Below the pieces are notes generated by a model. It was not told the DNA's origin and did no database searches. It was given only the letters and a program-made list of their open reading frames with translations. A stretch of DNA of 64,000 bases, taken from IMG/VR virus record IMGVR_UViG_3300043395_000420, positions 1 through 64,000 of that record; one strand, given 5' to 3'. Positions 1-64,000 of the stretch are shown here, one piece after another. Source of the DNA: a virus. The stretch's first letter is position 1. The number at the start of each line of letters is the position of its first letter. Both the position numbers and the translations under genes were made by a program.

Positions 1-14
1 AAAGGAGAAGAAAA

Positions 15-317
15 ATGAAAAATTATTATGTAATAGAAACACTTGGTCAGAGTGTTGAGTATATCATTACGGAAGCAGATACTGATGATGGTGTTATGTA
101 TCAATTACACCGTAGTCTTAATGAGACGTGGTCTGAGGATTGTCAAGGTGAGGTTGTTGTAACCATGATTGATGATGGTAATGGATATAAGTTTAAGTGG
201 AAACAAAAGGAAAAGAAACGTCTTGGTTATGATGAGATAGAGCATTTATATATTCTTATCAACCATGTACGTAGAGCTGATGATCCAACTAATTATAATA
301 TTTGTCAGTATGGGTAA
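15..317 (+). CDS. Hypothetical early protein, 100 aa
   Basis: I do not recognise this protein. It is small and soluble-looking, has no membrane segment, and is rich in acidic and aromatic residues, with a Lys-rich stretch (KWKQKEKKR) near residue 65. The start is supported by a strong Shine-Dalgarno sequence (AAAGGAG) eight bases upstream of the ATG, one of the clearest ribosome binding sites in the window. Its stop codon overlaps the start of the next gene (ATGGGTAA), which points to translational coupling in a rightward early operon that must begin left of the window. No function is proposed. Confidence 0.75.
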   Translation: MKNYYVIETLGQSVEYIITEADTDDGVMYQLHRSLNETWSEDCQGEVVVTMIDDGNGYKFKWKQKEKKRLGYDEIEHLYILINHVRRADDPTNYNICQYG

Positions 318-588
318 GATACTAGACTCAGTATGGTTTGACAAGATAGGTATTGTCAAGGTAGATACCGGCTATGAAACTAAATGGTACATAGGTATAG
401 GTAAAGGTAACAACAAAGAGATTGATGAGAAAATCATCATGCATGGAGGCATGCAGGTACATCCTAAAGCTCTACAGTTATTCTTTAAGTCTATTAAAGA
501 ACAACAGAAAGAAGATGAACTTGAAGAGATTAAGATGCAGCATCTCAAAGAACTAGAAGAACAAATTAAAAAGAACCAAGAAAAATGA
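310..588 (+). CDS. Hypothetical early protein, 92 aa, C-terminal coiled coil
   Basis: Unrecognised small protein. I chose the ATG at 310, not an upstream in-frame ATG at 265, because 310 overlaps the previous stop by only eight bases and removes an implausible hydrophobic extension lying inside the upstream gene. The first half looks like a small beta-rich domain (VWFDKIGIVKVDTGYETKWY). The second half, from about residue 58, is a Lys/Glu-rich helix likely to form a coiled coil. The next gene starts in an ATGA overlap with this stop codon, so the two are probably translated together. Function unknown. Confidence 0.65.
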   Translation: MGKILDSVWFDKIGIVKVDTGYETKWYIGIGKGNNKEIDEKIIMHGGMQVHPKALQLFFKSIKEQQKEDELEEIKMQHLKELEEQIKKNQEK

Positions 589-833
589 TATTAGCATTTG
601 TTTTAGTTATCTTAGCACTCAGTATAATAATACTGTGGCTATGTGCAAAAGTTGTAATGAAATCTGCAGAAATTGATATGGTTAGAGAGCATATCTGCTA
701 TGACAAGAAAGATCTACAGAATGCCTGGAATGGTGGTTTTGTAGAAGGTGTTCATAGTGAAGCAGGTCATAATGTAAAAACCTTTCATGAGTGGTATCAA
801 ATGCATAAATTCACAAAAAAGTATGGAAAGTAA
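585..833 (+). CDS. Small membrane-anchored protein, 82 aa
   Basis: Residues 1-24 form a clear hydrophobic segment (MILAFVLVILALSIIILWLC), best read as a signal anchor. The remaining 58 residues are hydrophilic and would face one side of the membrane. The region around residues 40-75 contains NAWNGGFVEGVHSEAGHN and looks conserved in character, but I cannot assign a family. The start overlaps the preceding stop as ATGA. It belongs to a run of tiny genes, several with membrane segments, at the head of the rightward region, which may act on the host envelope early in infection. That role is inference from position only. Confidence 0.65.
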   Translation: MILAFVLVILALSIIILWLCAKVVMKSAEIDMVREHICYDKKDLQNAWNGGFVEGVHSEAGHNVKTFHEWYQMHKFTKKYGK

Positions 834-1029
834 TAACGGTTTGTCTCTTAGTGCTGTAGTATTTATAGTACTATTAACTTTAAAATTATCAGATGTAATT
901 GATTGGTCATGGTGGTGGATAACTTTACCTCTATGGTGGTGGTTACCTATGATATTTCTTGTGATTATATTTGCATTAATAATAGTACTATTTGAACAAA
1001 TTGGAAACAAAGTAAGAGATCAAGATTAA
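823..1029 (+). CDS. Trp-rich two-pass membrane protein, 68 aa
   Basis: Two hydrophobic segments (about residues 8-22 and 38-60) flank a striking Trp-rich turn, DWSWWWITLPLWWWLP. Small phage proteins of this type are often auto-annotated as transmembrane Fragile-X-F-like proteins; the true role is unknown. I chose the ATG at 823 over one at 787 because it overlaps the previous gene by 11 bases instead of 47 and starts just before the hydrophobic core. The tryptophans are placed to sit at a membrane interface. The gene is followed within two bases by the next start, consistent with one operon. Confidence 0.65.
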   Translation: MESNNGLSLSAVVFIVLLTLKLSDVIDWSWWWITLPLWWWLPMIFLVIIFALIIVLFEQIGNKVRDQD

Positions 1030-1030
1030 C

Positions 1031-1354
1031 ATGACGGAAGAAGAAAAACTAAGAGTAGTACATCTTATGATGCATCTAGAAGTGTGCATACATGCATGCG
1101 ATAATACTGAAAGTATTAAATGGTTTAATAGACACAAGACTAAAGTAACTATGAAGAACTTTGTAGATACTGTTCTTAAGGAACATGGTCACTTGTTTAA
1201 AGCATTCTGGGATACTCCTGGTTTAGATATGACTGATTTTGTCAGAACAATTAGTGAGTTTGGTGATGAGGTAAGTACTGTTCCTTTAATGGATTTACCT
1301 GAGATTACCGCGATGATTAAAGAATATAAACAAAACAAATACAGTAAAAAATGA
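1031..1354 (+). CDS. Hypothetical early protein, 107 aa
   Basis: Unrecognised, mostly helical soluble protein with no membrane segment. Its N-terminal third is rich in His, Cys and Met (MMHLEVCIHACD). The spacing of those residues does not form a zinc motif I can name. The C-terminus is Lys-rich. It starts two bases after the preceding stop and ends in an ATGA overlap with the following gene, so it is firmly within the early operon. No function is assigned. Confidence 0.65.
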   Translation: MTEEEKLRVVHLMMHLEVCIHACDNTESIKWFNRHKTKVTMKNFVDTVLKEHGHLFKAFWDTPGLDMTDFVRTISEFGDEVSTVPLMDLPEITAMIKEYKQNKYSKK

Positions 1355-1629
1355 TTACACCAATTTTAGTAGTCGCAACTATTTGCGCAACAGGTGCTGC
1401 AGTAATCTTTGCAGCCAAGGTAAAAACTCATAGTAAAGAAATCAATGATTTAGAAACTACCTATGATAAACTAGTAAATAAATATGCTGACAGTTTAGTA
1501 GAAAACCACGGTTTAAAAGCAGAGTTAGCAAAACTCAAGAGAAAACCACGTAAAGACAAAGGTCAACCAAGAAAAACATATGGCGGCAAACCTATTACCC
1601 GTAAGCGTAAAGTTCAAAAAGGAGAATAA
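1351..1629 (+). CDS. Membrane-anchored coiled-coil protein with basic tail, 92 aa
   Basis: Residues 1-22 are hydrophobic (MITPILVVATICATGAAVIF) and should anchor the protein in the membrane. Residues 24-64 form a likely coiled coil (repeating Leu/Glu/Lys pattern), and the last 30 residues are strongly basic (KLKRKPRKDKGQPRK). A basic tail of this kind can bind nucleic acid or phospholipid. Topology and role are inference. The start overlaps the previous stop (ATGA), and the 3' end overlaps the next gene by 50 bases in another frame. Confidence 0.6.
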   Translation: MITPILVVATICATGAAVIFAAKVKTHSKEINDLETTYDKLVNKYADSLVENHGLKAELAKLKRKPRKDKGQPRKTYGGKPITRKRKVQKGE

Positions 1630-1960
1630 AGAACTAATAGTTTCTGATAAAATTAGTCAAGTTAAGTTGGACATGTTTGTTAAACAACTTGAAGAAGGTC
1701 AGAAGGTAGTAGTTACTTATGAAGTTGTAAATGATGATGCATCTTATGCTCAGTTAAGTAAACTGCATAAATGCATCAGGGAGTTAGCAGAATACTCCGG
1801 GATGTCTATGGATGACATGAAGTTGTATGTAAAGAACGAAGCTGGTCTTGTTAAAGGTGACAGTGTCGTATCTTTTGCAGATTGTAGTAAAGAAGAATTA
1901 AGTAGTGCTATACAAGCATGTATAAACATTGGTGATAAGATAGGATTCCCTCTTTATTGA
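1580..1960 (+). CDS. Possible NinB/Orf-like recombination accessory protein, 126 aa
   Basis: Residues 55-126 contain a helical region with LSKLHKCIRELAEYSG, then DMKLYVKNEAG and SFADCSKEELSSAIQACI. The layout (a helix with L-x-x-x-H, an acidic Asp-Met-Lys helix, then a late SFADCSKEEL helix before a short GFPL end) resembles the lambda NinB (Orf) fold family, which helps load recombinases on SSB-coated DNA. I make this match by eye and rate it as a suggestion only. The gene overlaps its upstream neighbour by 50 bases and ends in a small hairpin shared with a convergent leftward gene. Confidence 0.45.
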   Translation: MAANLLPVSVKFKKENKELIVSDKISQVKLDMFVKQLEEGQKVVVTYEVVNDDASYAQLSKLHKCIRELAEYSGMSMDDMKLYVKNEAGLVKGDSVVSFADCSKEELSSAIQACINIGDKIGFPLY

Positions 1961-1963
1961 GGG
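1948..1963. terminator. Small hairpin at a convergent gene junction
   Basis: The inverted repeat CCCTC-TTTATT-GAGGG spans the stop codons of the rightward gene ending at 1960 and the leftward gene ending at 1954. The stem is only five base pairs and no long T-run follows on either strand, so it is at best a weak bidirectional terminator or a 3'-end stabiliser. Confidence 0.35.
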
Positions 1964-2274
1964 GTCTTATCATCACCTAGTTTATCTAGATCAAGGGTTA
2001 CTTTTTCTACATGGCCTTGTTCTTTTGCAGCCTCTTCAAGAAGCAGCATTAAAGATAAGAATGTACGGAAATGATACGTATGTTGATCCTTATCATCTTT
2101 ACCTTGTTGTATATTTGTAAGGATTTCTTTTAGATGATCTTTGTCTCTTAAAGGAAAGAATTCAAATAGAAACTGATTAATTCTGTAATAGAAGTCAACA
2201 GGGATGTTAGCATTAATTACTACTCCCTTTTTCATGATTTCAACTTCCTTTGTGTTTGGTTTTACATCCGACAT
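1954..2274 (-). CDS. Lone leftward hypothetical protein, 106 aa
   Basis: This is the only gene on the minus strand within the first 20 kb. No rightward frame is open across 1961-2297, and the translated composition is protein-like (FYYRINQFLFEFFPLRDKDH, then a helix FLSLMLLLEEAAKEQG). I do not recognise the family. Two starts are possible: 2274, used here, or an internal ATG at 2235 that has a good ribosome binding site (AAAGGAAG, about eight bases before it) and would give 93 aa. Its divergent spacing from the glycosylase gene is only 23 bases with the longer start and 62 bases with the shorter. It may be under late rather than early control. Confidence 0.6.
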   Translation of the reverse strand: MSDVKPNTKEVEIMKKGVVINANIPVDFYYRINQFLFEFFPLRDKDHLKEILTNIQQGKDDKDQHTYHFRTFLSLMLLLEEAAKEQGHVEKVTLDLDKLGDDKTPQ

Positions 2275-2297
2275 GTTATTAAAATTTATACAAACTT

Positions 2298-3014
2298 ATG
2301 TTAGAAACAGTAAACTTACAAGAAGTAAAAGATAAACTTTACGAAAAGATGAAAGTCTGTGGGTGGGGTCAGTATCTTAGAACATTTATGACCAGTTCTG
2401 ATATGGAAATCATATTAGAAAGGTTATTATTTGATGCAAGGGATAATAAAAGATTTACTCCTACAATGAAAGACTTACTACGGGCTTTTGAAGAATGTCC
2501 TTTTGATAAAGTTAATGTAGTATTTATAGGACAAGATCCTTATCCTCAGATGGATGTGGCAGATGGTCTTGCTTTTAGTTGTAGTAAACGAAACAGAGTA
2601 GAGTTATCTTTACATCATATTAATAATTCTATTAAAGATACTTATGATCCTAACTATAATGTAGATAGAACAGATCTTCTACCCTGGGCACAGCAAGGTG
2701 TATTATTATTAAACAGTGCATTTACAACAACTATAGGTAAGCCGGGTACGCATCAGTTATTATGGAAACCTTTTTTGGTAACAGTATTAGATGCATTAGT
2801 ATGGAACAGACCTAATCTTATTTATGTATTCATAGGAAAGCAAGCACAGCAATATGCTGATATTATTCCTGATAATAATTACAAGATTATGGTATCTCAT
2901 CCTGCTAGTGTAGCATATACTAGTACTGCTAAATGGAACTGTGAAAACTTATGGGGTAGAGTAAATGATTACCTAGAGAAACAAAATAAACCAAAGATTA
3001 TATGGGGAACATAG
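2298..3014 (+). CDS. ung: Uracil-DNA glycosylase, family 1
   Basis: Removes uracil from DNA, leaving an abasic site. The family 1 signatures are present: the water-activating loop GQDPYP at residues 78-83 (catalytic Asp80), LLLNSAFTT around residue 136, and the DNA-intercalating HPAS loop beginning at His201. The length of 238 aa fits Ung proteins of bacteria and viruses. Family 1 glycosylases recur in crAss-like phages beside replication genes. Here the gene opens the replication block and its 3' end overlaps the next small gene by 13 bases. It could repair deaminated or misincorporated uracil in phage DNA or damage uracil-bearing DNA of competitors. The sequence cannot tell these apart. Confidence 0.93.
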   Translation: MLETVNLQEVKDKLYEKMKVCGWGQYLRTFMTSSDMEIILERLLFDARDNKRFTPTMKDLLRAFEECPFDKVNVVFIGQDPYPQMDVADGLAFSCSKRNRVELSLHHINNSIKDTYDPNYNVDRTDLLPWAQQGVLLLNSAFTTTIGKPGTHQLLWKPFLVTVLDALVWNRPNLIYVFIGKQAQQYADIIPDNNYKIMVSHPASVAYTSTAKWNCENLWGRVNDYLEKQNKPKIIWGT

Positions 3015-3262
3015 ATCATAGAAACGTAAGAGTTACTACAAGACTTACTAAGTATGGTGAAGTAGAATTTAAAGTAGTCACATCTAAAGGTAGTTTTGCT
3101 AATAAGTGTATACATGATGCATTATCCGAAGCAGGTATTAAGATGACTGGTATCGGTGGTATACTTGCAGCATATGAAACTAAACTAGATTTAAAAAGAG
3201 ATTTTAAAATATCAAGAAATGAATTCAGAAATACAAATAAAGGTGCAGGAGGCATTAGATAA
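3002..3262 (+). CDS. Hypothetical protein, 86 aa
   Basis: Small basic protein that I do not recognise. The N-terminal half looks like beta strands (VRVTTRLTKYGEVEFKVV), followed by a helix (FANKCIHDALSEAGI) and a Lys/Arg-rich C-terminal part. It overlaps the uracil-DNA glycosylase by 13 bases and the next gene by 44 bases. Those overlaps are somewhat larger than usual here and lower confidence. Basic charge and location suggest nucleic-acid contact, but that is inference. Confidence 0.55.
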   Translation: MGNIDHRNVRVTTRLTKYGEVEFKVVTSKGSFANKCIHDALSEAGIKMTGIGGILAAYETKLDLKRDFKISRNEFRNTNKGAGGIR

Positions 3263-3710
3263 TGCAGTACTGGTATTAAATCAACAGTTGAATGGTGCAC
3301 TAAGAACATTTAGTAAGAATATAAGTATTGCCATTGAACAAAATGAAATAAGAAAGAAGATAACATACCATGATGTATTTATTGACTTTAAACTTTCACT
3401 TGATGATCTTGTTGAGGTTGCCCTTGAGATTAATCCTAAAGCAATTAATCTTCATAGAAACAATAAAGACAAAGGTAAAGCTAGTGTTAGACAGGTGCTT
3501 GCATACATTGCAGGTTCTATGGGTCATACAGATTCTGCTATTGCTGCTCATATTGGTTCTTGTCGTAGTACAGTTACTCTTGCACGCAAACGTGTAGAAG
3601 AAGCATTGTTATACAATGAGGTTCCAATGCGTAAATTGTATAATACTTTTCTTGAGAAATTAAGAAAACATCCCAACTCAGAAATACTAGATTACGTTAT
3701 TAATACTTAA
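3219..3710 (+). CDS. DnaA domain IV-like helix-turn-helix protein, 163 aa
   Basis: The C-terminal part (about residues 88-130) reads SVRQVLAYIAGSMGHTDSAI, then GSCRSTVTLARKRVEEAL. This matches the arrangement of DnaA domain IV: a helix with R-x-x-x-x-Y, then a helix-turn-helix ending in a short R/S-S-T-V recognition helix and a following helix. DnaA domain IV binds origin boxes. The AAA+ part of DnaA is absent. Residues 1-80 are helical and may dimerise. Its place between the glycosylase and DnaB helicase genes suggests an origin-binding or transcription-regulating role. The family match is by eye. Confidence 0.55.
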   Translation: MNSEIQIKVQEALDNAVLVLNQQLNGALRTFSKNISIAIEQNEIRKKITYHDVFIDFKLSLDDLVEVALEINPKAINLHRNNKDKGKASVRQVLAYIAGSMGHTDSAIAAHIGSCRSTVTLARKRVEEALLYNEVPMRKLYNTFLEKLRKHPNSEILDYVINT

Positions 3711-3724
3711 ATTAGCAGAAACGT

Positions 3725-4291
3725 ATGGACATGTTACAACTTTTTCAATACTTAGAAGATAACGGGTTAACACCTAATCAGTATTACTTACTATGGTCTA
3801 TTAAACATAAACGTGCTCCTAAACATATTAATAATATGCTAGAGAAACGTCAGCTTATTACAGCAGAACTAATAGACACATCGTTTGTTATTACTGATAA
3901 AGGTAATGATTTACTTAACTTAATTGAGGTACAGGTTATACCGGGTAAGGTTGTTGTTAAATCATTTGATGTTGATCAGTATCTAAACATTTTTCCTAAG
4001 ATTAAATTACCGTCAGGTAAACCGGCACGTATTAATAAAAAAGTTATAACAGAAGCATTCAACTGGTTCTTTAAACACTATGACTATGACTGGTCTGTAG
4101 TTTTACAGGCAACAAATGTATATGTTGATGAGTTTGAGGCTAATAACTATTTGTATATGCGTAACTCTCAGTACTTTATTCGTAAACAAAACTCAGATAA
4201 AACATGGGATTCTGAGTTAGCAAACTATTGTGACATGGTTATCAATGGTTTAGATAACACAACCCATCATTTTTCAGAAACAGTAGTATAA
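3725..4291 (+). CDS. Replication-region protein with winged-helix-like N-terminus, 188 aa
   Basis: Residues 1-75 (LTPNQYYLLWSIKHKRAPKH, then KRQLITAELIDTSFVITDKG) have the pattern of a winged helix: three helices followed by a small beta wing with the phrase 'ITDKG', seen in many MarR-like or replication-initiation folds. Residues 100-175 are aromatic-rich and helical (NWFFKHYDYDWSVVLQA, YMRNSQYFIRKQ). It lies two genes upstream of DnaB, so a helicase-loader or primosome role is possible, though I see no ATPase motif. The stop overlaps the following ATG by one base (TAATG). Confidence 0.55.
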   Translation: MDMLQLFQYLEDNGLTPNQYYLLWSIKHKRAPKHINNMLEKRQLITAELIDTSFVITDKGNDLLNLIEVQVIPGKVVVKSFDVDQYLNIFPKIKLPSGKPARINKKVITEAFNWFFKHYDYDWSVVLQATNVYVDEFEANNYLYMRNSQYFIRKQNSDKTWDSELANYCDMVINGLDNTTHHFSETVV

Positions 4292-4479
4292 TGACATTTA
4301 TAAAACGATTATTACTGTCTTGTGTCTTATCAATATTTTGTTGGTTAGTTATTAATAATTTGATTGTGGAGGTATCCTTTTTACGGTATTTATTTATAGA
4401 AATTCTCTTGCTTTTAAGCTCTAGTTTTTATAAATTTGCAGTACTTAGAACCAACTATCTCCCCAACATTAATGACTAA
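4291..4479 (+). CDS. Small two-pass membrane protein, 62 aa
   Basis: Two hydrophobic segments fill most of the protein (about residues 5-25, LLLSCVLSIFCWLVINN, and 30-46, FLRYLFIEILLLLSS), joined by a short loop. It is tied to its neighbours by a one-base TAATG overlap upstream and an eight-base overlap with the helicase start downstream. That makes it likely to be a translated, coupled gene despite its size. A membrane protein between two replication genes is unusual. It could tether the replisome or simply couple translation. Both ideas are inference. Confidence 0.5.
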   Translation: MTFIKRLLLSCVLSIFCWLVINNLIVEVSFLRYLFIEILLLLSSSFYKFAVLRTNYLPNIND

Positions 4480-5461
4480 ACAACATCTTTGGAAAGATCA
4501 AAGACAAGGGTTTAATGACTCCTTAAAGTACCTACAAGGTAGAATGCGTGGAGAAATAAGAAGCATTAAAACTCCTTGGCCTAAGTTTAACGATGCTACA
4601 ACTGATGGTCTGGAATGGCACTCCATGACTGTCATAGGCGGCCGACCTGGTAGTGGGAAGACTCTAATTAAAGACCAAATAGTTAGAGAGGCATTTAATC
4701 TAAACCCTGATGATAAATTTAGGGTATTAGAATTCCAGTTTGAGATGTTAGCAAGAACATCTGCTATACGTGAATACTCTAGTGTACTTGGCAAATCCTA
4801 TAAGTATTTATGTAGTGCAGATGGAAAACTAACACAGGAAGATTTCAACACATGTATTGCACATGCACGGGAACGTGTTAAGTACGCAATAGATATTGTT
4901 GAAGAACCCCTCACTGTAGGGGAATTTAAAGAGGTAATCATAGATTATATGAATACCCATGCAGTTAAGAACGAAGATGGGTCTGTAGTATTTACTAATA
5001 CTATTGTAACCCTAGACCACTCTCTTCTGTTAAAGAAGTCTACGTTCGAGAAAGACAAGTTTGATACCCTGTATAATTTGGGTGAGGCTATTACGGAACT
5101 TAAACGTAAGTACCCAATAGCATTTATTATACTTACTCAGTTAAATAGAGGTATTGATAATCCTGAAAGAAATGAGGATGGCAAGTATGGAAACTATGTT
5201 CTTGAATCAGATATATTTGGTTCGGATGCATTACTTCAGCATGCTGATACTCTTATTGGTATTAACCGACCAGCAAAACAAAAGATTAGATTTTACGGTC
5301 CTGACAGATACATTATTGAGGACGATAAAGTGCTGGTGTTGCATTTCTTAAAATGCCGTAATGGTGATAACCGTATGAGTTTCTTTAAAGCACAGTTTGA
5401 AAGAATGCGCATAGCAGAAATGTCTACCCCTCCTCAGCAAGAAAAAAGAATAAAAATTTAA
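4472..5461 (+). CDS. DnaB-like replicative helicase
   Basis: RecA-fold ATPase of the DnaB helicase family, which unwinds DNA 5'-3' as a hexamer at the fork. Walker A is GGRPGSGKT at about residues 57-65, Walker B is the TIVTLDHSLLL strand, and the later ILTQLNRGI is the sensor strand and Gln-containing motif usual for DnaB/RecA proteins. At about 330 aa it holds only the C-terminal motor domain; the N-terminal primase-interaction domain of bacterial DnaB is missing or reduced. I prefer the ATG at 4472 over 4436 because it gives a small coupled overlap with the upstream gene. It sits upstream of SSB-like and primase genes, as expected for a phage replisome. Confidence 0.88.
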   Translation: MTKQHLWKDQRQGFNDSLKYLQGRMRGEIRSIKTPWPKFNDATTDGLEWHSMTVIGGRPGSGKTLIKDQIVREAFNLNPDDKFRVLEFQFEMLARTSAIREYSSVLGKSYKYLCSADGKLTQEDFNTCIAHARERVKYAIDIVEEPLTVGEFKEVIIDYMNTHAVKNEDGSVVFTNTIVTLDHSLLLKKSTFEKDKFDTLYNLGEAITELKRKYPIAFIILTQLNRGIDNPERNEDGKYGNYVLESDIFGSDALLQHADTLIGINRPAKQKIRFYGPDRYIIEDDKVLVLHFLKCRNGDNRMSFFKAQFERMRIAEMSTPPQQEKRIKI

Positions 5462-5465
5462 AAGT

Positions 5466-5981
5466 ATGAGCCTGAAAAAAGATTATGCAATCGGAGAAGA
5501 AAAGAAAATGAAAGTTGCGGCACTAAGAGAAAAACATCAACCTATATTTGATGCATTAGGTATTCCTGATGCTATCTTCCATCCTAAGTTGGCATACAGA
5601 CCATCTGACAAGGAAGAACAATACATGGCATTTTTCCCTAGTGAGTTTAGAAGAAACGAAGATATTTACACAGAACATGTTAGTGCTAAATGTGACTCAG
5701 AAGATCCTACAAGAACTCTATGGAAGTGGAGATTTAACCCACATTGGGAGGAAGAATATGAGTACATTGATATTGCACCTGCTAGATATCTAGTACCTAT
5801 TAGCGAACTTGTTAAGGTTAATAGTCCTACAAAAACAGAGACTCCTACACAGTTAAGCTTTGATGATATGATGGATGATAATGATGCTCCGGTATCTGAG
5901 TTAACCATCCGTGACTTAGTAGCAATTTTACACAAGACTCCCGTAAGCAATAAACACTGGTTAAATAATTTATTAAAATAA
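5466..5981 (+). CDS. Hypothetical replication-region protein, 171 aa
   Basis: Not recognised. The first 120 residues are a mixed domain rich in Pro and aromatic residues (HPKLAYRPSDKEEQYMAFFP, LWKWRFNPHWEEEYEYIDI). An acidic linker (LSFDDMMDDNDAP) and a small C-terminal helical segment (TIRDLVAILHKTPVSNKHWL) follow. Acidic linkers with a short helical tip often serve as protein-interaction arms in replication accessory proteins. It lies four bases after DnaB and one base before the Sak4-like ATPase, so it is probably made with them. The function is a guess from context. Confidence 0.6.
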   Translation: MSLKKDYAIGEEKKMKVAALREKHQPIFDALGIPDAIFHPKLAYRPSDKEEQYMAFFPSEFRRNEDIYTEHVSAKCDSEDPTRTLWKWRFNPHWEEEYEYIDIAPARYLVPISELVKVNSPTKTETPTQLSFDDMMDDNDAPVSELTIRDLVAILHKTPVSNKHWLNNLLK

Positions 5982-5982
5982 A

Positions 5983-6726
5983 ATGGAGATTAAACTTCCT
6001 ACTAAAAAAGTTCCTGCTGAAAGTAGCAGTCCTAAGAACTTGATAATCTTTGCTAAACCTAAAACTGGTAAGACTAGTCTGTTAGCACAACTTGATAACT
6101 GTTTGATACTAGACCTGGAGAAAGGTTCTAAATATCTAGATGCAATGAAAGTTGAGGCTAATAGTATAGATGAAATTAAACAGATAGGTAAAGCAATTAA
6201 AGAGTCTGAACATAAGTATGACTATATAGCCGTAGATACTATTACCGCATTAGAAGAAATGTGTGTACCGTATGCAGAAGAGTTATATATGAAGACACCT
6301 ATGGGTAAGAACTGGTTAACAGATGGTAAACCAAAGTATGGTGGATTATTAAATCTACCTAATGGTGCCGGTTATCCATATCTTAGAGAAGCCTTTACAA
6401 AGGTTGTTACCTTTATTCAATCATGGGCCCCTAGAACTATACTAGTAGGACACGTTAAAGATACTGTTCTTGATAAGAATGGTTCTGAATTTAGTTCTTT
6501 AGATTTAGATTTGACAGGTAAATTAAAACGTATTACTGCGTCAAATTCAGATTCTATTGGCTATCTTTACCGCAAAGGTAAGAAGAATATTATTAGTTTT
6601 AAAACATCAGATGAGGTGGCATGTGGTGCAAGACCTGCCCATCTTAGTAATAAGGAAATTGTACTCTCTGAGATGGATGAAAATGGTAATATAGTTACAC
6701 ACTGGAAAGAAATATATATAGATTAA
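5983..6726 (+). CDS. Sak4-like RecA-fold ATPase (AAA_24 type)
   Basis: Short RecA-like ATPase of the family that includes phage Sak4 single-strand annealing proteins. Walker A is KPKTGKTSLL near residues 26-35, Walker B is the DYIAVDTITALEEM segment near residue 84, and a later strand ILVGHVKDTV matches the sensor region. The size of 247 aa fits Sak4/AAA_24 proteins, which anneal strands or promote recombination-dependent replication with a cognate SSB. The next gene encodes just such an SSB-like protein with an acidic tail, supporting a functional pair. Confidence 0.82.
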   Translation: MEIKLPTKKVPAESSSPKNLIIFAKPKTGKTSLLAQLDNCLILDLEKGSKYLDAMKVEANSIDEIKQIGKAIKESEHKYDYIAVDTITALEEMCVPYAEELYMKTPMGKNWLTDGKPKYGGLLNLPNGAGYPYLREAFTKVVTFIQSWAPRTILVGHVKDTVLDKNGSEFSSLDLDLTGKLKRITASNSDSIGYLYRKGKKNIISFKTSDEVACGARPAHLSNKEIVLSEMDENGNIVTHWKEIYID

Positions 6727-6738
6727 AATTAAAAACAA

Positions 6739-7425
6739 ATGATTAGTAGTAAAGATTTAGGTTCTAGTGAAGGACCATCAGTATCCAAGACAATCAGTCC
6801 TGGTCAACACGTATGCAAGATTAACAAGATTACTCTTGAGAGACCTCCCTTTAATGCAGAGGCAATGAATGTAGTATTACACTTGGAAACAGAACCTATG
6901 GGTGATGACTTTGAGGGTTTCTATATTGATAAAGACAATCCTGAAAAGGGTCGTTATGAGGGTCAAGTTGGTCGTGTTAAAACTTCTGAGTATGCATACT
7001 TAGATGGTACAACTAAAACTGGTATCAAGGTTTCTCGTGATTTAGATATTGTCCGCATAGTAAAGAACATTTGTTCTGCTGCAAAATGTCTAAACTGGTT
7101 GGAAACAAATGACAACAAGTATGAAACTATTGAAGAATATGTTGAAGCATTTAATAGTGATAAACCTTTTGCTGATAGATATGTAAGATTCTGTGTTGGT
7201 GGTAAAGAGTATCTTAATAAGGAAGGTTATATTAACTATGATCTCCATTTAGTTCGTACTCAACGTGGTACATTTAACATGGAGGCAGCAGATGTTGATG
7301 AGAATAGCAGCAAGCTTGTTAAGTATGATGTTAATACTCATATCAAGAAAAAGAAAACTGATGTTGAATCCTTTGGTGGAAACGTAACTACTTCATCTTC
7401 AGTAGGTTCTGATTTTGATTTATAG
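6739..7425 (+). CDS. Single-stranded DNA-binding-like protein with acidic C-terminal tip
   Basis: The 228-aa protein has a beta-rich OB-type central region and ends in a disordered Ser/Thr/Gly linker followed by SVGSDFDL. An acidic-hydrophobic tip like this is the hallmark by which SSB proteins recruit partners. Phage SSB-like proteins of the DUF669/DUF2815 type commonly sit directly after a Sak4-type ATPase, as here. Likely role: coat single-stranded DNA and load the upstream ATPase and downstream primase or polymerase. Primary-sequence similarity to E. coli SSB is not visible, so the call rests on tail, size and neighbourhood. A terminator hairpin follows. Confidence 0.65.
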   Translation: MISSKDLGSSEGPSVSKTISPGQHVCKINKITLERPPFNAEAMNVVLHLETEPMGDDFEGFYIDKDNPEKGRYEGQVGRVKTSEYAYLDGTTKTGIKVSRDLDIVRIVKNICSAAKCLNWLETNDNKYETIEEYVEAFNSDKPFADRYVRFCVGGKEYLNKEGYINYDLHLVRTQRGTFNMEAADVDENSSKLVKYDVNTHIKKKKTDVESFGGNVTTSSSVGSDFDL

Positions 7426-7452
7426 GAAAACAAACCATTAACCGATGTAACA

Positions 7453-7474
7453 GGGGGTGTCATAGCCCCCTTTT
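7453..7474 (+). terminator. Rho-independent terminator after the SSB-like gene
   Basis: GGGGG and CCCCC form a five-pair stem around an eight-base loop (TGTCATAG), followed at once by TTTTACTTTA. The G/C block stands out in AT-rich DNA and lies in the gap between the SSB-like and primase genes. Read-through into primase is likely because only 15 bases separate the hairpin from its start codon. Confidence 0.75.
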
Positions 7475-7489
7475 ACTTTACTAAAACAT

Positions 7490-8482
7490 ATGATAAATTC
7501 TAGTTCTACTATTCTTAATATCAAGGATATTCCTACAGCATGGATATTTGAATACTATGGAAACCTTTCAGAGAAGTTGGTTGGACAAGATGTAAAAATC
7601 AAATCATTGTTTAATCCTAATGAAAGAACTCCTAGTTTCTGCATATATGTTTATAATAACTATTATAGATTTAAAGATTTTTCATCGGGTAAATTCGGTA
7701 CTGCGGAACAATTTGTCCAACAGTTATATGATATATCCTATGGAGAAGCAATAAATAAAATAGTATCTGACTATTCTAAGTTTCTTACTGATGGAAAAAT
7801 TACATCAGATATAGATTCATTTAAGAAACAAGCTAAGTATAAGATTACAAGTTTTACTAAAAGATCCTGGACTATATATGATGCACAATACTGGATGAAA
7901 TATAATATAGGTTCTACAGTATTGGATTATTATAATGTTATACCGGTTAGTAAAATAGTAATGGAAAAGGAAGAGGAGAACGATATAAGTAAACTTGATA
8001 TGACACTGCACATGTCTTACTTATATACAAGAGCTGATGGTACACCTTATCAGTTATACAGTCCTCTATCCACAAGTAAAAAGTTTTTAAAGGTAAAGAA
8101 TTATATACAGGGTACTGATCAATTGAAGTTTGAGAAACCTAATCTTATTATAACCAGTTCTTTAAAAGATATGATGTGTTTATCTACCTTTGGTTTTAAT
8201 GCAGAATTTGTTGCACCTACTAGTGAGACGGCTGTATTACCTAATGGAGTAATCACCATGTACAAAACTAAGTATGATAAGATAGTTACTTTATTTGATA
8301 ATGATGATGCGGGTAAAGCTGCAGCATTAAAGTATGAACTTATATATAATATACCTTCTGTAATACTACCTTTAAGTAAAGATCCATCTGATTCTGTAAA
8401 AGATTATGGTATGGATTATACAAGACAAACTCTTTATCCATTATTAAAAGAAGGAATTAAAAAATATGAGTTGGATTTATAA
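7490..8482 (+). CDS. DnaG-type primase with TOPRIM domain
   Basis: Makes RNA primers at the fork. The N-terminal part (residues 30-85) has the order of a DnaG zinc-binding/CHC2 domain (SLFNPNERTPSFCIYV, YRFKDFSSGKFGTAEQFV), but the zinc cysteines are gone. The C-terminal half is TOPRIM: LIITSSLKDMM near residue 221, TLFDNDDAG with Asp270/272/273, and DPSDSVKDYG near residue 303. The usual catalytic Glu of the first TOPRIM motif (x-E-G-x-x-D) is replaced by Ser, a variation I believe recurs in Bacteroidota phages. The length of 330 aa is short for DnaG and lacks a helicase-binding domain. Confidence 0.8.
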   Translation: MINSSSTILNIKDIPTAWIFEYYGNLSEKLVGQDVKIKSLFNPNERTPSFCIYVYNNYYRFKDFSSGKFGTAEQFVQQLYDISYGEAINKIVSDYSKFLTDGKITSDIDSFKKQAKYKITSFTKRSWTIYDAQYWMKYNIGSTVLDYYNVIPVSKIVMEKEEENDISKLDMTLHMSYLYTRADGTPYQLYSPLSTSKKFLKVKNYIQGTDQLKFEKPNLIITSSLKDMMCLSTFGFNAEFVAPTSETAVLPNGVITMYKTKYDKIVTLFDNDDAGKAAALKYELIYNIPSVILPLSKDPSDSVKDYGMDYTRQTLYPLLKEGIKKYELDL

Positions 8483-8891
8483 AGGTGTAGTATTTACACC
8501 AGACATGATACCTGAAGGTGCTGTCGGATTTGTATATGAGATGACTGCTATAATAGATGGCAAGTCTGTGTCTTACATAGGTAAGAAAAACTTTAACCGG
8601 GTTACTAAAAAGAAACTTGGTAAGAATGCGCCTGTAGATAAGCGTAAAAAGAATTATGTACGTGTTGCTAAACTAGCATATGAGAATTACTATAGTAGTA
8701 ATGCTGTATTGAAAGAAGCACACAAGAAGAAACTTCTGATTAATAGAGACATATTACACATATGTTATTCTAAGACAGAACTTACTTATATGGAAACCAA
8801 ATATCAATTTATTAGAGGAGTACTAGAGTCAGACTTATATCTGAATGGTAATATTCTCGGAAGGTTTTACAAACAAAAACAAAGATTATGA
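8466..8891 (+). CDS. GIY-YIG-like nuclease domain protein, 141 aa
   Basis: The segment from residue 17 (EGAVGFVYEMTAIIDGKSVS, then YIGKKNF) carries the two short strands that define GIY-YIG nucleases, here FVY and YIG, about ten residues apart. A Lys/Arg-rich stretch and ETKYQFIRGVLES follow, where the family's catalytic Glu normally lies (TYMETKYQF). Such small phage proteins may be homing-type or DNA-repair nucleases; the catalytic set is incomplete by eye, so activity is uncertain. It overlaps the primase gene by 17 bases and the next gene by four (ATGA). Confidence 0.6.
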   Translation: MSWIYKGVVFTPDMIPEGAVGFVYEMTAIIDGKSVSYIGKKNFNRVTKKKLGKNAPVDKRKKNYVRVAKLAYENYYSSNAVLKEAHKKKLLINRDILHICYSKTELTYMETKYQFIRGVLESDLYLNGNILGRFYKQKQRL

Positions 8892-9247
8892 ATTTATTTG
8901 ATGATGATTTAGAAAAAGCAGCATTCTTCTCTGGACTAAAAGATTTAGGTGTTGAGAAACTAGTTGCAGACTATAGCGGGTCAGGTGACTCTGGTGCTAT
9001 AGATCATGTATATGCTGAGAATACTGAAGGGGATCATATAGACCTTGGTGATTTTCGTGACCGTGTAGAAGAGTTTATGTATGAAATCTTAAGTACTAAA
9101 TATGACCATGACTGGTACAATAATGAGGGTGGTAATGGTACTGTTTACTTTAATATTAATACTTTAGAGTATGATATTCATGGTTATGTAATGGAAGCTA
9201 GGGAAGCATTTCAAGATGGAATACTTGATATAGATGACATAAACTAA
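8888..9247 (+). CDS. DUF6878-like acidic protein, 119 aa
   Basis: Very acidic small protein. Residues 22-75 (VEKLVADYSGSGDSGAIDHV, EEFMYEILSTKYDHDWYNNE) and 80-95 (GGNGTVYFNINTLEYDIH) match in order the features I associate with DUF6878: a strand ending D-Y-x-G-x-G-D-S-G, then a helix with H/D-x-W-x-N-N-E/D-G, then a G-x-x-x-F-x-x strand. The function of that family is unknown. It is directly followed, after a one-base gap, by a DUF6915-like protein. I recall the two families from mobile elements and phages. No assigned role. Confidence 0.6.
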   Translation: MNLFDDDLEKAAFFSGLKDLGVEKLVADYSGSGDSGAIDHVYAENTEGDHIDLGDFRDRVEEFMYEILSTKYDHDWYNNEGGNGTVYFNINTLEYDIHGYVMEAREAFQDGILDIDDIN

Positions 9248-9248
9248 T

Positions 9249-9596
9249 ATGGCACATCCTTATGATCATGCACGTTCTAGTGCAAAGAAATGGGGAGGAC
9301 ACCCTCAAGAATATATGTTTATACACCAATGGTTTGATGAAACTAAAGCATGGGTTGGTCATTCTGATCACCGTATGTTTAGGCATCATTCAGAAGGTAT
9401 ATTTCAAGCAGAAGAAATCTTTGGTGAGTACTTCACAAACACAGTAGGCAAGAAAGTAATGGTTCGCTATGTAGGTGAACAACATGTAAAAGAGGATTGT
9501 AATAATTACATACCCTCAGCAAAGGAGTGGATACTCGCAATGAAGTCTAATGAACATCCACTATGGATGATTAAAACAATGAAAATAGATGACTAA
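9249..9596 (+). CDS. DUF6915-like protein, 115 aa
   Basis: His- and Trp-rich small protein. The string HPYDHARSSAKKWGGHPQEY at residue 3, then IHQWFDETKAW, HRMFRHHSEGIFQAEEIFG and VRYVGEQHVKEDC match the features I associate with DUF6915. The many His residues (HP, IHQW, HSDHRMFRHH) could bind metal. The function is unknown. It is adjacent to the DUF6878-like gene and overlaps the following gene by eight bases, so the block is co-expressed with replication genes. Confidence 0.65.
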   Translation: MAHPYDHARSSAKKWGGHPQEYMFIHQWFDETKAWVGHSDHRMFRHHSEGIFQAEEIFGEYFTNTVGKKVMVRYVGEQHVKEDCNNYIPSAKEWILAMKSNEHPLWMIKTMKIDD

Positions 9597-10068
9597 AAGT
9601 TTAGATGAGATGATTATTCTCAATGATTCTACGTATGACAGAGTATTGGATATGTTATGTAGTCCTGATAAGGACAATGTACAAGTTGCTGTTAGTATTA
9701 TTGAAGCTGTAGATTTTCAAAAGAATGCTCCGTATATCTTGTTGCTTGCAAAAGATGCAGAAGCAAAACTAAGTAGGGATAATAATCCTTTTAGAACAGA
9801 TATGTTTACTGAAGGAGTTGTTGAAGTTCCATCTAGTTTTAATCATGAGATTAGAACTATGATACAAGCATGTACTAATCAAGCTGATAAGTTAAACTAC
9901 AACGCCATGTATGAAGAACTTACCAGAATAAATACTGATACTGTTGCTATGAACTTCTTCTTAGAAAGATTTGCAGATGCATTAAAGGATCACCTTCTAC
10001 AATGGGGTTTCACATTTGTAAAAAGCATGGACTTAAAACTAGTACCTAAAAATAAAACTAATGAGTAA
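9589..10068 (+). CDS. Hypothetical protein, 159 aa
   Basis: Mostly helical protein that I do not recognise; it has no membrane segment or enzyme motif. It sits between the DUF6915-like gene and the VWA/metallopeptidase-like gene, with overlaps of eight bases on both sides. It is probably co-translated with the VWA/AAA+ pair downstream and might be an adaptor for it. That is position-based inference only. Confidence 0.65.
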   Translation: MTKSLDEMIILNDSTYDRVLDMLCSPDKDNVQVAVSIIEAVDFQKNAPYILLLAKDAEAKLSRDNNPFRTDMFTEGVVEVPSSFNHEIRTMIQACTNQADKLNYNAMYEELTRINTDTVAMNFFLERFADALKDHLLQWGFTFVKSMDLKLVPKNKTNE

Positions 10069-11263
10069 TCAAGACAGTCTAGCAAAGACCAGTAAAGAAC
10101 TTATGTTGAAGGAACCATTCTATGGTTTACTTCTACTAAGTCTTAACAAAGAGTGGTCTAAAAGAGTTCCTACTGCAGGTGTCAGTAAGAATGCTATTAA
10201 TTTCCAACTTACTATTAATGAAGATTTCTGGAATTCTCTTAGTGAGAATCATAAGAGAGGTCTTCTTAAGCATGAGTTATTGCATATTGGTTTCTTCCAT
10301 CTACAATGTCAAGATGAGTTTCCTAATAAGAAACTAGCAAACATCGCTATGGACATTGAGATTAATCAGTACATTGATGAAGATGATTTACCTGAAGGTG
10401 GTTGTACTCTAGAAACATTTGCTCAGTATAACCTACCTCCTAAAGCTGGTTGTAGAGAATACTATAGACTACTACAGGAAGCTGCAGATAAAGAACAGCA
10501 ACAAGGAGGTGGTGGTAAATCTAAACTTGAAAAGATTCTTGATGCTATGTCACAGGGTCTATCTCATGATGAAGATGGAGACCCAGTTCCTGATCATAGT
10601 ACATGGGAAGAGTTTGAAAACATGAGTGAAGCTGAAAAGAAATTACTTCAGAGTCAGTCAGAGTATATCTTAAAAGAAATTGCAGAAGCTGTAGAAAAAT
10701 CTAGGGGTACTATTCCCGGAGAGTTCCAAGGTATTATTGAAAGACTAAGACACATAGAACCTCCCAAGTTTGATTGGCGTAGTTATGTTAGAAGATTTGC
10801 AGGTGGATCTAATGAAGTATTTACCAAGAAACTTAGACGTAAAGACAACAAGAGATTTGAAGAAAACCCTGGTCTCAAGATTAAAAACAAGAGACATCTA
10901 TTAGTTGCTATAGATACTAGTGGTTCTGTAAGTGATAAAGAAGTTAAGGAGTTCCTTAATGAGATTCATCACATACATAAAACTGGTAGTGAGGTAACTA
11001 TACTACAATGTGATACTACTATTAGGAGTATTGAAAAGTTTAAACCTAACCAAGACATCACCTTACATGGTCGTGGAGGTACTGACTTTGATCCTGTCTT
11101 AGAGTATTACAATGAGAACACAAGAAAGTATACGTGTATGTTCTATCTAACAGATGGTGAATGTGACACAACTGTAAAACCAAAAGGTAAAATGTTATGG
11201 GTAATCTCTACCCGTGGAGAAATCAACAAAGGTCTTCCAGGCCCACAAATTAAATTAAACTAA
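10061..11263 (+). CDS. VWA-domain metallopeptidase-like protein (DUF2201 type)
   Basis: Two parts are visible. The N-terminal half has a zinc-protease-like HELLH motif at residues 71-75 (LLKHELLHIGFFHL) and a later MDIEINQYID helix, as in DUF2201 N-terminal putative metallopeptidases. The C-terminal half is a von Willebrand A domain with the MIDAS motif AIDTSGSVSDKE (Asp285, Ser287, Ser289), a later GRGGTDFDPVL and a final YLTDGECDT. The next gene, seven bases on, encodes a MoxR-type AAA+ ATPase. MoxR/VWA pairs (for example RavA-ViaA) act as chaperones or remodelling machines. The target here is unknown, and peptidase activity is not certain from the motif alone. Confidence 0.82.
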   Translation: MSNQDSLAKTSKELMLKEPFYGLLLLSLNKEWSKRVPTAGVSKNAINFQLTINEDFWNSLSENHKRGLLKHELLHIGFFHLQCQDEFPNKKLANIAMDIEINQYIDEDDLPEGGCTLETFAQYNLPPKAGCREYYRLLQEAADKEQQQGGGGKSKLEKILDAMSQGLSHDEDGDPVPDHSTWEEFENMSEAEKKLLQSQSEYILKEIAEAVEKSRGTIPGEFQGIIERLRHIEPPKFDWRSYVRRFAGGSNEVFTKKLRRKDNKRFEENPGLKIKNKRHLLVAIDTSGSVSDKEVKEFLNEIHHIHKTGSEVTILQCDTTIRSIEKFKPNQDITLHGRGGTDFDPVLEYYNENTRKYTCMFYLTDGECDTTVKPKGKMLWVISTRGEINKGLPGPQIKLN

Positions 11264-11270
11264 AAAAGAA

Positions 11271-12455
11271 ATGGCACAAGTAAGTCTAAACACAGATGAG
11301 TTAAAGAACTTTGTTCAACACATTGTAGATAACAACAAGTATATTCAGGAGAATGGTAAAATTCCCGTTGCTGTAAATATTGAGGGTGAAGCAGGTATTG
11401 GTAAGACTAGTACTATCCTGCAGTTTGCTAAGGATAATAACATGCATTTTGTAAAATTATCTTTGAGTCAGCTCGAGGAGTTAGGTGACTTAGTAGGTTT
11501 TCCTATTAAGGAGTTTCAAGTTGTTAAGACTACAGATGATGGACAGAAGGTTACCAAGTGGATACCTGAGAACATTATGCCTATGTATATCCAGCAGAAG
11601 TATGTACCTACTGGGGAAAAGCGTATGACACATGCTCAACCAGAATGGATTCAAGGTAAGGGAGAGAATGGTCTCTTGATTCTTGATGACTATACTCGTG
11701 CAGATGCTAGGTTTATGCAAGCTACTATGGAAATCATTGACCGTCAGGAGTATGTATCATGGAAACTTCCTAAAGGATGGACTGTGTTACTTACTAGTAA
11801 TCCTGATAATGGTGATTACCAAGTAACATCTCTTGACAATGCTCAGAAGACTAGGTTTATTACAGCATATCTAAAGTTTGATATTGACTGTTGGGCTAGA
11901 TGGGCAGAAGAAAATGAGATTGATACTCGTTGTATTAACTTCATGTTGTTACATCCAGAACTAGTTAAAGATAAAACTAATGCTCGTAGTATTACCACAT
12001 TCTTTAACTCTATTTCTAGCTTTGAGAAGTTTGAAGATAGTCTTCCTATGATTCAGATGATTGGTGAAGGTTCTGTAGGTGGTGAGTTTGCTACTATGTT
12101 TACTATGTTCATTAACAACAAGTTAGATAAGTTGATTACACCAAAAGATGTATTGACTAATGCTAGTTGGGAATATGTAAAAGGTCAGCTTAATGGTTGT
12201 ATTGGTATGGCAGGTAACTACCGTGCAGATATTGCTAGCTTGATGACTACTCGTCTTATTAACTATGCAGTACACTATTCTAATGGTAATACTGTAGACC
12301 AAAAGATGATTGACCGTATTACTAATCTTATCACAGAAGATGTGTTTAGTAATGACCTTAAGTATTACATTGTTAAAGGTATACTTAATGGTAACAAACA
12401 GAAGTTTTCCAAGCTCATGCTTAACCCTGAAGTTGTGAAGATGACTGTGAAATAA
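11271..12455 (+). CDS. MoxR-type AAA+ ATPase, partner of the VWA protein
   Basis: AAA+ ATPase of the MoxR/AAA_5 group. Walker A is GEAGIGKTSTI near residues 41-51, Walker B is GLLILDDYTRAD near residue 134, the sensor strand is TVLLTSNPDNGDY, and an arginine-finger-type stretch AQKTRFI follows. A long helical C-terminal part extends to residue 394. MoxR ATPases work with a VWA-domain co-factor, and the gene immediately upstream encodes one with a DUF2201-type N-terminus. Together they could remodel a host complex or assemble a metal-dependent phage enzyme. A GNRA-looped hairpin follows the stop codon. Confidence 0.85.
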   Translation: MAQVSLNTDELKNFVQHIVDNNKYIQENGKIPVAVNIEGEAGIGKTSTILQFAKDNNMHFVKLSLSQLEELGDLVGFPIKEFQVVKTTDDGQKVTKWIPENIMPMYIQQKYVPTGEKRMTHAQPEWIQGKGENGLLILDDYTRADARFMQATMEIIDRQEYVSWKLPKGWTVLLTSNPDNGDYQVTSLDNAQKTRFITAYLKFDIDCWARWAEENEIDTRCINFMLLHPELVKDKTNARSITTFFNSISSFEKFEDSLPMIQMIGEGSVGGEFATMFTMFINNKLDKLITPKDVLTNASWEYVKGQLNGCIGMAGNYRADIASLMTTRLINYAVHYSNGNTVDQKMIDRITNLITEDVFSNDLKYYIVKGILNGNKQKFSKLMLNPEVVKMTVK

Positions 12456-12469
12456 TAATAACTGTTGGT

Positions 12470-12491
12470 GAGCCGGGAGAAATCCCGGTTC
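12470..12491 (+). terminator. GAAA-tetraloop hairpin after the MoxR gene
   Basis: GAGCCGGGA and TCCCGGTTC make a nine-pair stem (one G-U pair) capped by a GAAA tetraloop, the most stable class of RNA loop. No T-run follows (ATTAACATAATC), so it is not a canonical intrinsic terminator. It may block exonucleases or pause polymerase at the operon boundary. Confidence 0.55.
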
Positions 12492-12511
12492 ATTAACATA
12501 ATCTTACAAAC

Positions 12512-13642
12512 ATGGTGACTAAACTAACAGATAAAATATCTGATTCTAGTATCCCCAGTAAATTAAAATTTGTAGAAGAAACTGTAAATTATATTTATCT
12601 ACCTGATATAGATAACTATAGAAGTAAGGTACTAGTTACTGAGTTACATCTAGTTAATAGAGAGTCTTATAACAAACTTGGAAATCTATTAGCAGGTAAT
12701 GACAAGTATACTATTCAAAAGAAAGACAGACTGTTTGTATTCCCCGGATGTACTATTCCCGCATATAAACTTAAAGAGTATGCTAAGAATGCAGGTGCTG
12801 TAATAGTAAAGGATATAGAAAAAGCAACTGTGTATCTAGGTAATACTAGTGGTTTGTTTGAACCCGGGTATGACGAAAGATACCAGCTTCCTGATAAAGC
12901 GCTAGCAGGTGTTATAACAAGTACTACGTTTATTCCCTGTAATGACCATACTAAAGATTTTGTGGCTAGTAAAAACATAACACATATCTTTGATGAAGAA
13001 CCTCATACGAGACTTAGTCATGGAAGGTATCTTATAGGAGGTGCTGTTACTAATCACTTTAGTAAGTACAATTATTGTCCTAATGATCTAATACTAGATA
13101 AGCCTAGTTCTGTTTGTGTAATAACTAATGGAGGTTTAGATCTTATATTTAAAATACTTGCTAACAAGATTCCTGTTGTTTCAGAAGAGCACTTCCTAAA
13201 GTCTCATGGTAAAATGATTCATCTAGATCAAGACTTATATAATAGTTTAGATATGATGTTCAACAGTCCATCTTCGGAAGATCATTTGACAGCATGTAAG
13301 ATTTTATTTAACTGTGATGTTACTGATGAGCCATATCTAATATGGAAACTTTCTAATAAGCATTACTATAAAATAGGTACGTCAGATAACAGAAGAACTA
13401 AAGACTATAAGTTATTTAATTCTCTTAGTAAGTTTGAGGACTATAATGGTATGGATGAGCACGAGTTACTCCCTGATCTTGCTAAGGCAGGTAGACTAAC
13501 TGAAGAAGACTATACCCGTATTGTTAATGACTTATCAGATCATGCCTATAAGTATTGTACAAACTTTGAAGATGAATATCTTAATCAAAGTTTTACATGG
13601 AAGTACACATATGAAGAATACATAAATAAATATTCAAAATGA
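12512..13642 (+). CDS. BRCT-like hypothetical protein, first of a paralogous pair
   Basis: Residues 72-112 read RLFVFPGCTIPAYKLKEYAK, then a short NAG-containing strand, AVIVKDIEKATVYL, in the order of a BRCT fold: strand, G-C/T-x, helix, Gly-rich turn, strand, then 'x-x-T-x-x-V/Y'. BRCT modules bind phosphoproteins or DNA ends in ligases and repair proteins. The next gene (13639-14766) has the same layout at the same position and a related C-terminal block (ILFNCDVTDEPYLIWKLSN against IMANCNYERSIGYIMMLLFN), so the two are paralogues. The true function is unknown. The gene overlaps its paralogue by four bases. Confidence 0.6.
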   Translation: MVTKLTDKISDSSIPSKLKFVEETVNYIYLPDIDNYRSKVLVTELHLVNRESYNKLGNLLAGNDKYTIQKKDRLFVFPGCTIPAYKLKEYAKNAGAVIVKDIEKATVYLGNTSGLFEPGYDERYQLPDKALAGVITSTTFIPCNDHTKDFVASKNITHIFDEEPHTRLSHGRYLIGGAVTNHFSKYNYCPNDLILDKPSSVCVITNGGLDLIFKILANKIPVVSEEHFLKSHGKMIHLDQDLYNSLDMMFNSPSSEDHLTACKILFNCDVTDEPYLIWKLSNKHYYKIGTSDNRRTKDYKLFNSLSKFEDYNGMDEHELLPDLAKAGRLTEEDYTRIVNDLSDHAYKYCTNFEDEYLNQSFTWKYTYEEYINKYSK

Positions 13643-14766
13643 AAATACCATTTAAAACATTAGACTACGCATATGACGTAGATATTGTAGATCATGTTCC
13701 TTATTTAAAGACAAACCCTATTGAGATACTAGATGAAAAAGTTTTTACTGAAGATGGTAATTACTGGGGTATACAAAGAGCTGTAGAAAACTTATACAAA
13801 AGTACATTCTCTAATAAAGAACTAGATCTTAAACCAGGTAATACTATTTACTTTGATAAAGGATGCAAGGTATCTCGTGAGAAACTAAAAGGTTTACTTG
13901 AGAGAACTAACTGTAAAGTAATCCGTGATCATAGTAAAGCTGATATTGTTATTACATCCCTAAGTTCATTTGAGAGTGTATTTAAACGTACAAACTATCA
14001 TAAGTATAATACCTTAAACTATGTAAAACCTTTTAGTCATGATAAAAGATTTAATCACGGTATTCTTATGGAGCAAGATGCTGCAGAAAAGATTAGTGAG
14101 TTGATAAAGAATCATTACCCTAGTTTATTAGGTAAGAGACAGTCTTGGAGTAATATAAAAACTTGGTATGATGTAGGAACTAATAATGTTTTTCTAAAGT
14201 CTGATATCATGTCTAGTATTACTATGCTATATCATGAATCTAAGGGTAATGTATATGATGAATCCGCTATACTTAAACTAATGGGTGAGACAATCATTGA
14301 CTTAGATGGTTACAAAAGTATGTGTAGTATGATGGAATCCTCAGATAAGGGTAACCATAATATTGTAATGACGATCATGGCTAACTGTAACTATGAAAGA
14401 AGTATAGGTTATATTATGATGTTACTCTTTAACTATGGTTACAAGATGTGGGATAATCCTCTTAGAAACAGTGTAGCATTTAAAGGTGTTGTTTCATATG
14501 TAGGTCTTAATGCATACAAGCTTAACTATAACTACGGAAATGTTCTGAAGGTATGTTCTGAGAAAGGTATTCTTACCCAAGATATGATTGATATTATATA
14601 CGCAGAAGGTCTAAATGAAATCGGATATGATGAGCAGCATCTAACTATTACTAGTTATGATTTTAACCCAGAAGTAAAACAAAAACTTTATTCAAGATTA
14701 GAAAATGATAACAGACTTTCAAGCGGAGGAGAAGTTCTACAAGAAGAAGTTCAGCTTCAGTTATAG
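13639..14766 (+). CDS. BRCT-like hypothetical protein, second paralogue
   Basis: Residues 70-108 (TIYFDKGCKVSREKLKGLLE, then NCKVIRDHSKADIVITS) repeat the BRCT-like layout of the upstream gene: strand, GC, helix, short turn, strand, and a final strand. The middle region has Met- and Tyr-rich helices. The pair probably arose by duplication, and similarity is too low for me to align throughout. Neither copy has a catalytic motif that I can see. Its 3' end overlaps the nuclease gene by 62 bases in another frame. Confidence 0.6.
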   Translation: MKIPFKTLDYAYDVDIVDHVPYLKTNPIEILDEKVFTEDGNYWGIQRAVENLYKSTFSNKELDLKPGNTIYFDKGCKVSREKLKGLLERTNCKVIRDHSKADIVITSLSSFESVFKRTNYHKYNTLNYVKPFSHDKRFNHGILMEQDAAEKISELIKNHYPSLLGKRQSWSNIKTWYDVGTNNVFLKSDIMSSITMLYHESKGNVYDESAILKLMGETIIDLDGYKSMCSMMESSDKGNHNIVMTIMANCNYERSIGYIMMLLFNYGYKMWDNPLRNSVAFKGVVSYVGLNAYKLNYNYGNVLKVCSEKGILTQDMIDIIYAEGLNEIGYDEQHLTITSYDFNPEVKQKLYSRLENDNRLSSGGEVLQEEVQLQL

Positions 14767-15673
14767 TAGTTTAAACAAACTACTTTTTGTACCAAACACA
14801 TTTTATAAACATTATATTCTCGGAGAACGTGAAGATAAACTTGATCCTCATTTAATTGAGGGTCGAGCTCTTCATTGCTTACTCCTTGAGGAAGAGAAGT
14901 TTAATGAATACTTTACGGTATCATTAGCAAATCTTCCTGGTGATAATGCACGTAAAGTTATTGACAAAGTATATTTTAACTCTTGCCAAGAAGGGTGCGA
15001 TCATATATCTTTGTCATCACATGAGGTAATCATACTTGATGTTCTGAGAGAGATTAATCTACACCAAAGTCTTAAGACTGATCAACAACGTGTAGAGAAA
15101 ATACTCACTGCAGAGAACATTAACTATTATGAGTTTCTTAAATCAAAGGGTTCCAAGACTGTTATAGATCAGGAAACCTATGATAAACTTAAAGGTTATG
15201 TAGAGATCATTCGTAGTAATGCATCTGTTACTAGCTTACTTCAGTTAGGTTCCCCTAACAGTTGGAGTGAGGTGCCACTAGAAGCAGATACACAGTATGC
15301 GTTTGGTTTGAAAGGTATCATAGATAATTATACCTATGATCCTGCTACTAAAGTTGTTACAATTAATGACTTTAAAACCACAGGTAAAACCATTGCCGAG
15401 TTTAAAGAAACTGTAGACTATTACAAGTACTGGTTACAAGCAGCCGTCTATTACAAACTAATAGAAGCAAATGTTAAAGATGTTTCAGAGATCAGATTTA
15501 ATTTCATAGTAATTGATAAGTACCAACAGGTATTCGCGTTTCCTGTATGTACTGCTACATTGCATAGCTGGATCTGGCAACTGGATGAATCTTTAATGAA
15601 GGCTGATTACCATTATAGTAATAGAAGATATGATTTACCTTATGAGTATATTGTAAATAAGGTAACCTTATAA
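14705..15673 (+). CDS. PD-(D/E)XK nuclease, RecB/Cas4-like
   Basis: Recombination-type nuclease of the PDDEXK_1 group. The N-terminal SYSSLNKLLFVPNTFYKHYI (the S-x-S-x-L-x-x-x-x-x-P motif) and the EGRALHCLLLEE helix are family signatures. The catalytic core is GLKGIIDNY around residue 205 followed by VTINDFKTTG near residue 220, giving the D-x(n)-D-x-K pattern, and the Q-x-x-x-Y motif is QAAVYYKLI. A nuclease of this type is a usual member of crAss-like replication blocks. The first start overlaps the previous gene by 62 bases and could be trimmed. Confidence 0.85.
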   Translation: MITDFQAEEKFYKKKFSFSYSSLNKLLFVPNTFYKHYILGEREDKLDPHLIEGRALHCLLLEEEKFNEYFTVSLANLPGDNARKVIDKVYFNSCQEGCDHISLSSHEVIILDVLREINLHQSLKTDQQRVEKILTAENINYYEFLKSKGSKTVIDQETYDKLKGYVEIIRSNASVTSLLQLGSPNSWSEVPLEADTQYAFGLKGIIDNYTYDPATKVVTINDFKTTGKTIAEFKETVDYYKYWLQAAVYYKLIEANVKDVSEIRFNFIVIDKYQQVFAFPVCTATLHSWIWQLDESLMKADYHYSNRRYDLPYEYIVNKVTL

Positions 15674-15676
15674 ATT

Positions 15677-16234
15677 ATGATTAAACAAGTCTTTACATCC
15701 TATACTCAAAAATCCAGGTTATTCCTGTTTCCTTTATTAGGGTTTCCTAGAAATTCTACAACTAATCCGTTACAAACATATATATCCTGGGAAGGAATAT
15801 ATGCAGTATCTGATATGAATTTAATATGTGAATATCCTAATAGATTAGATAAAGACTTTAAGGACTTTGAAAAGAAAATGTTGAATCATATCTATTTTCT
15901 TGATTACAAAGAAACTGAAAACGACAGCAGCGTGTACATATTTGATATGAATGCATATGCTGATGCGTGGGGAAAGTTTCTGACAGGTAAATATTCAAAC
16001 TTTGACGTAAGTCATAAAAAGAAAATAAGATATTACTTTTCAAATAATGCAACATCTTCTGAGTATATCGACAGTTATTTCTCTCCTGAAAGATACTATA
16101 ATCAGTATAGTAAGATATTAGGAGTAGAAACTTCTTTATTAGAAAGTGTCGGAGAATTGTGCAGTATTCCTGATTTAGTCCAGGAAAATCTAATAATTAA
16201 AATCAAGGATGTAGAATTTTCTAACTTTGGTTAG
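15677..16234 (+). CDS. Hypothetical protein, 185 aa
   Basis: Unrecognised. It is aromatic-rich (FLFPLLGFPRNSTTNPLQTY, ISWEGIYAVSDM, NHIYFLDYKETEN) with a likely alpha/beta N-terminal domain and a helical C-terminal third. No membrane segment is visible; the hydrophobic patch LFLFPLLGF is too short. It sits three bases after the nuclease and 26 bases before a small gene coupled to DNA polymerase, so it is probably a replication-block accessory. No enzyme motif is seen. Confidence 0.6.
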   Translation: MIKQVFTSYTQKSRLFLFPLLGFPRNSTTNPLQTYISWEGIYAVSDMNLICEYPNRLDKDFKDFEKKMLNHIYFLDYKETENDSSVYIFDMNAYADAWGKFLTGKYSNFDVSHKKKIRYYFSNNATSSEYIDSYFSPERYYNQYSKILGVETSLLESVGELCSIPDLVQENLIIKIKDVEFSNFG

Positions 16235-16260
16235 TATATTTGAAACCCTAAAACCAATTT

Positions 16261-16647
16261 ATGAATAATATGTTATTAATCACATCCTCATGGAAAGAGG
16301 GTAAAACATTCAAAATGATTCCTACAACTAAGGATTGTCCTTTTGTAGAATGTATTTATGATCAACAAGTACAAGTATTAGCCGTGATCGGTTCCTCTAA
16401 GAAGGATACTTTTCATATGCTGACTAAACTTGATGCTAATGGAGATCCTGAAACAAGAAAAATTCCAGCACGTAATGGTAATCCTTTTAAGGAAGAACGT
16501 CGCAGTGTTGAAACTTTTCAAGAATACTACATTGAAAACCTAGATGAGATACGTGCGTTTATCAAAATGTTTGCTACTAATGCAGCAACTTTTGACTACG
16601 AACAGTATCTTACATTGCCTACATCAGAGGTTAATACTGCAGAGTAA
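16261..16647 (+). CDS. Hypothetical protein translated with DNA polymerase, 128 aa
   Basis: Unrecognised small protein. The first 60 residues look beta-rich (KMIPTTKDCPFVECIYDQQV, then VLAVIGSSKKDTFHML), and the last 60 are helical with aromatic residues (FQEYYIENLDEIRAFIKMF). It ends in a one-base TAATG overlap with the DNA polymerase start, so it is translationally coupled to it. It may be a polymerase accessory factor, an inference from coupling only. Confidence 0.65.
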   Translation: MNNMLLITSSWKEGKTFKMIPTTKDCPFVECIYDQQVQVLAVIGSSKKDTFHMLTKLDANGDPETRKIPARNGNPFKEERRSVETFQEYYIENLDEIRAFIKMFATNAATFDYEQYLTLPTSEVNTAE

Positions 16648-18638
16648 TGGCTAACTGGGTAATGGACTATGAAACTCTTATCAATTGTTTTGTAGCAGTA
16701 TTTACTAATCATAAAGAAGATCAAACTAAAGTATTTGTAGTACATAAACTACGTGATGACTTTAAAGAGTTTCATGAGTTCCTACATGACAATAAGTTTG
16801 ATCAGTCATGGCATGTATCTTTTAATGGTATAGCATTTGACTCTCAGATTACTGAATATCTACTACGAGAAGGTGATGAGTTACTAGGTCAAGACCCAGA
16901 GTTTATTGCGCATAGTATTTATCTAAAGGCACAAGAAACTATAGAGCGTGCTAATGCTGAGGAATTTCCAGTATATTCTGAGAGAGACCTCAGCATACGG
17001 CAGCTTGATCTATACAAACTAAACCATTGGGATAATCCCGCAAAAAGGTCTAGTCTTAAATGGATTCAGTTTTCTATGGACTGGCATAATGTAAGAGATA
17101 TGCCTATTCATCATAGTACGTTTATCAAAACACAGAAAGAGATTGATACTATTATAAGTTATTGTATTAATGACGTGGCTAGTACTAAACAGATTATGAT
17201 GCTCAGTAAAGAGCAGATACTGTTACGTAAAGCCTTGACTAACGAGTACAATATAAACTTATATAGTGCTTCAGAACCCCGGATATCTAAGGAGTTATTC
17301 TTACACTTCTTGAGTGCCAAGACTGGGATAAAGAAGTATGATCTCAAACAAATGCGTACTAGAAGATCTGAGATTAAGGTGGGAGATATTATTTTACCAT
17401 ATGTAAACTTTAAACGTAAAGAGTTTAATAATCTACATGATAAGTTTAAATCTCTTGTTATAGATCCTCAAAACTTAAAAGGTGCCTTTAAATATTCTAT
17501 TACTCATAAAGGAGTAAAAACAGACTTTGGTTTTGGTGGTGTACATGGTGCTACTAAAGCTGGTATATATGAAGCAAAAGATGGTATGATCATCATGACT
17601 TCAGATGTTACTAGTTTCTATCCTAATCTAGCTATTAGAAACGGATGGTCTCCTGCACATATTCCAAAACATGAATTCTGTGAGCAGTATGAATGGTTCT
17701 TTGAAGAAAGAAAGAAGATACCTAAGAAAGATCCTAAGAACTATGTATATAAGATTATTCTTAATAGTACATATGGTCTTAGTAATGAGGAGAATAGTTT
17801 CTTGTATGATCCTGAGTTTACTATGCGTATAACTATGAATGGTCAACTTAGTCTAATGATGTTATATGAGATGCTATCAGAAGCAATTCCTGGTAGTATT
17901 CCATTGATGCAAAATACAGACGGTCTAGAGATGATGATTCCCGCTAGTTACAAAGATGTATATCTTGATGTATGTAGTAAATGGGAAGAGATAACAATGC
18001 TTCAACTAGAACATGATCAGTATGAGAAAATGATTATCGGTGATGTAAATAATTACATTGCTGTGTTTAAAGAAAAAGAACTGTCTAAAGAAGATTGGGA
18101 GAATATGAAAAAGAAAACTCCTTATTATGTTTATAAACAAAGAGATGGTAAATATTTCTTTAACGCCACTAAATGTAAGGGTAGATTTGAATTCTCTGAT
18201 CTGGCCCTGCATAAAAATAAGTCTGCCTTGATAGTTCCTAAAACTATCTATCAATATTTTGTACATAATCAGGTCCCTGAAGTATATATGCAGAGTAACC
18301 GAAATATCTTTGACTATCTAAAAGGTGTAAAGAAGAAGGGAGACTGGCATTTTATAATGACCTGTTTTACTAAAGGTAAACGAATTGACACAGAGTTACA
18401 GACTATTGTAAGATATTATGTATCTAATAAAGGTTGTAAAATTATTAAAGTCAATAAGTCTGATGGTAGAGAAATACAAGTAGAGTCTGGTAAATGGTTA
18501 CAAACAGAGTTTAATCTTTATGAAATTAAACCTTGGGATGACTATGATATTAATGATGAGTATTATCTAGCACAAGTATATCGTGAGATAAACCTGATTA
18601 GTAAAAAGAAAGAAAATTCACAACTAACTTTATTTTAG
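16647..18638 (+). CDS. Family B DNA polymerase with 3'-5' exonuclease
   Basis: Replicative polymerase, 663 aa, short for family B. The exonuclease part has the D-x-E motif MDYETL at residue 7, FNGIAFDSQI around residue 58, and YCINDVAS around residue 171. The polymerase part has motif A SDVTSFYPNLA near residue 320, motif B LNSTYG near residue 372 and motif C QNTDGLE near residue 423. Motif C has Asn in place of the first Asp of the usual D-T-D. This still leaves the second Asp, which with motif A Asp can hold the metals. Only about 50 residues separate motifs A and B, so no large insertion is present. I see no terminal-protein partner. Confidence 0.92.
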   Translation: MANWVMDYETLINCFVAVFTNHKEDQTKVFVVHKLRDDFKEFHEFLHDNKFDQSWHVSFNGIAFDSQITEYLLREGDELLGQDPEFIAHSIYLKAQETIERANAEEFPVYSERDLSIRQLDLYKLNHWDNPAKRSSLKWIQFSMDWHNVRDMPIHHSTFIKTQKEIDTIISYCINDVASTKQIMMLSKEQILLRKALTNEYNINLYSASEPRISKELFLHFLSAKTGIKKYDLKQMRTRRSEIKVGDIILPYVNFKRKEFNNLHDKFKSLVIDPQNLKGAFKYSITHKGVKTDFGFGGVHGATKAGIYEAKDGMIIMTSDVTSFYPNLAIRNGWSPAHIPKHEFCEQYEWFFEERKKIPKKDPKNYVYKIILNSTYGLSNEENSFLYDPEFTMRITMNGQLSLMMLYEMLSEAIPGSIPLMQNTDGLEMMIPASYKDVYLDVCSKWEEITMLQLEHDQYEKMIIGDVNNYIAVFKEKELSKEDWENMKKKTPYYVYKQRDGKYFFNATKCKGRFEFSDLALHKNKSALIVPKTIYQYFVHNQVPEVYMQSNRNIFDYLKGVKKKGDWHFIMTCFTKGKRIDTELQTIVRYYVSNKGCKIIKVNKSDGREIQVESGKWLQTEFNLYEIKPWDDYDINDEYYLAQVYREINLISKKKENSQLTLF

Positions 18639-18640
18639 TT

Positions 18641-19693
18641 ATGCCCTTTAAATTAACAATGGGTGCATCTCCGGAGAGTTATCTTCGGGATGCATCTCTC
18701 ATACCCTCTCATGGTGGAAGGTATAAAGTAATTACAAATTCAAGTATTATTGATTTAGTAAAACAAGAACTAGCAGCAGCTAATCTTGTGGTAGACAAAT
18801 CATTGTACTCTTCTAATGGAAATGTTTCAATAGGTAACCACTATATATCTTATGGTACAACTGAGAATATAGGTATGGTATTTACCTGGGTTAACTCTTA
18901 TGATAAGTCTACAAGATTCCATTGTAGTATTGGTCTACACTTTAAAGACACAGATGGTATCATGATTACTTCTGATATGGCATTCTTTATGCGTAAGCAT
19001 ACTGGTACCGCAGATGTAGAAATGGTTGATGCTGTAAAGGACCAGATATCTAGAGCTGACTATTTATATAATGAGTTGCTAAATAGAAAGTCTCAACTAG
19101 AAACCCAGATCATAAGTAAAGATGAGATGGGTGATATTATTGGTAGAGCATTTGTTAATGATCATCTAAAGCCAGACCAACTTACTTCTGTTAAATGGAG
19201 ATATGAGAAGGCAGGTAATGATGATATTACTCTATGGAATGCTTATCTAATTCTAGCAGCATCTATTCAGCACTCACATCCAAAGAGTTATACCAGATCT
19301 CATATTGGTTGTTTTGATGTAGTATATGAAAAGTACTTAACTAGGTATGCATTAAGTCTAACACCTAATCAGATTAGTGAACAAGTAGCATTGTCTATAA
19401 CTCCGGAAGTTGCTGATAATCAGATGAGTATCTTTGATGTCATTGATGAGCAAGATTCAGAAATACAGGTAGACATGACTAATGATTTACTAATTCCTGG
19501 TTTTGATTATGATGTAGATAAACAAGAAGTATTTGACTTTGAAGAAGAAGTTGTACCCTTTGATACTACACCAGTACCAGATGCATTCTATGAAGATCAA
19601 GTTACAGAAGAAAAAGTAGAAAATAATTTGCCAGAATCTGATGAATTATTTAACTTTGATGGCGTAGACCAACTTGATTTACCTGAACTTTAA
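18641..19693 (+). CDS. DUF932-like protein with acidic C-terminal tail
   Basis: The core (residues 30-225) has features in the order of DUF932 phage/plasmid proteins: FTWVNSYDKSTRFHCSIGLH, then IMITSDMAFFMRKHTG and a final LWNAYLILAASIQHSHPKS. The last 100 residues are acidic and low in complexity (EEVVPFDTTPVPDA, FNFDGVDQLDLPEL), probably disordered and able to recruit partners. DUF932 proteins are found beside replication genes in many phages, without a defined function. It follows the polymerase by two bases and precedes the strongest terminator of the rightward block. Confidence 0.5.
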   Translation: MPFKLTMGASPESYLRDASLIPSHGGRYKVITNSSIIDLVKQELAAANLVVDKSLYSSNGNVSIGNHYISYGTTENIGMVFTWVNSYDKSTRFHCSIGLHFKDTDGIMITSDMAFFMRKHTGTADVEMVDAVKDQISRADYLYNELLNRKSQLETQIISKDEMGDIIGRAFVNDHLKPDQLTSVKWRYEKAGNDDITLWNAYLILAASIQHSHPKSYTRSHIGCFDVVYEKYLTRYALSLTPNQISEQVALSITPEVADNQMSIFDVIDEQDSEIQVDMTNDLLIPGFDYDVDKQEVFDFEEEVVPFDTTPVPDAFYEDQVTEEKVENNLPESDELFNFDGVDQLDLPEL

Positions 19694-19698
19694 TATAT

Positions 19699-19748
19699 GA
19701 CCCGGGGGTGTGCAGACCCTTGCATGCCCCTTCTGGGTCTAACTTTTT
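19699..19748 (+). terminator. Long-stem terminator after the DUF932-like gene
   Basis: GACCC (699-703) pairs with GGGTC (735-739), and GGGGTGTGC (705-713) pairs with GCATGCCCC (722-730) with two wobble pairs, giving a long stem with a small internal loop. TAACTTTTTGA follows. The G/C-rich block stands out in AT-rich DNA. An ATG at 19708 falls inside the stem, which argues that the next gene starts at 19753 instead. Confidence 0.8.
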
Positions 19749-19752
19749 GATT

Positions 19753-20283
19753 ATGAATAAGATAGAATTCAACAAACAAGTAGATGAGCGTATTAGACTT
19801 ATCCAATCTGTATTACAAAAGAAAGGTGCTGAGTATGCTAATGATAAAGATGTATTCCACAACTTTGAAGAAGGTACTAAGATGTCCTTTCATAATGTAC
19901 GCGAAATGGTAGCATGGGAGTATATGATGAAACATATGATATCTATTAAAGATATGATATCTAATAAACAAGCATACTCTGAGTCTATAATTCGTGAGAA
20001 GTTTGGAGATGCTATAAACTATCTAATTTTAATGGAGGTTATGATGTTAGAATCTAACGGTGTTCAACAGAGGTTTTGTAATGCTGTAAAAGAAACTAGT
20101 CAAAAGGCCGAAAAAAAGATAGAGCAACTACGTACAGAGGCTTATGAAAGAGGTATAGATCAAATGGGTCTTCCTAAACTACCTAGTAACGGTACGCCTG
20201 ATAAAACAGGTTACTCAATAGATAAACTTAAATTACAACAACTACCACATAACTATGATGAGTGGTACTATTCTAGTTATTAA
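19753..20283 (+). CDS. DUF1599-type nucleotide-modification-associated protein
   Basis: Residues 20-100 match the DUF1599 (nucleotide modification associated domain 1) layout: KKGAEYANDKDVFHNFEEG, then AWEYMMKHMISIKDMI, and IREKFGDAINYLILMEVMM. The last has the conserved D-x-x-N-Y-x-x-L helix that in all-alpha NTP pyrophosphatases holds metal. Family members occur beside modified-base pathways in phages; the reaction is not established. The C-terminal 65 residues are charged and low in complexity. I start at 19753 because the earlier ATG lies in the upstream terminator stem. Confidence 0.7.
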   Translation: MNKIEFNKQVDERIRLIQSVLQKKGAEYANDKDVFHNFEEGTKMSFHNVREMVAWEYMMKHMISIKDMISNKQAYSESIIREKFGDAINYLILMEVMMLESNGVQQRFCNAVKETSQKAEKKIEQLRTEAYERGIDQMGLPKLPSNGTPDKTGYSIDKLKLQQLPHNYDEWYYSSY

Positions 20284-20284
20284 T

Positions 20285-20668
20285 ATGCAAGAAATAATTA
20301 ATGCTGTAAAGCAATTCCATGATGTGTTTGGACAACATTATGCATCAGAACCAAGTTTAATTAAAGAAAAAGAATATCAACTAAGACATGACCTACAAGC
20401 TGAAGAACTTTATGAATATCTTATGGCTTGCCGGGAGAATGATCTGGTGGGTATTGCTGATGCTCTTGGTGATCAGTTATATATACTGGTGGGCACCATT
20501 CTTAAACATGGTTTGCAAGATAAGATCGTCGAAGTATTTGAAGAGATCCAAAGATCTAACATGAGTAAGTTAGGAGAGGATGGTCTACCTCTTCTTAGAG
20601 AAGATGGTAAGATCCTGAAAGGACCTAACTATACTAAACCAGATATTAAAAAGATATTAGGAGTCTAA
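20285..20668 (+). CDS. MazG/HisE-like all-alpha NTP pyrophosphohydrolase
   Basis: Small helical protein with features of phosphoribosyl-ATP pyrophosphatase-like (MazG superfamily) enzymes: a Glu pair in LQAEELYEYLMACRENDLVG and the D-x-x-G/D metal helix GIADALGDQLYILVGTILKH. It then has EEIQRSNMSKLGEDGLPLLR and KGPNYTKPDI, a tail seen in phage dCTPase- or dUTPase-like members. Likely reaction: hydrolysis of an NTP or dNTP to the monophosphate and pyrophosphate. I start at 20285, two bases after the previous stop. It ends the rightward block and overlaps a leftward stop codon. Confidence 0.75.
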   Translation: MQEIINAVKQFHDVFGQHYASEPSLIKEKEYQLRHDLQAEELYEYLMACRENDLVGIADALGDQLYILVGTILKHGLQDKIVEVFEEIQRSNMSKLGEDGLPLLREDGKILKGPNYTKPDIKKILGV

Positions 20669-20805
20669 CCTTGACCTCTATACCGTTTCAAGTAGTTTTT
20701 ACTTGTTTTTAGTTTACTTGATTTCTTTTTAGCTACAACCCCAGGACGTCTTTTACGGGCGTTCTTGGGTGCGTAGTTATTCTTTGCAGTATTTACTCTA
20801 GCCAT
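20665..20805 (-). CDS. Tiny basic protein, 46 aa
   Basis: I translated this by hand from the minus strand. The protein begins MARVNTAKNNYAPKNARKRR and ends YLKRYRGQG, with ten Lys and six Arg in 46 residues and no Asp or Glu. Its ATG overlaps the stop of the upstream leftward gene by one base (TAATG), and its stop overlaps that of the convergent gene. Such charge suits DNA binding or condensation in the virion. I have a memory of similar tiny basic proteins in related phages but cannot name a family. Confidence 0.65.
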   Translation of the reverse strand: MARVNTAKNNYAPKNARKRRPGVVAKKKSSKLKTSKNYLKRYRGQG

Positions 20806-21272
20806 TACTTCTTTTTCTTTTTAGTAGATCCACCTTTCTTAAAACCAATAGGAGGAGCACCTGCAGCAGCCATACCTGCTTTCATAGCTAACTTGGTTAT
20901 ATCTTCTTTGGGAATACCTGTTTTATTACTAGCATAACCTACAGGATCTTGACCTATTCCACTAAGTTCTTTACCAATATTTTGCATACTGCCGGATAGA
21001 TAATCTTTAGCTAAATTATTTTTATACCTCATGCTTGCAAATGGTTTAAATATACCAAGACCACTAGTAGCTTTTTTTTCTAGTTTTTGTGTCTTAGCAC
21101 TTTTTTCAAAACCTGCTCCTTTCATCAAACCACCTGCAGCAGTATTTATTCTATTATCTATAAGCTTGTTACCAATAAAGTTAAGACCCATTCCTGCTTT
21201 AGGTAACTGTCTTGCTTGTTTAGCAATAGCATCCAGATTATTGTTATCTGGTTTCATTTTTTTATTCTTCAT
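20805..21272 (-). CDS. Basic virion-type protein ending in FKKGG plus a Lys tail, 155 aa
   Basis: Unrecognised Lys- and Gly-rich protein, low in sequence complexity. It includes GLNFIGNKLIDNRINTAAGG, LEKKATSGLGIFKPFASMRY and a C-terminal IGFKKGGSTKKKKK. The FKKGG-plus-lysine end is the same design as the 211-aa neighbour, and the glycine-glycine motif recurs in the giant leftward proteins. Ala/Gly-rich helices and high charge suggest a small packaged or scaffold-like component. The start overlaps the upstream stop by one base, and the 46-aa basic protein follows through another one-base overlap. Confidence 0.6.
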   Translation of the reverse strand: MKNKKMKPDNNNLDAIAKQARQLPKAGMGLNFIGNKLIDNRINTAAGGLMKGAGFEKSAKTQKLEKKATSGLGIFKPFASMRYKNNLAKDYLSGSMQNIGKELSGIGQDPVGYASNKTGIPKEDITKLAMKAGMAAAGAPPIGFKKGGSTKKKKK

Positions 21273-21907
21273 TATTTCTTTTTTTTAGAATACATACGTT
21301 GAACTTGATCCATAGATGTAACAGGTCCTCCTTTTTTAAAACTAACAAATCCTTTAACAGGACCTTTAACTGGAGTTGATGTTTGTTTCATCCTTTGAAT
21401 ATTATCTTTTATTCTACCTATAAAAGTAGGTTTATCAGATTTATATCTAGTTTTTGATTCAGCTAATCTTTCTTTTTCTTGCTGAGTTCTTGTATTTTTT
21501 TCATCATAACCTGCATCAGATGCATATCCTCCTGATGTTTTTCTACTTTTACCTTGCATATTATCTCTACCACTCCATGCTCTTTCTTCATTTGCTTTTG
21601 ATGCTTTACGTGCTTCAGCAGATTTTTTCATTTCATTAATACTGCTTTTAACTTTTGCAGCAGATGCTTGAAGTTCTTCTTTTTTATTTTTAAAACCTGA
21701 AGCAACTGAAGCAGCCACACTACCTTTAAGCATTTGAGGGCTACCTGAATATGAATCATGTACAATATTTCTATTGTAGTCATAACCTTGTTCAGCAGCT
21801 CTTGCTTTTTCTTCTTTGCGTGATTGACTATTCATTTTAATAGTATCAATTGCAGACTTAACAGGTCCTGGCCCTCCTACCTGATACTTTTTTATTTTCT
21901 TTTTCAT
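21272..21907 (-). CDS. Lys/Ser-rich protein with terminal GG motifs, 211 aa
   Basis: Highly charged, low-complexity protein (Lys, Ser, Ala, Gln) with no membrane segment. It opens with MKKKIKKYQVGGPG and ends FVSFKKGGPVTSMDQVQRMYSKKKK in motif style, so the glycine-glycine motif marks both ends. The middle is helical and rich in Lys/Glu (KNKKEELQASAAKVKSSINE). The composition resembles packaged DNA-binding or scaffold proteins; function unknown. It overlaps the next gene start by one base and lies downstream of the lysis cassette. Confidence 0.6.
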   Translation of the reverse strand: MKKKIKKYQVGGPGPVKSAIDTIKMNSQSRKEEKARAAEQGYDYNRNIVHDSYSGSPQMLKGSVAASVASGFKNKKEELQASAAKVKSSINEMKKSAEARKASKANEERAWSGRDNMQGKSRKTSGGYASDAGYDEKNTRTQQEKERLAESKTRYKSDKPTFIGRIKDNIQRMKQTSTPVKGPVKGFVSFKKGGPVTSMDQVQRMYSKKKK

Positions 21908-21919
21908 ATACTAATATAG

Positions 21920-22075
21920 TTAAGATCCGCAATATAAACAACCATCGTCTTCATTATCATACCAATCGTTGTTTTTTTCCATTATGCGTTTAACCTCTTC
22001 GTTAATTTGTTCTTGTGACCAGGTTGGGTTCATAGCTCTGATCTGTGCTCTTAAAAAGTAGTAGTTTCCATCCAT
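21920..22075 (-). CDS. Tiny coupled protein with C-terminal CxxC, 51 aa
   Basis: Found by hand translation of the minus strand. The protein begins MDGNYYFLRAQIRAMNPTWS, has a helix EEVKRIMEKNNDWYD, and ends in an acidic patch then CLYCGS. Its ATG overlaps the stop of the upstream spanin-like gene by one base (TAATG), which supports translation. The C-terminal Cys-x-x-Cys could bind metal or be redox-active; nothing else points to a role. Confidence 0.55.
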   Translation of the reverse strand: MDGNYYFLRAQIRAMNPTWSQEQINEEVKRIMEKNNDWYDNEDDGCLYCGS

Positions 22076-22539
22076 TAGTTTGTGAGTATAAGTAGTAGTC
22101 CTAATATTAAGGTACTACAACCTAACCCAATATTCCAATTAATAGACTTAGAATGTTGCAATTTTAACGTATTATGTTCTTCAATAAACTTATTATGTAC
22201 TTCTAAGAGACTATTATAATTCTGAGCATAGACTTTTGCATCACCTATACATTTGTTATACTTTGTTGTTAATAACTTAAGTTCAAAGTTTTTGTCATCT
22301 ATAGCATTATTCAAATCTAGGATTATGCTATCCTTTAGAAGTATACTATTAGAACAATACTTATAGTCTATAAGTGCTTCAAGTAATACTTTCTCCTGAG
22401 CAGGAGTTAATATTACACCAGGATTACCATTAATGGTTAATCTTTGGGGAGTAAATTGTCCAAAGACTGTCAAGTTGCTTATCAGTAGCATACTTAACAA
22501 TAGCACGGTCATCATCACGTTTCTTTTTGTTTGCATCAT
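22075..22539 (-). CDS. Spanin-like protein with signal peptide and C-terminal membrane segment, 154 aa
   Basis: The N-terminus is a signal-like segment (TVLLLSMLLISNLTVFGQ) with a probable cut after FG. A coiled coil spans about residues 50-130, and a second hydrophobic segment closes the protein (CSTLILGLLLILTN). No lipobox cysteine is visible, so it is not a classical o-spanin lipoprotein. It begins inside the upstream 118-aa coiled-coil gene in another frame (110 bases of overlap), the arrangement of overlapping Rz/Rz1 spanin pairs. Likely role: link or fuse inner and outer membranes at lysis. Confidence 0.55.
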   Translation of the reverse strand: MMQTKRNVMMTVLLLSMLLISNLTVFGQFTPQRLTINGNPGVILTPAQEKVLLEALIDYKYCSNSILLKDSIILDLNNAIDDKNFELKLLTTKYNKCIGDAKVYAQNYNSLLEVHNKFIEEHNTLKLQHSKSINWNIGLGCSTLILGLLLILTN

Positions 22540-22786
22540 CTTTATTATTAAGTTTTTTAATATGTAATGCTCTTAGACTATCTACATGAGCAAGACTGTC
22601 ATGAGTAATCTTCATCTTTAAAGAATCAATAGTTAGACTATCAGCACTGAGTTTACTTTTGTAAGTAACAGCATCTTTGTGGTCTTTACCACAGCAAACT
22701 ATCTCATACATAAATACTGTTCCTACAATAGCAATCAGTACTAGTATGACTATTTCTTTAATTTGATACTGAGTCTCCTCCGTCAT
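22430..22786 (-). CDS. Rz-like i-spanin candidate, 118 aa
   Basis: A single N-terminal membrane segment (about residues 10-30, IVILVLIAIVGTVFMYEIVC) is followed by a long hydrophilic helix with repeating Asp/Leu/Lys and 'DSL' (SADSLTIDSLKMKI, HDSLAHVDSLRALH), fit for a periplasmic coiled coil. This is the i-spanin design. I choose the ATG at 22786; a frame starting from TTG at 22816 would also be open. The gene lies directly after the holin and overlaps the next gene out of frame by 110 bases, as in Rz/Rz1 cassettes. Confidence 0.6.
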   Translation of the reverse strand: MTEETQYQIKEIVILVLIAIVGTVFMYEIVCCGKDHKDAVTYKSKLSADSLTIDSLKMKITHDSLAHVDSLRALHIKKLNNKDDANKKKRDDDRAIVKYATDKQLDSLWTIYSPKINH

Positions 22787-23024
22787 TGTTAGTTGGTTTA
22801 TGGTGTTTCTTATCAAATATCTTCTCGATTACGGTAAGGCCTAGTCCTCCACCTGCAATTAAACATAATGCATCATACATAAACTCAGGGGTGATATGAT
22901 CATCATTTCTGAATGTAGCAATATATGCTAGTATAATAACATTTACTAATGTGAAAACAGCAGATACTCTCTTACTAGAGAGTTCTCCCTTTGAACTGAA
23001 CATATCGTAAAAGAACTTCTTCAT
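22758..23024 (-). CDS. Holin candidate, 88 aa
   Basis: Two hydrophobic segments (about residues 19-38, SAVFTLVNVIILAYIATF, and 50-66, ALCLIAGGGLGLTVIEK) with a short loop between, a charged N-terminus (MKKFFYDMFSSKGELSSKRV) and a hydrophilic tail with DGGDSVSN. This two-pass design with an adjacent cell-wall hydrolase fits a phage holin that forms holes in the inner membrane and sets lysis time. It overlaps the hydrolase stop by one base and the next gene by 29 bases. Confidence 0.7.
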   Translation of the reverse strand: MKKFFYDMFSSKGELSSKRVSAVFTLVNVIILAYIATFRNDDHITPEFMYDALCLIAGGGLGLTVIEKIFDKKHHKPTNNDGGDSVSN

Positions 23025-23569
23025 TAGAATTCTTTCAAAAGAGTATATGTAAATCTTCTGAATCCAGACTTCTTACATTTATCTAATAATTGAGCAAACT
23101 GCTTTGGATCATTAAGTACTTGACATCCCGCAGACCATTTGTCAATAAGTTTAGATACTATACTAGGATTAGCACGGTGGATATTGATACCAAATAATCC
23201 AGTCTCTGTTACTGCGGATTCTTCTGCTATATCATTCTTGTTACCATCTCTATATACAGTAACGGGTTTGCACTGAGTCAATGCTTCGTACTTACCTTGG
23301 TGCATACCAACTTGCCAACAATCATCCCATTGTCCGGGTTTAAGTAATGCTGCTCCTTTTGGATTAAGTAGGTTCTGTAACCAGTGAGTACCCGGATTAG
23401 TAGTACAAGTATACCATGTGATGTTATCTTTCTCAACTACACCAATAAGATCGTCAAACTGATTCTTAGCATTAGCATTAGATCTGATACCTATAAGATG
23501 AAATACCGGCCATGAATAACCTAGTCTTTCAAACTCTACTTTAAGTTCCTTTGCGGTATACTGTCTCAT
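23024..23569 (-). CDS. Candidate endolysin with a HxA...WSAGCQ motif, 181 aa
   Basis: The region FGINIHRANP followed about a dozen residues later by DKWSAGCQVL places a His and a Cys as in L,D-transpeptidase/YkuD-related or similar cysteine peptidase folds, where a conserved H and S-x-G-C sit close together. The N-terminal part has FHLIGIRSNANAKNQFDD and TNPGTHWLQ strands. No signal peptide is seen, so a holin would be needed for release, and one lies immediately downstream. I read it as the endolysin of a lysis cassette that cuts or trims peptidoglycan. The substrate bond is not certain. Confidence 0.65.
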   Translation of the reverse strand: MRQYTAKELKVEFERLGYSWPVFHLIGIRSNANAKNQFDDLIGVVEKDNITWYTCTTNPGTHWLQNLLNPKGAALLKPGQWDDCWQVGMHQGKYEALTQCKPVTVYRDGNKNDIAEESAVTETGLFGINIHRANPSIVSKLIDKWSAGCQVLNDPKQFAQLLDKCKKSGFRRFTYTLLKEF

Positions 23570-23570
23570 A

Positions 23571-23990
23571 TTAATTAAATATCCAAAAGTGTATATCTCC
23601 TGTGATACGATTAGGTATTGTAGGATTTACATAAAACCTCAAATCATTTGTATTTGCTGTATCTCTTACCATTACTAAGTCAGATTTTAACTGAGTCAGT
23701 TCGGTAGTATTTGTAGGTACAATATGATAAAAAATTATGCTATTTTCATTAACATATGAGTTTTGTAAAACTATAGCTGTTCCAATATTCATATTAACAT
23801 TTTGAATAATACCTGCTTTTTTATTTAAAGGAACAGTAATAGTTGCAGCCGTTGATGATTGAACATCATATGTACCAACGGTAGGTGCAATTATCTCAGC
23901 AAGAGCATTCACGTGCCCGTATCTAGCAAGCAACGCATCTGTCTTTTCTTTTATATAGTCAGACAGTTTGTATATATTTACAAAAGCCAT
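23571..23990 (-). CDS. Small protein with shared N-terminal GHVN module, 139 aa
   Basis: Residues 1-34 (MAFVNIYKLSDYIKEKTDAL, then ARYGHVNALAEII) match the N-termini of the next two leftward genes upstream, while the rest, a beta-rich domain (AATITVPLNKKAGIIQNVNM), differs. A shared N-terminal module with divergent beta domains fits virion fibre, collar or decoration proteins attached to a common site. The gene is one base from the endolysin. Function unproven. Confidence 0.65.
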   Translation of the reverse strand: MAFVNIYKLSDYIKEKTDALLARYGHVNALAEIIAPTVGTYDVQSSTAATITVPLNKKAGIIQNVNMNIGTAIVLQNSYVNENSIIFYHIVPTNTTELTQLKSDLVMVRDTANTNDLRFYVNPTIPNRITGDIHFWIFN

Positions 23991-23991
23991 A

Positions 23992-24393
23992 TTATAATAC
24001 TATAAAATTAATCTTTAATGCTCCTGTTGTTGATGTTGTTGTAGACCAAGCAATGTCAAAACCGCCATCAACAACATTTACAGGTGCTGTAAATACTAAG
24101 TCTGCTCTATCTCCAATATTTGAATACTCTATACTAGCAATAACAACACTATCTGTTTTTACTCTATTGTTATCTACTCTAAAAGAGTTAGAACCAGATA
24201 ATGCACCAAACATAGTTATCTGTCCTACTGGAGCATTAATTTCTACAGGAGTAGTATTACTAATCAACTGAGTTACATACTCAACAGGAGTAACCTTTTC
24301 TGCAAGTTTGTTAACGTGTCCTACTCTTGCTACAGTTGCGTCAGAAGATTTCTTAAAATACTTCTTATAATTAAAGATGTCGATAAAAGCCAT
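23992..24393 (-). CDS. Small protein with shared N-terminal GHVN module, 133 aa
   Basis: Second of three neighbours sharing MAFIDIFNYKKYFKKSSDAT then ARVGHVNKLAEKV. After about residue 36 comes an independent beta-rich domain (TPVEINAPVGQITMFGALSG, SVVIASIEYSNIGDRADLVF) that could be a small virion surface fold. I see no enzyme motif and no signal peptide. It is two bases from the first copy, suggesting tandem duplication with rapid divergence of the C-terminal part. Confidence 0.65.
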   Translation of the reverse strand: MAFIDIFNYKKYFKKSSDATVARVGHVNKLAEKVTPVEYVTQLISNTTPVEINAPVGQITMFGALSGSNSFRVDNNRVKTDSVVIASIEYSNIGDRADLVFTAPVNVVDGGFDIAWSTTTSTTGALKINFIVL

Positions 24394-24411
24394 ATATTTA
24401 TTTTTTAAAGT

Positions 24412-25101
24412 TTATGCATTATATATTGGTAATATTAAATGAAAATAAAATTCAACTGCCGTATTAGTTAGCAAAGACTGTTTCGTTCTTTTTACAACAC
24501 CTGTTTGTACTACGTAATCAGATAAAACTAAATCAATAGATCCACTACTATAGCCTGTAACGGGTAATAATTCATAAGCTTGCATACTAAGACTATAAAT
24601 ATTTGATGCATTAACAGCATATGTAATCATACCATTTCTATAATAATCTTGTACAAAATTACTCATAGATAACGTAATATGAAAGTTACCACTACTAGGT
24701 TCTGTTATATTACAATCCCATTCAGCAGGAGTTTCAACATCAGCTAATGCTGTATTAACATTAATTCCTAATGCAGGTTTAGCTGTTCCATTATTTACTG
24801 CTAATTGTATTGTACCAATAACTTCATGATAGGGTACTGCAATACCCAGATTAACTGTAGAATCATCTATATAAGTAGAAGTTACTTTATAATTTTCATT
24901 AATAGAACTATATCTATCAGAATAGATTTGTACAGATCCTTTATATGGACCTTCTCCATTAATTGATATTTCATTAACTCCTCCGCCAGCACCTCCGGCT
25001 AATGCATCATATACAGCATTAACATGCCCAATACGTGCTACTTCAGCATCTGTACCTCTTCTAATATATTTCTTTAAGTTTTGCCAATTAATAAATCCCA
25101 T
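24412..25101 (-). CDS. Protein with shared N-terminal GHVN module, 229 aa
   Basis: Third and longest copy. I start at the ATG at 25101, which gives MGFINWQNLKKYIRRGTDAE then ARIGHVNAVYDAL; an in-frame start at 25131 adds ten residues with no counterpart in the paralogues. Beyond the module is a Gly-rich hinge (AGGAGGGVNEISINGEGPYK) and a long beta-rich part (KGSVQIYSDRYSSI, ISSEINENYKV-like strands, SLSMQAYELLPVTG). A hinge plus beta domain is typical of tail or fibre proteins. It directly follows the 1875-aa gene. Confidence 0.65.
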   Translation of the reverse strand: MGFINWQNLKKYIRRGTDAEVARIGHVNAVYDALAGGAGGGVNEISINGEGPYKGSVQIYSDRYSSINENYKVTSTYIDDSTVNLGIAVPYHEVIGTIQLAVNNGTAKPALGINVNTALADVETPAEWDCNITEPSSGNFHITLSMSNFVQDYYRNGMITYAVNASNIYSLSMQAYELLPVTGYSSGSIDLVLSDYVVQTGVVKRTKQSLLTNTAVEFYFHLILPIYNA

Positions 25102-25139
25102 ACTTTTTAATCTTACATATATAATATACAAAAAAATTC

Positions 25140-28100
25140 TTATCCTCCACCTTGCATGTTCCTAATACTTATAAAATTTTTAGTCGCAAGTATTGGATCT
25201 GTTTGTGTACCTGTAATACCAAAGAACTTAAATCCTGTATTAAGAAACTTAGGAGAACCTTCTTTTTGGAAACTATAGGGTCCGACATCTCTTACATAGT
25301 AAGCCTTGTCATCTCCTTGTGCTAAGTCAACTAGTTGTCCTAATAACTTAACAAGATTTCCCGCAGTTTGAGTAACAGCTAAACTCTTGAAAGTCAGCAT
25401 TTCAATATAGTTATTAAGACCTACTCCGGGTAAAGGTATCCAGTTCATTTGCTCTTGTCTAGTCTTTAACATAAGGGCTAACATACTATTTGACATATAA
25501 CCTCCTAGTTTAAAAGGGTGTTCTGGATCCTCAACTGTTTCAAATATGCCCATGTTCAGTGGCAATGCACCTGACTTCTTTCTGAGTTTTTCATACTTAT
25601 CTTCATCATCTGCATCAAATCCGAAGAGTAAAGCAATCATAAGACTCATACCTACTAGTATACCTGCTTCCATGATTACTTTAGCAAATGCTTGCTTTTG
25701 TTCTGGAAGAAGAGAAGAAAAAGACTTACCTCCTGTAGCAATACCTTCTTTTAATGCACGTATTGCTTCTATGTAATAACCAAGATATGAATCATTAAGA
25801 CCTACATCATATCTTGCTTTAGGATCAAGTAGGTTTCCACGGAATTGAAAACGGTTAAGTAACATACGTAAGAAGAATCTTTTTAAGAACATAATCTGTC
25901 TATAGAAAAAGAATCTATCTGCCTGAGAGTAGTCAAACTTACCAAATGCACCATTTACGTTATTAGATACAGCCTGTATTTTATTACGGTACATTTTAAA
26001 TTTAGATCCTCCTATACCCCATTCTGGATCAATACCTTCTCTTAATTGAATATTACCATCTTTAAGTTCCCATGCTTCTATGTATGGAATCATTTTCTTT
26101 TCTCCGTCAATAGTTATTTCTACTAACTGAGCATGCATCATAGCACCAAATAAACTTAAGTTGGCATTAAGTTCTGTCCATTTACGAGTATTAGTAAGAA
26201 GATTGGCTGGTTCTAGTAAATCTTTAGCAAAGGTTCTTGTTAGGTTTTCTCCTAGTTTTTCTTCAAATCTTCCGGATGTTGGATCAAATATTTCTGTGAG
26301 TTGTACATCCAATGACTTAGGTCCATACTTATATATCTGAAAAGATATTTCTGCCATAGTTTTGTTAGACCATATTGTACCCTTTGCGTAGTCCCTGTTA
26401 CTATAAAATCTTCCGGCTGCTCCTTCAATTACTGACTGTATTCTTGCACTTAAAGAGTTACGTACTGCAGACTCTATGTTTACAGCAAAGAATCCTAATG
26501 CAGATGTCTTCAGCATTGATGTAGCTATACTGTTTGCTAGTTTACTTTCAGAGAATATACCCGTATTATATTTACCTTCAAACTCTCGTTCTATAAATGC
26601 GTTAATTGCCTGGGCTCTAGTAGATAAACCTTTTTTGTTAAGGGGTTTTTCTATGGCTCTATTAATCATGTTTTTCTTTTGGTACTGATTAATAATATCT
26701 AGTTGTTCTGGGTCATTAACTAGATTTTGAAGAGTTCTTGCTACAGGACTCATCTCTCTCAACTTAGCATTACGTTCTAGAGAAAACATATATCTCATAG
26801 TACCCGTTAGTACATCTAATGAGGTGTCATCTAATGATAAGTAGTATTTACCTTGAATAGGTATTTTGTTTACTTGGTCATCAAACATATCTAACTTAGC
26901 ATATTCAATACGTTCTTGTGCATTGAATCCGCGTTCTTGGTCATCTGCTGTACGTTGAAAGAATTCTTTTACCTTTTGTGAAAATGTAGATATAGGATTT
27001 TGTTTTACTAAGTTACCGGCTTCGTCTATAAAGTCTTTATTTTGTACTGCTTCTAGGTTGGACATACGGAATCTTGGTATCTCTAAACCTAAACGTTCTT
27101 CGGGTGCTTTATCTTCTTGTAATTCTAAATGTAAATCTATTAGTTTCATTAATAGATTATATGTATTAACATCAGAATTCTTAAGTTTAAAGAACTCATT
27201 GTTTACATATGTGGTATCAGGAGTACCATCATCGTTACGTACATCAAGTTTTGGTAGCCAGTTGTAACCATCCCAGTTTGCTTTAGTAATATCTCCCATT
27301 GCTATGGCTTGACGGATACTAACTTTTTCTGTCATGTATCCTGCTGCAGGATCACGTTTAACTTGATATGTAAAGTATTTACTAGTTGGTATTCCGGGTA
27401 TTGTTCTCTTACTACCGTCAGGTTCTGTGATTACAGTAGACTCATACATGTTAGAATCGGCCGGTCTAGTTATATTCCATGCTGAGGTTCTAACATATCT
27501 AGGACTAGATAATCTAAACTGTTTACTATATACATCTTTTAAGATATGATTAGCATCAAACCATTCTCTGAATTCTTTAGAGTTTGCACGCATCATATCT
27601 ACAAATGCTGTATTCTCTAGTATAATGTCATCAATGTTTGTTGCATCAAATTCTCTAATGTTTAATGCCTGAAATGCTTGTTGAATATCATCTCCAAAAT
27701 AGTTATAGAAACTATTCATTATATCTAAGTAATCCGAGGTAGGTTCTGTTTTTTGTAACTCATCTAACTCTGTATACTTAGTAAGTATCTCTTCATTAAT
27801 TTTTGTTTCTTCTACAAGCAGTGCTTTGTCTAATGGATCAAGAGACTTATTACGTCTGTTTAATACTAGTTTTTCTAGTTCCTCAAGTCTATCTTGTTCA
27901 TCTATTGTAAGTTTTGCAGTAGTATCTCCTCTTCTATATTTTATTCTTTGTGTTACAAGTTCTTGATACTCTTTTTGTTCTATCTTAGTAAGACCTGTTC
28001 TTGTAATAGATTTTTCTTTTTCTTCAAGGATTTGCTCATCCAGTTTTTTAATTTCTGCAAGAACGTCTTCAGGCATTTCCAAACCTGATGTTTGATTATC

Positions 28101-30767
28101 TTTATCCTTATATCTGCCTAGTAATAGATTACGTTTATCATACAGATCTAATAACTTATCATTGCTTATGTCTACGGCAAGTCTTAGTAGTATTTCTTTT
28201 TGTCTTTCTTTTAGGGTAACAAGTTCTGCCATGATTGCAGCACGTCTTGTATAATACTCAGGTTTAATTCTAACCCTAGTATTATTTTTTAACCATTCGT
28301 CTACCTTAGAATCGTAAAGATTTGTACCTGGTTTAATATTATTATCAATTAACTGCTGTACAAATTTCTTATATGCACTTTGAAATACTCCGTTTAGAGG
28401 TATCTCATCATACATATCTTTTGTCTTGGCGTTGTATTCCTGTAGACGTAATGCTATTTCTTTTTCTTTACCTGTCTTTTTGTTACCGTTAGAATCTATC
28501 AATGAAGATAGTTCTTTCTTTTCTCTTTTATATTCTTTTAGTTCATCTAGTAAGTCTTGATTATCTTCATCCTTACTAATGATACGTTCTATGTCTCTTA
28601 TCTTAGTATTAATTGCCGTAAGTCTTTCACCGGCTTCTACACCAATAGCATCTTTTTCTAATAAGAACTGACGTTCGTAGTACTTATCTGTATACTCTGT
28701 ATGAAAATACTTACGTTCCCATTTAAGTTTATCCTGAATAAGTTGTCTTACTACAGAATAGTCTCCGGATTTTGCTGCTTCCTCTTTTGCTTTTTCTATT
28801 TCATAGTTCTTTTGATCTATGTCTTTTTTATAATTCATCCAAGGATTTGCATATGTATAAACCTGCCTTTCCTTGAACTCGTTGTTTTCTCTACCACCTA
28901 CTGTATCTCTAAATGTAACTCTTCTACCAAGTTCTCCAATATTAGTTGGATTAAATCCAGCAGCATCAAGAAATGGCTTAAGAGCAGTTGCATACTCATT
29001 GGCTCTTCTTTGTGCCTTAGTCTGCATGTCTATAAAGTTATTCTTTACGTATAAAGAAAACCCAAAGATTACGGGGTCTTGATTATTCATGTACCCTTCT
29101 AAGAAAGAATTAAGAGCATGAGCATCTCCGAGTTCTCCTTTAAGAAGAGACTCTATCTTTTCAGGAGATAGTTTTAGTTCTTCCCATTCTCTAGTACGTG
29201 CTTTAATTACTTGTTCTGGAGCACCTTTCCTAGTAAGATAGTCTATTGCTGCAGAATACTTAGCATCTATCGCTTCCTTGAGAGGGATAAGAGTATCATA
29301 AAGTATTTCGGAAACACCATCTGTATAAATACTATTTGTATGTACTTTACTTTGTACCATCCTACTACGAATCTTTGTGATAAGTTCGTATAAGGGACTG
29401 TCACTATCTATACCTGCTTTAGTAAATGTCTTCTCATATTCTTTAATAAGAGACTCCATAGTACTAAGTAATGAGTTAAGATAGAACGCAGTTTTTAAAC
29501 TGTCTTTGTTATTTACATCTTTAGATATTTCTCTTAGTTGGTCATTAATACGTTTAACCATAACATCCAACTGCTCTATACTATTAATAAACGCGAGCAT
29601 TTGTGCACGTTCATAGGTAGCATCCTGCATTGCTTGGTCTATACCGTTTTGGTAATCCTTTAGTAAAGATCTAATCTCATTAATATCTTTACGTTCATAT
29701 TCATTCTTAAGTTCCGACAGGGCCTCTCTAAACTCCCGGTCATTCTTCATCTTCTTAAGTATAGATTGTACACGGTCATATAAGCTACTAATAGAACTCT
29801 GTAGTTTACCTTCATTACGAAGAGTAATCAGGTCATTAATAAACTTATCATGGTCAGCCGCATATGCCGCAAAAGAGTCATCAGTTACAAGTTCTTTATT
29901 AAAGGTAAACTGGTTATTGGCCTCAAGCATCCGGGCTAATTCAAGTATAGAAGTAGATTCAGATAAGGAAGATATGTCAATACGTTTACCAAAGATCTTA
30001 CGTAGTGCTTGTTTAATAGCATATAATATTTTCTGTACTATGGATGAGAGATTGGGAGAAATATTTTGTTGTAGAGATTTTAGGTTGGCAATGTCAGTTA
30101 ACGTTTTTACTATCACCTCCTCTGCAAAGTATTCTGTCCCTTCTGCTAATGACGGATGAGATGCCTTGACATCTTCAATAATCTGTGGGTTGGTAGCAGA
30201 TATTTCAGCATATAGTTTATCAAACAAAGATTTATTTTCTTTTGCTAGGGCCCTTACTATAGGATGACAGAACTCATGGAATACTGTCTTAGCCGTTACA
30301 AAGTCATTTACTAGATATACTGTATCTCCTAGAAAGAATCCGGGTTTACCATTTCTATACTGGTTTTCCGGTGCTAGATTAGCAGTTATTGCTGCTGCTT
30401 CTTCTGCTGTAACCATTCTATACTGTATACCAAGGTTACGTTGTAATGCTTCTGCTATTTCTATTATTGCAGATCTAGATGACAGGTCTTTAAATACTTC
30501 TTTGTTTACTACAGGTTCTGCCATTACATGGTAGTCAGGTCTTCCGGCAACATATTGTCCGAAACCATCATACGTATCTGTAACTACTTGTTTATCAGAT
30601 AGTTCTAATGCATAACCTTGATCGTTTAGTACAGGTAAGAACTCTTCAGGGGTAGGTAAACTATCCATGTTACGTTCTTTAGCATAGCGTAATGCCTTGT
30701 CAGCAAGATGCTGTCCAAACTTTTCTTTTAACGCGTCAAATTCCGGGGTGTTTCTACTGCAAGCCAT
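25140..30767 (-). CDS. Giant virion-cargo-type protein with zincin motif, 1875 aa
   Basis: Very long protein of the kind that crAss-like phages pack beside their RNA polymerase. Near the N-terminus a metalloprotease-type motif TVFHEFCHPIVR places His164, Glu165 and His168 in an H-E-x-x-H pattern, preceded by GFFLGDTVYLVNDF. Residues 280-1000 are mostly charged coiled coil (Lys/Glu/Leu-rich). The last 450 residues contain NSLSARIQSVIEGAAG and a hydrophobic segment GILVGMSLMIALLFGF near residues 1700-1715 that could insert in a membrane. The protein ends NMQGGG. It starts by sharing one base with the stop of the RNA polymerase gene, so both are probably made together and packed together. Confidence 0.8.
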   Translation of the reverse strand: MACSRNTPEFDALKEKFGQHLADKALRYAKERNMDSLPTPEEFLPVLNDQGYALELSDKQVVTDTYDGFGQYVAGRPDYHVMAEPVVNKEVFKDLSSRSAIIEIAEALQRNLGIQYRMVTAEEAAAITANLAPENQYRNGKPGFFLGDTVYLVNDFVTAKTVFHEFCHPIVRALAKENKSLFDKLYAEISATNPQIIEDVKASHPSLAEGTEYFAEEVIVKTLTDIANLKSLQQNISPNLSSIVQKILYAIKQALRKIFGKRIDISSLSESTSILELARMLEANNQFTFNKELVTDDSFAAYAADHDKFINDLITLRNEGKLQSSISSLYDRVQSILKKMKNDREFREALSELKNEYERKDINEIRSLLKDYQNGIDQAMQDATYERAQMLAFINSIEQLDVMVKRINDQLREISKDVNNKDSLKTAFYLNSLLSTMESLIKEYEKTFTKAGIDSDSPLYELITKIRSRMVQSKVHTNSIYTDGVSEILYDTLIPLKEAIDAKYSAAIDYLTRKGAPEQVIKARTREWEELKLSPEKIESLLKGELGDAHALNSFLEGYMNNQDPVIFGFSLYVKNNFIDMQTKAQRRANEYATALKPFLDAAGFNPTNIGELGRRVTFRDTVGGRENNEFKERQVYTYANPWMNYKKDIDQKNYEIEKAKEEAAKSGDYSVVRQLIQDKLKWERKYFHTEYTDKYYERQFLLEKDAIGVEAGERLTAINTKIRDIERIISKDEDNQDLLDELKEYKREKKELSSLIDSNGNKKTGKEKEIALRLQEYNAKTKDMYDEIPLNGVFQSAYKKFVQQLIDNNIKPGTNLYDSKVDEWLKNNTRVRIKPEYYTRRAAIMAELVTLKERQKEILLRLAVDISNDKLLDLYDKRNLLLGRYKDKDNQTSGLEMPEDVLAEIKKLDEQILEEKEKSITRTGLTKIEQKEYQELVTQRIKYRRGDTTAKLTIDEQDRLEELEKLVLNRRNKSLDPLDKALLVEETKINEEILTKYTELDELQKTEPTSDYLDIMNSFYNYFGDDIQQAFQALNIREFDATNIDDIILENTAFVDMMRANSKEFREWFDANHILKDVYSKQFRLSSPRYVRTSAWNITRPADSNMYESTVITEPDGSKRTIPGIPTSKYFTYQVKRDPAAGYMTEKVSIRQAIAMGDITKANWDGYNWLPKLDVRNDDGTPDTTYVNNEFFKLKNSDVNTYNLLMKLIDLHLELQEDKAPEERLGLEIPRFRMSNLEAVQNKDFIDEAGNLVKQNPISTFSQKVKEFFQRTADDQERGFNAQERIEYAKLDMFDDQVNKIPIQGKYYLSLDDTSLDVLTGTMRYMFSLERNAKLREMSPVARTLQNLVNDPEQLDIINQYQKKNMINRAIEKPLNKKGLSTRAQAINAFIEREFEGKYNTGIFSESKLANSIATSMLKTSALGFFAVNIESAVRNSLSARIQSVIEGAAGRFYSNRDYAKGTIWSNKTMAEISFQIYKYGPKSLDVQLTEIFDPTSGRFEEKLGENLTRTFAKDLLEPANLLTNTRKWTELNANLSLFGAMMHAQLVEITIDGEKKMIPYIEAWELKDGNIQLREGIDPEWGIGGSKFKMYRNKIQAVSNNVNGAFGKFDYSQADRFFFYRQIMFLKRFFLRMLLNRFQFRGNLLDPKARYDVGLNDSYLGYYIEAIRALKEGIATGGKSFSSLLPEQKQAFAKVIMEAGILVGMSLMIALLFGFDADDEDKYEKLRKKSGALPLNMGIFETVEDPEHPFKLGGYMSNSMLALMLKTRQEQMNWIPLPGVGLNNYIEMLTFKSLAVTQTAGNLVKLLGQLVDLAQGDDKAYYVRDVGPYSFQKEGSPKFLNTGFKFFGITGTQTDPILATKNFISIRNMQGGG

Positions 30768-33700
30768 TATATACTACAACTTAAAATATCATTTAATATG
30801 TCATTAGTTACTTCGGTGTCTGATACTACCTGGTCTCTTTGAACTTTTTCCGACATCTCTACAGAACCTTTAGCAAATACTCGTGGTAAAGAATTAGGAT
30901 TTATATAACCAAATGCATCATACAGCCTCTCAGACAAATATACGAAAGTTTTAGGTGCGGATTGTGGATTTGCCGGTACATTTTCTTCAACAGAACCTAT
31001 AACCATTCCATTTTCTTCCCATCTATTAATCATAGACTGACCCATACCTCTAAAATTAAATCTTAATACTTTGTCAGGATTAAGTTTCATTTTTTCTACT
31101 AGGGCCTGAATAGCAGCATCTATCTGTTGAATGTTATAGTTATACTCTTCTTCAGTTTCTTCTACTAGTAAACCTGAAGGTGTAATAGTATTAGTTGTTT
31201 TATTCAATGTTCCCTTTGGTTTTCCTGTTTTAGGATCTACGGGTATTGCTAAGAACTTAGTAGGTATTCCAAAATAGTTATCTGGTCCTAGACCTGCTAA
31301 AACGGCTGATGTTTTATTTAGATCTGTAGTATTAGCAGTACGGCCAGGTTTTGCCATTACGGTATCAGTTACAAATATTACATTAGGATTAGCCTCTTTA
31401 ATCTTTTGAATATCAACAGGTTTAAGATTATCAGGAGTTAATGTAAAATCATATACAGGTATGCCGGTTCCGTTTTGTAAACCTACCATGAACCCATTAG
31501 GATTAGATGCTTGTGTAGGTTGAGTAATAGTAGACTTTGATACTATTTGCTGGTTAGTACTTACAGAAATTTGAGTAGGTTTAGACCAAGTACCAATAAC
31601 TTGTCCATCTACTGTAATTTCAGAGTAATTATATCCAGCTTGTTTCATAGCATCATATAATCTTTTTTCTCCTGTGTTATAGTCACTAGCGTCAGTATAG
31701 GCTTTGTTATCTGTAAGAATAGTAGCACCTGCTTCAACAGCCTTAATAGCTTCAGCTATTGTTCTATCTTGTTGAGTTTTTTGCTGTTCTTCAGTACCTC
31801 TTTTACCACCAATAGATACAAAAATTACATCATTAACTGAATAGTTACCTGTATTAGCAAAATTACCAGCTTGTTCTCTATATAAATCTGTAGAACTGCC
31901 CTTTATACCTTCTCCAAATCCTATATATTGTGTAGCTATGCTGGCTTTAATAACTGCTTTTTTATCAGCAGCTTGTATAGGTTTTACCGTAAATATATTT
32001 TTCTTAGTAAATTTATCACCTGTACTTACAGGAGCTTGTGATTGAGATGGTTGTACTACTTCAAATTCTATAGCATAAGGATAATTACCCACATGTCTAT
32101 CTGTAACAGATTTAACCCAACCTTCTTTTTGCCAAGTAGCATCTTGATACTCTTGTGTAAAAGGAGATACTTTAGTAATTCTAGTATAAACTTGTCTACC
32201 TGTATTATCAGTCATCCGGATAACTTTACCAACTAAGTCTTCAATTTTAGAAAGATTATAGTCTTTCATCATTCTAGAAACATCAGTCTTAGCTCTAGTA
32301 GTTCTAGTTCTATCTCCAGAAATAATAAGATCCATGGTAGATTTATCTTTAAACTGTGGTTGCATAGTTCTTGTTTTCCACACATCTCCTTCTTTATATT
32401 TAGAACCATCGGCAAAATTTTGTTCAATAGCTGGTAAACTATCAGCTACAATAAACTCATTACTTACAGGTTCTTGTGCAGGTTCTTCACCAACAATTTC
32501 TGGAGTACCTAATTTTTGACTAGTAGCAATATAGACCATATCAGTTGCTCTAGATACAGCCACATATTTTAATTCTTGCTGTACGTTTTTGTCTTTGAAA
32601 CTGTTAATAGTATCATCTAATATCAATACTTTAGTATAAGTACCTCCTTGAGATTTGTGAATAGTATGAGCATACCCGTAGTCAAAAGTTTGATTAAATA
32701 AAGTTTTACCATTTTGAATAACAGGTTTCATTGAAGTTATGGCATTTTCATAGTCAGATGCTTTTTGAAAATATGATGCTGCAGCACGAATATCTCCATC
32801 TTTTTTTAACCTAGCCCCTGCTTCTCTTAAATCTTTAATAGTTTTTGATAATCTTATTAGTTTAGAATCATCATCATTAACATCTGCTACAAATATTACT
32901 TCTGGTTTTTCATCGGCTTTTCCTAATAGATTTTGAATAGTTACCTTATAACCTTTAAATTCAACTTTATCACCCAATAAATCTAAAGTTACAGTAGAAG
33001 GTTTTATATCTAATACTTCATAGTCACCACTATTCATTATTTTATACTGACCTGTTCTATAATTTTTATCAAAGTTACTTCTTCCCATTATCAGGTCTCC
33101 GACAACAAGTTGCTGTTGAGCAGCATCTCCAAAAAGTAATTTTCTAACTTCTTTATTTTTAGCAGTTACTACAGCATTAGTAGCAGATAAAATTCTAAAG
33201 TATAACTTATTTTTTGCAAACTCTGGACTTAAGAAGTTTTCTTTAACAGCTTCGTTTACAAATGTATTGTTATCACCATAAACTACTCCTATACCATTAA
33301 CTACTTTTGTTTTATAGTTAAGTTCTTTACCATTACGCAAATTAGTAGACTCTTCTAAAATAGGGTTGTCTCCTGTTCTTTCTACCTTAGTTAATTGCAA
33401 CTGGGTTCCTTTATCAAAAACTTTTGATAGGTTATCTTGTCCTACAGGTCTTAACTGTGCAGGATCTCCCATGTATATAATTTTAAGATTAGAATTTTTC
33501 TTTTTTTCTTCTTGAATAAAAGCAAATAAACCATCAGCAACCATTGATGCTTCGTCTAGTATAAGCACGGTAGACTCGTCTGGTTTTAATACACCTTTAT
33601 TTTGTTTAGCAAAGTTTAGTTTTGCAAGATCATACTCTTCTTCAAAATTAAAATCAGGATTTAAACCAAACAATGAATGTAATGTATACACTCTTACATC

Positions 33701-36700
33701 TGGATTTTTAAGTTTTGTTACAGCATTTGCTCTATTAGTAGGAGATGTATAAATAATAGAATCTAATGATACCCTTTGCAGGTATGCATCAAATATTTTC
33801 ATAATACTAGTCTTACCTGTACCGGCATATCCTTTTAAAGTAATCTGATTATCATAAGCAGCAGGGTTTTTATAAAACTTTTCTAGTTCTAATAAAGCCT
33901 CTGTCTGTTGATCATTTAATTTAAACGGTGTGCTAATAGTAACACCGTCACTAAATGTCATAGTATTAGCAGGTTGTGATTGATTAGGACTAATTTGACT
34001 AGACTTAGGCTGTCTGAATGGTTGTTTATTTTGAGGATCAATATTTGGATTATTATTATAAGCAGCTAATAATTTTTCTTTTGCTGACTTTTTACCCTTA
34101 TAGTTTAATACATCAACACCAACACCGTTTTCTACTTTTATTTTATACATTGCTCCAAAGTACTTATAGTCATCTTCAAAAGATGTAGGTGTTTCTTCAA
34201 ATAATTCAAATATGCTTTCTTCTTCAGTTTCAAACTTGTAACCTGTTTTCTCTAGAATATCTACAAACTCTTTAATAACAGCATCTTTTTTAGAACTAAG
34301 TACAACATTTGCAAAGTTTGGATCATAGAAAGTTCTAAATCTCTTCGCAATATTACTTTTTGCTTGAGAGTTAGTTCCTATAAATATCTTTCTATACTGA
34401 TCAAATAATAGTTCTGTTAGTTTATTATTTGAATTAGGTACTGCTTCTAACTGAGTTACGGTATCAATAAACTTACTAACTGGTTCAGCTAGTAGTTCTG
34501 ATATAACTTTGCTATCTGCAATACTTAATATACTAAATGTACTATTAGGATTACTTCCACTTTGTAAGTATGCAACAACATCAAATCTATTAAAGAACTT
34601 ACTGATATTCTCAGCATCAATGGCAGATATACCAAACTTATCTTGTAGAATACTAGGGTTCTTTAGTTCATTTAAGTTTTCAGAATATAGATTCTTCTGG
34701 TCAATTTCTAATAATGTATCCCTAAACCGTAATGTATTTACGTTTGCTTTAACATAACTAGAATATGATGATGCCATACTAGAGAATACATCTACTTCTA
34801 ATGCAGATAATAGATCATAGTATTCTGTAATCTTTTTGAAAGCCGGATTAGATACAATTTGATCATACTGATATGCATAAGAGTTATTTCCGGTAAATAT
34901 CCAATACGGTAGATTTATATTATTAAGAGCATGATTACGTAAATATGTTTCATACGCCCAAAGTTTTACAGTTTCCTTATTAATGGTGGTAGATTCACCC
35001 TTACGTAGTAAAGTTTTGTCTAGATATTTTTCAGATAGTTCTTTTTCTATCTTCATGTACTCTGCACTTAATGCAACAACAGAGTATTTATAGTTAGGTA
35101 ATGCTCTTAAACTCTCTCTTTCATATAAGTATTTCTTGTACATATCTGCTTCATTTACTCCGGTAAACACATTAGCAGGTAAAGGAGCAACATCTGCATC
35201 TAAATACTGTAACTCATTGGAATAGAACTTGTTATATAAGTTTTCAGCTATAGAGTTTTGATCAACATATATCTTTCCGTCTTTATAAATAGCTGCTCTT
35301 CTTGCATAAGGAACTGTAGCAACATCTAACTCAGAGTTTAATACATAACTTCTATAGTGTTTATTACTAGGTAATGTAAAGTACCAGTTATAAAATATAT
35401 AAGGACTAAGTTGCTTCTTGAAATTATCAATTACGGAAGCCTTATCAAATGTTACATTTACTCTAGTTTCTCCCATTCTCATACCACTTATATAAGATTC
35501 AATATTGGGTTTAGCAAAATATGAATTTATAGAAGTTGAGTTACTTAAAGGGAAGAAAGGTTCGTATAAACCAATCATAAACTCTTGTATTTTAAAACTA
35601 CCGATAGGTGAGTTTTTAATAATACTTTCATAAACATCAGGATCCAAACCTTTAAACTGAGATGCTTTAATATCTTTTCTTAACTGAACTCTAGCATCGT
35701 GTAAAGAACTACTTCTTGTAGTATCAAATTTAGTAGCCTGCTTAATCTCTGTTAAACCTTTAGACATCTCCAGGATTTCCATAAAATGTAAAAATACATT
35801 TCTATCAAAATCTGTATATACGTCTTTGGTTTTATCATCATTAAGGTTATCTAAATTATCTTCTAATGCCTTTTCATTAAAATAGTTTTCATCAAGATTA
35901 GTAAGAGCAATACGGAAATAGTCGTATAGTTTATTTTTAGCAACTCTTACTTTACCATTAATAGCATTGTATCTATAGTTCTTTGAGTTATCAGGATAAA
36001 AACTTTCTTCATTTAATCCAAATCCGTATTTAGAATTTTCTCCAAACAAAATACTATCTCTAGCATCAGTATTATGCTGATTAAGTTCAGACTCTTTTCC
36101 TAGTACACTAGAGAAAGTTCCTTTTCTAGAACGAGCATCTGTAATATACTCACGTATAATTGGTTGTGATAAGAATAATACAGCTTGGTTAATGGGTACC
36201 CCGGTTTGAATTAAGAATAATAATACAGGAGTAAGTTCTTTATTACCCTGTAAGTCAAAGATCCATTCGTCTTTTTCTACGTCAACCCAACCATTAATCA
36301 ACTGGTTAAACAAGTCAGATATCTTATAGAAGTTATTTTTATCATAACTATGTGATAATGAGATTCTTTGTTCTCCATTTACATTCATAGTATTATGAGG
36401 TAATAATAACACATTACGCATTAAATCACCTGCTTCATTAATTACTTTTACATCTGACATGTAAGCACCGATACGGTTAAATACTACGTTAAATGTATTA
36501 TCTACTGCACCAATACCAAGGGCTTGTTTACCTACAGAGTTATACTCTAATTTAGCAAGGTTATACAAAGGCTCATATATACGAGTAGGAGAGAATCCGT
36601 TTGGTTCTCCGTTAAATCTTTTCTTTGACGAGTATACACGAGTTTTGTCTCTGAGTTTTTCTGATATAGGTTTAACAATAGTTGTACTATTAGGGGTAAT

Positions 36701-39700
36701 TAAACTTACAAAGTTTTCAGGATCTAATATAAGATCTTTAGTAGCAAGTAATAACTGGTTTTCATATGCAGCCTCATTATCCATTTTCTTAATGAAGGCC
36801 TCTTCTGATGTAGCAAGATTATAGTTTTTAAGTATTTCTATAATTTCACTTTCAGTATAACCCATATCAAACCATTCTTCTCCTAGAGCAGCAGTAAGTA
36901 TTGTATTTAATAGTTTATTAGACTGTTCAATATCAGTAGAGAATCTTTTAACAGTAGGACTTACATCACGCGTTAAAGCTCTACGTACAACATCTTTATC
37001 ATATACTAAGTTACCTAGTTCATCTACAGTACTATTAATTACTTTAAACTCTTCAACTTCTATTGCTTTAGATTTTAAATTTTGGTATAGTTCTTTAAGG
37101 GCTGCTTCACCTCTAACATTTGCTATAGTTAGTTTTGAATTACCTTTTAGACCTTCCCATCTTAGTACTGGCATTTGAATACTAAGTTTATCAATGTCAA
37201 AGTCAGCACCAGACTTAGCAACAATTTCAGTTGCTGGTATGATCATATTACCTGCTTCTTCTGGTAAGAATTCTGCAACATGCATTACTTCCATAGAGTT
37301 CAAACCTTGTACAGGAATACGAACCCCTACCATAGTTATCATGTCACGGTTTTTAGATAACCATTTCTCATCTCTAATAATACTGTTTAGAGCATCTAGT
37401 TTAGAAATGTTTTCTGCTTTTGCTTTTCTTGTAACCTCGGGTAAACTAAGTAACTTTTTAAAATGACCTTGTATAGATATTTTAACCTCCATACCATTAC
37501 CAGGAGTATAGAACTTCAAATCATTTGTACCAGAGTACTTTCTTCTTTCTTCTTCTGTTGCATTTCTAAACTTACCTGCCTTTTCAAATCCAGCACTTGA
37601 TGCCTGAATTAATGCTTCTCCGGTAACTTTTTGACGGATTAATCTTTTATTTACTACAGCCGTTAAAAGTTTTTCTATCTGTGAACTAAAGTTAGACAGA
37701 TCAAGATTAACCATAGGGGCACTCTTTAATGCATCTATGAACTCTAACTCGTTATCAGATATTTCTTGACGGGTAAGTTGTTTTTCTATAAAGTCAATAA
37801 ACTTAGTAAGATCTTTAGGACCTTTATCTGTCCAACCTAATTCTTCAACAAGTTGTTTTTTCTTAAACTCTGTAAGTTGTTTTAGAGCAGACTCATATCT
37901 TAAAATCTTAGTATATAGTTTAGACTCTGATTTTTTTACAGATTCATCTTTTATAGCATTCCATGCATCATATCTTTCTGTTAAGTCTGTAATTTCTGGT
38001 TTAAAATCTACAGGTACTCCATTTTCAAAAGAACCTTCTTCTACAAGTTTACGTAACTGAGTAGAGAATATAATCTTCTCTTTAAACTCTGGCGCAACTT
38101 CTACTTGGTCTTTTAAATAATCTAAATAGATAACGTTCTTGCTAAAGGTAAATTCTGGTTCATTTAAAGCCAACCAACCTTCTTTGTTTGCATAAAACTT
38201 ATCAAAGTTTCCATCATTAGTAACAGTTGCAAGTTTAGATCCTGATGCAAATACAGCATAATCTATATCTTGCTCTACCATTTTATTATGTAGTTGTTCT
38301 AGTTTAGTACCTTTAACTACTGTAGGGATTAATGGCATTAATGAAAACTTATGAAATGCTTCTACAGGTAAACCGGTTGTAGCCAATGTTCCCCAGTACT
38401 GCATCTTTTTAATAGGAAAGAAGTTTGCAATATCTTCTGCAGAGACATCATCTCCATTTAGAATTCTAACATATAACTTTTCATGAAGAGTTGTCCATTT
38501 ATCTAAACCTCTCATCATCAATCTATAAGCATCAAAACTAATCCATCCTTGAGCATCTCCTTCTTTCATTCCAGCATATGCATCATCAAATATATTATCT
38601 ATATTTTGCATTGCTTTATTAATAGTATCCTGAGACGCGTTGGTTTTAGCAAGACGTTTTCTTTCTTTATCTTTTGCTGCTTTCTTATACTCATCAATAT
38701 ATACAGATGTGCTTACTACATCGGCTAATACTGCAGTATTAAATGTACCATTATAATCACGTTGACCTACAGTTGTACCATCTGCTTTTGTTTTGGGTCC
38801 GGTGTACCATGCAGATTCGGCATACTTACCTTTCTTAGCAGGTTTATTTACATAGTTTTGGAAATGTATGTCTGTTCTAGGAGTTTCTCCAGTTGATCCG
38901 ATACCGGCATTACGTTTATGATACTCTTCTTTTGAGTGATTATATATACCAGGATCTCCATAGTATACAAGACCTGTTTCAATATTATGTAATAACTGAT
39001 TAGCTGTATATGCTTCTATCAATTGACGGCTAAGTTCTTCTCGAGTATACTCTTTTGTGTCTCCTACAATTTTTAATATATTAGGAGATAATAAATATCT
39101 AGAATCAAAAATACCTTCTTTTTTAAACTTATCTATTACTTGTTGATATTGATTCTCTAAGTAACTATTTACCTGATTCTGATATGTATTAGCAAACTTT
39201 TCATTAGTATTTAATAGGTTCTTGAAATCTGCTGCTGTGGTAATAGTTCCCTTATCAATAAGGTTATAAATTTCTGTTTTTTGATCTTCGGTTAAGATAT
39301 CATCAAACATGATAAACTTAGAACCTACTTCTGCAAGAGTTACAGGTTTACCTTTCTTTTCATATAAAACTATATTTTTAGCATCAGGATCTGTTTTTGC
39401 CTTATGAATTCTTTCAACTTCAGAACTTAAATAACCCATGTATGCAGCAAGAACTTTAGATTTTCCTGTACTAGATGTTGGATCTTTTGATGCAAACATT
39501 TTAGGATTAACATAGTGCTTTGATCCATCTGCGTGTATAATCTGATATAGGAAAGTACTACTCTTACCTGCGTGACGTGTTGCTTCAGATGTACCATAGA
39601 TCATCATCATATAGAAGTCTTGTAGCATTTTAGTAGTCATATCCGAGTCTGATGACTTAAGACCTACTAAATCTATTTGCTCTCCTATACGCATCTTTGT

Positions 39701-42700
39701 GCCGTCCATATCAAGAATATTAATTCTTGCATTTAAAACTTTACCGGTAGCAGTTACACCTTGGCGTTTAATTTTTTCAGGAGTACTCATGTCAAAAAGA
39801 ATGTTCATGAGCATACTGTTTTGCATCCAAGGATTTCTATTCAATGAAAGATTATTCATTATGTAAATAGGCATACCATTTACATTCTCTGTATTGTCTC
39901 TTACTAAATCTTCATAATTAATAGCATTGTTGATACTATCTGTTTTTCTGGTAATTGTGTTGGGTAATGAGTTTTCATACTTAGTTTTACCAGTAGTAGT
40001 TGTAATTGTACTATTAGAAAAATCTCCTGTCCACTGTAAATATAAATTACCTAATGTAGTTTTAAAACCTGTAAAAGGTTGAAAAGTAGATTCTTTATAC
40101 TGAGATTCTTGTTTTAAAAAGGCTTCTCTTAGAGACTTATCTTGTACAAGTTTATCAAATGATTTATCAAGTAAGTCTGTTACTCTTGTAAGTTTTATAG
40201 GTTCTGCACCTGGTCTATTTAATTTTAACCAGGTATTAAATGCATTTATTGCTCTTACTTTATTTTTTAAACCGTTGATTTCGTACAAGTTACCGTTTTC
40301 TTTACTAGACAAAGCATTCTTAACAACACTTAATTCTGGCATATATAAACCAATAGCCTTTAAAAATGTAATAGGATCTTTTGAAATTACACTAGTAGAC
40401 ATGTATAGGTCTGATGTAAGTTGTTCAATATTAATACTTACAGCCCCTGTATCAGATGCCTTTACTCTATAAGGTTCTGTTTCACCAGATCTTGTAAATC
40501 TAGAGTTAAACAACTTAAATACTTTACTGCTTTCACGACTAGCATTTCCAGGACGGATTGTTATATAACTTATATTACCCTTACTGTCTTTAGTTTGCTC
40601 AATATCTAAGTTTACAACATTAATTCTAGGTAAGGTAAACAGTTTATTTATTTGTCCCCACATACTGTTTTCTAACTCACCTTTAATATTATCAGGATTA
40701 CCAACCTTCTTTAAGAATGCTTTTACAATAGGAAATAGTTCTTCTACTTCCTTTAGTTTATCATAAATTTCTTTAGGGTTACGGGCCCCTTGTGTAATAT
40801 TTATTAATAAGTTTTGTGCAGTACGTGCTGGTACCATCTTAGGGAAACCTAAGTCATTCTTCTCAACCTCTCCATTATCATTATATGCTATTAATGTAGA
40901 CAATGTATAAGATAACTTCTTGTCTATCATGTTATTAATAGAAACTTCATTTCCGGACTTATCAGCATATTCTGATCTAGATGTTGTATTATCGTCTTTA
41001 TCAGCCATGTCTGGTTCAAATGACTGGATATAGTTTTTTTCATAGTAACTAAGGATTGTTTCTCCTTCTTTAGGATTCATAGGATCCCCGAAGTTGTCTA
41101 ACATCCATGTTGCTAAATCTATACGGCTTTTTATTTTAATCTTTCTTTTTTCTGCAGCCTTCTCATATTTTTCTTTTAAACTCTCAATATGGTTTACTAG
41201 CTTTTCCTGTACTTTTAAATATGCTGCCTTACGCATTGATGCCTCAGATATAATACCTATAGTTAAACCTTTAGTATTATACTCATCATTAAGGTCATCA
41301 ATACTTTCTGACATCAAACCATTCATGCTTTTCATGATAACAGCAGTGTCGGATAATGATCTGTTTTTAATTTTATTAAGACCGGTTTCTATAAATACAG
41401 CATCTGGTTCAAAGACCGGCTCTCCTAATTTACCTACAGCAAGTTTTTCAAACATCTCTGCTACTTTAGCATTTGCTGTATAGTCTGCTTGGGTTTCTCT
41501 AATAGTTGTGTTACTAAATAAATACTGTAATAACTCAAATATCTTACTGAAAATCTCTGCAATAATACCTTTGCTCTTGGAGTACTTACCTTTTCCACCA
41601 CGTAGCATGTGTTCGCGGAACTGTTCTGCTAACCATTCTTCTTTTTCTAACTTGGTAGCATTTTTAAATTCAACAGTTTTACCGTTATAATTTTCAAATG
41701 ATCCTTTCATTTGACCAACTGCGTTGTAAAGATCTTCTCTTTGTTTAGCAGTTAAAAATATTTGAGAAAATGCATGCCATGCCTCATGGTATAAATCAGA
41801 AGCATCTGCCCCTTGCCATAAAGTAATACCTGCTAAATTCCAATGTGCTACTACAGAAGGATCTGTATTAACTGCATCAAACATTACTGATATCGGTACT
41901 ACATCTGATAACATTCTACCATCAGCAAGTCTGATACTATTATACCAGGGTAATGCTGCATTAATAACATCTTGAGATGACTTAGCAGTACTTGGTTTTC
42001 TACCTGCTCTTAGTAACAAACTGTCATCTATAAGATTATTTTTCTTGATTGTATTACTTGCAGATTGGGTTTTAGTTTCAGGTTTTACTTCAGGTATTTT
42101 CATACCTAAACTTTCTAAAGCTCGTTTATTAATTTCGTTTTCATAATCTGCTGTTGTGGTTGTGCCAGAAACAGATTTATCAAACTCAGTTCTTGAAAGT
42201 TGAGAATGTTGATATTCATGTTCTATAACAAAAGACTCCCATTCTTCATATGTTTTAAACATATCTTCAGGAAAGGCATTTGCACTAGAACCATCTTTTT
42301 GTATGCGGGGTGTTGTCCAGGCTTTACTTTCAAACTTACTTTTTAATACTGGTTTATTAACGTATATGGTATTATTAGTGCTATTATACTGTGCTCCACC
42401 TGGTTCTCCTGTCTTAGAAGTTATTGCCTTTTCTATAATAGGAACACCTTTATAATTTTCTTGAGTACTTTTTGTAATTTCTTTTTTAGTTACTGTACCT
42501 GGCATGAATTCTAAATAAGCATTCATTGGTACAAAGTCTCCATTTTCAACTTTATTTGCTACATAAGCATGCTGTCTTATAAATTCACCATAAGGAATAG
42601 TATCAATTTTTGCAGTATATGTACCATCAGCGTTTTGACGTACATTACTAAATGTACGCACGGTTGTCATATTATTTTTATATAGATATAGACCGCCTCC

Positions 42701-44026
42701 CTCGTTATTTACTATAGCATCTGCTATTAAATCTCTAGCATTTGTTGTTGTACTGTCTACAGTTTTACCATCTATCTTAATAGAAAGTTCTTCTCCTTTC
42801 TTCATTAATACTATACGACCACTTCCTACAGGTAAAAAGTAAAAGAAGTTTGCTTTATCACTTTCTTTTAGAGTAACCGTCTGTTCCTTTTTTTGATATG
42901 ATATAGGATTAAGAAGAAAATCCGCCATTTCCAGTGCCTCCTCCATAGTAATGCTGTCCATATATATTTGGACATCTTTATTCATAGATGGAGAACTGAT
43001 GTATATAGAATTATCAGGGCCCTTTTTTAAATTTAGATTTGGGTATATTGTTTTAGATAAATCCGTTAATCTTGTTTTATCTGCAGCCATTGTTAAGAAA
43101 CCAACGTCACCGTTAGTTATCTCATTGATAATGATGTTATTAGCAGGATCTCTTGCAATAGAACTTGTCATTTTGTCTACTGTTTCTTTCTGCTTACGTT
43201 TTTCTTCTGTATTTGGATTTTGTACAGTTTCTAACTTGGTTCTTACATAAAAGTATACAGGCTTACCATTTGTTTCAACATATTCACCATTACTATTAAA
43301 CTCTAAAGGATTTCCTTGAGCATCTGTAAGTACCTGTATATAAATTTGATCTAAGTATCTTAGTAGTTCAGGATTATCTTCTATATCTGCAAGTTGTCTG
43401 CTGTCTAATTTATCTAGTGGAATTCTGCTTAATGCCATTGTTGTAAGATATACCTTTCCAGAATATCCTTTAATGGTCATATTAGCAGCCATCATGTTTC
43501 TGATAATTGTATAAAACATTTCTACAGAAAAGTTTTCTTCTTGTCCTGTAGTAGTAAACATGCTGTCTGGAACAGGATAGTCTACTTGTTTTATCAATTG
43601 TGAGTTTACTTTAGCATTAACATCATCTTCTGCTTGCTGGTTTCCGGCAATAGTTGCTGCTTCTTGCAGGTCAGTTTTAGTTATAGTTTCAACACTGATA
43701 TATTTGGCAACAGTGTTTAGATCTGGATTAGTTCTCCATTCTTTTGCTAACTTGTTATTACCATTAAGATCAAAATTAGTATCCGTCATATAATCAGATA
43801 CGGCAACATATCCTGCAGCCTGTCTAATCATATCGGGTACTAGATGGGCATATGACAATGCCTTATCTTTATCTTTAGACTTTTCTAAAACATAGTCATA
43901 CAATTCTTTAGCAATTGCTTGAGGATCAATGTTTTGTTTTTTGTTTTTTACATCTTCTATAGATTCTCTAACAAATCTATATACGGATGCTAAGGATTCA
44001 TTACTGTCTATTGCGCAAAAAGCCAT
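30767..44026 (-). CDS. Giant RNA polymerase-helicase fusion (two-barrel RNAP, SF1 helicase, ASCH-like), 4419 aa
   Basis: Virion RNA polymerase candidate. The catalytic metal motif DFDID is at residues 2275-2279 in the context EIVAKSGADFDIDKLSIQMP, preceded by RIPVQGLNSMEVMHVAEFLP, the signature seen in crAss-like single-chain two-barrel RNA polymerases such as phi14:2 gp66. Two zincin-like H-E-x-x-H motifs come earlier (HEYQH at 603-607, HEAWH at 747-751). Farther on is a full SF1 helicase: Walker A GYAGTGKTS at 3399-3407 (Lys3405), Walker B LILDEAS (Asp3491, Glu3492), TIHKSQGG (His3790) and VAVSRAT (Arg3826), as in RecD/Dda enzymes. An ASCH-like domain with GDRTRTTRAKTD lies around residue 3900, then two domains I cannot name. 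At roughly twice the size of gp66 it looks like a polyprotein and may be cut after synthesis. Confidence 0.88.
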   Translation of the reverse strand: MAFCAIDSNESLASVYRFVRESIEDVKNKKQNIDPQAIAKELYDYVLEKSKDKDKALSYAHLVPDMIRQAAGYVAVSDYMTDTNFDLNGNNKLAKEWRTNPDLNTVAKYISVETITKTDLQEAATIAGNQQAEDDVNAKVNSQLIKQVDYPVPDSMFTTTGQEENFSVEMFYTIIRNMMAANMTIKGYSGKVYLTTMALSRIPLDKLDSRQLADIEDNPELLRYLDQIYIQVLTDAQGNPLEFNSNGEYVETNGKPVYFYVRTKLETVQNPNTEEKRKQKETVDKMTSSIARDPANNIIINEITNGDVGFLTMAADKTRLTDLSKTIYPNLNLKKGPDNSIYISSPSMNKDVQIYMDSITMEEALEMADFLLNPISYQKKEQTVTLKESDKANFFYFLPVGSGRIVLMKKGEELSIKIDGKTVDSTTTNARDLIADAIVNNEGGGLYLYKNNMTTVRTFSNVRQNADGTYTAKIDTIPYGEFIRQHAYVANKVENGDFVPMNAYLEFMPGTVTKKEITKSTQENYKGVPIIEKAITSKTGEPGGAQYNSTNNTIYVNKPVLKSKFESKAWTTPRIQKDGSSANAFPEDMFKTYEEWESFVIEHEYQHSQLSRTEFDKSVSGTTTTADYENEINKRALESLGMKIPEVKPETKTQSASNTIKKNNLIDDSLLLRAGRKPSTAKSSQDVINAALPWYNSIRLADGRMLSDVVPISVMFDAVNTDPSVVAHWNLAGITLWQGADASDLYHEAWHAFSQIFLTAKQREDLYNAVGQMKGSFENYNGKTVEFKNATKLEKEEWLAEQFREHMLRGGKGKYSKSKGIIAEIFSKIFELLQYLFSNTTIRETQADYTANAKVAEMFEKLAVGKLGEPVFEPDAVFIETGLNKIKNRSLSDTAVIMKSMNGLMSESIDDLNDEYNTKGLTIGIISEASMRKAAYLKVQEKLVNHIESLKEKYEKAAEKRKIKIKSRIDLATWMLDNFGDPMNPKEGETILSYYEKNYIQSFEPDMADKDDNTTSRSEYADKSGNEVSINNMIDKKLSYTLSTLIAYNDNGEVEKNDLGFPKMVPARTAQNLLINITQGARNPKEIYDKLKEVEELFPIVKAFLKKVGNPDNIKGELENSMWGQINKLFTLPRINVVNLDIEQTKDSKGNISYITIRPGNASRESSKVFKLFNSRFTRSGETEPYRVKASDTGAVSINIEQLTSDLYMSTSVISKDPITFLKAIGLYMPELSVVKNALSSKENGNLYEINGLKNKVRAINAFNTWLKLNRPGAEPIKLTRVTDLLDKSFDKLVQDKSLREAFLKQESQYKESTFQPFTGFKTTLGNLYLQWTGDFSNSTITTTTGKTKYENSLPNTITRKTDSINNAINYEDLVRDNTENVNGMPIYIMNNLSLNRNPWMQNSMLMNILFDMSTPEKIKRQGVTATGKVLNARINILDMDGTKMRIGEQIDLVGLKSSDSDMTTKMLQDFYMMMIYGTSEATRHAGKSSTFLYQIIHADGSKHYVNPKMFASKDPTSSTGKSKVLAAYMGYLSSEVERIHKAKTDPDAKNIVLYEKKGKPVTLAEVGSKFIMFDDILTEDQKTEIYNLIDKGTITTAADFKNLLNTNEKFANTYQNQVNSYLENQYQQVIDKFKKEGIFDSRYLLSPNILKIVGDTKEYTREELSRQLIEAYTANQLLHNIETGLVYYGDPGIYNHSKEEYHKRNAGIGSTGETPRTDIHFQNYVNKPAKKGKYAESAWYTGPKTKADGTTVGQRDYNGTFNTAVLADVVSTSVYIDEYKKAAKDKERKRLAKTNASQDTINKAMQNIDNIFDDAYAGMKEGDAQGWISFDAYRLMMRGLDKWTTLHEKLYVRILNGDDVSAEDIANFFPIKKMQYWGTLATTGLPVEAFHKFSLMPLIPTVVKGTKLEQLHNKMVEQDIDYAVFASGSKLATVTNDGNFDKFYANKEGWLALNEPEFTFSKNVIYLDYLKDQVEVAPEFKEKIIFSTQLRKLVEEGSFENGVPVDFKPEITDLTERYDAWNAIKDESVKKSESKLYTKILRYESALKQLTEFKKKQLVEELGWTDKGPKDLTKFIDFIEKQLTRQEISDNELEFIDALKSAPMVNLDLSNFSSQIEKLLTAVVNKRLIRQKVTGEALIQASSAGFEKAGKFRNATEEERRKYSGTNDLKFYTPGNGMEVKISIQGHFKKLLSLPEVTRKAKAENISKLDALNSIIRDEKWLSKNRDMITMVGVRIPVQGLNSMEVMHVAEFLPEEAGNMIIPATEIVAKSGADFDIDKLSIQMPVLRWEGLKGNSKLTIANVRGEAALKELYQNLKSKAIEVEEFKVINSTVDELGNLVYDKDVVRRALTRDVSPTVKRFSTDIEQSNKLLNTILTAALGEEWFDMGYTESEIIEILKNYNLATSEEAFIKKMDNEAAYENQLLLATKDLILDPENFVSLITPNSTTIVKPISEKLRDKTRVYSSKKRFNGEPNGFSPTRIYEPLYNLAKLEYNSVGKQALGIGAVDNTFNVVFNRIGAYMSDVKVINEAGDLMRNVLLLPHNTMNVNGEQRISLSHSYDKNNFYKISDLFNQLINGWVDVEKDEWIFDLQGNKELTPVLLFLIQTGVPINQAVLFLSQPIIREYITDARSRKGTFSSVLGKESELNQHNTDARDSILFGENSKYGFGLNEESFYPDNSKNYRYNAINGKVRVAKNKLYDYFRIALTNLDENYFNEKALEDNLDNLNDDKTKDVYTDFDRNVFLHFMEILEMSKGLTEIKQATKFDTTRSSSLHDARVQLRKDIKASQFKGLDPDVYESIIKNSPIGSFKIQEFMIGLYEPFFPLSNSTSINSYFAKPNIESYISGMRMGETRVNVTFDKASVIDNFKKQLSPYIFYNWYFTLPSNKHYRSYVLNSELDVATVPYARRAAIYKDGKIYVDQNSIAENLYNKFYSNELQYLDADVAPLPANVFTGVNEADMYKKYLYERESLRALPNYKYSVVALSAEYMKIEKELSEKYLDKTLLRKGESTTINKETVKLWAYETYLRNHALNNINLPYWIFTGNNSYAYQYDQIVSNPAFKKITEYYDLLSALEVDVFSSMASSYSSYVKANVNTLRFRDTLLEIDQKNLYSENLNELKNPSILQDKFGISAIDAENISKFFNRFDVVAYLQSGSNPNSTFSILSIADSKVISELLAEPVSKFIDTVTQLEAVPNSNNKLTELLFDQYRKIFIGTNSQAKSNIAKRFRTFYDPNFANVVLSSKKDAVIKEFVDILEKTGYKFETEEESIFELFEETPTSFEDDYKYFGAMYKIKVENGVGVDVLNYKGKKSAKEKLLAAYNNNPNIDPQNKQPFRQPKSSQISPNQSQPANTMTFSDGVTISTPFKLNDQQTEALLELEKFYKNPAAYDNQITLKGYAGTGKTSIMKIFDAYLQRVSLDSIIYTSPTNRANAVTKLKNPDVRVYTLHSLFGLNPDFNFEEEYDLAKLNFAKQNKGVLKPDESTVLILDEASMVADGLFAFIQEEKKKNSNLKIIYMGDPAQLRPVGQDNLSKVFDKGTQLQLTKVERTGDNPILEESTNLRNGKELNYKTKVVNGIGVVYGDNNTFVNEAVKENFLSPEFAKNKLYFRILSATNAVVTAKNKEVRKLLFGDAAQQQLVVGDLIMGRSNFDKNYRTGQYKIMNSGDYEVLDIKPSTVTLDLLGDKVEFKGYKVTIQNLLGKADEKPEVIFVADVNDDDSKLIRLSKTIKDLREAGARLKKDGDIRAAASYFQKASDYENAITSMKPVIQNGKTLFNQTFDYGYAHTIHKSQGGTYTKVLILDDTINSFKDKNVQQELKYVAVSRATDMVYIATSQKLGTPEIVGEEPAQEPVSNEFIVADSLPAIEQNFADGSKYKEGDVWKTRTMQPQFKDKSTMDLIISGDRTRTTRAKTDVSRMMKDYNLSKIEDLVGKVIRMTDNTGRQVYTRITKVSPFTQEYQDATWQKEGWVKSVTDRHVGNYPYAIEFEVVQPSQSQAPVSTGDKFTKKNIFTVKPIQAADKKAVIKASIATQYIGFGEGIKGSSTDLYREQAGNFANTGNYSVNDVIFVSIGGKRGTEEQQKTQQDRTIAEAIKAVEAGATILTDNKAYTDASDYNTGEKRLYDAMKQAGYNYSEITVDGQVIGTWSKPTQISVSTNQQIVSKSTITQPTQASNPNGFMVGLQNGTGIPVYDFTLTPDNLKPVDIQKIKEANPNVIFVTDTVMAKPGRTANTTDLNKTSAVLAGLGPDNYFGIPTKFLAIPVDPKTGKPKGTLNKTTNTITPSGLLVEETEEEYNYNIQQIDAAIQALVEKMKLNPDKVLRFNFRGMGQSMINRWEENGMVIGSVEENVPANPQSAPKTFVYLSERLYDAFGYINPNSLPRVFAKGSVEMSEKVQRDQVVSDTEVTNDILNDILSCSI

Positions 44027-44036
44027 TGTATTATAA

Positions 44037-47000
44037 TTAGCAAATGTTAATGTTATTCTTTGCGGAGTTTTTATCTCCGTTAACTTCTTTTTCTATTTGG
44101 TTTTTAGTTTCTTCAGTAAGTTCTGCTATACTTGCAGATATATTTTCTGCGGCCTGTTTTTGTGCTTCAGGGTCTGATACAGCACCAGGCATAGCTAGGT
44201 CTCCTGTTTGACTATATACACCTATAATAGTTTTGTCAAATACATTTTTAGTCATTGGTGCACCTGTTCCTTTCATACCTATTTTTTTATAATATAATTT
44301 AGACTTGTACATACCGGTAACATATAGTAGTTCACCGGTATTCGTTACTAAGATATGGCCTTTTTTTACATCTACAAAATTAGGAGTAGAAGAAACTTGT
44401 TCTAATTTTTCTTGTAGTTTTTTCTCTGCTTCTAATCTACTGACTCCTATGAAGTTATAGTCATCATCAGTAAATAAACTAAGTTCATACATCATATCTT
44501 TGACCGCAGTCATAGAGTCTAAACTGTCAATTTGCTCTAGCAAAGGTTTGCTTGTAAGGTTTAGAGTAGTTCCTTGTGGAGAAACGTTTCCTTCTAGTAC
44601 ATCTAATACATTATCTGTATCTACTGTAGCATATTTTTTATCTTTTCTTGCTAACAACTCATAGGATCTTCTGTTTTGTACAATGTCTGGATCAGACTCA
44701 GTTCTAAAATATACAGAAGTATCTTTAGGCACTATTACTAAATCTATTTTACCAATGTATAAAGGTGATAAATAGTTTTGTGAACTTGTAACAACAGTGT
44801 ATCCTTTATTTGCTTCTCTTCGCATTGCATCTAAGGCAGCACCATATGCTGATTGTATTGCATCACGTTGAGCATTTCCTGCAGGATCATTTGCCAAGGA
44901 GTCAAAGAATTCTTTAACTTTTTGATACATGTTTTCTTTAGTAACATCTTGAAATAACTCTATACCAGAATTTTTAAATGCTTCTACTATAAAGTCATCT
45001 CCAGATATTATGGCAGCATCTGTATCAAATGCTGTTTGCGTATCCATACCGGAACTTACATATACAATACTTCCTTTGAACATATCCAAAACTTTTGAAT
45101 CTGGATTAACATCAGGTATACTAGTTTGTACCGGTGCTTGTTCTTCTTCTGTAAAGTTCCACTCATTACTATTTAATAAAGCCGTAAATACAGTCTCTGC
45201 ATTTTTAATAGGTGTAACTACTGGTGTAAGAGTTCCTTGTTGATTAACTTCTTCTGCTGAAACTATCTTACCCTCTTCAACTTTAAATACAATAGATCTA
45301 GACATTGATGGTCCGTTACCTTTCCAATTTGCTGTAACTTCACCATTTGTAATAGTAATTTCAAATGCTGGAGTTGTAACAGGTACAAGTTTAGGAGCAT
45401 TGGTAACTTTCATACCAGATCCTTGATAATTATCTATAACATCATACTGCGTTACATCAATATTCTCATCCTGTTCTACAAAACGATATCCTGTAGGAGG
45501 TATGACAACATTATCCGGTTTAGTTCTATTTGTCAGAATTATATCTCTAGCTTCTTCAGGAGTCATTGCGTTAATATCATCAGGACTATACTTTAATCTT
45601 CTTAATGTATTTTTCTCCTTTGGTGTCAAAGGATTAGGTCCTGTCATAGTACCTGCTGCTGGAGTAGGTTGTGCAGCACTTGCTACTGAAGCATTATAGT
45701 CAGATATTATTTTAGCAGAATATGAACTAGTTTTAACCCATTCTTCAAAATCATCTTCTTCTCCATTATATGCAGATCTTAACTGATTTTTTAATTCAGT
45801 TGGCATTGCATTATAAGGTGTATTTACTGTAATCTCTTGATCTGTTTTAGCAATAGTTTCTTTAAAATATACTCCAGAAGGTTCTAACTTATTGGAAGCC
45901 AATGCAATAGTCTCATCTAAAATAGTATTTTCATTACTTACACCTAATATACTACGAAGTACTTGCCTAACTGCCTCAACAAAGTCTTCCCATAAAGTAG
46001 TTGTTTTCTTTTCAGTTTTTACTAATTCAAGTAGTTGCTGAAATGCAGGATTAGTCAATGCTTCTGTAACAAAAGATTCTATACTATCTACAGGCATCAT
46101 AGCACCTTCTAATCCTAAACTCTTTAGACTATTATCAAGATTACCATTATCTAATGCATTTTTAAATTCTGCTATAAGATTATTAATGGCTGTATTAAAC
46201 TCTGCATTAGTACTACTTTCTGATATCATCATTGTAGTAATACCATTAATTAAAGAATACTCAAAGTTAACATTACCTCCTTGATATTCGAACGTAGAGT
46301 ATCTAGGATCTATAATTAATCCGTTAACAGGATCATATGTATTATAGTTTGTATGATCTAGTTTAATAGTTGCTTTTCTATCTCCTACTAATGGTCTTAG
46401 TCTTTGTGCTAATTTTTTAGCAACTATACTGCTTTCAGAAGAGTTAATAATAAAATCTAATAGTTTCTTTAACTCTACTTCTCCACCGGTCTTTGGGTCA
46501 AACCCTAGTTCTTTTGCTAGGTCTGCTATAGTTCTATTATCGTTAGTATCTCTTCTAGGACTAAACTTACCCATTGGTACATTAGCACCTGTAATGGGTT
46601 TATTGGTTGCAGTCTTTCCGGTTAACTGTTCTAACTTATCTACTAACTCTATTATCTTTTGATATCTTTCATCATTAGGTAATATTTGTTTAAGGGTAGT
46701 TGCATCATAAAAAGAATCTGGAATTCTATTTTTATCTACTAAAGCATCTACATCTTTAGGATCAAAAAATACATTCATGTTCTGTAACTCATTGATAAAC
46801 ATATTATTAATATGCATCTCCATGAATTTTTCAGACATTTCTTTTACTTTAGCCTTTGCAATTTTTTGAGATTCTTCAATAGCCGTTTTAATACGTTGAC
46901 TCATTGTAGCAAAGTACTCAGGATCTATTAATCTGTTTACAAACTCTGCAGCAGATCTTGCATCACTATCTAAATCATAGTAATCTAAAATAGCAGCAAA

Positions 47001-49826
47001 TGCCTGTTGCAACTGATCTTCGTCTATAATATCATTGTTAGATTCTGCTAATACTTTTATATAATCTTGGAAACTCTTATATGCCATTGCACGAGACTCT
47101 TCCACATTTCTTGTTTGTGGAGCACCCTCTTCATCTAATTCTTCATCAGTAAAAAGAGGTTCACCTACTAGTGCTACTTTTTCTTTGGCTAATGTTTTTT
47201 GTTTTCTCTTACCAGTCTTGCTATCTATAAACTCTAAGGTTACTTTACCATCTCGTACCCTTTTAACTTTACCTTTAACTCGTTTTCCACCCTTACCTTC
47301 AAATTCTACAGCAGCGCCTTTTACAAAGGTTTTTCTCTCCTGACGCATTCTTTGTTCTTCTTCAGGATTTAATGCTGCTTTCTTTGCAGCAACCATATCA
47401 CTGATATGTAAGAATAATCCGGAACTTAAATCTTTAAGAGTATCATATTGCTTTTGGAGATTTGCTGCCTTTTTTTGTTGAGTAGCATCTCCTTGACTAT
47501 ATATTTTAATTTCTGTATCTAGTCTCTTTAGTTCTTGTTGTATAAGATCTTCACTTACAAGAGATGTTAGTTTACCAGCTTCTATTTTACCTAATGGTTT
47601 TAATACATTTAATAAATCAGTTACTTTCTGAATACCGTCTACAGCTCTTTCAAAACTGTAATTATTATATATAGCATACTTTACGGCTTCTTCATGGGCT
47701 AACCAATCATAGAATTCTGTATTCTTATTATAAGTATTAGGTAGTCTTTCTTTGTAATAATCATACCTGTCTTTAATAGTTTCTGCTTTTTTAATTGCGG
47801 AATCTATCCTGCCACGAATATCTTTATTATAATTATTTTGAGTAGTATTAGTAGAATCATTATCACCGAATGCTTCTACTAATTCATCATCTGTCATATT
47901 CTGCATATCCTTCATCGCATCTATAAAGAAATCAACCTTGCCACTGCGTATTAAAGTATGTATATGATTAAACATTGAATCATCTAAAGTACCATTATAA
48001 TCTTTCTTATCTCCTCTTGCTTCAGCATCTGCAGCAATCTGTACTAGGTTATTTTGCAATGCCATATTTTGTGCCATAGCACTTGCATACTTTTCAGGAT
48101 TATTAGCAATATGGGTCATTGCTTTTTCTAGTTCTACTCTTGCTTTTTCTCTTGCATCATCTGCATCTTTTAGAGTAGTTTGACCTGTAAAGTAATCTGA
48201 AGTCTTTGCTAAAAACCTACTACCTTTTGTAAATATTACATTTTGAGCAGGTCCTAAAAAACCTCCCATAGCAAAACCAGAAAGGAATACCTCAAGACCC
48301 ATGTCATTTTTATCTAGTTCTTCAGAACCCATAGCTAGAGTATTGAGTATATCTGCCTCAATTACTCTACCGTTACCAAAATAACTATCTGTATATTGTT
48401 TAATTAATCCTGCAGATAATGATTCTTGATAAAGTTCTTGAGTACCTTCCATTAGGTTTGCGGATGTATATCTTAAAGCATTACCTGCAATTCTACTTGG
48501 AGTCATACCCTTACCTACTGCTTTCCAGTAAGCACCTTTATCTAAACCAAATACACCTTTAATATGCGTACCCCATTTTTGTTTATCTAAAACAGTCACA
48601 ACCTTTTGACCACCTTTTTTACTAATAGACTCCATAAAACCTAGAGCACTATCTTCCATAATATTTCTAAAAGGTTTAAATCCTTTTAAGGCTGTTTCTA
48701 ATACAATTTTATTTGATACATATATACCAGCAAGGTTTGCCATGAAAGTTTTACCGGCTGCTTCTGTTGCACTAGCAGAAATCTTATTTAACTCTTGAGT
48801 ATTAGGAACACGTTTATATAGTTCGTAATGTTTATCAATTAACTTATTAGTTACTTCATTTTGAACCATACCGGCTTCTAGTTTAGCTTCTGAACTAACC
48901 AGATTTATTGCACGTAAGTCTTTTATGAATGCACCTGCTGTACGTGTAGCCAGGGCAAGTTTAGATAAATCTTTATATCCTTCTAAACCTCTGTTTACAC
49001 CTCTATATAACGTAGTAAGATTTTCAGCAGGATTAATAAAGTTCATAGAAGCATTCCATAGTTTACGTGCTCCTGATATAGTTTCTCCTGCTTTTACAGA
49101 ATTATATAATCCTTTTGTTAAACGTGCTAAGTTTTTAGCACTTCTTATTGCTAAAAGTTCTGAGGCACCTCCGCCTGTAAGAGCTGTTGCAGCAAATAAA
49201 CCTAATTCTTCTAAACCGATCTCTCCTAATAAACCTACAGTATATGCAGAGTTTAAATAAAAGTTTGTAAATCCTGCGCCAAATCCTTTTTTAGAACTAG
49301 AACCAATAGCCATTGCTTTTTCCATCTCCCATGCAGATTCTCTATCTGCAGCAGCCGATGATAAAGATCCCCAGTTTTTAAATACACTGGTAAAACCTGT
49401 TCCTAATAATGTTGGATATTGTTTACTTGCTCTTACAAAGTCTTGTCCCCATGTAGAATTATTATTATAAATCTTTTCATTATCTCTAAAAGGACTGAAG
49501 CCTAACTTATTAAAGTTGCCATGTGAATAGTATCTATCAAAATTTAAACCTGTATGTGTTGCATCTATACTAACACCTTTTGCAGAATATAAAGGATCTT
49601 TCTTAGTATTAAGTAACGCATCATTAAGACGAGCATTAGTTGCTTTTAAAAGAGCGTCTGCTGATGAATAACTAGTTTTATTAAGAGGGCCTGTAGTAGG
49701 ATTACCTACATTCATTACACGGTTGTCTATTACAGCACCTGCCTTATTAGGTATATCTATACCTTTTGCTTTTAATACTTGCTGGTTAAAATTTTGTTCA
49801 GCAGCTTCATCTCTTAAAAAATCCAT
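44037..49826 (-). CDS. Giant virion-cargo-type protein, 1929 aa
   Basis: Long protein encoded just upstream of the RNA polymerase fusion and probably co-packaged. The N-terminal third has Gly/Ala-rich hydrophobic stretches (GLFAATALTGGGASELLAI, SGFAMGGFLGPAQNVIF) that could contact membrane. Residues 560-820 are Lys/Glu/Asn-rich helices. Around residues 829-887 a small basic beta segment (AAVEFEGKGGKRVKGKVKRV, then DGKVTLEFIDSKTGKRKQK) looks like an SH3/KOW-type nucleic-acid-binding fold. The C-terminal half is Asp/Asn-rich with a GHILVTNTGELLYVTG strand set. No enzyme motif is recognised. It lies 10 bases from the polymerase start. Confidence 0.75.
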   Translation of the reverse strand: MDFLRDEAAEQNFNQQVLKAKGIDIPNKAGAVIDNRVMNVGNPTTGPLNKTSYSSADALLKATNARLNDALLNTKKDPLYSAKGVSIDATHTGLNFDRYYSHGNFNKLGFSPFRDNEKIYNNNSTWGQDFVRASKQYPTLLGTGFTSVFKNWGSLSSAAADRESAWEMEKAMAIGSSSKKGFGAGFTNFYLNSAYTVGLLGEIGLEELGLFAATALTGGGASELLAIRSAKNLARLTKGLYNSVKAGETISGARKLWNASMNFINPAENLTTLYRGVNRGLEGYKDLSKLALATRTAGAFIKDLRAINLVSSEAKLEAGMVQNEVTNKLIDKHYELYKRVPNTQELNKISASATEAAGKTFMANLAGIYVSNKIVLETALKGFKPFRNIMEDSALGFMESISKKGGQKVVTVLDKQKWGTHIKGVFGLDKGAYWKAVGKGMTPSRIAGNALRYTSANLMEGTQELYQESLSAGLIKQYTDSYFGNGRVIEADILNTLAMGSEELDKNDMGLEVFLSGFAMGGFLGPAQNVIFTKGSRFLAKTSDYFTGQTTLKDADDAREKARVELEKAMTHIANNPEKYASAMAQNMALQNNLVQIAADAEARGDKKDYNGTLDDSMFNHIHTLIRSGKVDFFIDAMKDMQNMTDDELVEAFGDNDSTNTTQNNYNKDIRGRIDSAIKKAETIKDRYDYYKERLPNTYNKNTEFYDWLAHEEAVKYAIYNNYSFERAVDGIQKVTDLLNVLKPLGKIEAGKLTSLVSEDLIQQELKRLDTEIKIYSQGDATQQKKAANLQKQYDTLKDLSSGLFLHISDMVAAKKAALNPEEEQRMRQERKTFVKGAAVEFEGKGGKRVKGKVKRVRDGKVTLEFIDSKTGKRKQKTLAKEKVALVGEPLFTDEELDEEGAPQTRNVEESRAMAYKSFQDYIKVLAESNNDIIDEDQLQQAFAAILDYYDLDSDARSAAEFVNRLIDPEYFATMSQRIKTAIEESQKIAKAKVKEMSEKFMEMHINNMFINELQNMNVFFDPKDVDALVDKNRIPDSFYDATTLKQILPNDERYQKIIELVDKLEQLTGKTATNKPITGANVPMGKFSPRRDTNDNRTIADLAKELGFDPKTGGEVELKKLLDFIINSSESSIVAKKLAQRLRPLVGDRKATIKLDHTNYNTYDPVNGLIIDPRYSTFEYQGGNVNFEYSLINGITTMMISESSTNAEFNTAINNLIAEFKNALDNGNLDNSLKSLGLEGAMMPVDSIESFVTEALTNPAFQQLLELVKTEKKTTTLWEDFVEAVRQVLRSILGVSNENTILDETIALASNKLEPSGVYFKETIAKTDQEITVNTPYNAMPTELKNQLRSAYNGEEDDFEEWVKTSSYSAKIISDYNASVASAAQPTPAAGTMTGPNPLTPKEKNTLRRLKYSPDDINAMTPEEARDIILTNRTKPDNVVIPPTGYRFVEQDENIDVTQYDVIDNYQGSGMKVTNAPKLVPVTTPAFEITITNGEVTANWKGNGPSMSRSIVFKVEEGKIVSAEEVNQQGTLTPVVTPIKNAETVFTALLNSNEWNFTEEEQAPVQTSIPDVNPDSKVLDMFKGSIVYVSSGMDTQTAFDTDAAIISGDDFIVEAFKNSGIELFQDVTKENMYQKVKEFFDSLANDPAGNAQRDAIQSAYGAALDAMRREANKGYTVVTSSQNYLSPLYIGKIDLVIVPKDTSVYFRTESDPDIVQNRRSYELLARKDKKYATVDTDNVLDVLEGNVSPQGTTLNLTSKPLLEQIDSLDSMTAVKDMMYELSLFTDDDYNFIGVSRLEAEKKLQEKLEQVSSTPNFVDVKKGHILVTNTGELLYVTGMYKSKLYYKKIGMKGTGAPMTKNVFDKTIIGVYSQTGDLAMPGAVSDPEAQKQAAENISASIAELTEETKNQIEKEVNGDKNSAKNNINIC

Positions 49827-49828
49827 AG

Positions 49829-52800
49829 TTATTTTTTTCTTCTAGCATTAACTTGTTGGTCATCGTACTGCGCAAGCATTAAAATATTTTGATCTAAGGC
49901 ACTACGTAGTGTAGATAAATCTCCACCGGGTCCTAACTGAGGATATAATTCTGAACCATAATATCCTCCAGGATTAGCTAAAACATATTCACCGTCTTTA
50001 TATACTTTTGTATTATCGTATAAAACTCTATTCCCATTGATATCTTGTTTAATTTCATAATAACCAAACCTACTATTAGGGTTACCGATCATAATAGATC
50101 CTGTTAAATTAAGAGCAGCCTCATCTGTTGTAAGTTTAAACTGATTAAACATCTGTGAATTAGCAGCACTCTTATCAAATATCATAGTAACTGCTCCTGT
50201 TGGATTAGGATTCTCATCTGCGGATCCAAGTAAATCATCCCATGCCGTTTTATTTTTTTTGCCAGAATTAGCATTCAAATAACCTGTATTAGGTATAAAA
50301 GTTATAGCAACTTTGTTTCCATCATTTGCTGCAATATTAAAGGCCTGCATTTTAAATGCTGCTCTATCTGCTTTACCTTTAGAATCTTTTTTACTAGAGT
50401 TCATAAATGCATCAACCAACTGAGCCATTGCCTGTTTTGCAGCAAATTGACTTTCCTCAGATATGTCTTCAAGATTTTCTTTCATAATATCTGCACCTGA
50501 TCCTGGTACGAATATAGCATTCATATCATATGGATATTCTAATGCACGCATCACATCTGTCTGTATAGCATTAATTGCTAGTAGGTTTTCATTACTTGAT
50601 GCTCCTAACATAGGATCAACATTATAACTCATACCTGTAGAAGTTTGTCCTGATGTACCTCCCATAGGATTAACATCAGTTCTAAGATATTTATTATATC
50701 TACCATCTTTGTTTGCCTTCCATAATGTTTCGGTCAAATTTTCATATACTTCCTCAGCATCACTCTTCATAACATCCATTCTAAATTTACTTACATCATA
50801 TGGTCCTATACGTCCTACTTTTTGAGTAGGGTATGTTTGTAGATCATTCATGTATGCTTCTTGATACCTTTTTACAAACTCTTCTTTAGTAACTTGCCAA
50901 CCGTTATCAGGATTAATAAGTAAACCAAATCTCCAGTCATCTGCTTTTAGGTTATCTACAATATAATTAAGATTATATTTACGTGCTTCATTGTATTGAT
51001 TTTCAATCTTTTGGCCTTGTTCATATGATGTTATAAGTCTATCATATGCTGTACCCATTTCACTTGCAGCAGAGTAGTATAAATCATTAAAGTCCTTAGA
51101 GTTTCTAAATGCCTTAATTCTTTCCATAGTTGATTTATAGTTGGAAGGATCATTAAAGTCATTTCTTTTATCTTGATTAGGATTAAATACATAATTGCCA
51201 TTAGCATCTTTTGTTACATATCCTCCTTTTATAGTTACTGTTTTGTATGGATTTTCATCACCTACTGCCCAATCATATACTGCTTCAGGACCTGCTTGTA
51301 GCCAGTCCCATGCTCTTCTTCCAAAAGAACCTAGTTTATTTCTTGAATAGTCAAATGCTCCTGCTCCGGGTGATATACCTTGAACATAATTTTCAAAACT
51401 ATTGCCAAACTCTGCCTTTGCATTAGCATCTAGTTCATCCCAGTCTTGTCTTAAATTTTCTTCATAGTTACCTATTTGTTCTTGTTTAAATTCTCCAACA
51501 CCAAATAACTCTTCTATTTTTTTAGCAGCATACTGTTTTTGAGCAGCATTTCCATTTTGATGTAAATGATTTAAACTTTCAAAAATAGACTGAAAAGTAG
51601 CAGTTGATACTTCTCCTATACCTTGTTGAATTTGACTAATCTTTTCTTGTAATATTTCATCAGCCATTTTATTAGGATCTGTATTACCTTTACCATCTGG
51701 TATAGGTCTACCATTACCATTAGAACCCATTAGTTCCCTCATCATCTTTTCTTCATCTGCGTTCCTTTTTCTGGTAAGTTTATCTTCATAATCCATTTCT
51801 GCTATACGCAGTCTATGATTATAGTCGGCCATTGCATAGGGGTCTGCTTCAGTTTTAACCTTTTTAGTACCCATTGCATAATCTCTAGCAGCCTTACCAA
51901 TAGTTTCTGCATTATATAATTCTGATTTTAAATAATCAGCACGTCTACGTAATACATCTAAACTAACTCCTTCATTTACAGAAGGATCTGTCATTCCGGT
52001 TACATTATCAGCATCTGTTTTAGCCTGCTCAATAACTTTTTTCTGTTCATCTAATCCAAATAGTTGTTCCATGATATCACCATCTGTATCAGGATCAACA
52101 CCATATGTAGCAGCATTAGACTTTTTGATAGTCTTTTTGTCTTCTACATCTTTTAAATCTTGAGTAAGACTTTGCTGTAATGATTTATTATATTCATCTG
52201 CTGCTGTAAATACAGAGTTAATGTATTCTCTTTCAGCAGCCTCTTCTCCTACTTCAGCAGCTTTACTTGCTACATAACTTTTTCTATCTACATAAGACTG
52301 GGTATCATACATCCTTCTAATTTGAGGATCTTTACCAATTGTCATACTAAGATATGATTCTAAAGTAGGTATTAATTGCTCACCATTTGTGGTTATCATT
52401 TTATATCTACCATCTTTAGTAAGACTTGGATACTCCATATTAAACATATCTTTATATTTATATATGGTGTCCATTGCCGTTTTATACGCATTGGTATATG
52501 GTACGTATTCTGGATTCTGTATATTGAAGATATCATCTTTGGATGCCTTCATAAAATCCTGCTCTAAGTAACTTAATGCAGAATCCCCTACATCCCACCA
52601 TCTTCCACCGCATTCTTTTTCATCCATGCAGTTTTTAAAATAGTTACTTCTTCCCCTCTGAACATCCATTGCTCTACTAAATACTATGTCTCTTTGTAGA
52701 TACTTATCATCTAAAAGGGGTTGAAATACCTGTAAAGCATTATTTACATTCTCTATTTTAGATAGATCCATACCAGAGTACTTCTCTATATCATTTTGAA

Positions 52801-53011
52801 TTCTGGTAAAGTAATCATCTCGAGCATCTGTAGTATCTTGTCTGGTAAGTCTTGAATTAAGAAGACTGCCATACAAACTACTTATCTTATTATATCCTGC
52901 CTGATACTGTGCTTGTTTTGCTTCAAGTAGATTTTGGTAAAAATTAAAATCCGGCTGAAACGGTTGTATCTGCGGAATGTAGTCTGTTGAACCTTGTAGA
53001 TATGTTGCCAT
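49829..53011 (-). CDS. Virion-cargo-type protein, 1060 aa
   Basis: Begins MATYLQGSTDYIPQIQPFQP, a Pro/Gln-rich opening followed by long helices (NFYQNLLEAKQAQYQAGYNK). I read it, from size and place, as an internal virion protein of crAss-like phages. The bulk is Asp/Asn/Lys-rich helices with Tyr, then a beta-rich end (VAITFIPNTGYLNANSGKKN, MIFDKSAANSQMFNQFKL). A Cys pair occurs near residue 128 (NCMDEKECGGRWWD). No GG motif of the neighbouring type is present. It is two bases upstream of the 1929-aa gene and follows the only sizeable leftward gap, which may hold a promoter. Confidence 0.75.
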   Translation of the reverse strand: MATYLQGSTDYIPQIQPFQPDFNFYQNLLEAKQAQYQAGYNKISSLYGSLLNSRLTRQDTTDARDDYFTRIQNDIEKYSGMDLSKIENVNNALQVFQPLLDDKYLQRDIVFSRAMDVQRGRSNYFKNCMDEKECGGRWWDVGDSALSYLEQDFMKASKDDIFNIQNPEYVPYTNAYKTAMDTIYKYKDMFNMEYPSLTKDGRYKMITTNGEQLIPTLESYLSMTIGKDPQIRRMYDTQSYVDRKSYVASKAAEVGEEAAEREYINSVFTAADEYNKSLQQSLTQDLKDVEDKKTIKKSNAATYGVDPDTDGDIMEQLFGLDEQKKVIEQAKTDADNVTGMTDPSVNEGVSLDVLRRRADYLKSELYNAETIGKAARDYAMGTKKVKTEADPYAMADYNHRLRIAEMDYEDKLTRKRNADEEKMMRELMGSNGNGRPIPDGKGNTDPNKMADEILQEKISQIQQGIGEVSTATFQSIFESLNHLHQNGNAAQKQYAAKKIEELFGVGEFKQEQIGNYEENLRQDWDELDANAKAEFGNSFENYVQGISPGAGAFDYSRNKLGSFGRRAWDWLQAGPEAVYDWAVGDENPYKTVTIKGGYVTKDANGNYVFNPNQDKRNDFNDPSNYKSTMERIKAFRNSKDFNDLYYSAASEMGTAYDRLITSYEQGQKIENQYNEARKYNLNYIVDNLKADDWRFGLLINPDNGWQVTKEEFVKRYQEAYMNDLQTYPTQKVGRIGPYDVSKFRMDVMKSDAEEVYENLTETLWKANKDGRYNKYLRTDVNPMGGTSGQTSTGMSYNVDPMLGASSNENLLAINAIQTDVMRALEYPYDMNAIFVPGSGADIMKENLEDISEESQFAAKQAMAQLVDAFMNSSKKDSKGKADRAAFKMQAFNIAANDGNKVAITFIPNTGYLNANSGKKNKTAWDDLLGSADENPNPTGAVTMIFDKSAANSQMFNQFKLTTDEAALNLTGSIMIGNPNSRFGYYEIKQDINGNRVLYDNTKVYKDGEYVLANPGGYYGSELYPQLGPGGDLSTLRSALDQNILMLAQYDDQQVNARRKK

Positions 53012-53079
53012 AGTTTATATTGTAAAGATACGAATAAACTTTATAAGTTTTAATAAAAGTTTTAAAGTTTAAAGTACTG
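53012..53079 (-). promoter_or_regulatory. AT-rich gap with possible promoter for the giant-gene operon
   Basis: This is the longest noncoding gap between leftward genes and consists of AT-rich runs with repeats of AAAGTTT. Reading leftward, TATCTTTAC (53022-53030) resembles the Bacteroidota -7 element TAnnTTTG with one mismatch, about ten bases before the ATG. I see no good -33 TTTG at the right distance, so the call is weak. A phage-specific promoter is equally possible. Confidence 0.3.
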
Positions 53080-55659
53080 TTAGTCTTGTTCTTCTTCTAA
53101 GTTTGGATATGATGTTAATGCTGGATTTCCATATATACCTCTTTGCATATTATACCAATCAGAATCATTACTAGATTTTGCACTACGTGATGATGTTCTC
53201 TTATTATAACCCGCCATCTCTTTTGCAATATCTGCTATTTCTTCAGAACTTAATTCTCCTAGTCTTTCATCTTCTCTTAGTCTAGCATAAATGTCTGCAA
53301 AACTATTTGCAACACCTGGCTCCATAGGAGTAGGTTTGTAATAGTATAATGCTCCTGCTGCTGCCGGTGATATTTGATAATTAGGATATAGCATATTAAG
53401 ATTATATGCCTGTGCCTCATTAGTTTTAGCCTGCACAAGATTATTTACAAATTCATTAGCTGCGGCACGTGTTGAGTTATCATAGTTTTGATTAACTGCT
53501 GTAAGTTCATCATAATATGTTTTAGCAAGTTGTACATTAGCAAGTCTTTCTTGATTTTCTACTGCTGCTTTTTGTTGTGCATAATTATTATATATACCAA
53601 TGTTGGCATTATGAACTTGTCCAATAACATTAGCAGCATTTTCAAACATATTACCAGACATACCGGTCATTTTACCGGGTATCTGTTGTGGAGAACTTGC
53701 TGCCAACGCATCTTTCATAATAGCAAGTTGTTCATTTCCAGCAGCAATCTGTCTTTCTGGAGTAAGATATGCTACCTCGGGAGACATTAAATCTACACTA
53801 AATTTATTAGGCATAAACTTTTGTAGACTTGCTAAGTTTCCTAATGCTTGAGCCATCTTTAACTGATCCTGTAAAAACATTTCAGGAGGTGTATAAGATG
53901 GAACTTCTTGATCTTCTACAGGTTCGTATTCATAATCATACTCATCATATGCATTTTCTTCTAATGTAGGATCTCCTTTAATACCTGCTAATTGTCCAGA
54001 TGTTGTATTAGTATAAACAGCATCTACGGGAGATATATAAGGATTTTTGCCACCTTCATCTCCTTTACCTCTTTGAGCTTTCTTAAAATCAGGTAGAATA
54101 TCGGTATCTGCGATATTTTCAAATGCCCAGTATGCGGCTTGTTGTGCAGCAGCATTTGTTGCATTAGGCATTTCTATACCTACATTCTTAGCATATTCAT
54201 TTAGTGTTTTATTACTTACACCATATAACTTTTTAGTTAAATCATTGTCAGGACTATTAGGTGCTTTAGAAACATCATAACCATGTGCTACAAATGCAAG
54301 ATTTCTTTTTTGCATTTCTAAGAACTGGTCTCTTACTTCTTCCGGACTTAGTTTTTTAAGATCTTCTATTTCAACACCTCTTTGCGTTAAACTCTGTTCT
54401 CTATATGCTTTTTTATCATCAAATACTTTTGAATACTCATTATATAAAGCATCCATTACAGCAGGATCTTGAAGACGTTGCTTTAAATATTCATACCTAT
54501 TAGCAATATCTTTTTTACCCTTAAATGTTTTATCAAGATCATCCCCTGTATATTCCGGAAACTGAAATGCTTTACTTACAACTTTTTTATAATTACCGTC
54601 TTTGTCTAAAATAAAGACTTTACTTTTATCAGATGCTGCATTATATTTTTCTCTTTTAGCTTTTTGGTATGCTGCTTCTGTATCATAATCAGCTCTTCTA
54701 ATAATAATAGCATCTTTTGGAATAGGTCTTTTTACTTTTTTCTTTTTTCTTGTTCCTCCACCCGATGCATATTCTACTAAACCACCGTTTTTAAACTCAT
54801 CAGGCATGATACCTTCAGGTGCCGGATTACCATTTCCATCATAGAATACGGGTCCTCCTTCTTCCATATAAAGATACACTCCTTGTGTAGGATCGAATTC
54901 ATTATTCTTTTTACGGATACCTTGAATAAAATTATTAAGACGTGCTGTACGTCCTCCATATTTCATAGGTGCTTCATCAAGTTCTTCTTCATACATTTCA
55001 GGAGACTCTTCCATTTCTTCTTGAGGAAGTTGTCCTTGATTATTCATTCCAGGAACTGGAGGTAGTACATCTTCTGGACGTACTCCAATACTCATTAAAT
55101 ATGGAGTTGCTATTACAGGAATACCTCCAGGGTATCCTTTCATAGATTCTTGAATTAAGGCTAACTTTCCTAGTTTAAGATTAAACTGCTTAATCATATT
55201 TTCAGCAGTAAGTTTTGCTAATTTATCTTCAGTAGGATCCGCAAGTATTTGTCTATATTTATTAATGTTATAGTTCTTAGCAATCTCTGCTGGAGTATAA
55301 CCTTTCTTTTTTATAGGCATACTAAACTCTTTCTGTATATCAGGATCTTTAATACGCATACTTGCTGTATCACTAAATATAAAAGAGTCCGGTGGTACGG
55401 ATAAAGGCACACCTCCCTCATAGTGACGTTTACCGTTTATTTTATAATGAGCTGGTAAGTCATCAACATTAGGAACATATACTGTCTCTCCTCCCTCTGC
55501 TTCTATATTTGCTTCGTCTCTTGGTACTCCGGATAAACTGCTTCTAAGACTTATAGGTTTCTCTGAACTATTATTTTGAATATAGGTAGGTGCCATTTGT
55601 GTAAATGGAAATCCTCCTTTTTTCATATTAGGTAATGAAGTTATTTTAACTTTTTTCAT
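53080..55659 (-). CDS. GG-motif virion-type protein, 859 aa
   Basis: The N-terminus MKKVKITSLPNMKKGGFPFT carries a GG motif. It is followed by a conserved-looking module (EAEGGETVYVPNVDDLPAHY, then GKRHYEGGVPLSVPPDSFIF and SMRIKDPDIQKEF) that I recall in several Bacteroidota phages. More GG motifs follow (MKYGGRTARL, YMEEGGPVFY, FKNGGLVEYASGGG before a KKKKVKR patch). The last third has Gln/Asn/Ala-rich helices (NNYAQQKAAVENQERLANVQ) like structural proteins. It probably belongs to the capsid interior or tail. The start is one base past the 730-aa gene stop. Confidence 0.7.
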   Translation of the reverse strand: MKKVKITSLPNMKKGGFPFTQMAPTYIQNNSSEKPISLRSSLSGVPRDEANIEAEGGETVYVPNVDDLPAHYKINGKRHYEGGVPLSVPPDSFIFSDTASMRIKDPDIQKEFSMPIKKKGYTPAEIAKNYNINKYRQILADPTEDKLAKLTAENMIKQFNLKLGKLALIQESMKGYPGGIPVIATPYLMSIGVRPEDVLPPVPGMNNQGQLPQEEMEESPEMYEEELDEAPMKYGGRTARLNNFIQGIRKKNNEFDPTQGVYLYMEEGGPVFYDGNGNPAPEGIMPDEFKNGGLVEYASGGGTRKKKKVKRPIPKDAIIIRRADYDTEAAYQKAKREKYNAASDKSKVFILDKDGNYKKVVSKAFQFPEYTGDDLDKTFKGKKDIANRYEYLKQRLQDPAVMDALYNEYSKVFDDKKAYREQSLTQRGVEIEDLKKLSPEEVRDQFLEMQKRNLAFVAHGYDVSKAPNSPDNDLTKKLYGVSNKTLNEYAKNVGIEMPNATNAAAQQAAYWAFENIADTDILPDFKKAQRGKGDEGGKNPYISPVDAVYTNTTSGQLAGIKGDPTLEENAYDEYDYEYEPVEDQEVPSYTPPEMFLQDQLKMAQALGNLASLQKFMPNKFSVDLMSPEVAYLTPERQIAAGNEQLAIMKDALAASSPQQIPGKMTGMSGNMFENAANVIGQVHNANIGIYNNYAQQKAAVENQERLANVQLAKTYYDELTAVNQNYDNSTRAAANEFVNNLVQAKTNEAQAYNLNMLYPNYQISPAAAGALYYYKPTPMEPGVANSFADIYARLREDERLGELSSEEIADIAKEMAGYNKRTSSRSAKSSNDSDWYNMQRGIYGNPALTSYPNLEEEQD

Positions 55660-55660
55660 A

Positions 55661-57853
55661 TTAATCTATATATTCAATAATTGCACCGCCTGCTTTTAGT
55701 TGTTTAATGGTAGCATCATCAAGGAAGTATACACCTCCTTCTTCATACATTTCTCCACCTGACTTTCCGTAGTACATGTTGAAATTACGTTTGTCGGGGA
55801 ACTGATTACCAAATTGATCATATACTCCTTTATCACCGGTAACAGGATTGACAAGATTTTCATATCCAAACTTGTTCATTACGTCACCTTTTTTCTGTTT
55901 TGCAGCATCTCTTCTATTAGCTGCCATTTCCATAATAGGAGCAATGTAGGCACCCATTCCAAAGTTTTGACCCATTGTAATATCCTGACCAGTATTTATC
56001 CAGTTTTGTTCAGGAAGTTCTGGTGCTTTACCTATAGGCATTGTTGTTTGAGCAGTAGCTGCTTGATTATAACCTAAACCTTGGTTATTACCAACATCTT
56101 CTCCTGTGTCAATCTCCCACATACCGGGATCAAATACCTCACTAGGTCCTTGGTCTCCCTGATACTTTCTCATGAATTTAGTAAGACCTCCTCTTCTGTA
56201 TGTTTCTACCATAGGAGACATACCTTGTTGTCTAATAGGACCGTAGGGCATGTCATCTGGTGAAAGATTAACAGGCGTACCATCATATACGTCAGAAAAC
56301 GTTACTATTCTATTTGATGGATTTGCTGTATTTATTCTAGCAGGTATAGGAGTAGGATTATCTATCCATTCACTATCCATTTCCTGTTGTTTCAATGCTT
56401 CTATTTCGGCCTTTAACTCTTCTGTTGTTCTTGGTATATCAGATGATACAAAATTCATAGGAGTACCAAAAGGATTTTGGGGAGTAGATATACCACCTAT
56501 CGGATTTGTAGTTGTAATCTTTGCAGGAGGTACAACTCTAGGTAAAAATCCAGGTTTTACTGGAGAACTTGGCATTTTATCTTTATTTCCTAAAACCAAA
56601 CCTTCCCATTCATCAGGATATATATTATAAGGATCTTTAGGATTGACCGGTTTAGTCTCAGTAGTTTTTTTATTATCACCTACCCCAGGAGCATTTTGCC
56701 ATTTCTTCCATACATCACTGTTATCTGCTATAATAGATGCTGCACCATTGGGCATAGATGCCATACCAGACATCATTGCAGGAGGCATCTGACCTTTCTT
56801 ACCAAACTCATAATGGTATGTTCTTTCTCTAAGTTGTCCGGGACGACCGGGATCAGAACTACCTGTTAATAAGTTTCCAAATCTACTTGCCGCATTCCAT
56901 CTATATTTATCTCTAATATCCATAACAGACAATCTTGCCTGCATATCTTTTACACTACTTTCATTATTTTTGATATCTTCTTCTTCATCAGCAATTTCTT
57001 GTTCTTCTTCCGGAGAACAGTTACCTGATGCACATTTAGATTTCTTACCTTCTAATGCTTCTATTCTTTTATTTTGTTCATCAATCTTTGCTAATAACTC
57101 CTCATTAGTTAAGGGTTTACTTTCTTCTTGCTTTTCTCCTGTATCAACGTCTGACTGAAATGTTTGAAGACCATACTTAGCTAAACCTAAGTCTTTAGGT
57201 AACATTGCTTTATATGGATCAGGCATGTTAATAGGTTGCGCATCTTCTTGCATATATGGATTAGCAAGATCATATGTATGTATTTTTTTAGCATAAGGTG
57301 TAGAATTAGCCATTGCGGTCATACGCATGTTATTTGCTAAATCATATACCTTATCGGCATTTACCTTACTATACATATTATTATAGTTATTCAAAAAGTT
57401 GCTGGCCTTACTAAAGTCCATACCTGTAAAGGCATCACTATTAGATACTGTATGTGGACCCCCATCTTGAAACACACCTTTCTCTTGAGCCATGTTCATG
57501 GCATCTTCCATTAACCTTTTTTCATTTGCCCGGGCTGCCATATCCTTGACTTTACCCATAAACTTATCTAGTTTATTAATATAGAAGTTTGGTGCTACAT
57601 GGTTATTAGTAATACCTCCTTCGGCCATATATCCCATTCTTGCAGCATCAGATACTTGTCTATCTATAAAACTAGAACCCATGTTCATCATAGGAAGTTG
57701 TCCGGTTTGCATTGCCATGTTAGACATTCCGGAAGTCATACTTCCTCCTACCTGCATGGTAAATGGTACTTGTGGGGTAGGATGTCCATAGTTAAAGAAC
57801 TGTTGCATTGATGCTACTTGAGGAAATACCTCTCTGTTTGTACGCTTATTCAT
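55661..57853 (-). CDS. GG-motif virion-type protein, 730 aa
   Basis: Met/Asn/Gln-rich, low-complexity protein with at least six GG motifs: FTMQVGGSMT, YMAEGGITNN, FQDGGPHTVS, YRRGGLTKFM, YEEGGVYFL and KAGGAIIEY. The last lies close to the C-terminus (IIEYID). A Cys-rich patch KKSKCASGNCSPEEEQEIAD lies in a charged helical section around residue 270. No enzyme motif is visible. Its composition and place in a run of packaged-type genes suggest a virion component that is partly disordered. Function unknown. Confidence 0.65.
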   Translation of the reverse strand: MNKRTNREVFPQVASMQQFFNYGHPTPQVPFTMQVGGSMTSGMSNMAMQTGQLPMMNMGSSFIDRQVSDAARMGYMAEGGITNNHVAPNFYINKLDKFMGKVKDMAARANEKRLMEDAMNMAQEKGVFQDGGPHTVSNSDAFTGMDFSKASNFLNNYNNMYSKVNADKVYDLANNMRMTAMANSTPYAKKIHTYDLANPYMQEDAQPINMPDPYKAMLPKDLGLAKYGLQTFQSDVDTGEKQEESKPLTNEELLAKIDEQNKRIEALEGKKSKCASGNCSPEEEQEIADEEEDIKNNESSVKDMQARLSVMDIRDKYRWNAASRFGNLLTGSSDPGRPGQLRERTYHYEFGKKGQMPPAMMSGMASMPNGAASIIADNSDVWKKWQNAPGVGDNKKTTETKPVNPKDPYNIYPDEWEGLVLGNKDKMPSSPVKPGFLPRVVPPAKITTTNPIGGISTPQNPFGTPMNFVSSDIPRTTEELKAEIEALKQQEMDSEWIDNPTPIPARINTANPSNRIVTFSDVYDGTPVNLSPDDMPYGPIRQQGMSPMVETYRRGGLTKFMRKYQGDQGPSEVFDPGMWEIDTGEDVGNNQGLGYNQAATAQTTMPIGKAPELPEQNWINTGQDITMGQNFGMGAYIAPIMEMAANRRDAAKQKKGDVMNKFGYENLVNPVTGDKGVYDQFGNQFPDKRNFNMYYGKSGGEMYEEGGVYFLDDATIKQLKAGGAIIEYID

Positions 57854-57893
57854 AATTGCGCTAATATACTGTTTATATATAAGATATTAAAAT

Positions 57894-60800
57894 TTACTTG
57901 TTTTTCCTAGGAAGACTCTTGATCTTTACTTTCTTTATAGCACCACCGTTCTTTTTAAAATAAAAGTCTCTACCATCAGGATTTGATATACCATCAGGTA
58001 TCATGTTTTTAGCTGAAGTTTTATATAAAATTTCTTCTTTACTTTTATTAGGTATAGGTAATAATCCAATTGTTGCACCATATGCATTATTAAATATATC
58101 TTCTAATGCTTCTCTTCCTTTATACTTTAATGGTCTATTATCATTAAATATTGTACCTAGTTCATGTCCTACTCCCATAGCATTTGCACCTAACCAACCT
58201 AATGCTGGAGAAATTACAGGTATGTTTCCTGTTTTCTTTGCTATAGCTTGTTGAGTATACATACCAGCTAAAGGATGTCTAAAATTATCTACTGGATCTT
58301 CTCCTGGTTCTATTCCTTCTTCTGCTTCACGAGCTGCTTTACCCATAGGATCTCCTAATGATTTATTTAATCTATCCTCATATGACATTCTTGTTTCAAT
58401 AACAGGTAAAGATCTTTCACTATGCGTAGATTCCCAGATATCATTTTCCGGATTATATATCATAGAAAACTTTTGCAATTCTGTATTAGGAATAACATTA
58501 CCTTTTGAATCTATATATCTAGCATATGTTTTAAAATTCGGATCTAAATATATACTTTCACCTGTTGGTGTTTTGTATTCTTTACCTTTAGCACCACCAT
58601 CTTGCATTCTTACTAGACCTCCATTCTTAAATTCATATTGACCTAGATAGCTACCACCATTTTTGAAACTAACAAACTGTTTATTGACAGCTGGTTTATC
58701 TGTTTGACTTTCATAAAGTTTAGAACCTAGATAACCTGCACCTATTGCAGGTACTGCAACTGGTAATATTTTAATTGCAGCTCTTTTTTCTGCTAAAGAT
58801 GTTTCTGGTTTAAAATGTTTATTGAGATTTCCTTCTTCAATTAAGTAATCTGTAAAATCATCTCTATCCTGTTTAAGAATTTTTACAGCTTCTTCCATAG
58901 ATATACCGTGATCTTTCATCATATCTTTAGCAGTTTTTAATCTAGCTTTACCTAATTCTGAATGTAATTCTCCAAGACCTGATAACCATGTTTGATAAGT
59001 ATATTTACCATTATCAGGAGCGGTTGGTTCTACCATAATACTTTTAAACATTTTAGCTAAATCATTTTTATCATGATTTACATAATAAGCGTAATTAGGA
59101 TCATGGTGTTGTACAGCATCTATCCAGTTATTAATTAACTGTCTATCATGATTTATTTCATGAATACCTACCCCACCTACTTCAGTAGGATTAACCAACA
59201 TATTTTGCTCTAAATCAACTAATGATTTTTTAGTTTTTGTTTTAAAAGGATTTGACCAACTCCAAGGTAATTTTTCTTTTTTTATGTGAGTTGTTATAAT
59301 AGGTTTTTTTCTAGTACCTAATGTAATTGTACTATTATTTAGTCTAACACCGCCTATATCGTCAATATTTTGTCTTAAAAAGAGTTTTTCAAGTTCTAAC
59401 AAGTTTTGAAAACTAGGGTCATCCTCATTAAAATATACTAACTTGTTTCTTTCATCATTTGGTAAAACCACTTGTAGTTTATCAATATCATAATCATTAT
59501 TTGCTTTCTTTAACTCTAATGCTTTTCTTTCAAATTCAGGATCATATATACTAATACTATTTTTTAAATCATCTATGGCTTTATCTAATTCGGCTTTTTC
59601 ATTAAAAGTAGTTAACCATAGAGTATTTTCTTGTCTTTCTAATGCTTCTTTTTCATCTGTTAATCTTGCAAGATTTTTTCCTTCTGTATCACTAGCTAAT
59701 TCTAATTCTATTTCATTAGATCTTTTATCCAACTCAGCTACTTTATCATAATATTCTTTATCTTTAATAGCTTTTGCATCCTTAAGTTTTTGTATTTCAG
59801 GTTTTATTTTTTCATAATCTTCTAAACCTTGCTTACTATATGTCCATAATTTATCAAACTCTGTAGCTTCATCAAATGCTTTTTGTTGGTCTGCTCTTGT
59901 AAAACTTTTTGAATAACCCGATTCAGGTACTCTGTCTATACTTACTTTTTGACGTTCTAAATCTTGCAGACCTTCTAACTCTATTTCGTCTAAACTCTTA
60001 CCAATTTTGTTTTCTTTAAAAAATTCATCTATAGTACGATTGTTATATACTTTAGAAGGTATGTTTTTTGAAACTTTTTTTGCAATTGACCCAAATGGTA
60101 AAAATCCTGCAATGTTTAGTCCTGCTTCTCCAGCACCACCCCAAGTAGTATATGTTTCTTTTTCTCCTAAGTCTCTACCAACTCTTCCTATATCCATTAG
60201 TACAGATGCAGGATTGAATGCTCCTATTATATCACTCATAGGAGATGATGTAGGATAGTTACCACTTAGGTTACCTTGTGGTATATAACCTCTTTGTATC
60301 AATGATCCTAATGCATCAAGAGGTTGATCCATTGCATAAATAAACTGGTGCTTTAATCTTTCAAAACCTTCAGGTGCAGGTTTAAGAGTCCCTTGTTGAT
60401 CTGCCAAATATTTTTCAAAATCTTCTTTTTTAGTATCTATTACTAAAGGTGCCATTGATGTACCAGATTCCCATATATTATCTTGCACATCAAATAAAGA
60501 CATGTTCTGATCTGGCGTTATAGCATTACCTTTTTCATCTACATAGTAACGTTGGTTCTTAAACCTAGGATCTAAATATAAACTTTGTCCTGTAGGAGTT
60601 TTATACTCTCTCCAACCTTTACCTTTAGGACTAACTTGACTTGGTGAGTCATCTCCCTGCATCTTTACTAACCCACCGTTTCTAAACATATACTTTCCTA
60701 AGTAAATACCTCCACCGGTTTCCATTGCACTTAAACCTTTAGTATATAAATTCTGATGACCTCTTGATCTATTCTCCCATTTTTCAGGAGTAATTCTCCA

Positions 60801-63800
60801 ACTTCTAATAGGTTCAAGTGCTTTTTCACCAGGTGTTCCTAAATGAATATAATGCGCATATTTATTAACAGGGTCATAATCCGGATGATGAGTTTTCATA
60901 TAATCCTGAACACTTTGATTATATAACTCATTTGTTTCTTGTTCTAATCTTTTAATTTGTTCTCTGATAGGTTGCTGTTCTTCCCACGTGTATTTGCTTA
61001 ATGATTCTCCTAATTCACGCGCCTTTTTCATTTTTTCCTGATAAGGTTGAGTCTTTAACCATTCAGATAAATTTTTACTAGTACCTTCTTTTTTAATTAA
61101 AAAATCAAAAGCATCTGTTGCCTGATTTGATCTTTCTGTTCTTAATAGTTTTTTATCATATGTTAGAGGGGGAAATAATTCATCCATTTTAGCCTGTTTT
61201 ACTGCCGCAAACTCATCCATAAAATCATCTAGTACATCGTCAGGTACAAATTCACCATCAGCAACACCATATTTTTTTCTTAAATCTTTTTGTAATTTTG
61301 GAACCTCATCTAAAAATGTATTTAATCTATCATATTTTTCTTGGCTTATACTACCTCTTTCTAGATAATGTTTAAGATCGTCTCTTGTAACACCTCTTAA
61401 AGTTTCTAAACTAACTCCTCTTTCACCAGCTTTAGGTAAATATTCATCATAGTACTCGGGTCTATTTTCAGTTATCCAGTCTTGTCTATTAGCTGATGAA
61501 AAGTTTGTAGGTCGTTTTGCTTTAACAATATAACCGTTACCATAAGTGTATCCTTCAGCTGTACGCATTGAGTTACTTGTATACAAACCTTCTAAACCCC
61601 TACCTAAGTAATGATTATCTAATGATGCTCTTCCATATCCTGTACTTATAGGAATATGCGTTGCCATATATTCAGCTGCACCTTGAGGGTTATTTATATA
61701 ATCTATACCATTTTTTTCAAAATTGTCTGTAATGTTTTTCCATAGTTCTTTACCTTTTTCAGGTCCGTATTCTCTAACTAATGCTTTTTGTAATTCATCC
61801 CAATTAGTACTTATACCTCTTACAAAAGTATTATGTCTATTCATTAAACCTCTAATAGTTCTATTAGTTAGTTCATCTGATTGTGCTATTCTTTCTAGGT
61901 TAGCAGGAAGTTCGTATCCATATTGATTTGCAAATTCTTGTAACTTTTGAAGATCTTCTAAATTTTTAGATGCATTTGCAGAAGAACTTGTCACATTTTT
62001 TAACAGGGTTTCTGTAGTAATAAATTTACCGGTTTGTTTTGCACCACTTATAGCAGCTTTTCCTATACCTACACCAACAAAGTCTAATGCATTTAGTCCT
62101 GTTGCAATTGCTGCATCTGTAATATTTGATGTTGTAGGATTATCAACAGCTTTAGATATTATATTATATGTATGTGGTAATTGAGTAATTCCGTATCCTG
62201 TACCTAATGCAGCTATTGTATTACCTACTGTAATTCCAGGAACTGCAGAACCTGCTACAATCATTGGTGCTTCTAATGATCCTATTACAGCTGGTGCCGC
62301 AAATGGTGCTGCTAATACTCCAGTTGCTAATGCTGACTTCTGTACAAAATCTTTTTGATTATCAATAATGTACTGTCTAGCTTTTTCAGGAGTCATTTTT
62401 GTTACGTCCTTTTTTATCTTACCAACTATTTTTTTATCTTGCTGATCCCATGTACGTTTATCTTTAGATAAAGTTTTAGTAGTCTGATCTACTTCAGTTT
62501 GTTGATCAGGTTTTAAAAAATGTAAAGTTCTAGTATGTGGATTATACCCACCTTTTCCTTCATAAACTAGTTTACGAATTTGTGCGTCATATCTATCATC
62601 TCCAGAATACATTGCACGATTATCAAACCATTCAGGATTATCTTTATAAGTAAGAACTTGATTAGGATATGTATTAAGGTCTACTTGTCCTTTGTCTTGA
62701 TATTTTACAAGTCCCCCATACTGTTTCTGAATTTTATTCTTTTCATTGTAGTAATCTTTTTCTTCAGACTCTACAGCTCTCATAACATATTTCTTATTTA
62801 CATTATCCCAGACAGCTTCATAGTTTGGTTGCTGACCTGTTCTATTGCCATAATTAAGTTGACCAATGTTTTGAGATTTTCTAAAAGTCTTACCCAGACC
62901 TATATTAGTATCAATGTTCTTTAAACTAGGTACTGTTACTGGTAATCTTTTAAGAGGTAATGGTTCTATCCTGTTTAATGTTTCATCATCTACTATTCCT
63001 AGTCCAATATTTGGATCAAAATTAGGATCTCCTGTCCATACTGGTATTGTTTTAGGAGCAGCATATCTAGGACTCCATGCTCTACCATCCCAGTAAACTC
63101 CTACAGGTCTAATTTTAGGATGTACAACATCTGCTGATGTATGATACATAATATTATCATCAGTAAGTCCTAAAGATTTGTAATACTTAATAAGGTCTCT
63201 GTCTTCTTTTGTGACAAAGTAGTTATCAGTAAACATATCTTTTTCATTTATAAAGTCTTTAGCCATTGGGCCGTAACTTTCTAAACCTGGAACAACTCTT
63301 GGAATTCTATTATTTTTTAAATTTTTTACACTAAAGTCTGAAATAGGTGGTGCATTTTTTATACTTTTTCTTGCAGCTGTGTATTGGTTACTAGGAGCAT
63401 TTTTATTCATTAACCTATTCTGCATAACCATAGCTTGATTCAAAATAGTACTATCTTGATATGCAGCAAATGCTTTTAAGAACTCATCTTTATCATCAAT
63501 ATATCGTGGTACTTGTCCTTTCTTCTGATATTTAGTAAGTCCCCCGTATTGCTTTTTAATTTTATTTTTCTCATTATAGTAATTTTGTTCTTCTGGTTCT
63601 ATTTCCTGCATAGTCCATTTTTTATTTGTGTTGTCCCATACGGCTTTATAATTTGGTTGTTGACCCGTACGATTTCCATAATTTAATTGACCTATACTTT
63701 GAGAATCAAATCTACCTTTACCTAAACCTATTCTTGTATCAATTGATCTTAACTGTGGTACAGTTACTGGTAATTTAGTTAGTGGTTTAGATTCTATTCT

Positions 63801-64000
63801 TTCTAATGGCGGTTCAAATACTACAGGTTGAGTTGGTTTTTTATAAACTGGAGCATTTGGATCAGATAAAGGTAATCCCCAACCATACCAACTACCCCTT
63901 ATTGGTTCTAATTCTTCTTTATTTAAGTCTTCTAGTCTATCAAAAGCATCATGAACATTTCTGGGTACAAAACCACGTGTTGTTAGTATTTCTCTTGCTT
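57894..64000 (-). CDS. Repeat-rich giant protein, N-terminus beyond the window (at least 2034 codons)
   Basis: The reading frame stays open from 63611 to the right edge; I checked each codon, so the ATG at 63611 is internal and the gene is partial. Features, numbered from that Met: a 99-residue module (N-R-I-E to K-G-Q-V, GQLNYGNRTGQQPNY inside) occurring twice; a hydrophobic stretch near residue 410-460; a possible ADP-ribosyltransferase-like region (FVRGIS with Arg598, later GLYTSNSMRTAEGYTYGNGY); YLGKYMFRNGGLVKMQ and YLGQYEFKNGGLVRMQ, each followed by YKTPTG[QE]S[LI]YLDP; and a zincin-like HEINH at 1484-1488. It ends KKVKIKSLPRKNK. Likely packaged and ejected, with enzymatic parts acting in the host. 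Confidence 0.75.
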   Translation of the reverse strand, partial: AREILTTRGFVPRNVHDAFDRLEDLNKEELEPIRGSWYGWGLPLSDPNAPVYKKPTQPVVFEPPLERIESKPLTKLPVTVPQLRSIDTRIGLGKGRFDSQSIGQLNYGNRTGQQPNYKAVWDNTNKKWTMQEIEPEEQNYYNEKNKIKKQYGGLTKYQKKGQVPRYIDDKDEFLKAFAAYQDSTILNQAMVMQNRLMNKNAPSNQYTAARKSIKNAPPISDFSVKNLKNNRIPRVVPGLESYGPMAKDFINEKDMFTDNYFVTKEDRDLIKYYKSLGLTDDNIMYHTSADVVHPKIRPVGVYWDGRAWSPRYAAPKTIPVWTGDPNFDPNIGLGIVDDETLNRIEPLPLKRLPVTVPSLKNIDTNIGLGKTFRKSQNIGQLNYGNRTGQQPNYEAVWDNVNKKYVMRAVESEEKDYYNEKNKIQKQYGGLVKYQDKGQVDLNTYPNQVLTYKDNPEWFDNRAMYSGDDRYDAQIRKLVYEGKGGYNPHTRTLHFLKPDQQTEVDQTTKTLSKDKRTWDQQDKKIVGKIKKDVTKMTPEKARQYIIDNQKDFVQKSALATGVLAAPFAAPAVIGSLEAPMIVAGSAVPGITVGNTIAALGTGYGITQLPHTYNIISKAVDNPTTSNITDAAIATGLNALDFVGVGIGKAAISGAKQTGKFITTETLLKNVTSSSANASKNLEDLQKLQEFANQYGYELPANLERIAQSDELTNRTIRGLMNRHNTFVRGISTNWDELQKALVREYGPEKGKELWKNITDNFEKNGIDYINNPQGAAEYMATHIPISTGYGRASLDNHYLGRGLEGLYTSNSMRTAEGYTYGNGYIVKAKRPTNFSSANRQDWITENRPEYYDEYLPKAGERGVSLETLRGVTRDDLKHYLERGSISQEKYDRLNTFLDEVPKLQKDLRKKYGVADGEFVPDDVLDDFMDEFAAVKQAKMDELFPPLTYDKKLLRTERSNQATDAFDFLIKKEGTSKNLSEWLKTQPYQEKMKKARELGESLSKYTWEEQQPIREQIKRLEQETNELYNQSVQDYMKTHHPDYDPVNKYAHYIHLGTPGEKALEPIRSWRITPEKWENRSRGHQNLYTKGLSAMETGGGIYLGKYMFRNGGLVKMQGDDSPSQVSPKGKGWREYKTPTGQSLYLDPRFKNQRYYVDEKGNAITPDQNMSLFDVQDNIWESGTSMAPLVIDTKKEDFEKYLADQQGTLKPAPEGFERLKHQFIYAMDQPLDALGSLIQRGYIPQGNLSGNYPTSSPMSDIIGAFNPASVLMDIGRVGRDLGEKETYTTWGGAGEAGLNIAGFLPFGSIAKKVSKNIPSKVYNNRTIDEFFKENKIGKSLDEIELEGLQDLERQKVSIDRVPESGYSKSFTRADQQKAFDEATEFDKLWTYSKQGLEDYEKIKPEIQKLKDAKAIKDKEYYDKVAELDKRSNEIELELASDTEGKNLARLTDEKEALERQENTLWLTTFNEKAELDKAIDDLKNSISIYDPEFERKALELKKANNDYDIDKLQVVLPNDERNKLVYFNEDDPSFQNLLELEKLFLRQNIDDIGGVRLNNSTITLGTRKKPIITTHIKKEKLPWSWSNPFKTKTKKSLVDLEQNMLVNPTEVGGVGIHEINHDRQLINNWIDAVQHHDPNYAYYVNHDKNDLAKMFKSIMVEPTAPDNGKYTYQTWLSGLGELHSELGKARLKTAKDMMKDHGISMEEAVKILKQDRDDFTDYLIEEGNLNKHFKPETSLAEKRAAIKILPVAVPAIGAGYLGSKLYESQTDKPAVNKQFVSFKNGGSYLGQYEFKNGGLVRMQDGGAKGKEYKTPTGESIYLDPNFKTYARYIDSKGNVIPNTELQKFSMIYNPENDIWESTHSERSLPVIETRMSYEDRLNKSLGDPMGKAAREAEEGIEPGEDPVDNFRHPLAGMYTQQAIAKKTGNIPVISPALGWLGANAMGVGHELGTIFNDNRPLKYKGREALEDIFNNAYGATIGLLPIPNKSKEEILYKTSAKNMIPDGISNPDGRDFYFKKNGGAIKKVKIKSLPRKNK
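62682..62978 (-). repeat. 99-codon tandem module, copy 2
   Basis: This stretch encodes the second copy of a module that runs from LNRIEPLPL to YQDKGQV and contains GQLNYGNRTGQQPNYEAVWD and NEKNKIQKQYGGLVK. It aligns without gaps to the copy at 63510-63806, with about 70% identical residues by eye. The period is 828 bases. Confidence 0.8.
63510..63806 (-). repeat. 99-codon tandem module, copy 1
   Basis: First visible copy, from LERIESKPL to YQKKGQV, containing GQLNYGNRTGQQPNYKAVWD and NEKNKIKKQYGGLTK. Because part of it lies upstream of the Met at 63611, it proves that the protein continues beyond that Met. More copies could lie past the window. Confidence 0.8.

Follow-up and report, generated by a model that had tools for sequence, protein, structure and literature searches.

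A shared N-terminal module with exchanged bodies in three consecutive genes of a crAss-like phage: candidate head fibres

Introduction

Few known phages are as abundant as the crassviruses. In phi-crAss001, pockets at the centres of the capsid hexons hold the N-termini of two head fibres, gp21 (residues 1–38) and gp29 (residues 1–58), leaving their small C-terminal domains exposed, and residues 1–26 of the tail-fibre protein gp22 dock on the tail hub (PMC10172136). According to the same study, homologues of these head fibres are missing from most crassvirus groups, in which unknown proteins may take over their task (PMC10172136). The C-terminal domain of gp21 has a relative in gp8.5, the head fibre of phi29 (PMC10172136). 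Tail fibres are typically built from an N-terminal anchor and a swapped C-terminal domain (PMC10684548), and T4 Hoc, according to work cited in PMC13370021, binds the capsid through its C-terminal domain.

Here, we describe three consecutive genes in a 64,000-nucleotide stretch of viral DNA (positions 1 to 64,000 of IMG/VR record IMGVR_UViG_3300043395_000420; hereafter, the window). Like gp21 and gp29, their products combine a short N-terminal part, which in the crAss001 proteins docks on the capsid, with a small C-terminal domain, and they too come from a crAss-like phage. The genes adjoin an endolysin-like gene, much as the crAss001 gp29 gene immediately precedes that for the L,D-carboxypeptidase/transpeptidase gp30 in the lysis region. 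Unlike gp21 and gp29, the proteins described here form one to three tandem paralogues with a single kind of N-terminal module, which has no detectable sequence similarity to the crAss001 fibres. The module profile found no match in crAss001 or in Leptolyngbya phage Lbo-JY46, and gp21 and gp29 therefore do not carry the module. Conversely, the window genome matched neither the family of gp29 (PF25641, Head_fiber_dimeric, HFD; crAss001 control E 1.2e-34) nor that of gp21 and gp8.5 (PF11133, Phage_head_fibr, HFT; crAss001 control E 1.9e-15).

Results

The virus is a crAss-like phage remote from cultured gut members by sequence

The window is part of a viral record of 93,245 bases. We assign the virus, on sequence similarity, to the crAss-like phages, remote from the cultured gut members, because its terminase is about 25% (24–26%) identical to those of crAss-like phages, its head-and-packaging genes (terminase, portal, capsid and virion proteins) match PHROGs, and the nearest capsid of an isolate, that of Lbo-JY46, is 28% identical. 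In addition to homologues of the crAss-like terminase, portal and capsid, we found a DFDID motif, which we take to be a mark of the virion RNA polymerase giant, in a giant protein of 4419 amino acids. The phage collection searched held no near-relative of this virus at the DNA level. A similar D[FY]DIDKL motif occurs in two giants, both on the minus strand, as GADFDIDKLSIQMP in the 4419-amino-acid protein (30767–44026) and as NNDYDIDKLQVVLP in the other (57894–63998), as if there were two RNA-polymerase-like catalytic loops.

Three consecutive proteins share an N-terminal module

The three genes follow one another on the minus strand, separated by gaps of 18 and 1 bases (Table 1). The first 34–35 residues of the three proteins align without gaps, and 11 positions are invariant (M1, F3, Y12, D18, A19, A22, R23, G25, H26, V27 and N28). 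Any two of the modules are identical at 16–17 of 35 positions, a level reached by none of 100,000 composition shuffles (shuffle maximum, 12), and a degenerate 36-nt pattern has exactly three matches in the window and none in shuffles. An independent module HMM, trained only on non-orthologous modules of other phages, with the window sequences and their orthologues left out, matched exactly these three ORFs among the 1131 six-frame ORFs of the record (next best E 0.62). An orthologue of protein 3 (L009:4522-5205) is 68% identical.

Table 1. Positions in the window of the three module genes and the features that flank them.
Feature	Position	Strand	Evidence or remark
Fibre-like protein 3, 229 aa from ATG: module and ~190-aa body	24412..25101	minus	ORF and module HMM
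Fibre-like protein 2, 133 aa: module and ~95-aa predicted beta-sandwich body	23992..24393	minus	ORF, HMM, model
Fibre-like protein 1, 139 aa: module and ~100-aa body, divergent member of the body-2 cluster	23571..23990	minus	
Protein 3 module, residues 1-35	24997..25101	minus	HMM E 1.5e-16
Protein 2 module, residues 1-35	24289..24393	minus	HMM E 3.8e-24
Protein 1 module, residues 1-35	23886..23990	minus	HMM E 2.8e-13
Endolysin-like gene, directly downstream of the module genes	23024..23569	minus	phrog_3000 E 9e-37; phrog_33083 (endolysin) E 3.4e-20
1875-aa giant, directly upstream, other edge of the variable locus	25140..30767	minus	
Conserved AT-rich promoter-like element TTTTGTATATTATATATGTAA, 21 bp	25113..25133	minus	11 bases before first module gene

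The initial annotation of this DNA had reported a GHVN module at the N-termini of three consecutive proteins, placed between the polymerase-region giants and the lysis region. The independent HMM, the shuffles and the 36-nt pattern agree in confirming the module, and the placement is as described, with the 1875-amino-acid gene on one side and the endolysin-like gene on the other. The accompanying statement that the C-terminal parts share little is true of pairwise comparison, in which bodies 1 and 2 have no blastp match, but not when relatives are included, since these two bodies are then joined at E<0.01 into one divergent cluster. Body 3 differs from both and is longer.

The endolysin-like gene is 83–97% identical in relatives and forms a conserved edge of the variable locus; 12 relative loci have the module genes between it and a homologue of the 1875-amino-acid giant. 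Ahead of the first module gene, TTTTGTATATTATATATGTAA recurs with 0–2 mismatches in 11 relative loci, and a search of the window at up to 3 mismatches gave no second match. Weaker copies, with 4 mismatches, stand ahead of two other genes, one being the gene before the capsid gene and the other that at 76870–77427 of the record; weaker copies are placed on the minus strand at L038:11267 and L037:17458. The element looks like a promoter of virion genes, and perhaps it is the late promoter of this phage group. Because the TTG start at 25131 preferred by the ORF tool for the protein 3 gene overlaps the element, translation probably begins at the ATG at 25101. Behind the endolysin-like gene lie three ORFs (22075–22539, 22430–22816 and 22758–23024, minus strand), one small and membrane-protein-like and the other two overlapping, in an arrangement like that of a holin with overlapping spanins; family searches with them gave no match.

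The module recurs in related contigs and its bodies have been exchanged

About 33 further proteins of related viral contigs start with the module, fused to at least eight body types. Finding these relatives took degenerate DNA patterns together with the module profile; protein 3 alone, used as a query against viral contigs, gave no match. Searches of isolate phages returned chance matches only, bacterial genome contigs gave 15 pattern matches with no convincing module by HMM, and PDB sequence searches with the module, the body, the capsid and a possible auxiliary capsid protein yielded nothing meaningful. The first 17 records found carry one to three module copies each, normally adjacent, a pattern that fits tandem duplication of the module genes. 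Distant members of the clade bear the module on an Lcl_C domain (L044) or on DUF5122 with tail-fibre PHROG matches (L033), and one module-bearing protein of 570 amino acids has tail-fibre PHROG matches. In L016/L023, L044, L049 and L051, the module genes have fibre-like neighbours and are placed at a distance from the capsid gene. Every searched module-bearing record that reaches a capsid gene matches the capsid family of this phage strongly, including the distant records with other bodies, and in the contigs searched here the module is limited to one phage clade. A match of csAssE-Sib to the L044 body was rejected as evidence of the module, its alignment beginning behind the module. In L023, a 78-amino-acid protein (2197–2433) joins the module to a short end, FADNAAALFGGLQVGELYSTPTGEVRIVV, with no beta domain; the idea that this end is the gp21 C-terminal domain was dropped after inspection of gp21.

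Comparison of close relatives provided direct evidence that bodies have been exchanged behind the module, with breakpoints inside it. L020 and L021 are 92–100% identical from the last part of the upstream giant across the leader and gene 1; in gene 2, identity is 84% into the first codons and about 50% in the body, and it rises again towards the endolysin gene. L020 and L030 show the reverse arrangement, with about 42% identity upstream and 62–78% in the module, and then 90–100% from approximately codon 30 across the body into the endolysin gene. The suggestion that the bodies are exchangeable and evolve by swapping is thus borne out in the DNA of two pairs of relatives. Clustering the bodies of 36 proteins gave 22 groups at E<1e-10, 15 at 1e-4 and 8 at 0.01, and modules that are 88–97% identical carry bodies without blastp similarity. 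The locus therefore has the make-up of a mosaic fibre, in which the N-terminal part is conserved and the C-terminal bodies are exchanged, and the lysis genes stay conserved while the adjoining bodies swap.

Body 2 is predicted to be a fibre-type beta-sandwich

The model of protein 2 (mean pLDDT 75.8) has helices at residues 6–12 and 18–34, followed by beta strands, with the body forming a beta-sandwich; confidence for the module residues is only about 53–71. A model of protein 3 built from two sequences was unusable (pLDDT 35). The predicted fold of body 2 matched 39 viral models at E<=0.001 (best E 3e-9), with fibre-type proteins among them. These matches are mostly uncharacterised phage proteins of 86–1033 residues, the few named ones being collagen-repeat, YadA-domain and K1-lyase C-terminal proteins, and the fold matches also include tailspike C-termini. 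In the PDB, Foldseek matched body 2 to the R1 pyocin fibre and to the Helix agglutinins, which are H-type lectins, with probabilities of 0.96–1.00 but weak E values of 0.008–0.07, none of them below 1e-3. For the H-lectin fold itself, the probability was 0.96–0.99 but E was 0.05–0.07, which is weak, and Pfam lectin families gave no match. As modelled, body 2 resembles the Helix agglutinins and the foot of R-type pyocin fibres in being a beta-sandwich, with TM-scores of 0.39–0.57 to smaller domains and 12–13% identity. Of the beta domains proposed in the initial annotation, that of body 2 gains support from the model and from the fold matches to phage fibre domains, and the fold suggests that the bodies may bind the host or glycans. 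The body-2 consensus is 43–44% identical to hypothetical proteins of the cyanophages KBS-S-2A and MED4-184, whose genes come immediately after that for the coat or major head protein and whose N-termini differ from those of the module proteins.

Module genes and looser variants lie behind the capsid gene

In the record of this virus, the capsid protein is encoded at 84348–85976 and a candidate auxiliary protein at 77517–78857. A module gene immediately follows the major capsid gene in L029 and in L031/L032, and there precedes a homologue of the gene at 83246–84262 of the record. The capsid-adjacent and endolysin-adjacent slots hold the same protein families, because the body from L029 groups with the window's body 2, and that from L031 with L018b and L022a. 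The capsid family was matched by more than 550 contigs, and we assembled a capsid-centred sample of 80 loci with 6652 six-frame ORFs. In 56 of the approximately 70 loci with the same capsid, the slot downstream of the capsid gene is empty and the next large gene follows at once; fibres would therefore be optional or encoded elsewhere. The genes that are inserted behind the capsid gene often encode small proteins with a looser N-terminal motif (ARMAHLN, ARMSHLN, PRFAHLN or ARLAHLN), followed by another domain. A scan of the 6652 ORFs for Rx[GAS]H[VIL]N gave eight matches (L078, L090, L104, L107, L109, L151, L152 and L154), and in every case the motif lies 136–836 bases behind the capsid gene, without an intervening large ORF. 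Because the eight come from about five lineages, they are not eight independent events. Motif and position are all that connects the GHVN module with the AHLN/SHLN variants, and a tblastn search of phages with the capsid-adjacent protein of L152 returned nothing.

Discussion

We suggest, with moderate confidence, that the module proteins are capsid-docked, plug-in head fibres with exchangeable bodies. The products of the three genes would be small fibres on the virion of a crAss-like phage, and we infer their presence in virions, their docking site, their oligomeric state and their ligand. The module, with two predicted short helices and ARxGHVN in the second, would act as a peptide that docks on a conserved site of the particle, most probably on the capsid, and the bodies would be exchangeable, outward-facing beta-sandwich tips, probably lectin-like. 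Because all of the genes start with nearly the same ~100 nucleotides, homologous recombination could break within the module and import a new body, leaving docking undisturbed, and tandem copies would give one phage one to three tips. The virion docking peptide proposed in the initial annotation is thus partly supported, through its gene context, which points to the capsid. Reading the GHVN module as the head-fibre docking peptide of this lineage is the simplest account, since the genome lacks both crAss001 fibre families and its genes are placed like that of gp29. A head or lysis neighbourhood, which for crassvirus head fibres is a supporting rather than a strictly defining trait, is where the module genes were found.

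The module proteins are a new family within a known design. Bacillus phage phi29 gp8.5, a small capsid fibre protein, is alike in kind, and no sequence relation between it and the module proteins was found. T4 Hoc displays binding domains on the outer capsid, as we propose for the module proteins, and differs in having its anchor at the C-terminus. Mosaic tail fibres and tailspikes share the constant anchor and the swapped body, which in their case binds receptors; here, unlike in those proteins, the anchor is only about 34 residues long, the paralogues are in tandem, and the genes lie in a capsid or lysis context.

The main rival explanation keeps this architecture and has the module dock on the tail, at the collar or hub, so that the proteins would be short tail fibres or receptor-binding proteins. 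We rank it first among the alternatives because anchors with swapped bodies typify tail fibres (PMC10684548) and some distant module genes (L016, L044, L049 and L051) lie among fibre-like genes; the docking of gp22 on the crAss001 tail hub provides a precedent (PMC10172136), and tailspike C-termini and pyocin fibres are among the fold matches. The repeated position directly behind the capsid gene and the occurrence of body homologues behind coat genes in unrelated phages speak for the head instead, and we regard tail docking as rather unlikely. Adjacency to the capsid gene, together with the small size of the proteins and the cyanophage body homologues beside coat genes, would also suit a role as capsid cement or decoration in stabilising the head, with body variation unrelated to ligand binding. 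Neither the exchange of unrelated bodies, Lcl_C and DUF5122 included, nor the optional presence of a gene behind the same capsid gene is predicted for such proteins, and we give this explanation very little weight. The least probable account is that the proteins are lysis-associated or secreted accessories whose module serves the endolysin/holin/spanin operon rather than the virion. The genes do precede the endolysin-like gene almost without a gap in the window and in most relatives, but homologous genes adjoin the capsid gene in records without a detected endolysin homologue (for example, the 126-kb G016), the module also occurs on the 570-amino-acid protein with tail-fibre PHROG matches, and the lysis genes are conserved while the bodies are swapped.

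The module is a searchable candidate for the missing head-fibre component of a large lineage that lies outside the gut phages in culture. Its locus marks where such phages change the proteins that they display, and the docking question is reduced to one short peptide and one capsid. More tentatively, and with rather less confidence than in the head-fibre reading itself, we propose that, in a large environmental crAss-like lineage, an N-terminal helix with Rx[GAS]H[VLI]N may be a universal capsid plug, such that any body fused to it would become a head fibre, with its gene in a dedicated slot, either after that of the capsid or ahead of the endolysin gene, and with exchange by recombination inside the plug.

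Other genes share the position behind the capsid gene. In L151, the gene at 7634–8275 directly behind it has ALARLSDVNAIVDQIN at its N-terminus, with ARLSDVN as a possible variant of the docking motif in which D replaces H, and a second motif gene follows. Genes of about 68 amino acids lie directly behind the capsid gene in L103 (1717–1926), L107 (7674–7895), L109 (7673–7894) and L117 (7646–7894). They have in common a small domain like AVGVVYVNTAALVIYISTGTSSISDWRQIWAD, which bears a loose likeness to the N-terminal portion of crAss001 gp21 and to the body domains of the short L049–L051 module proteins.
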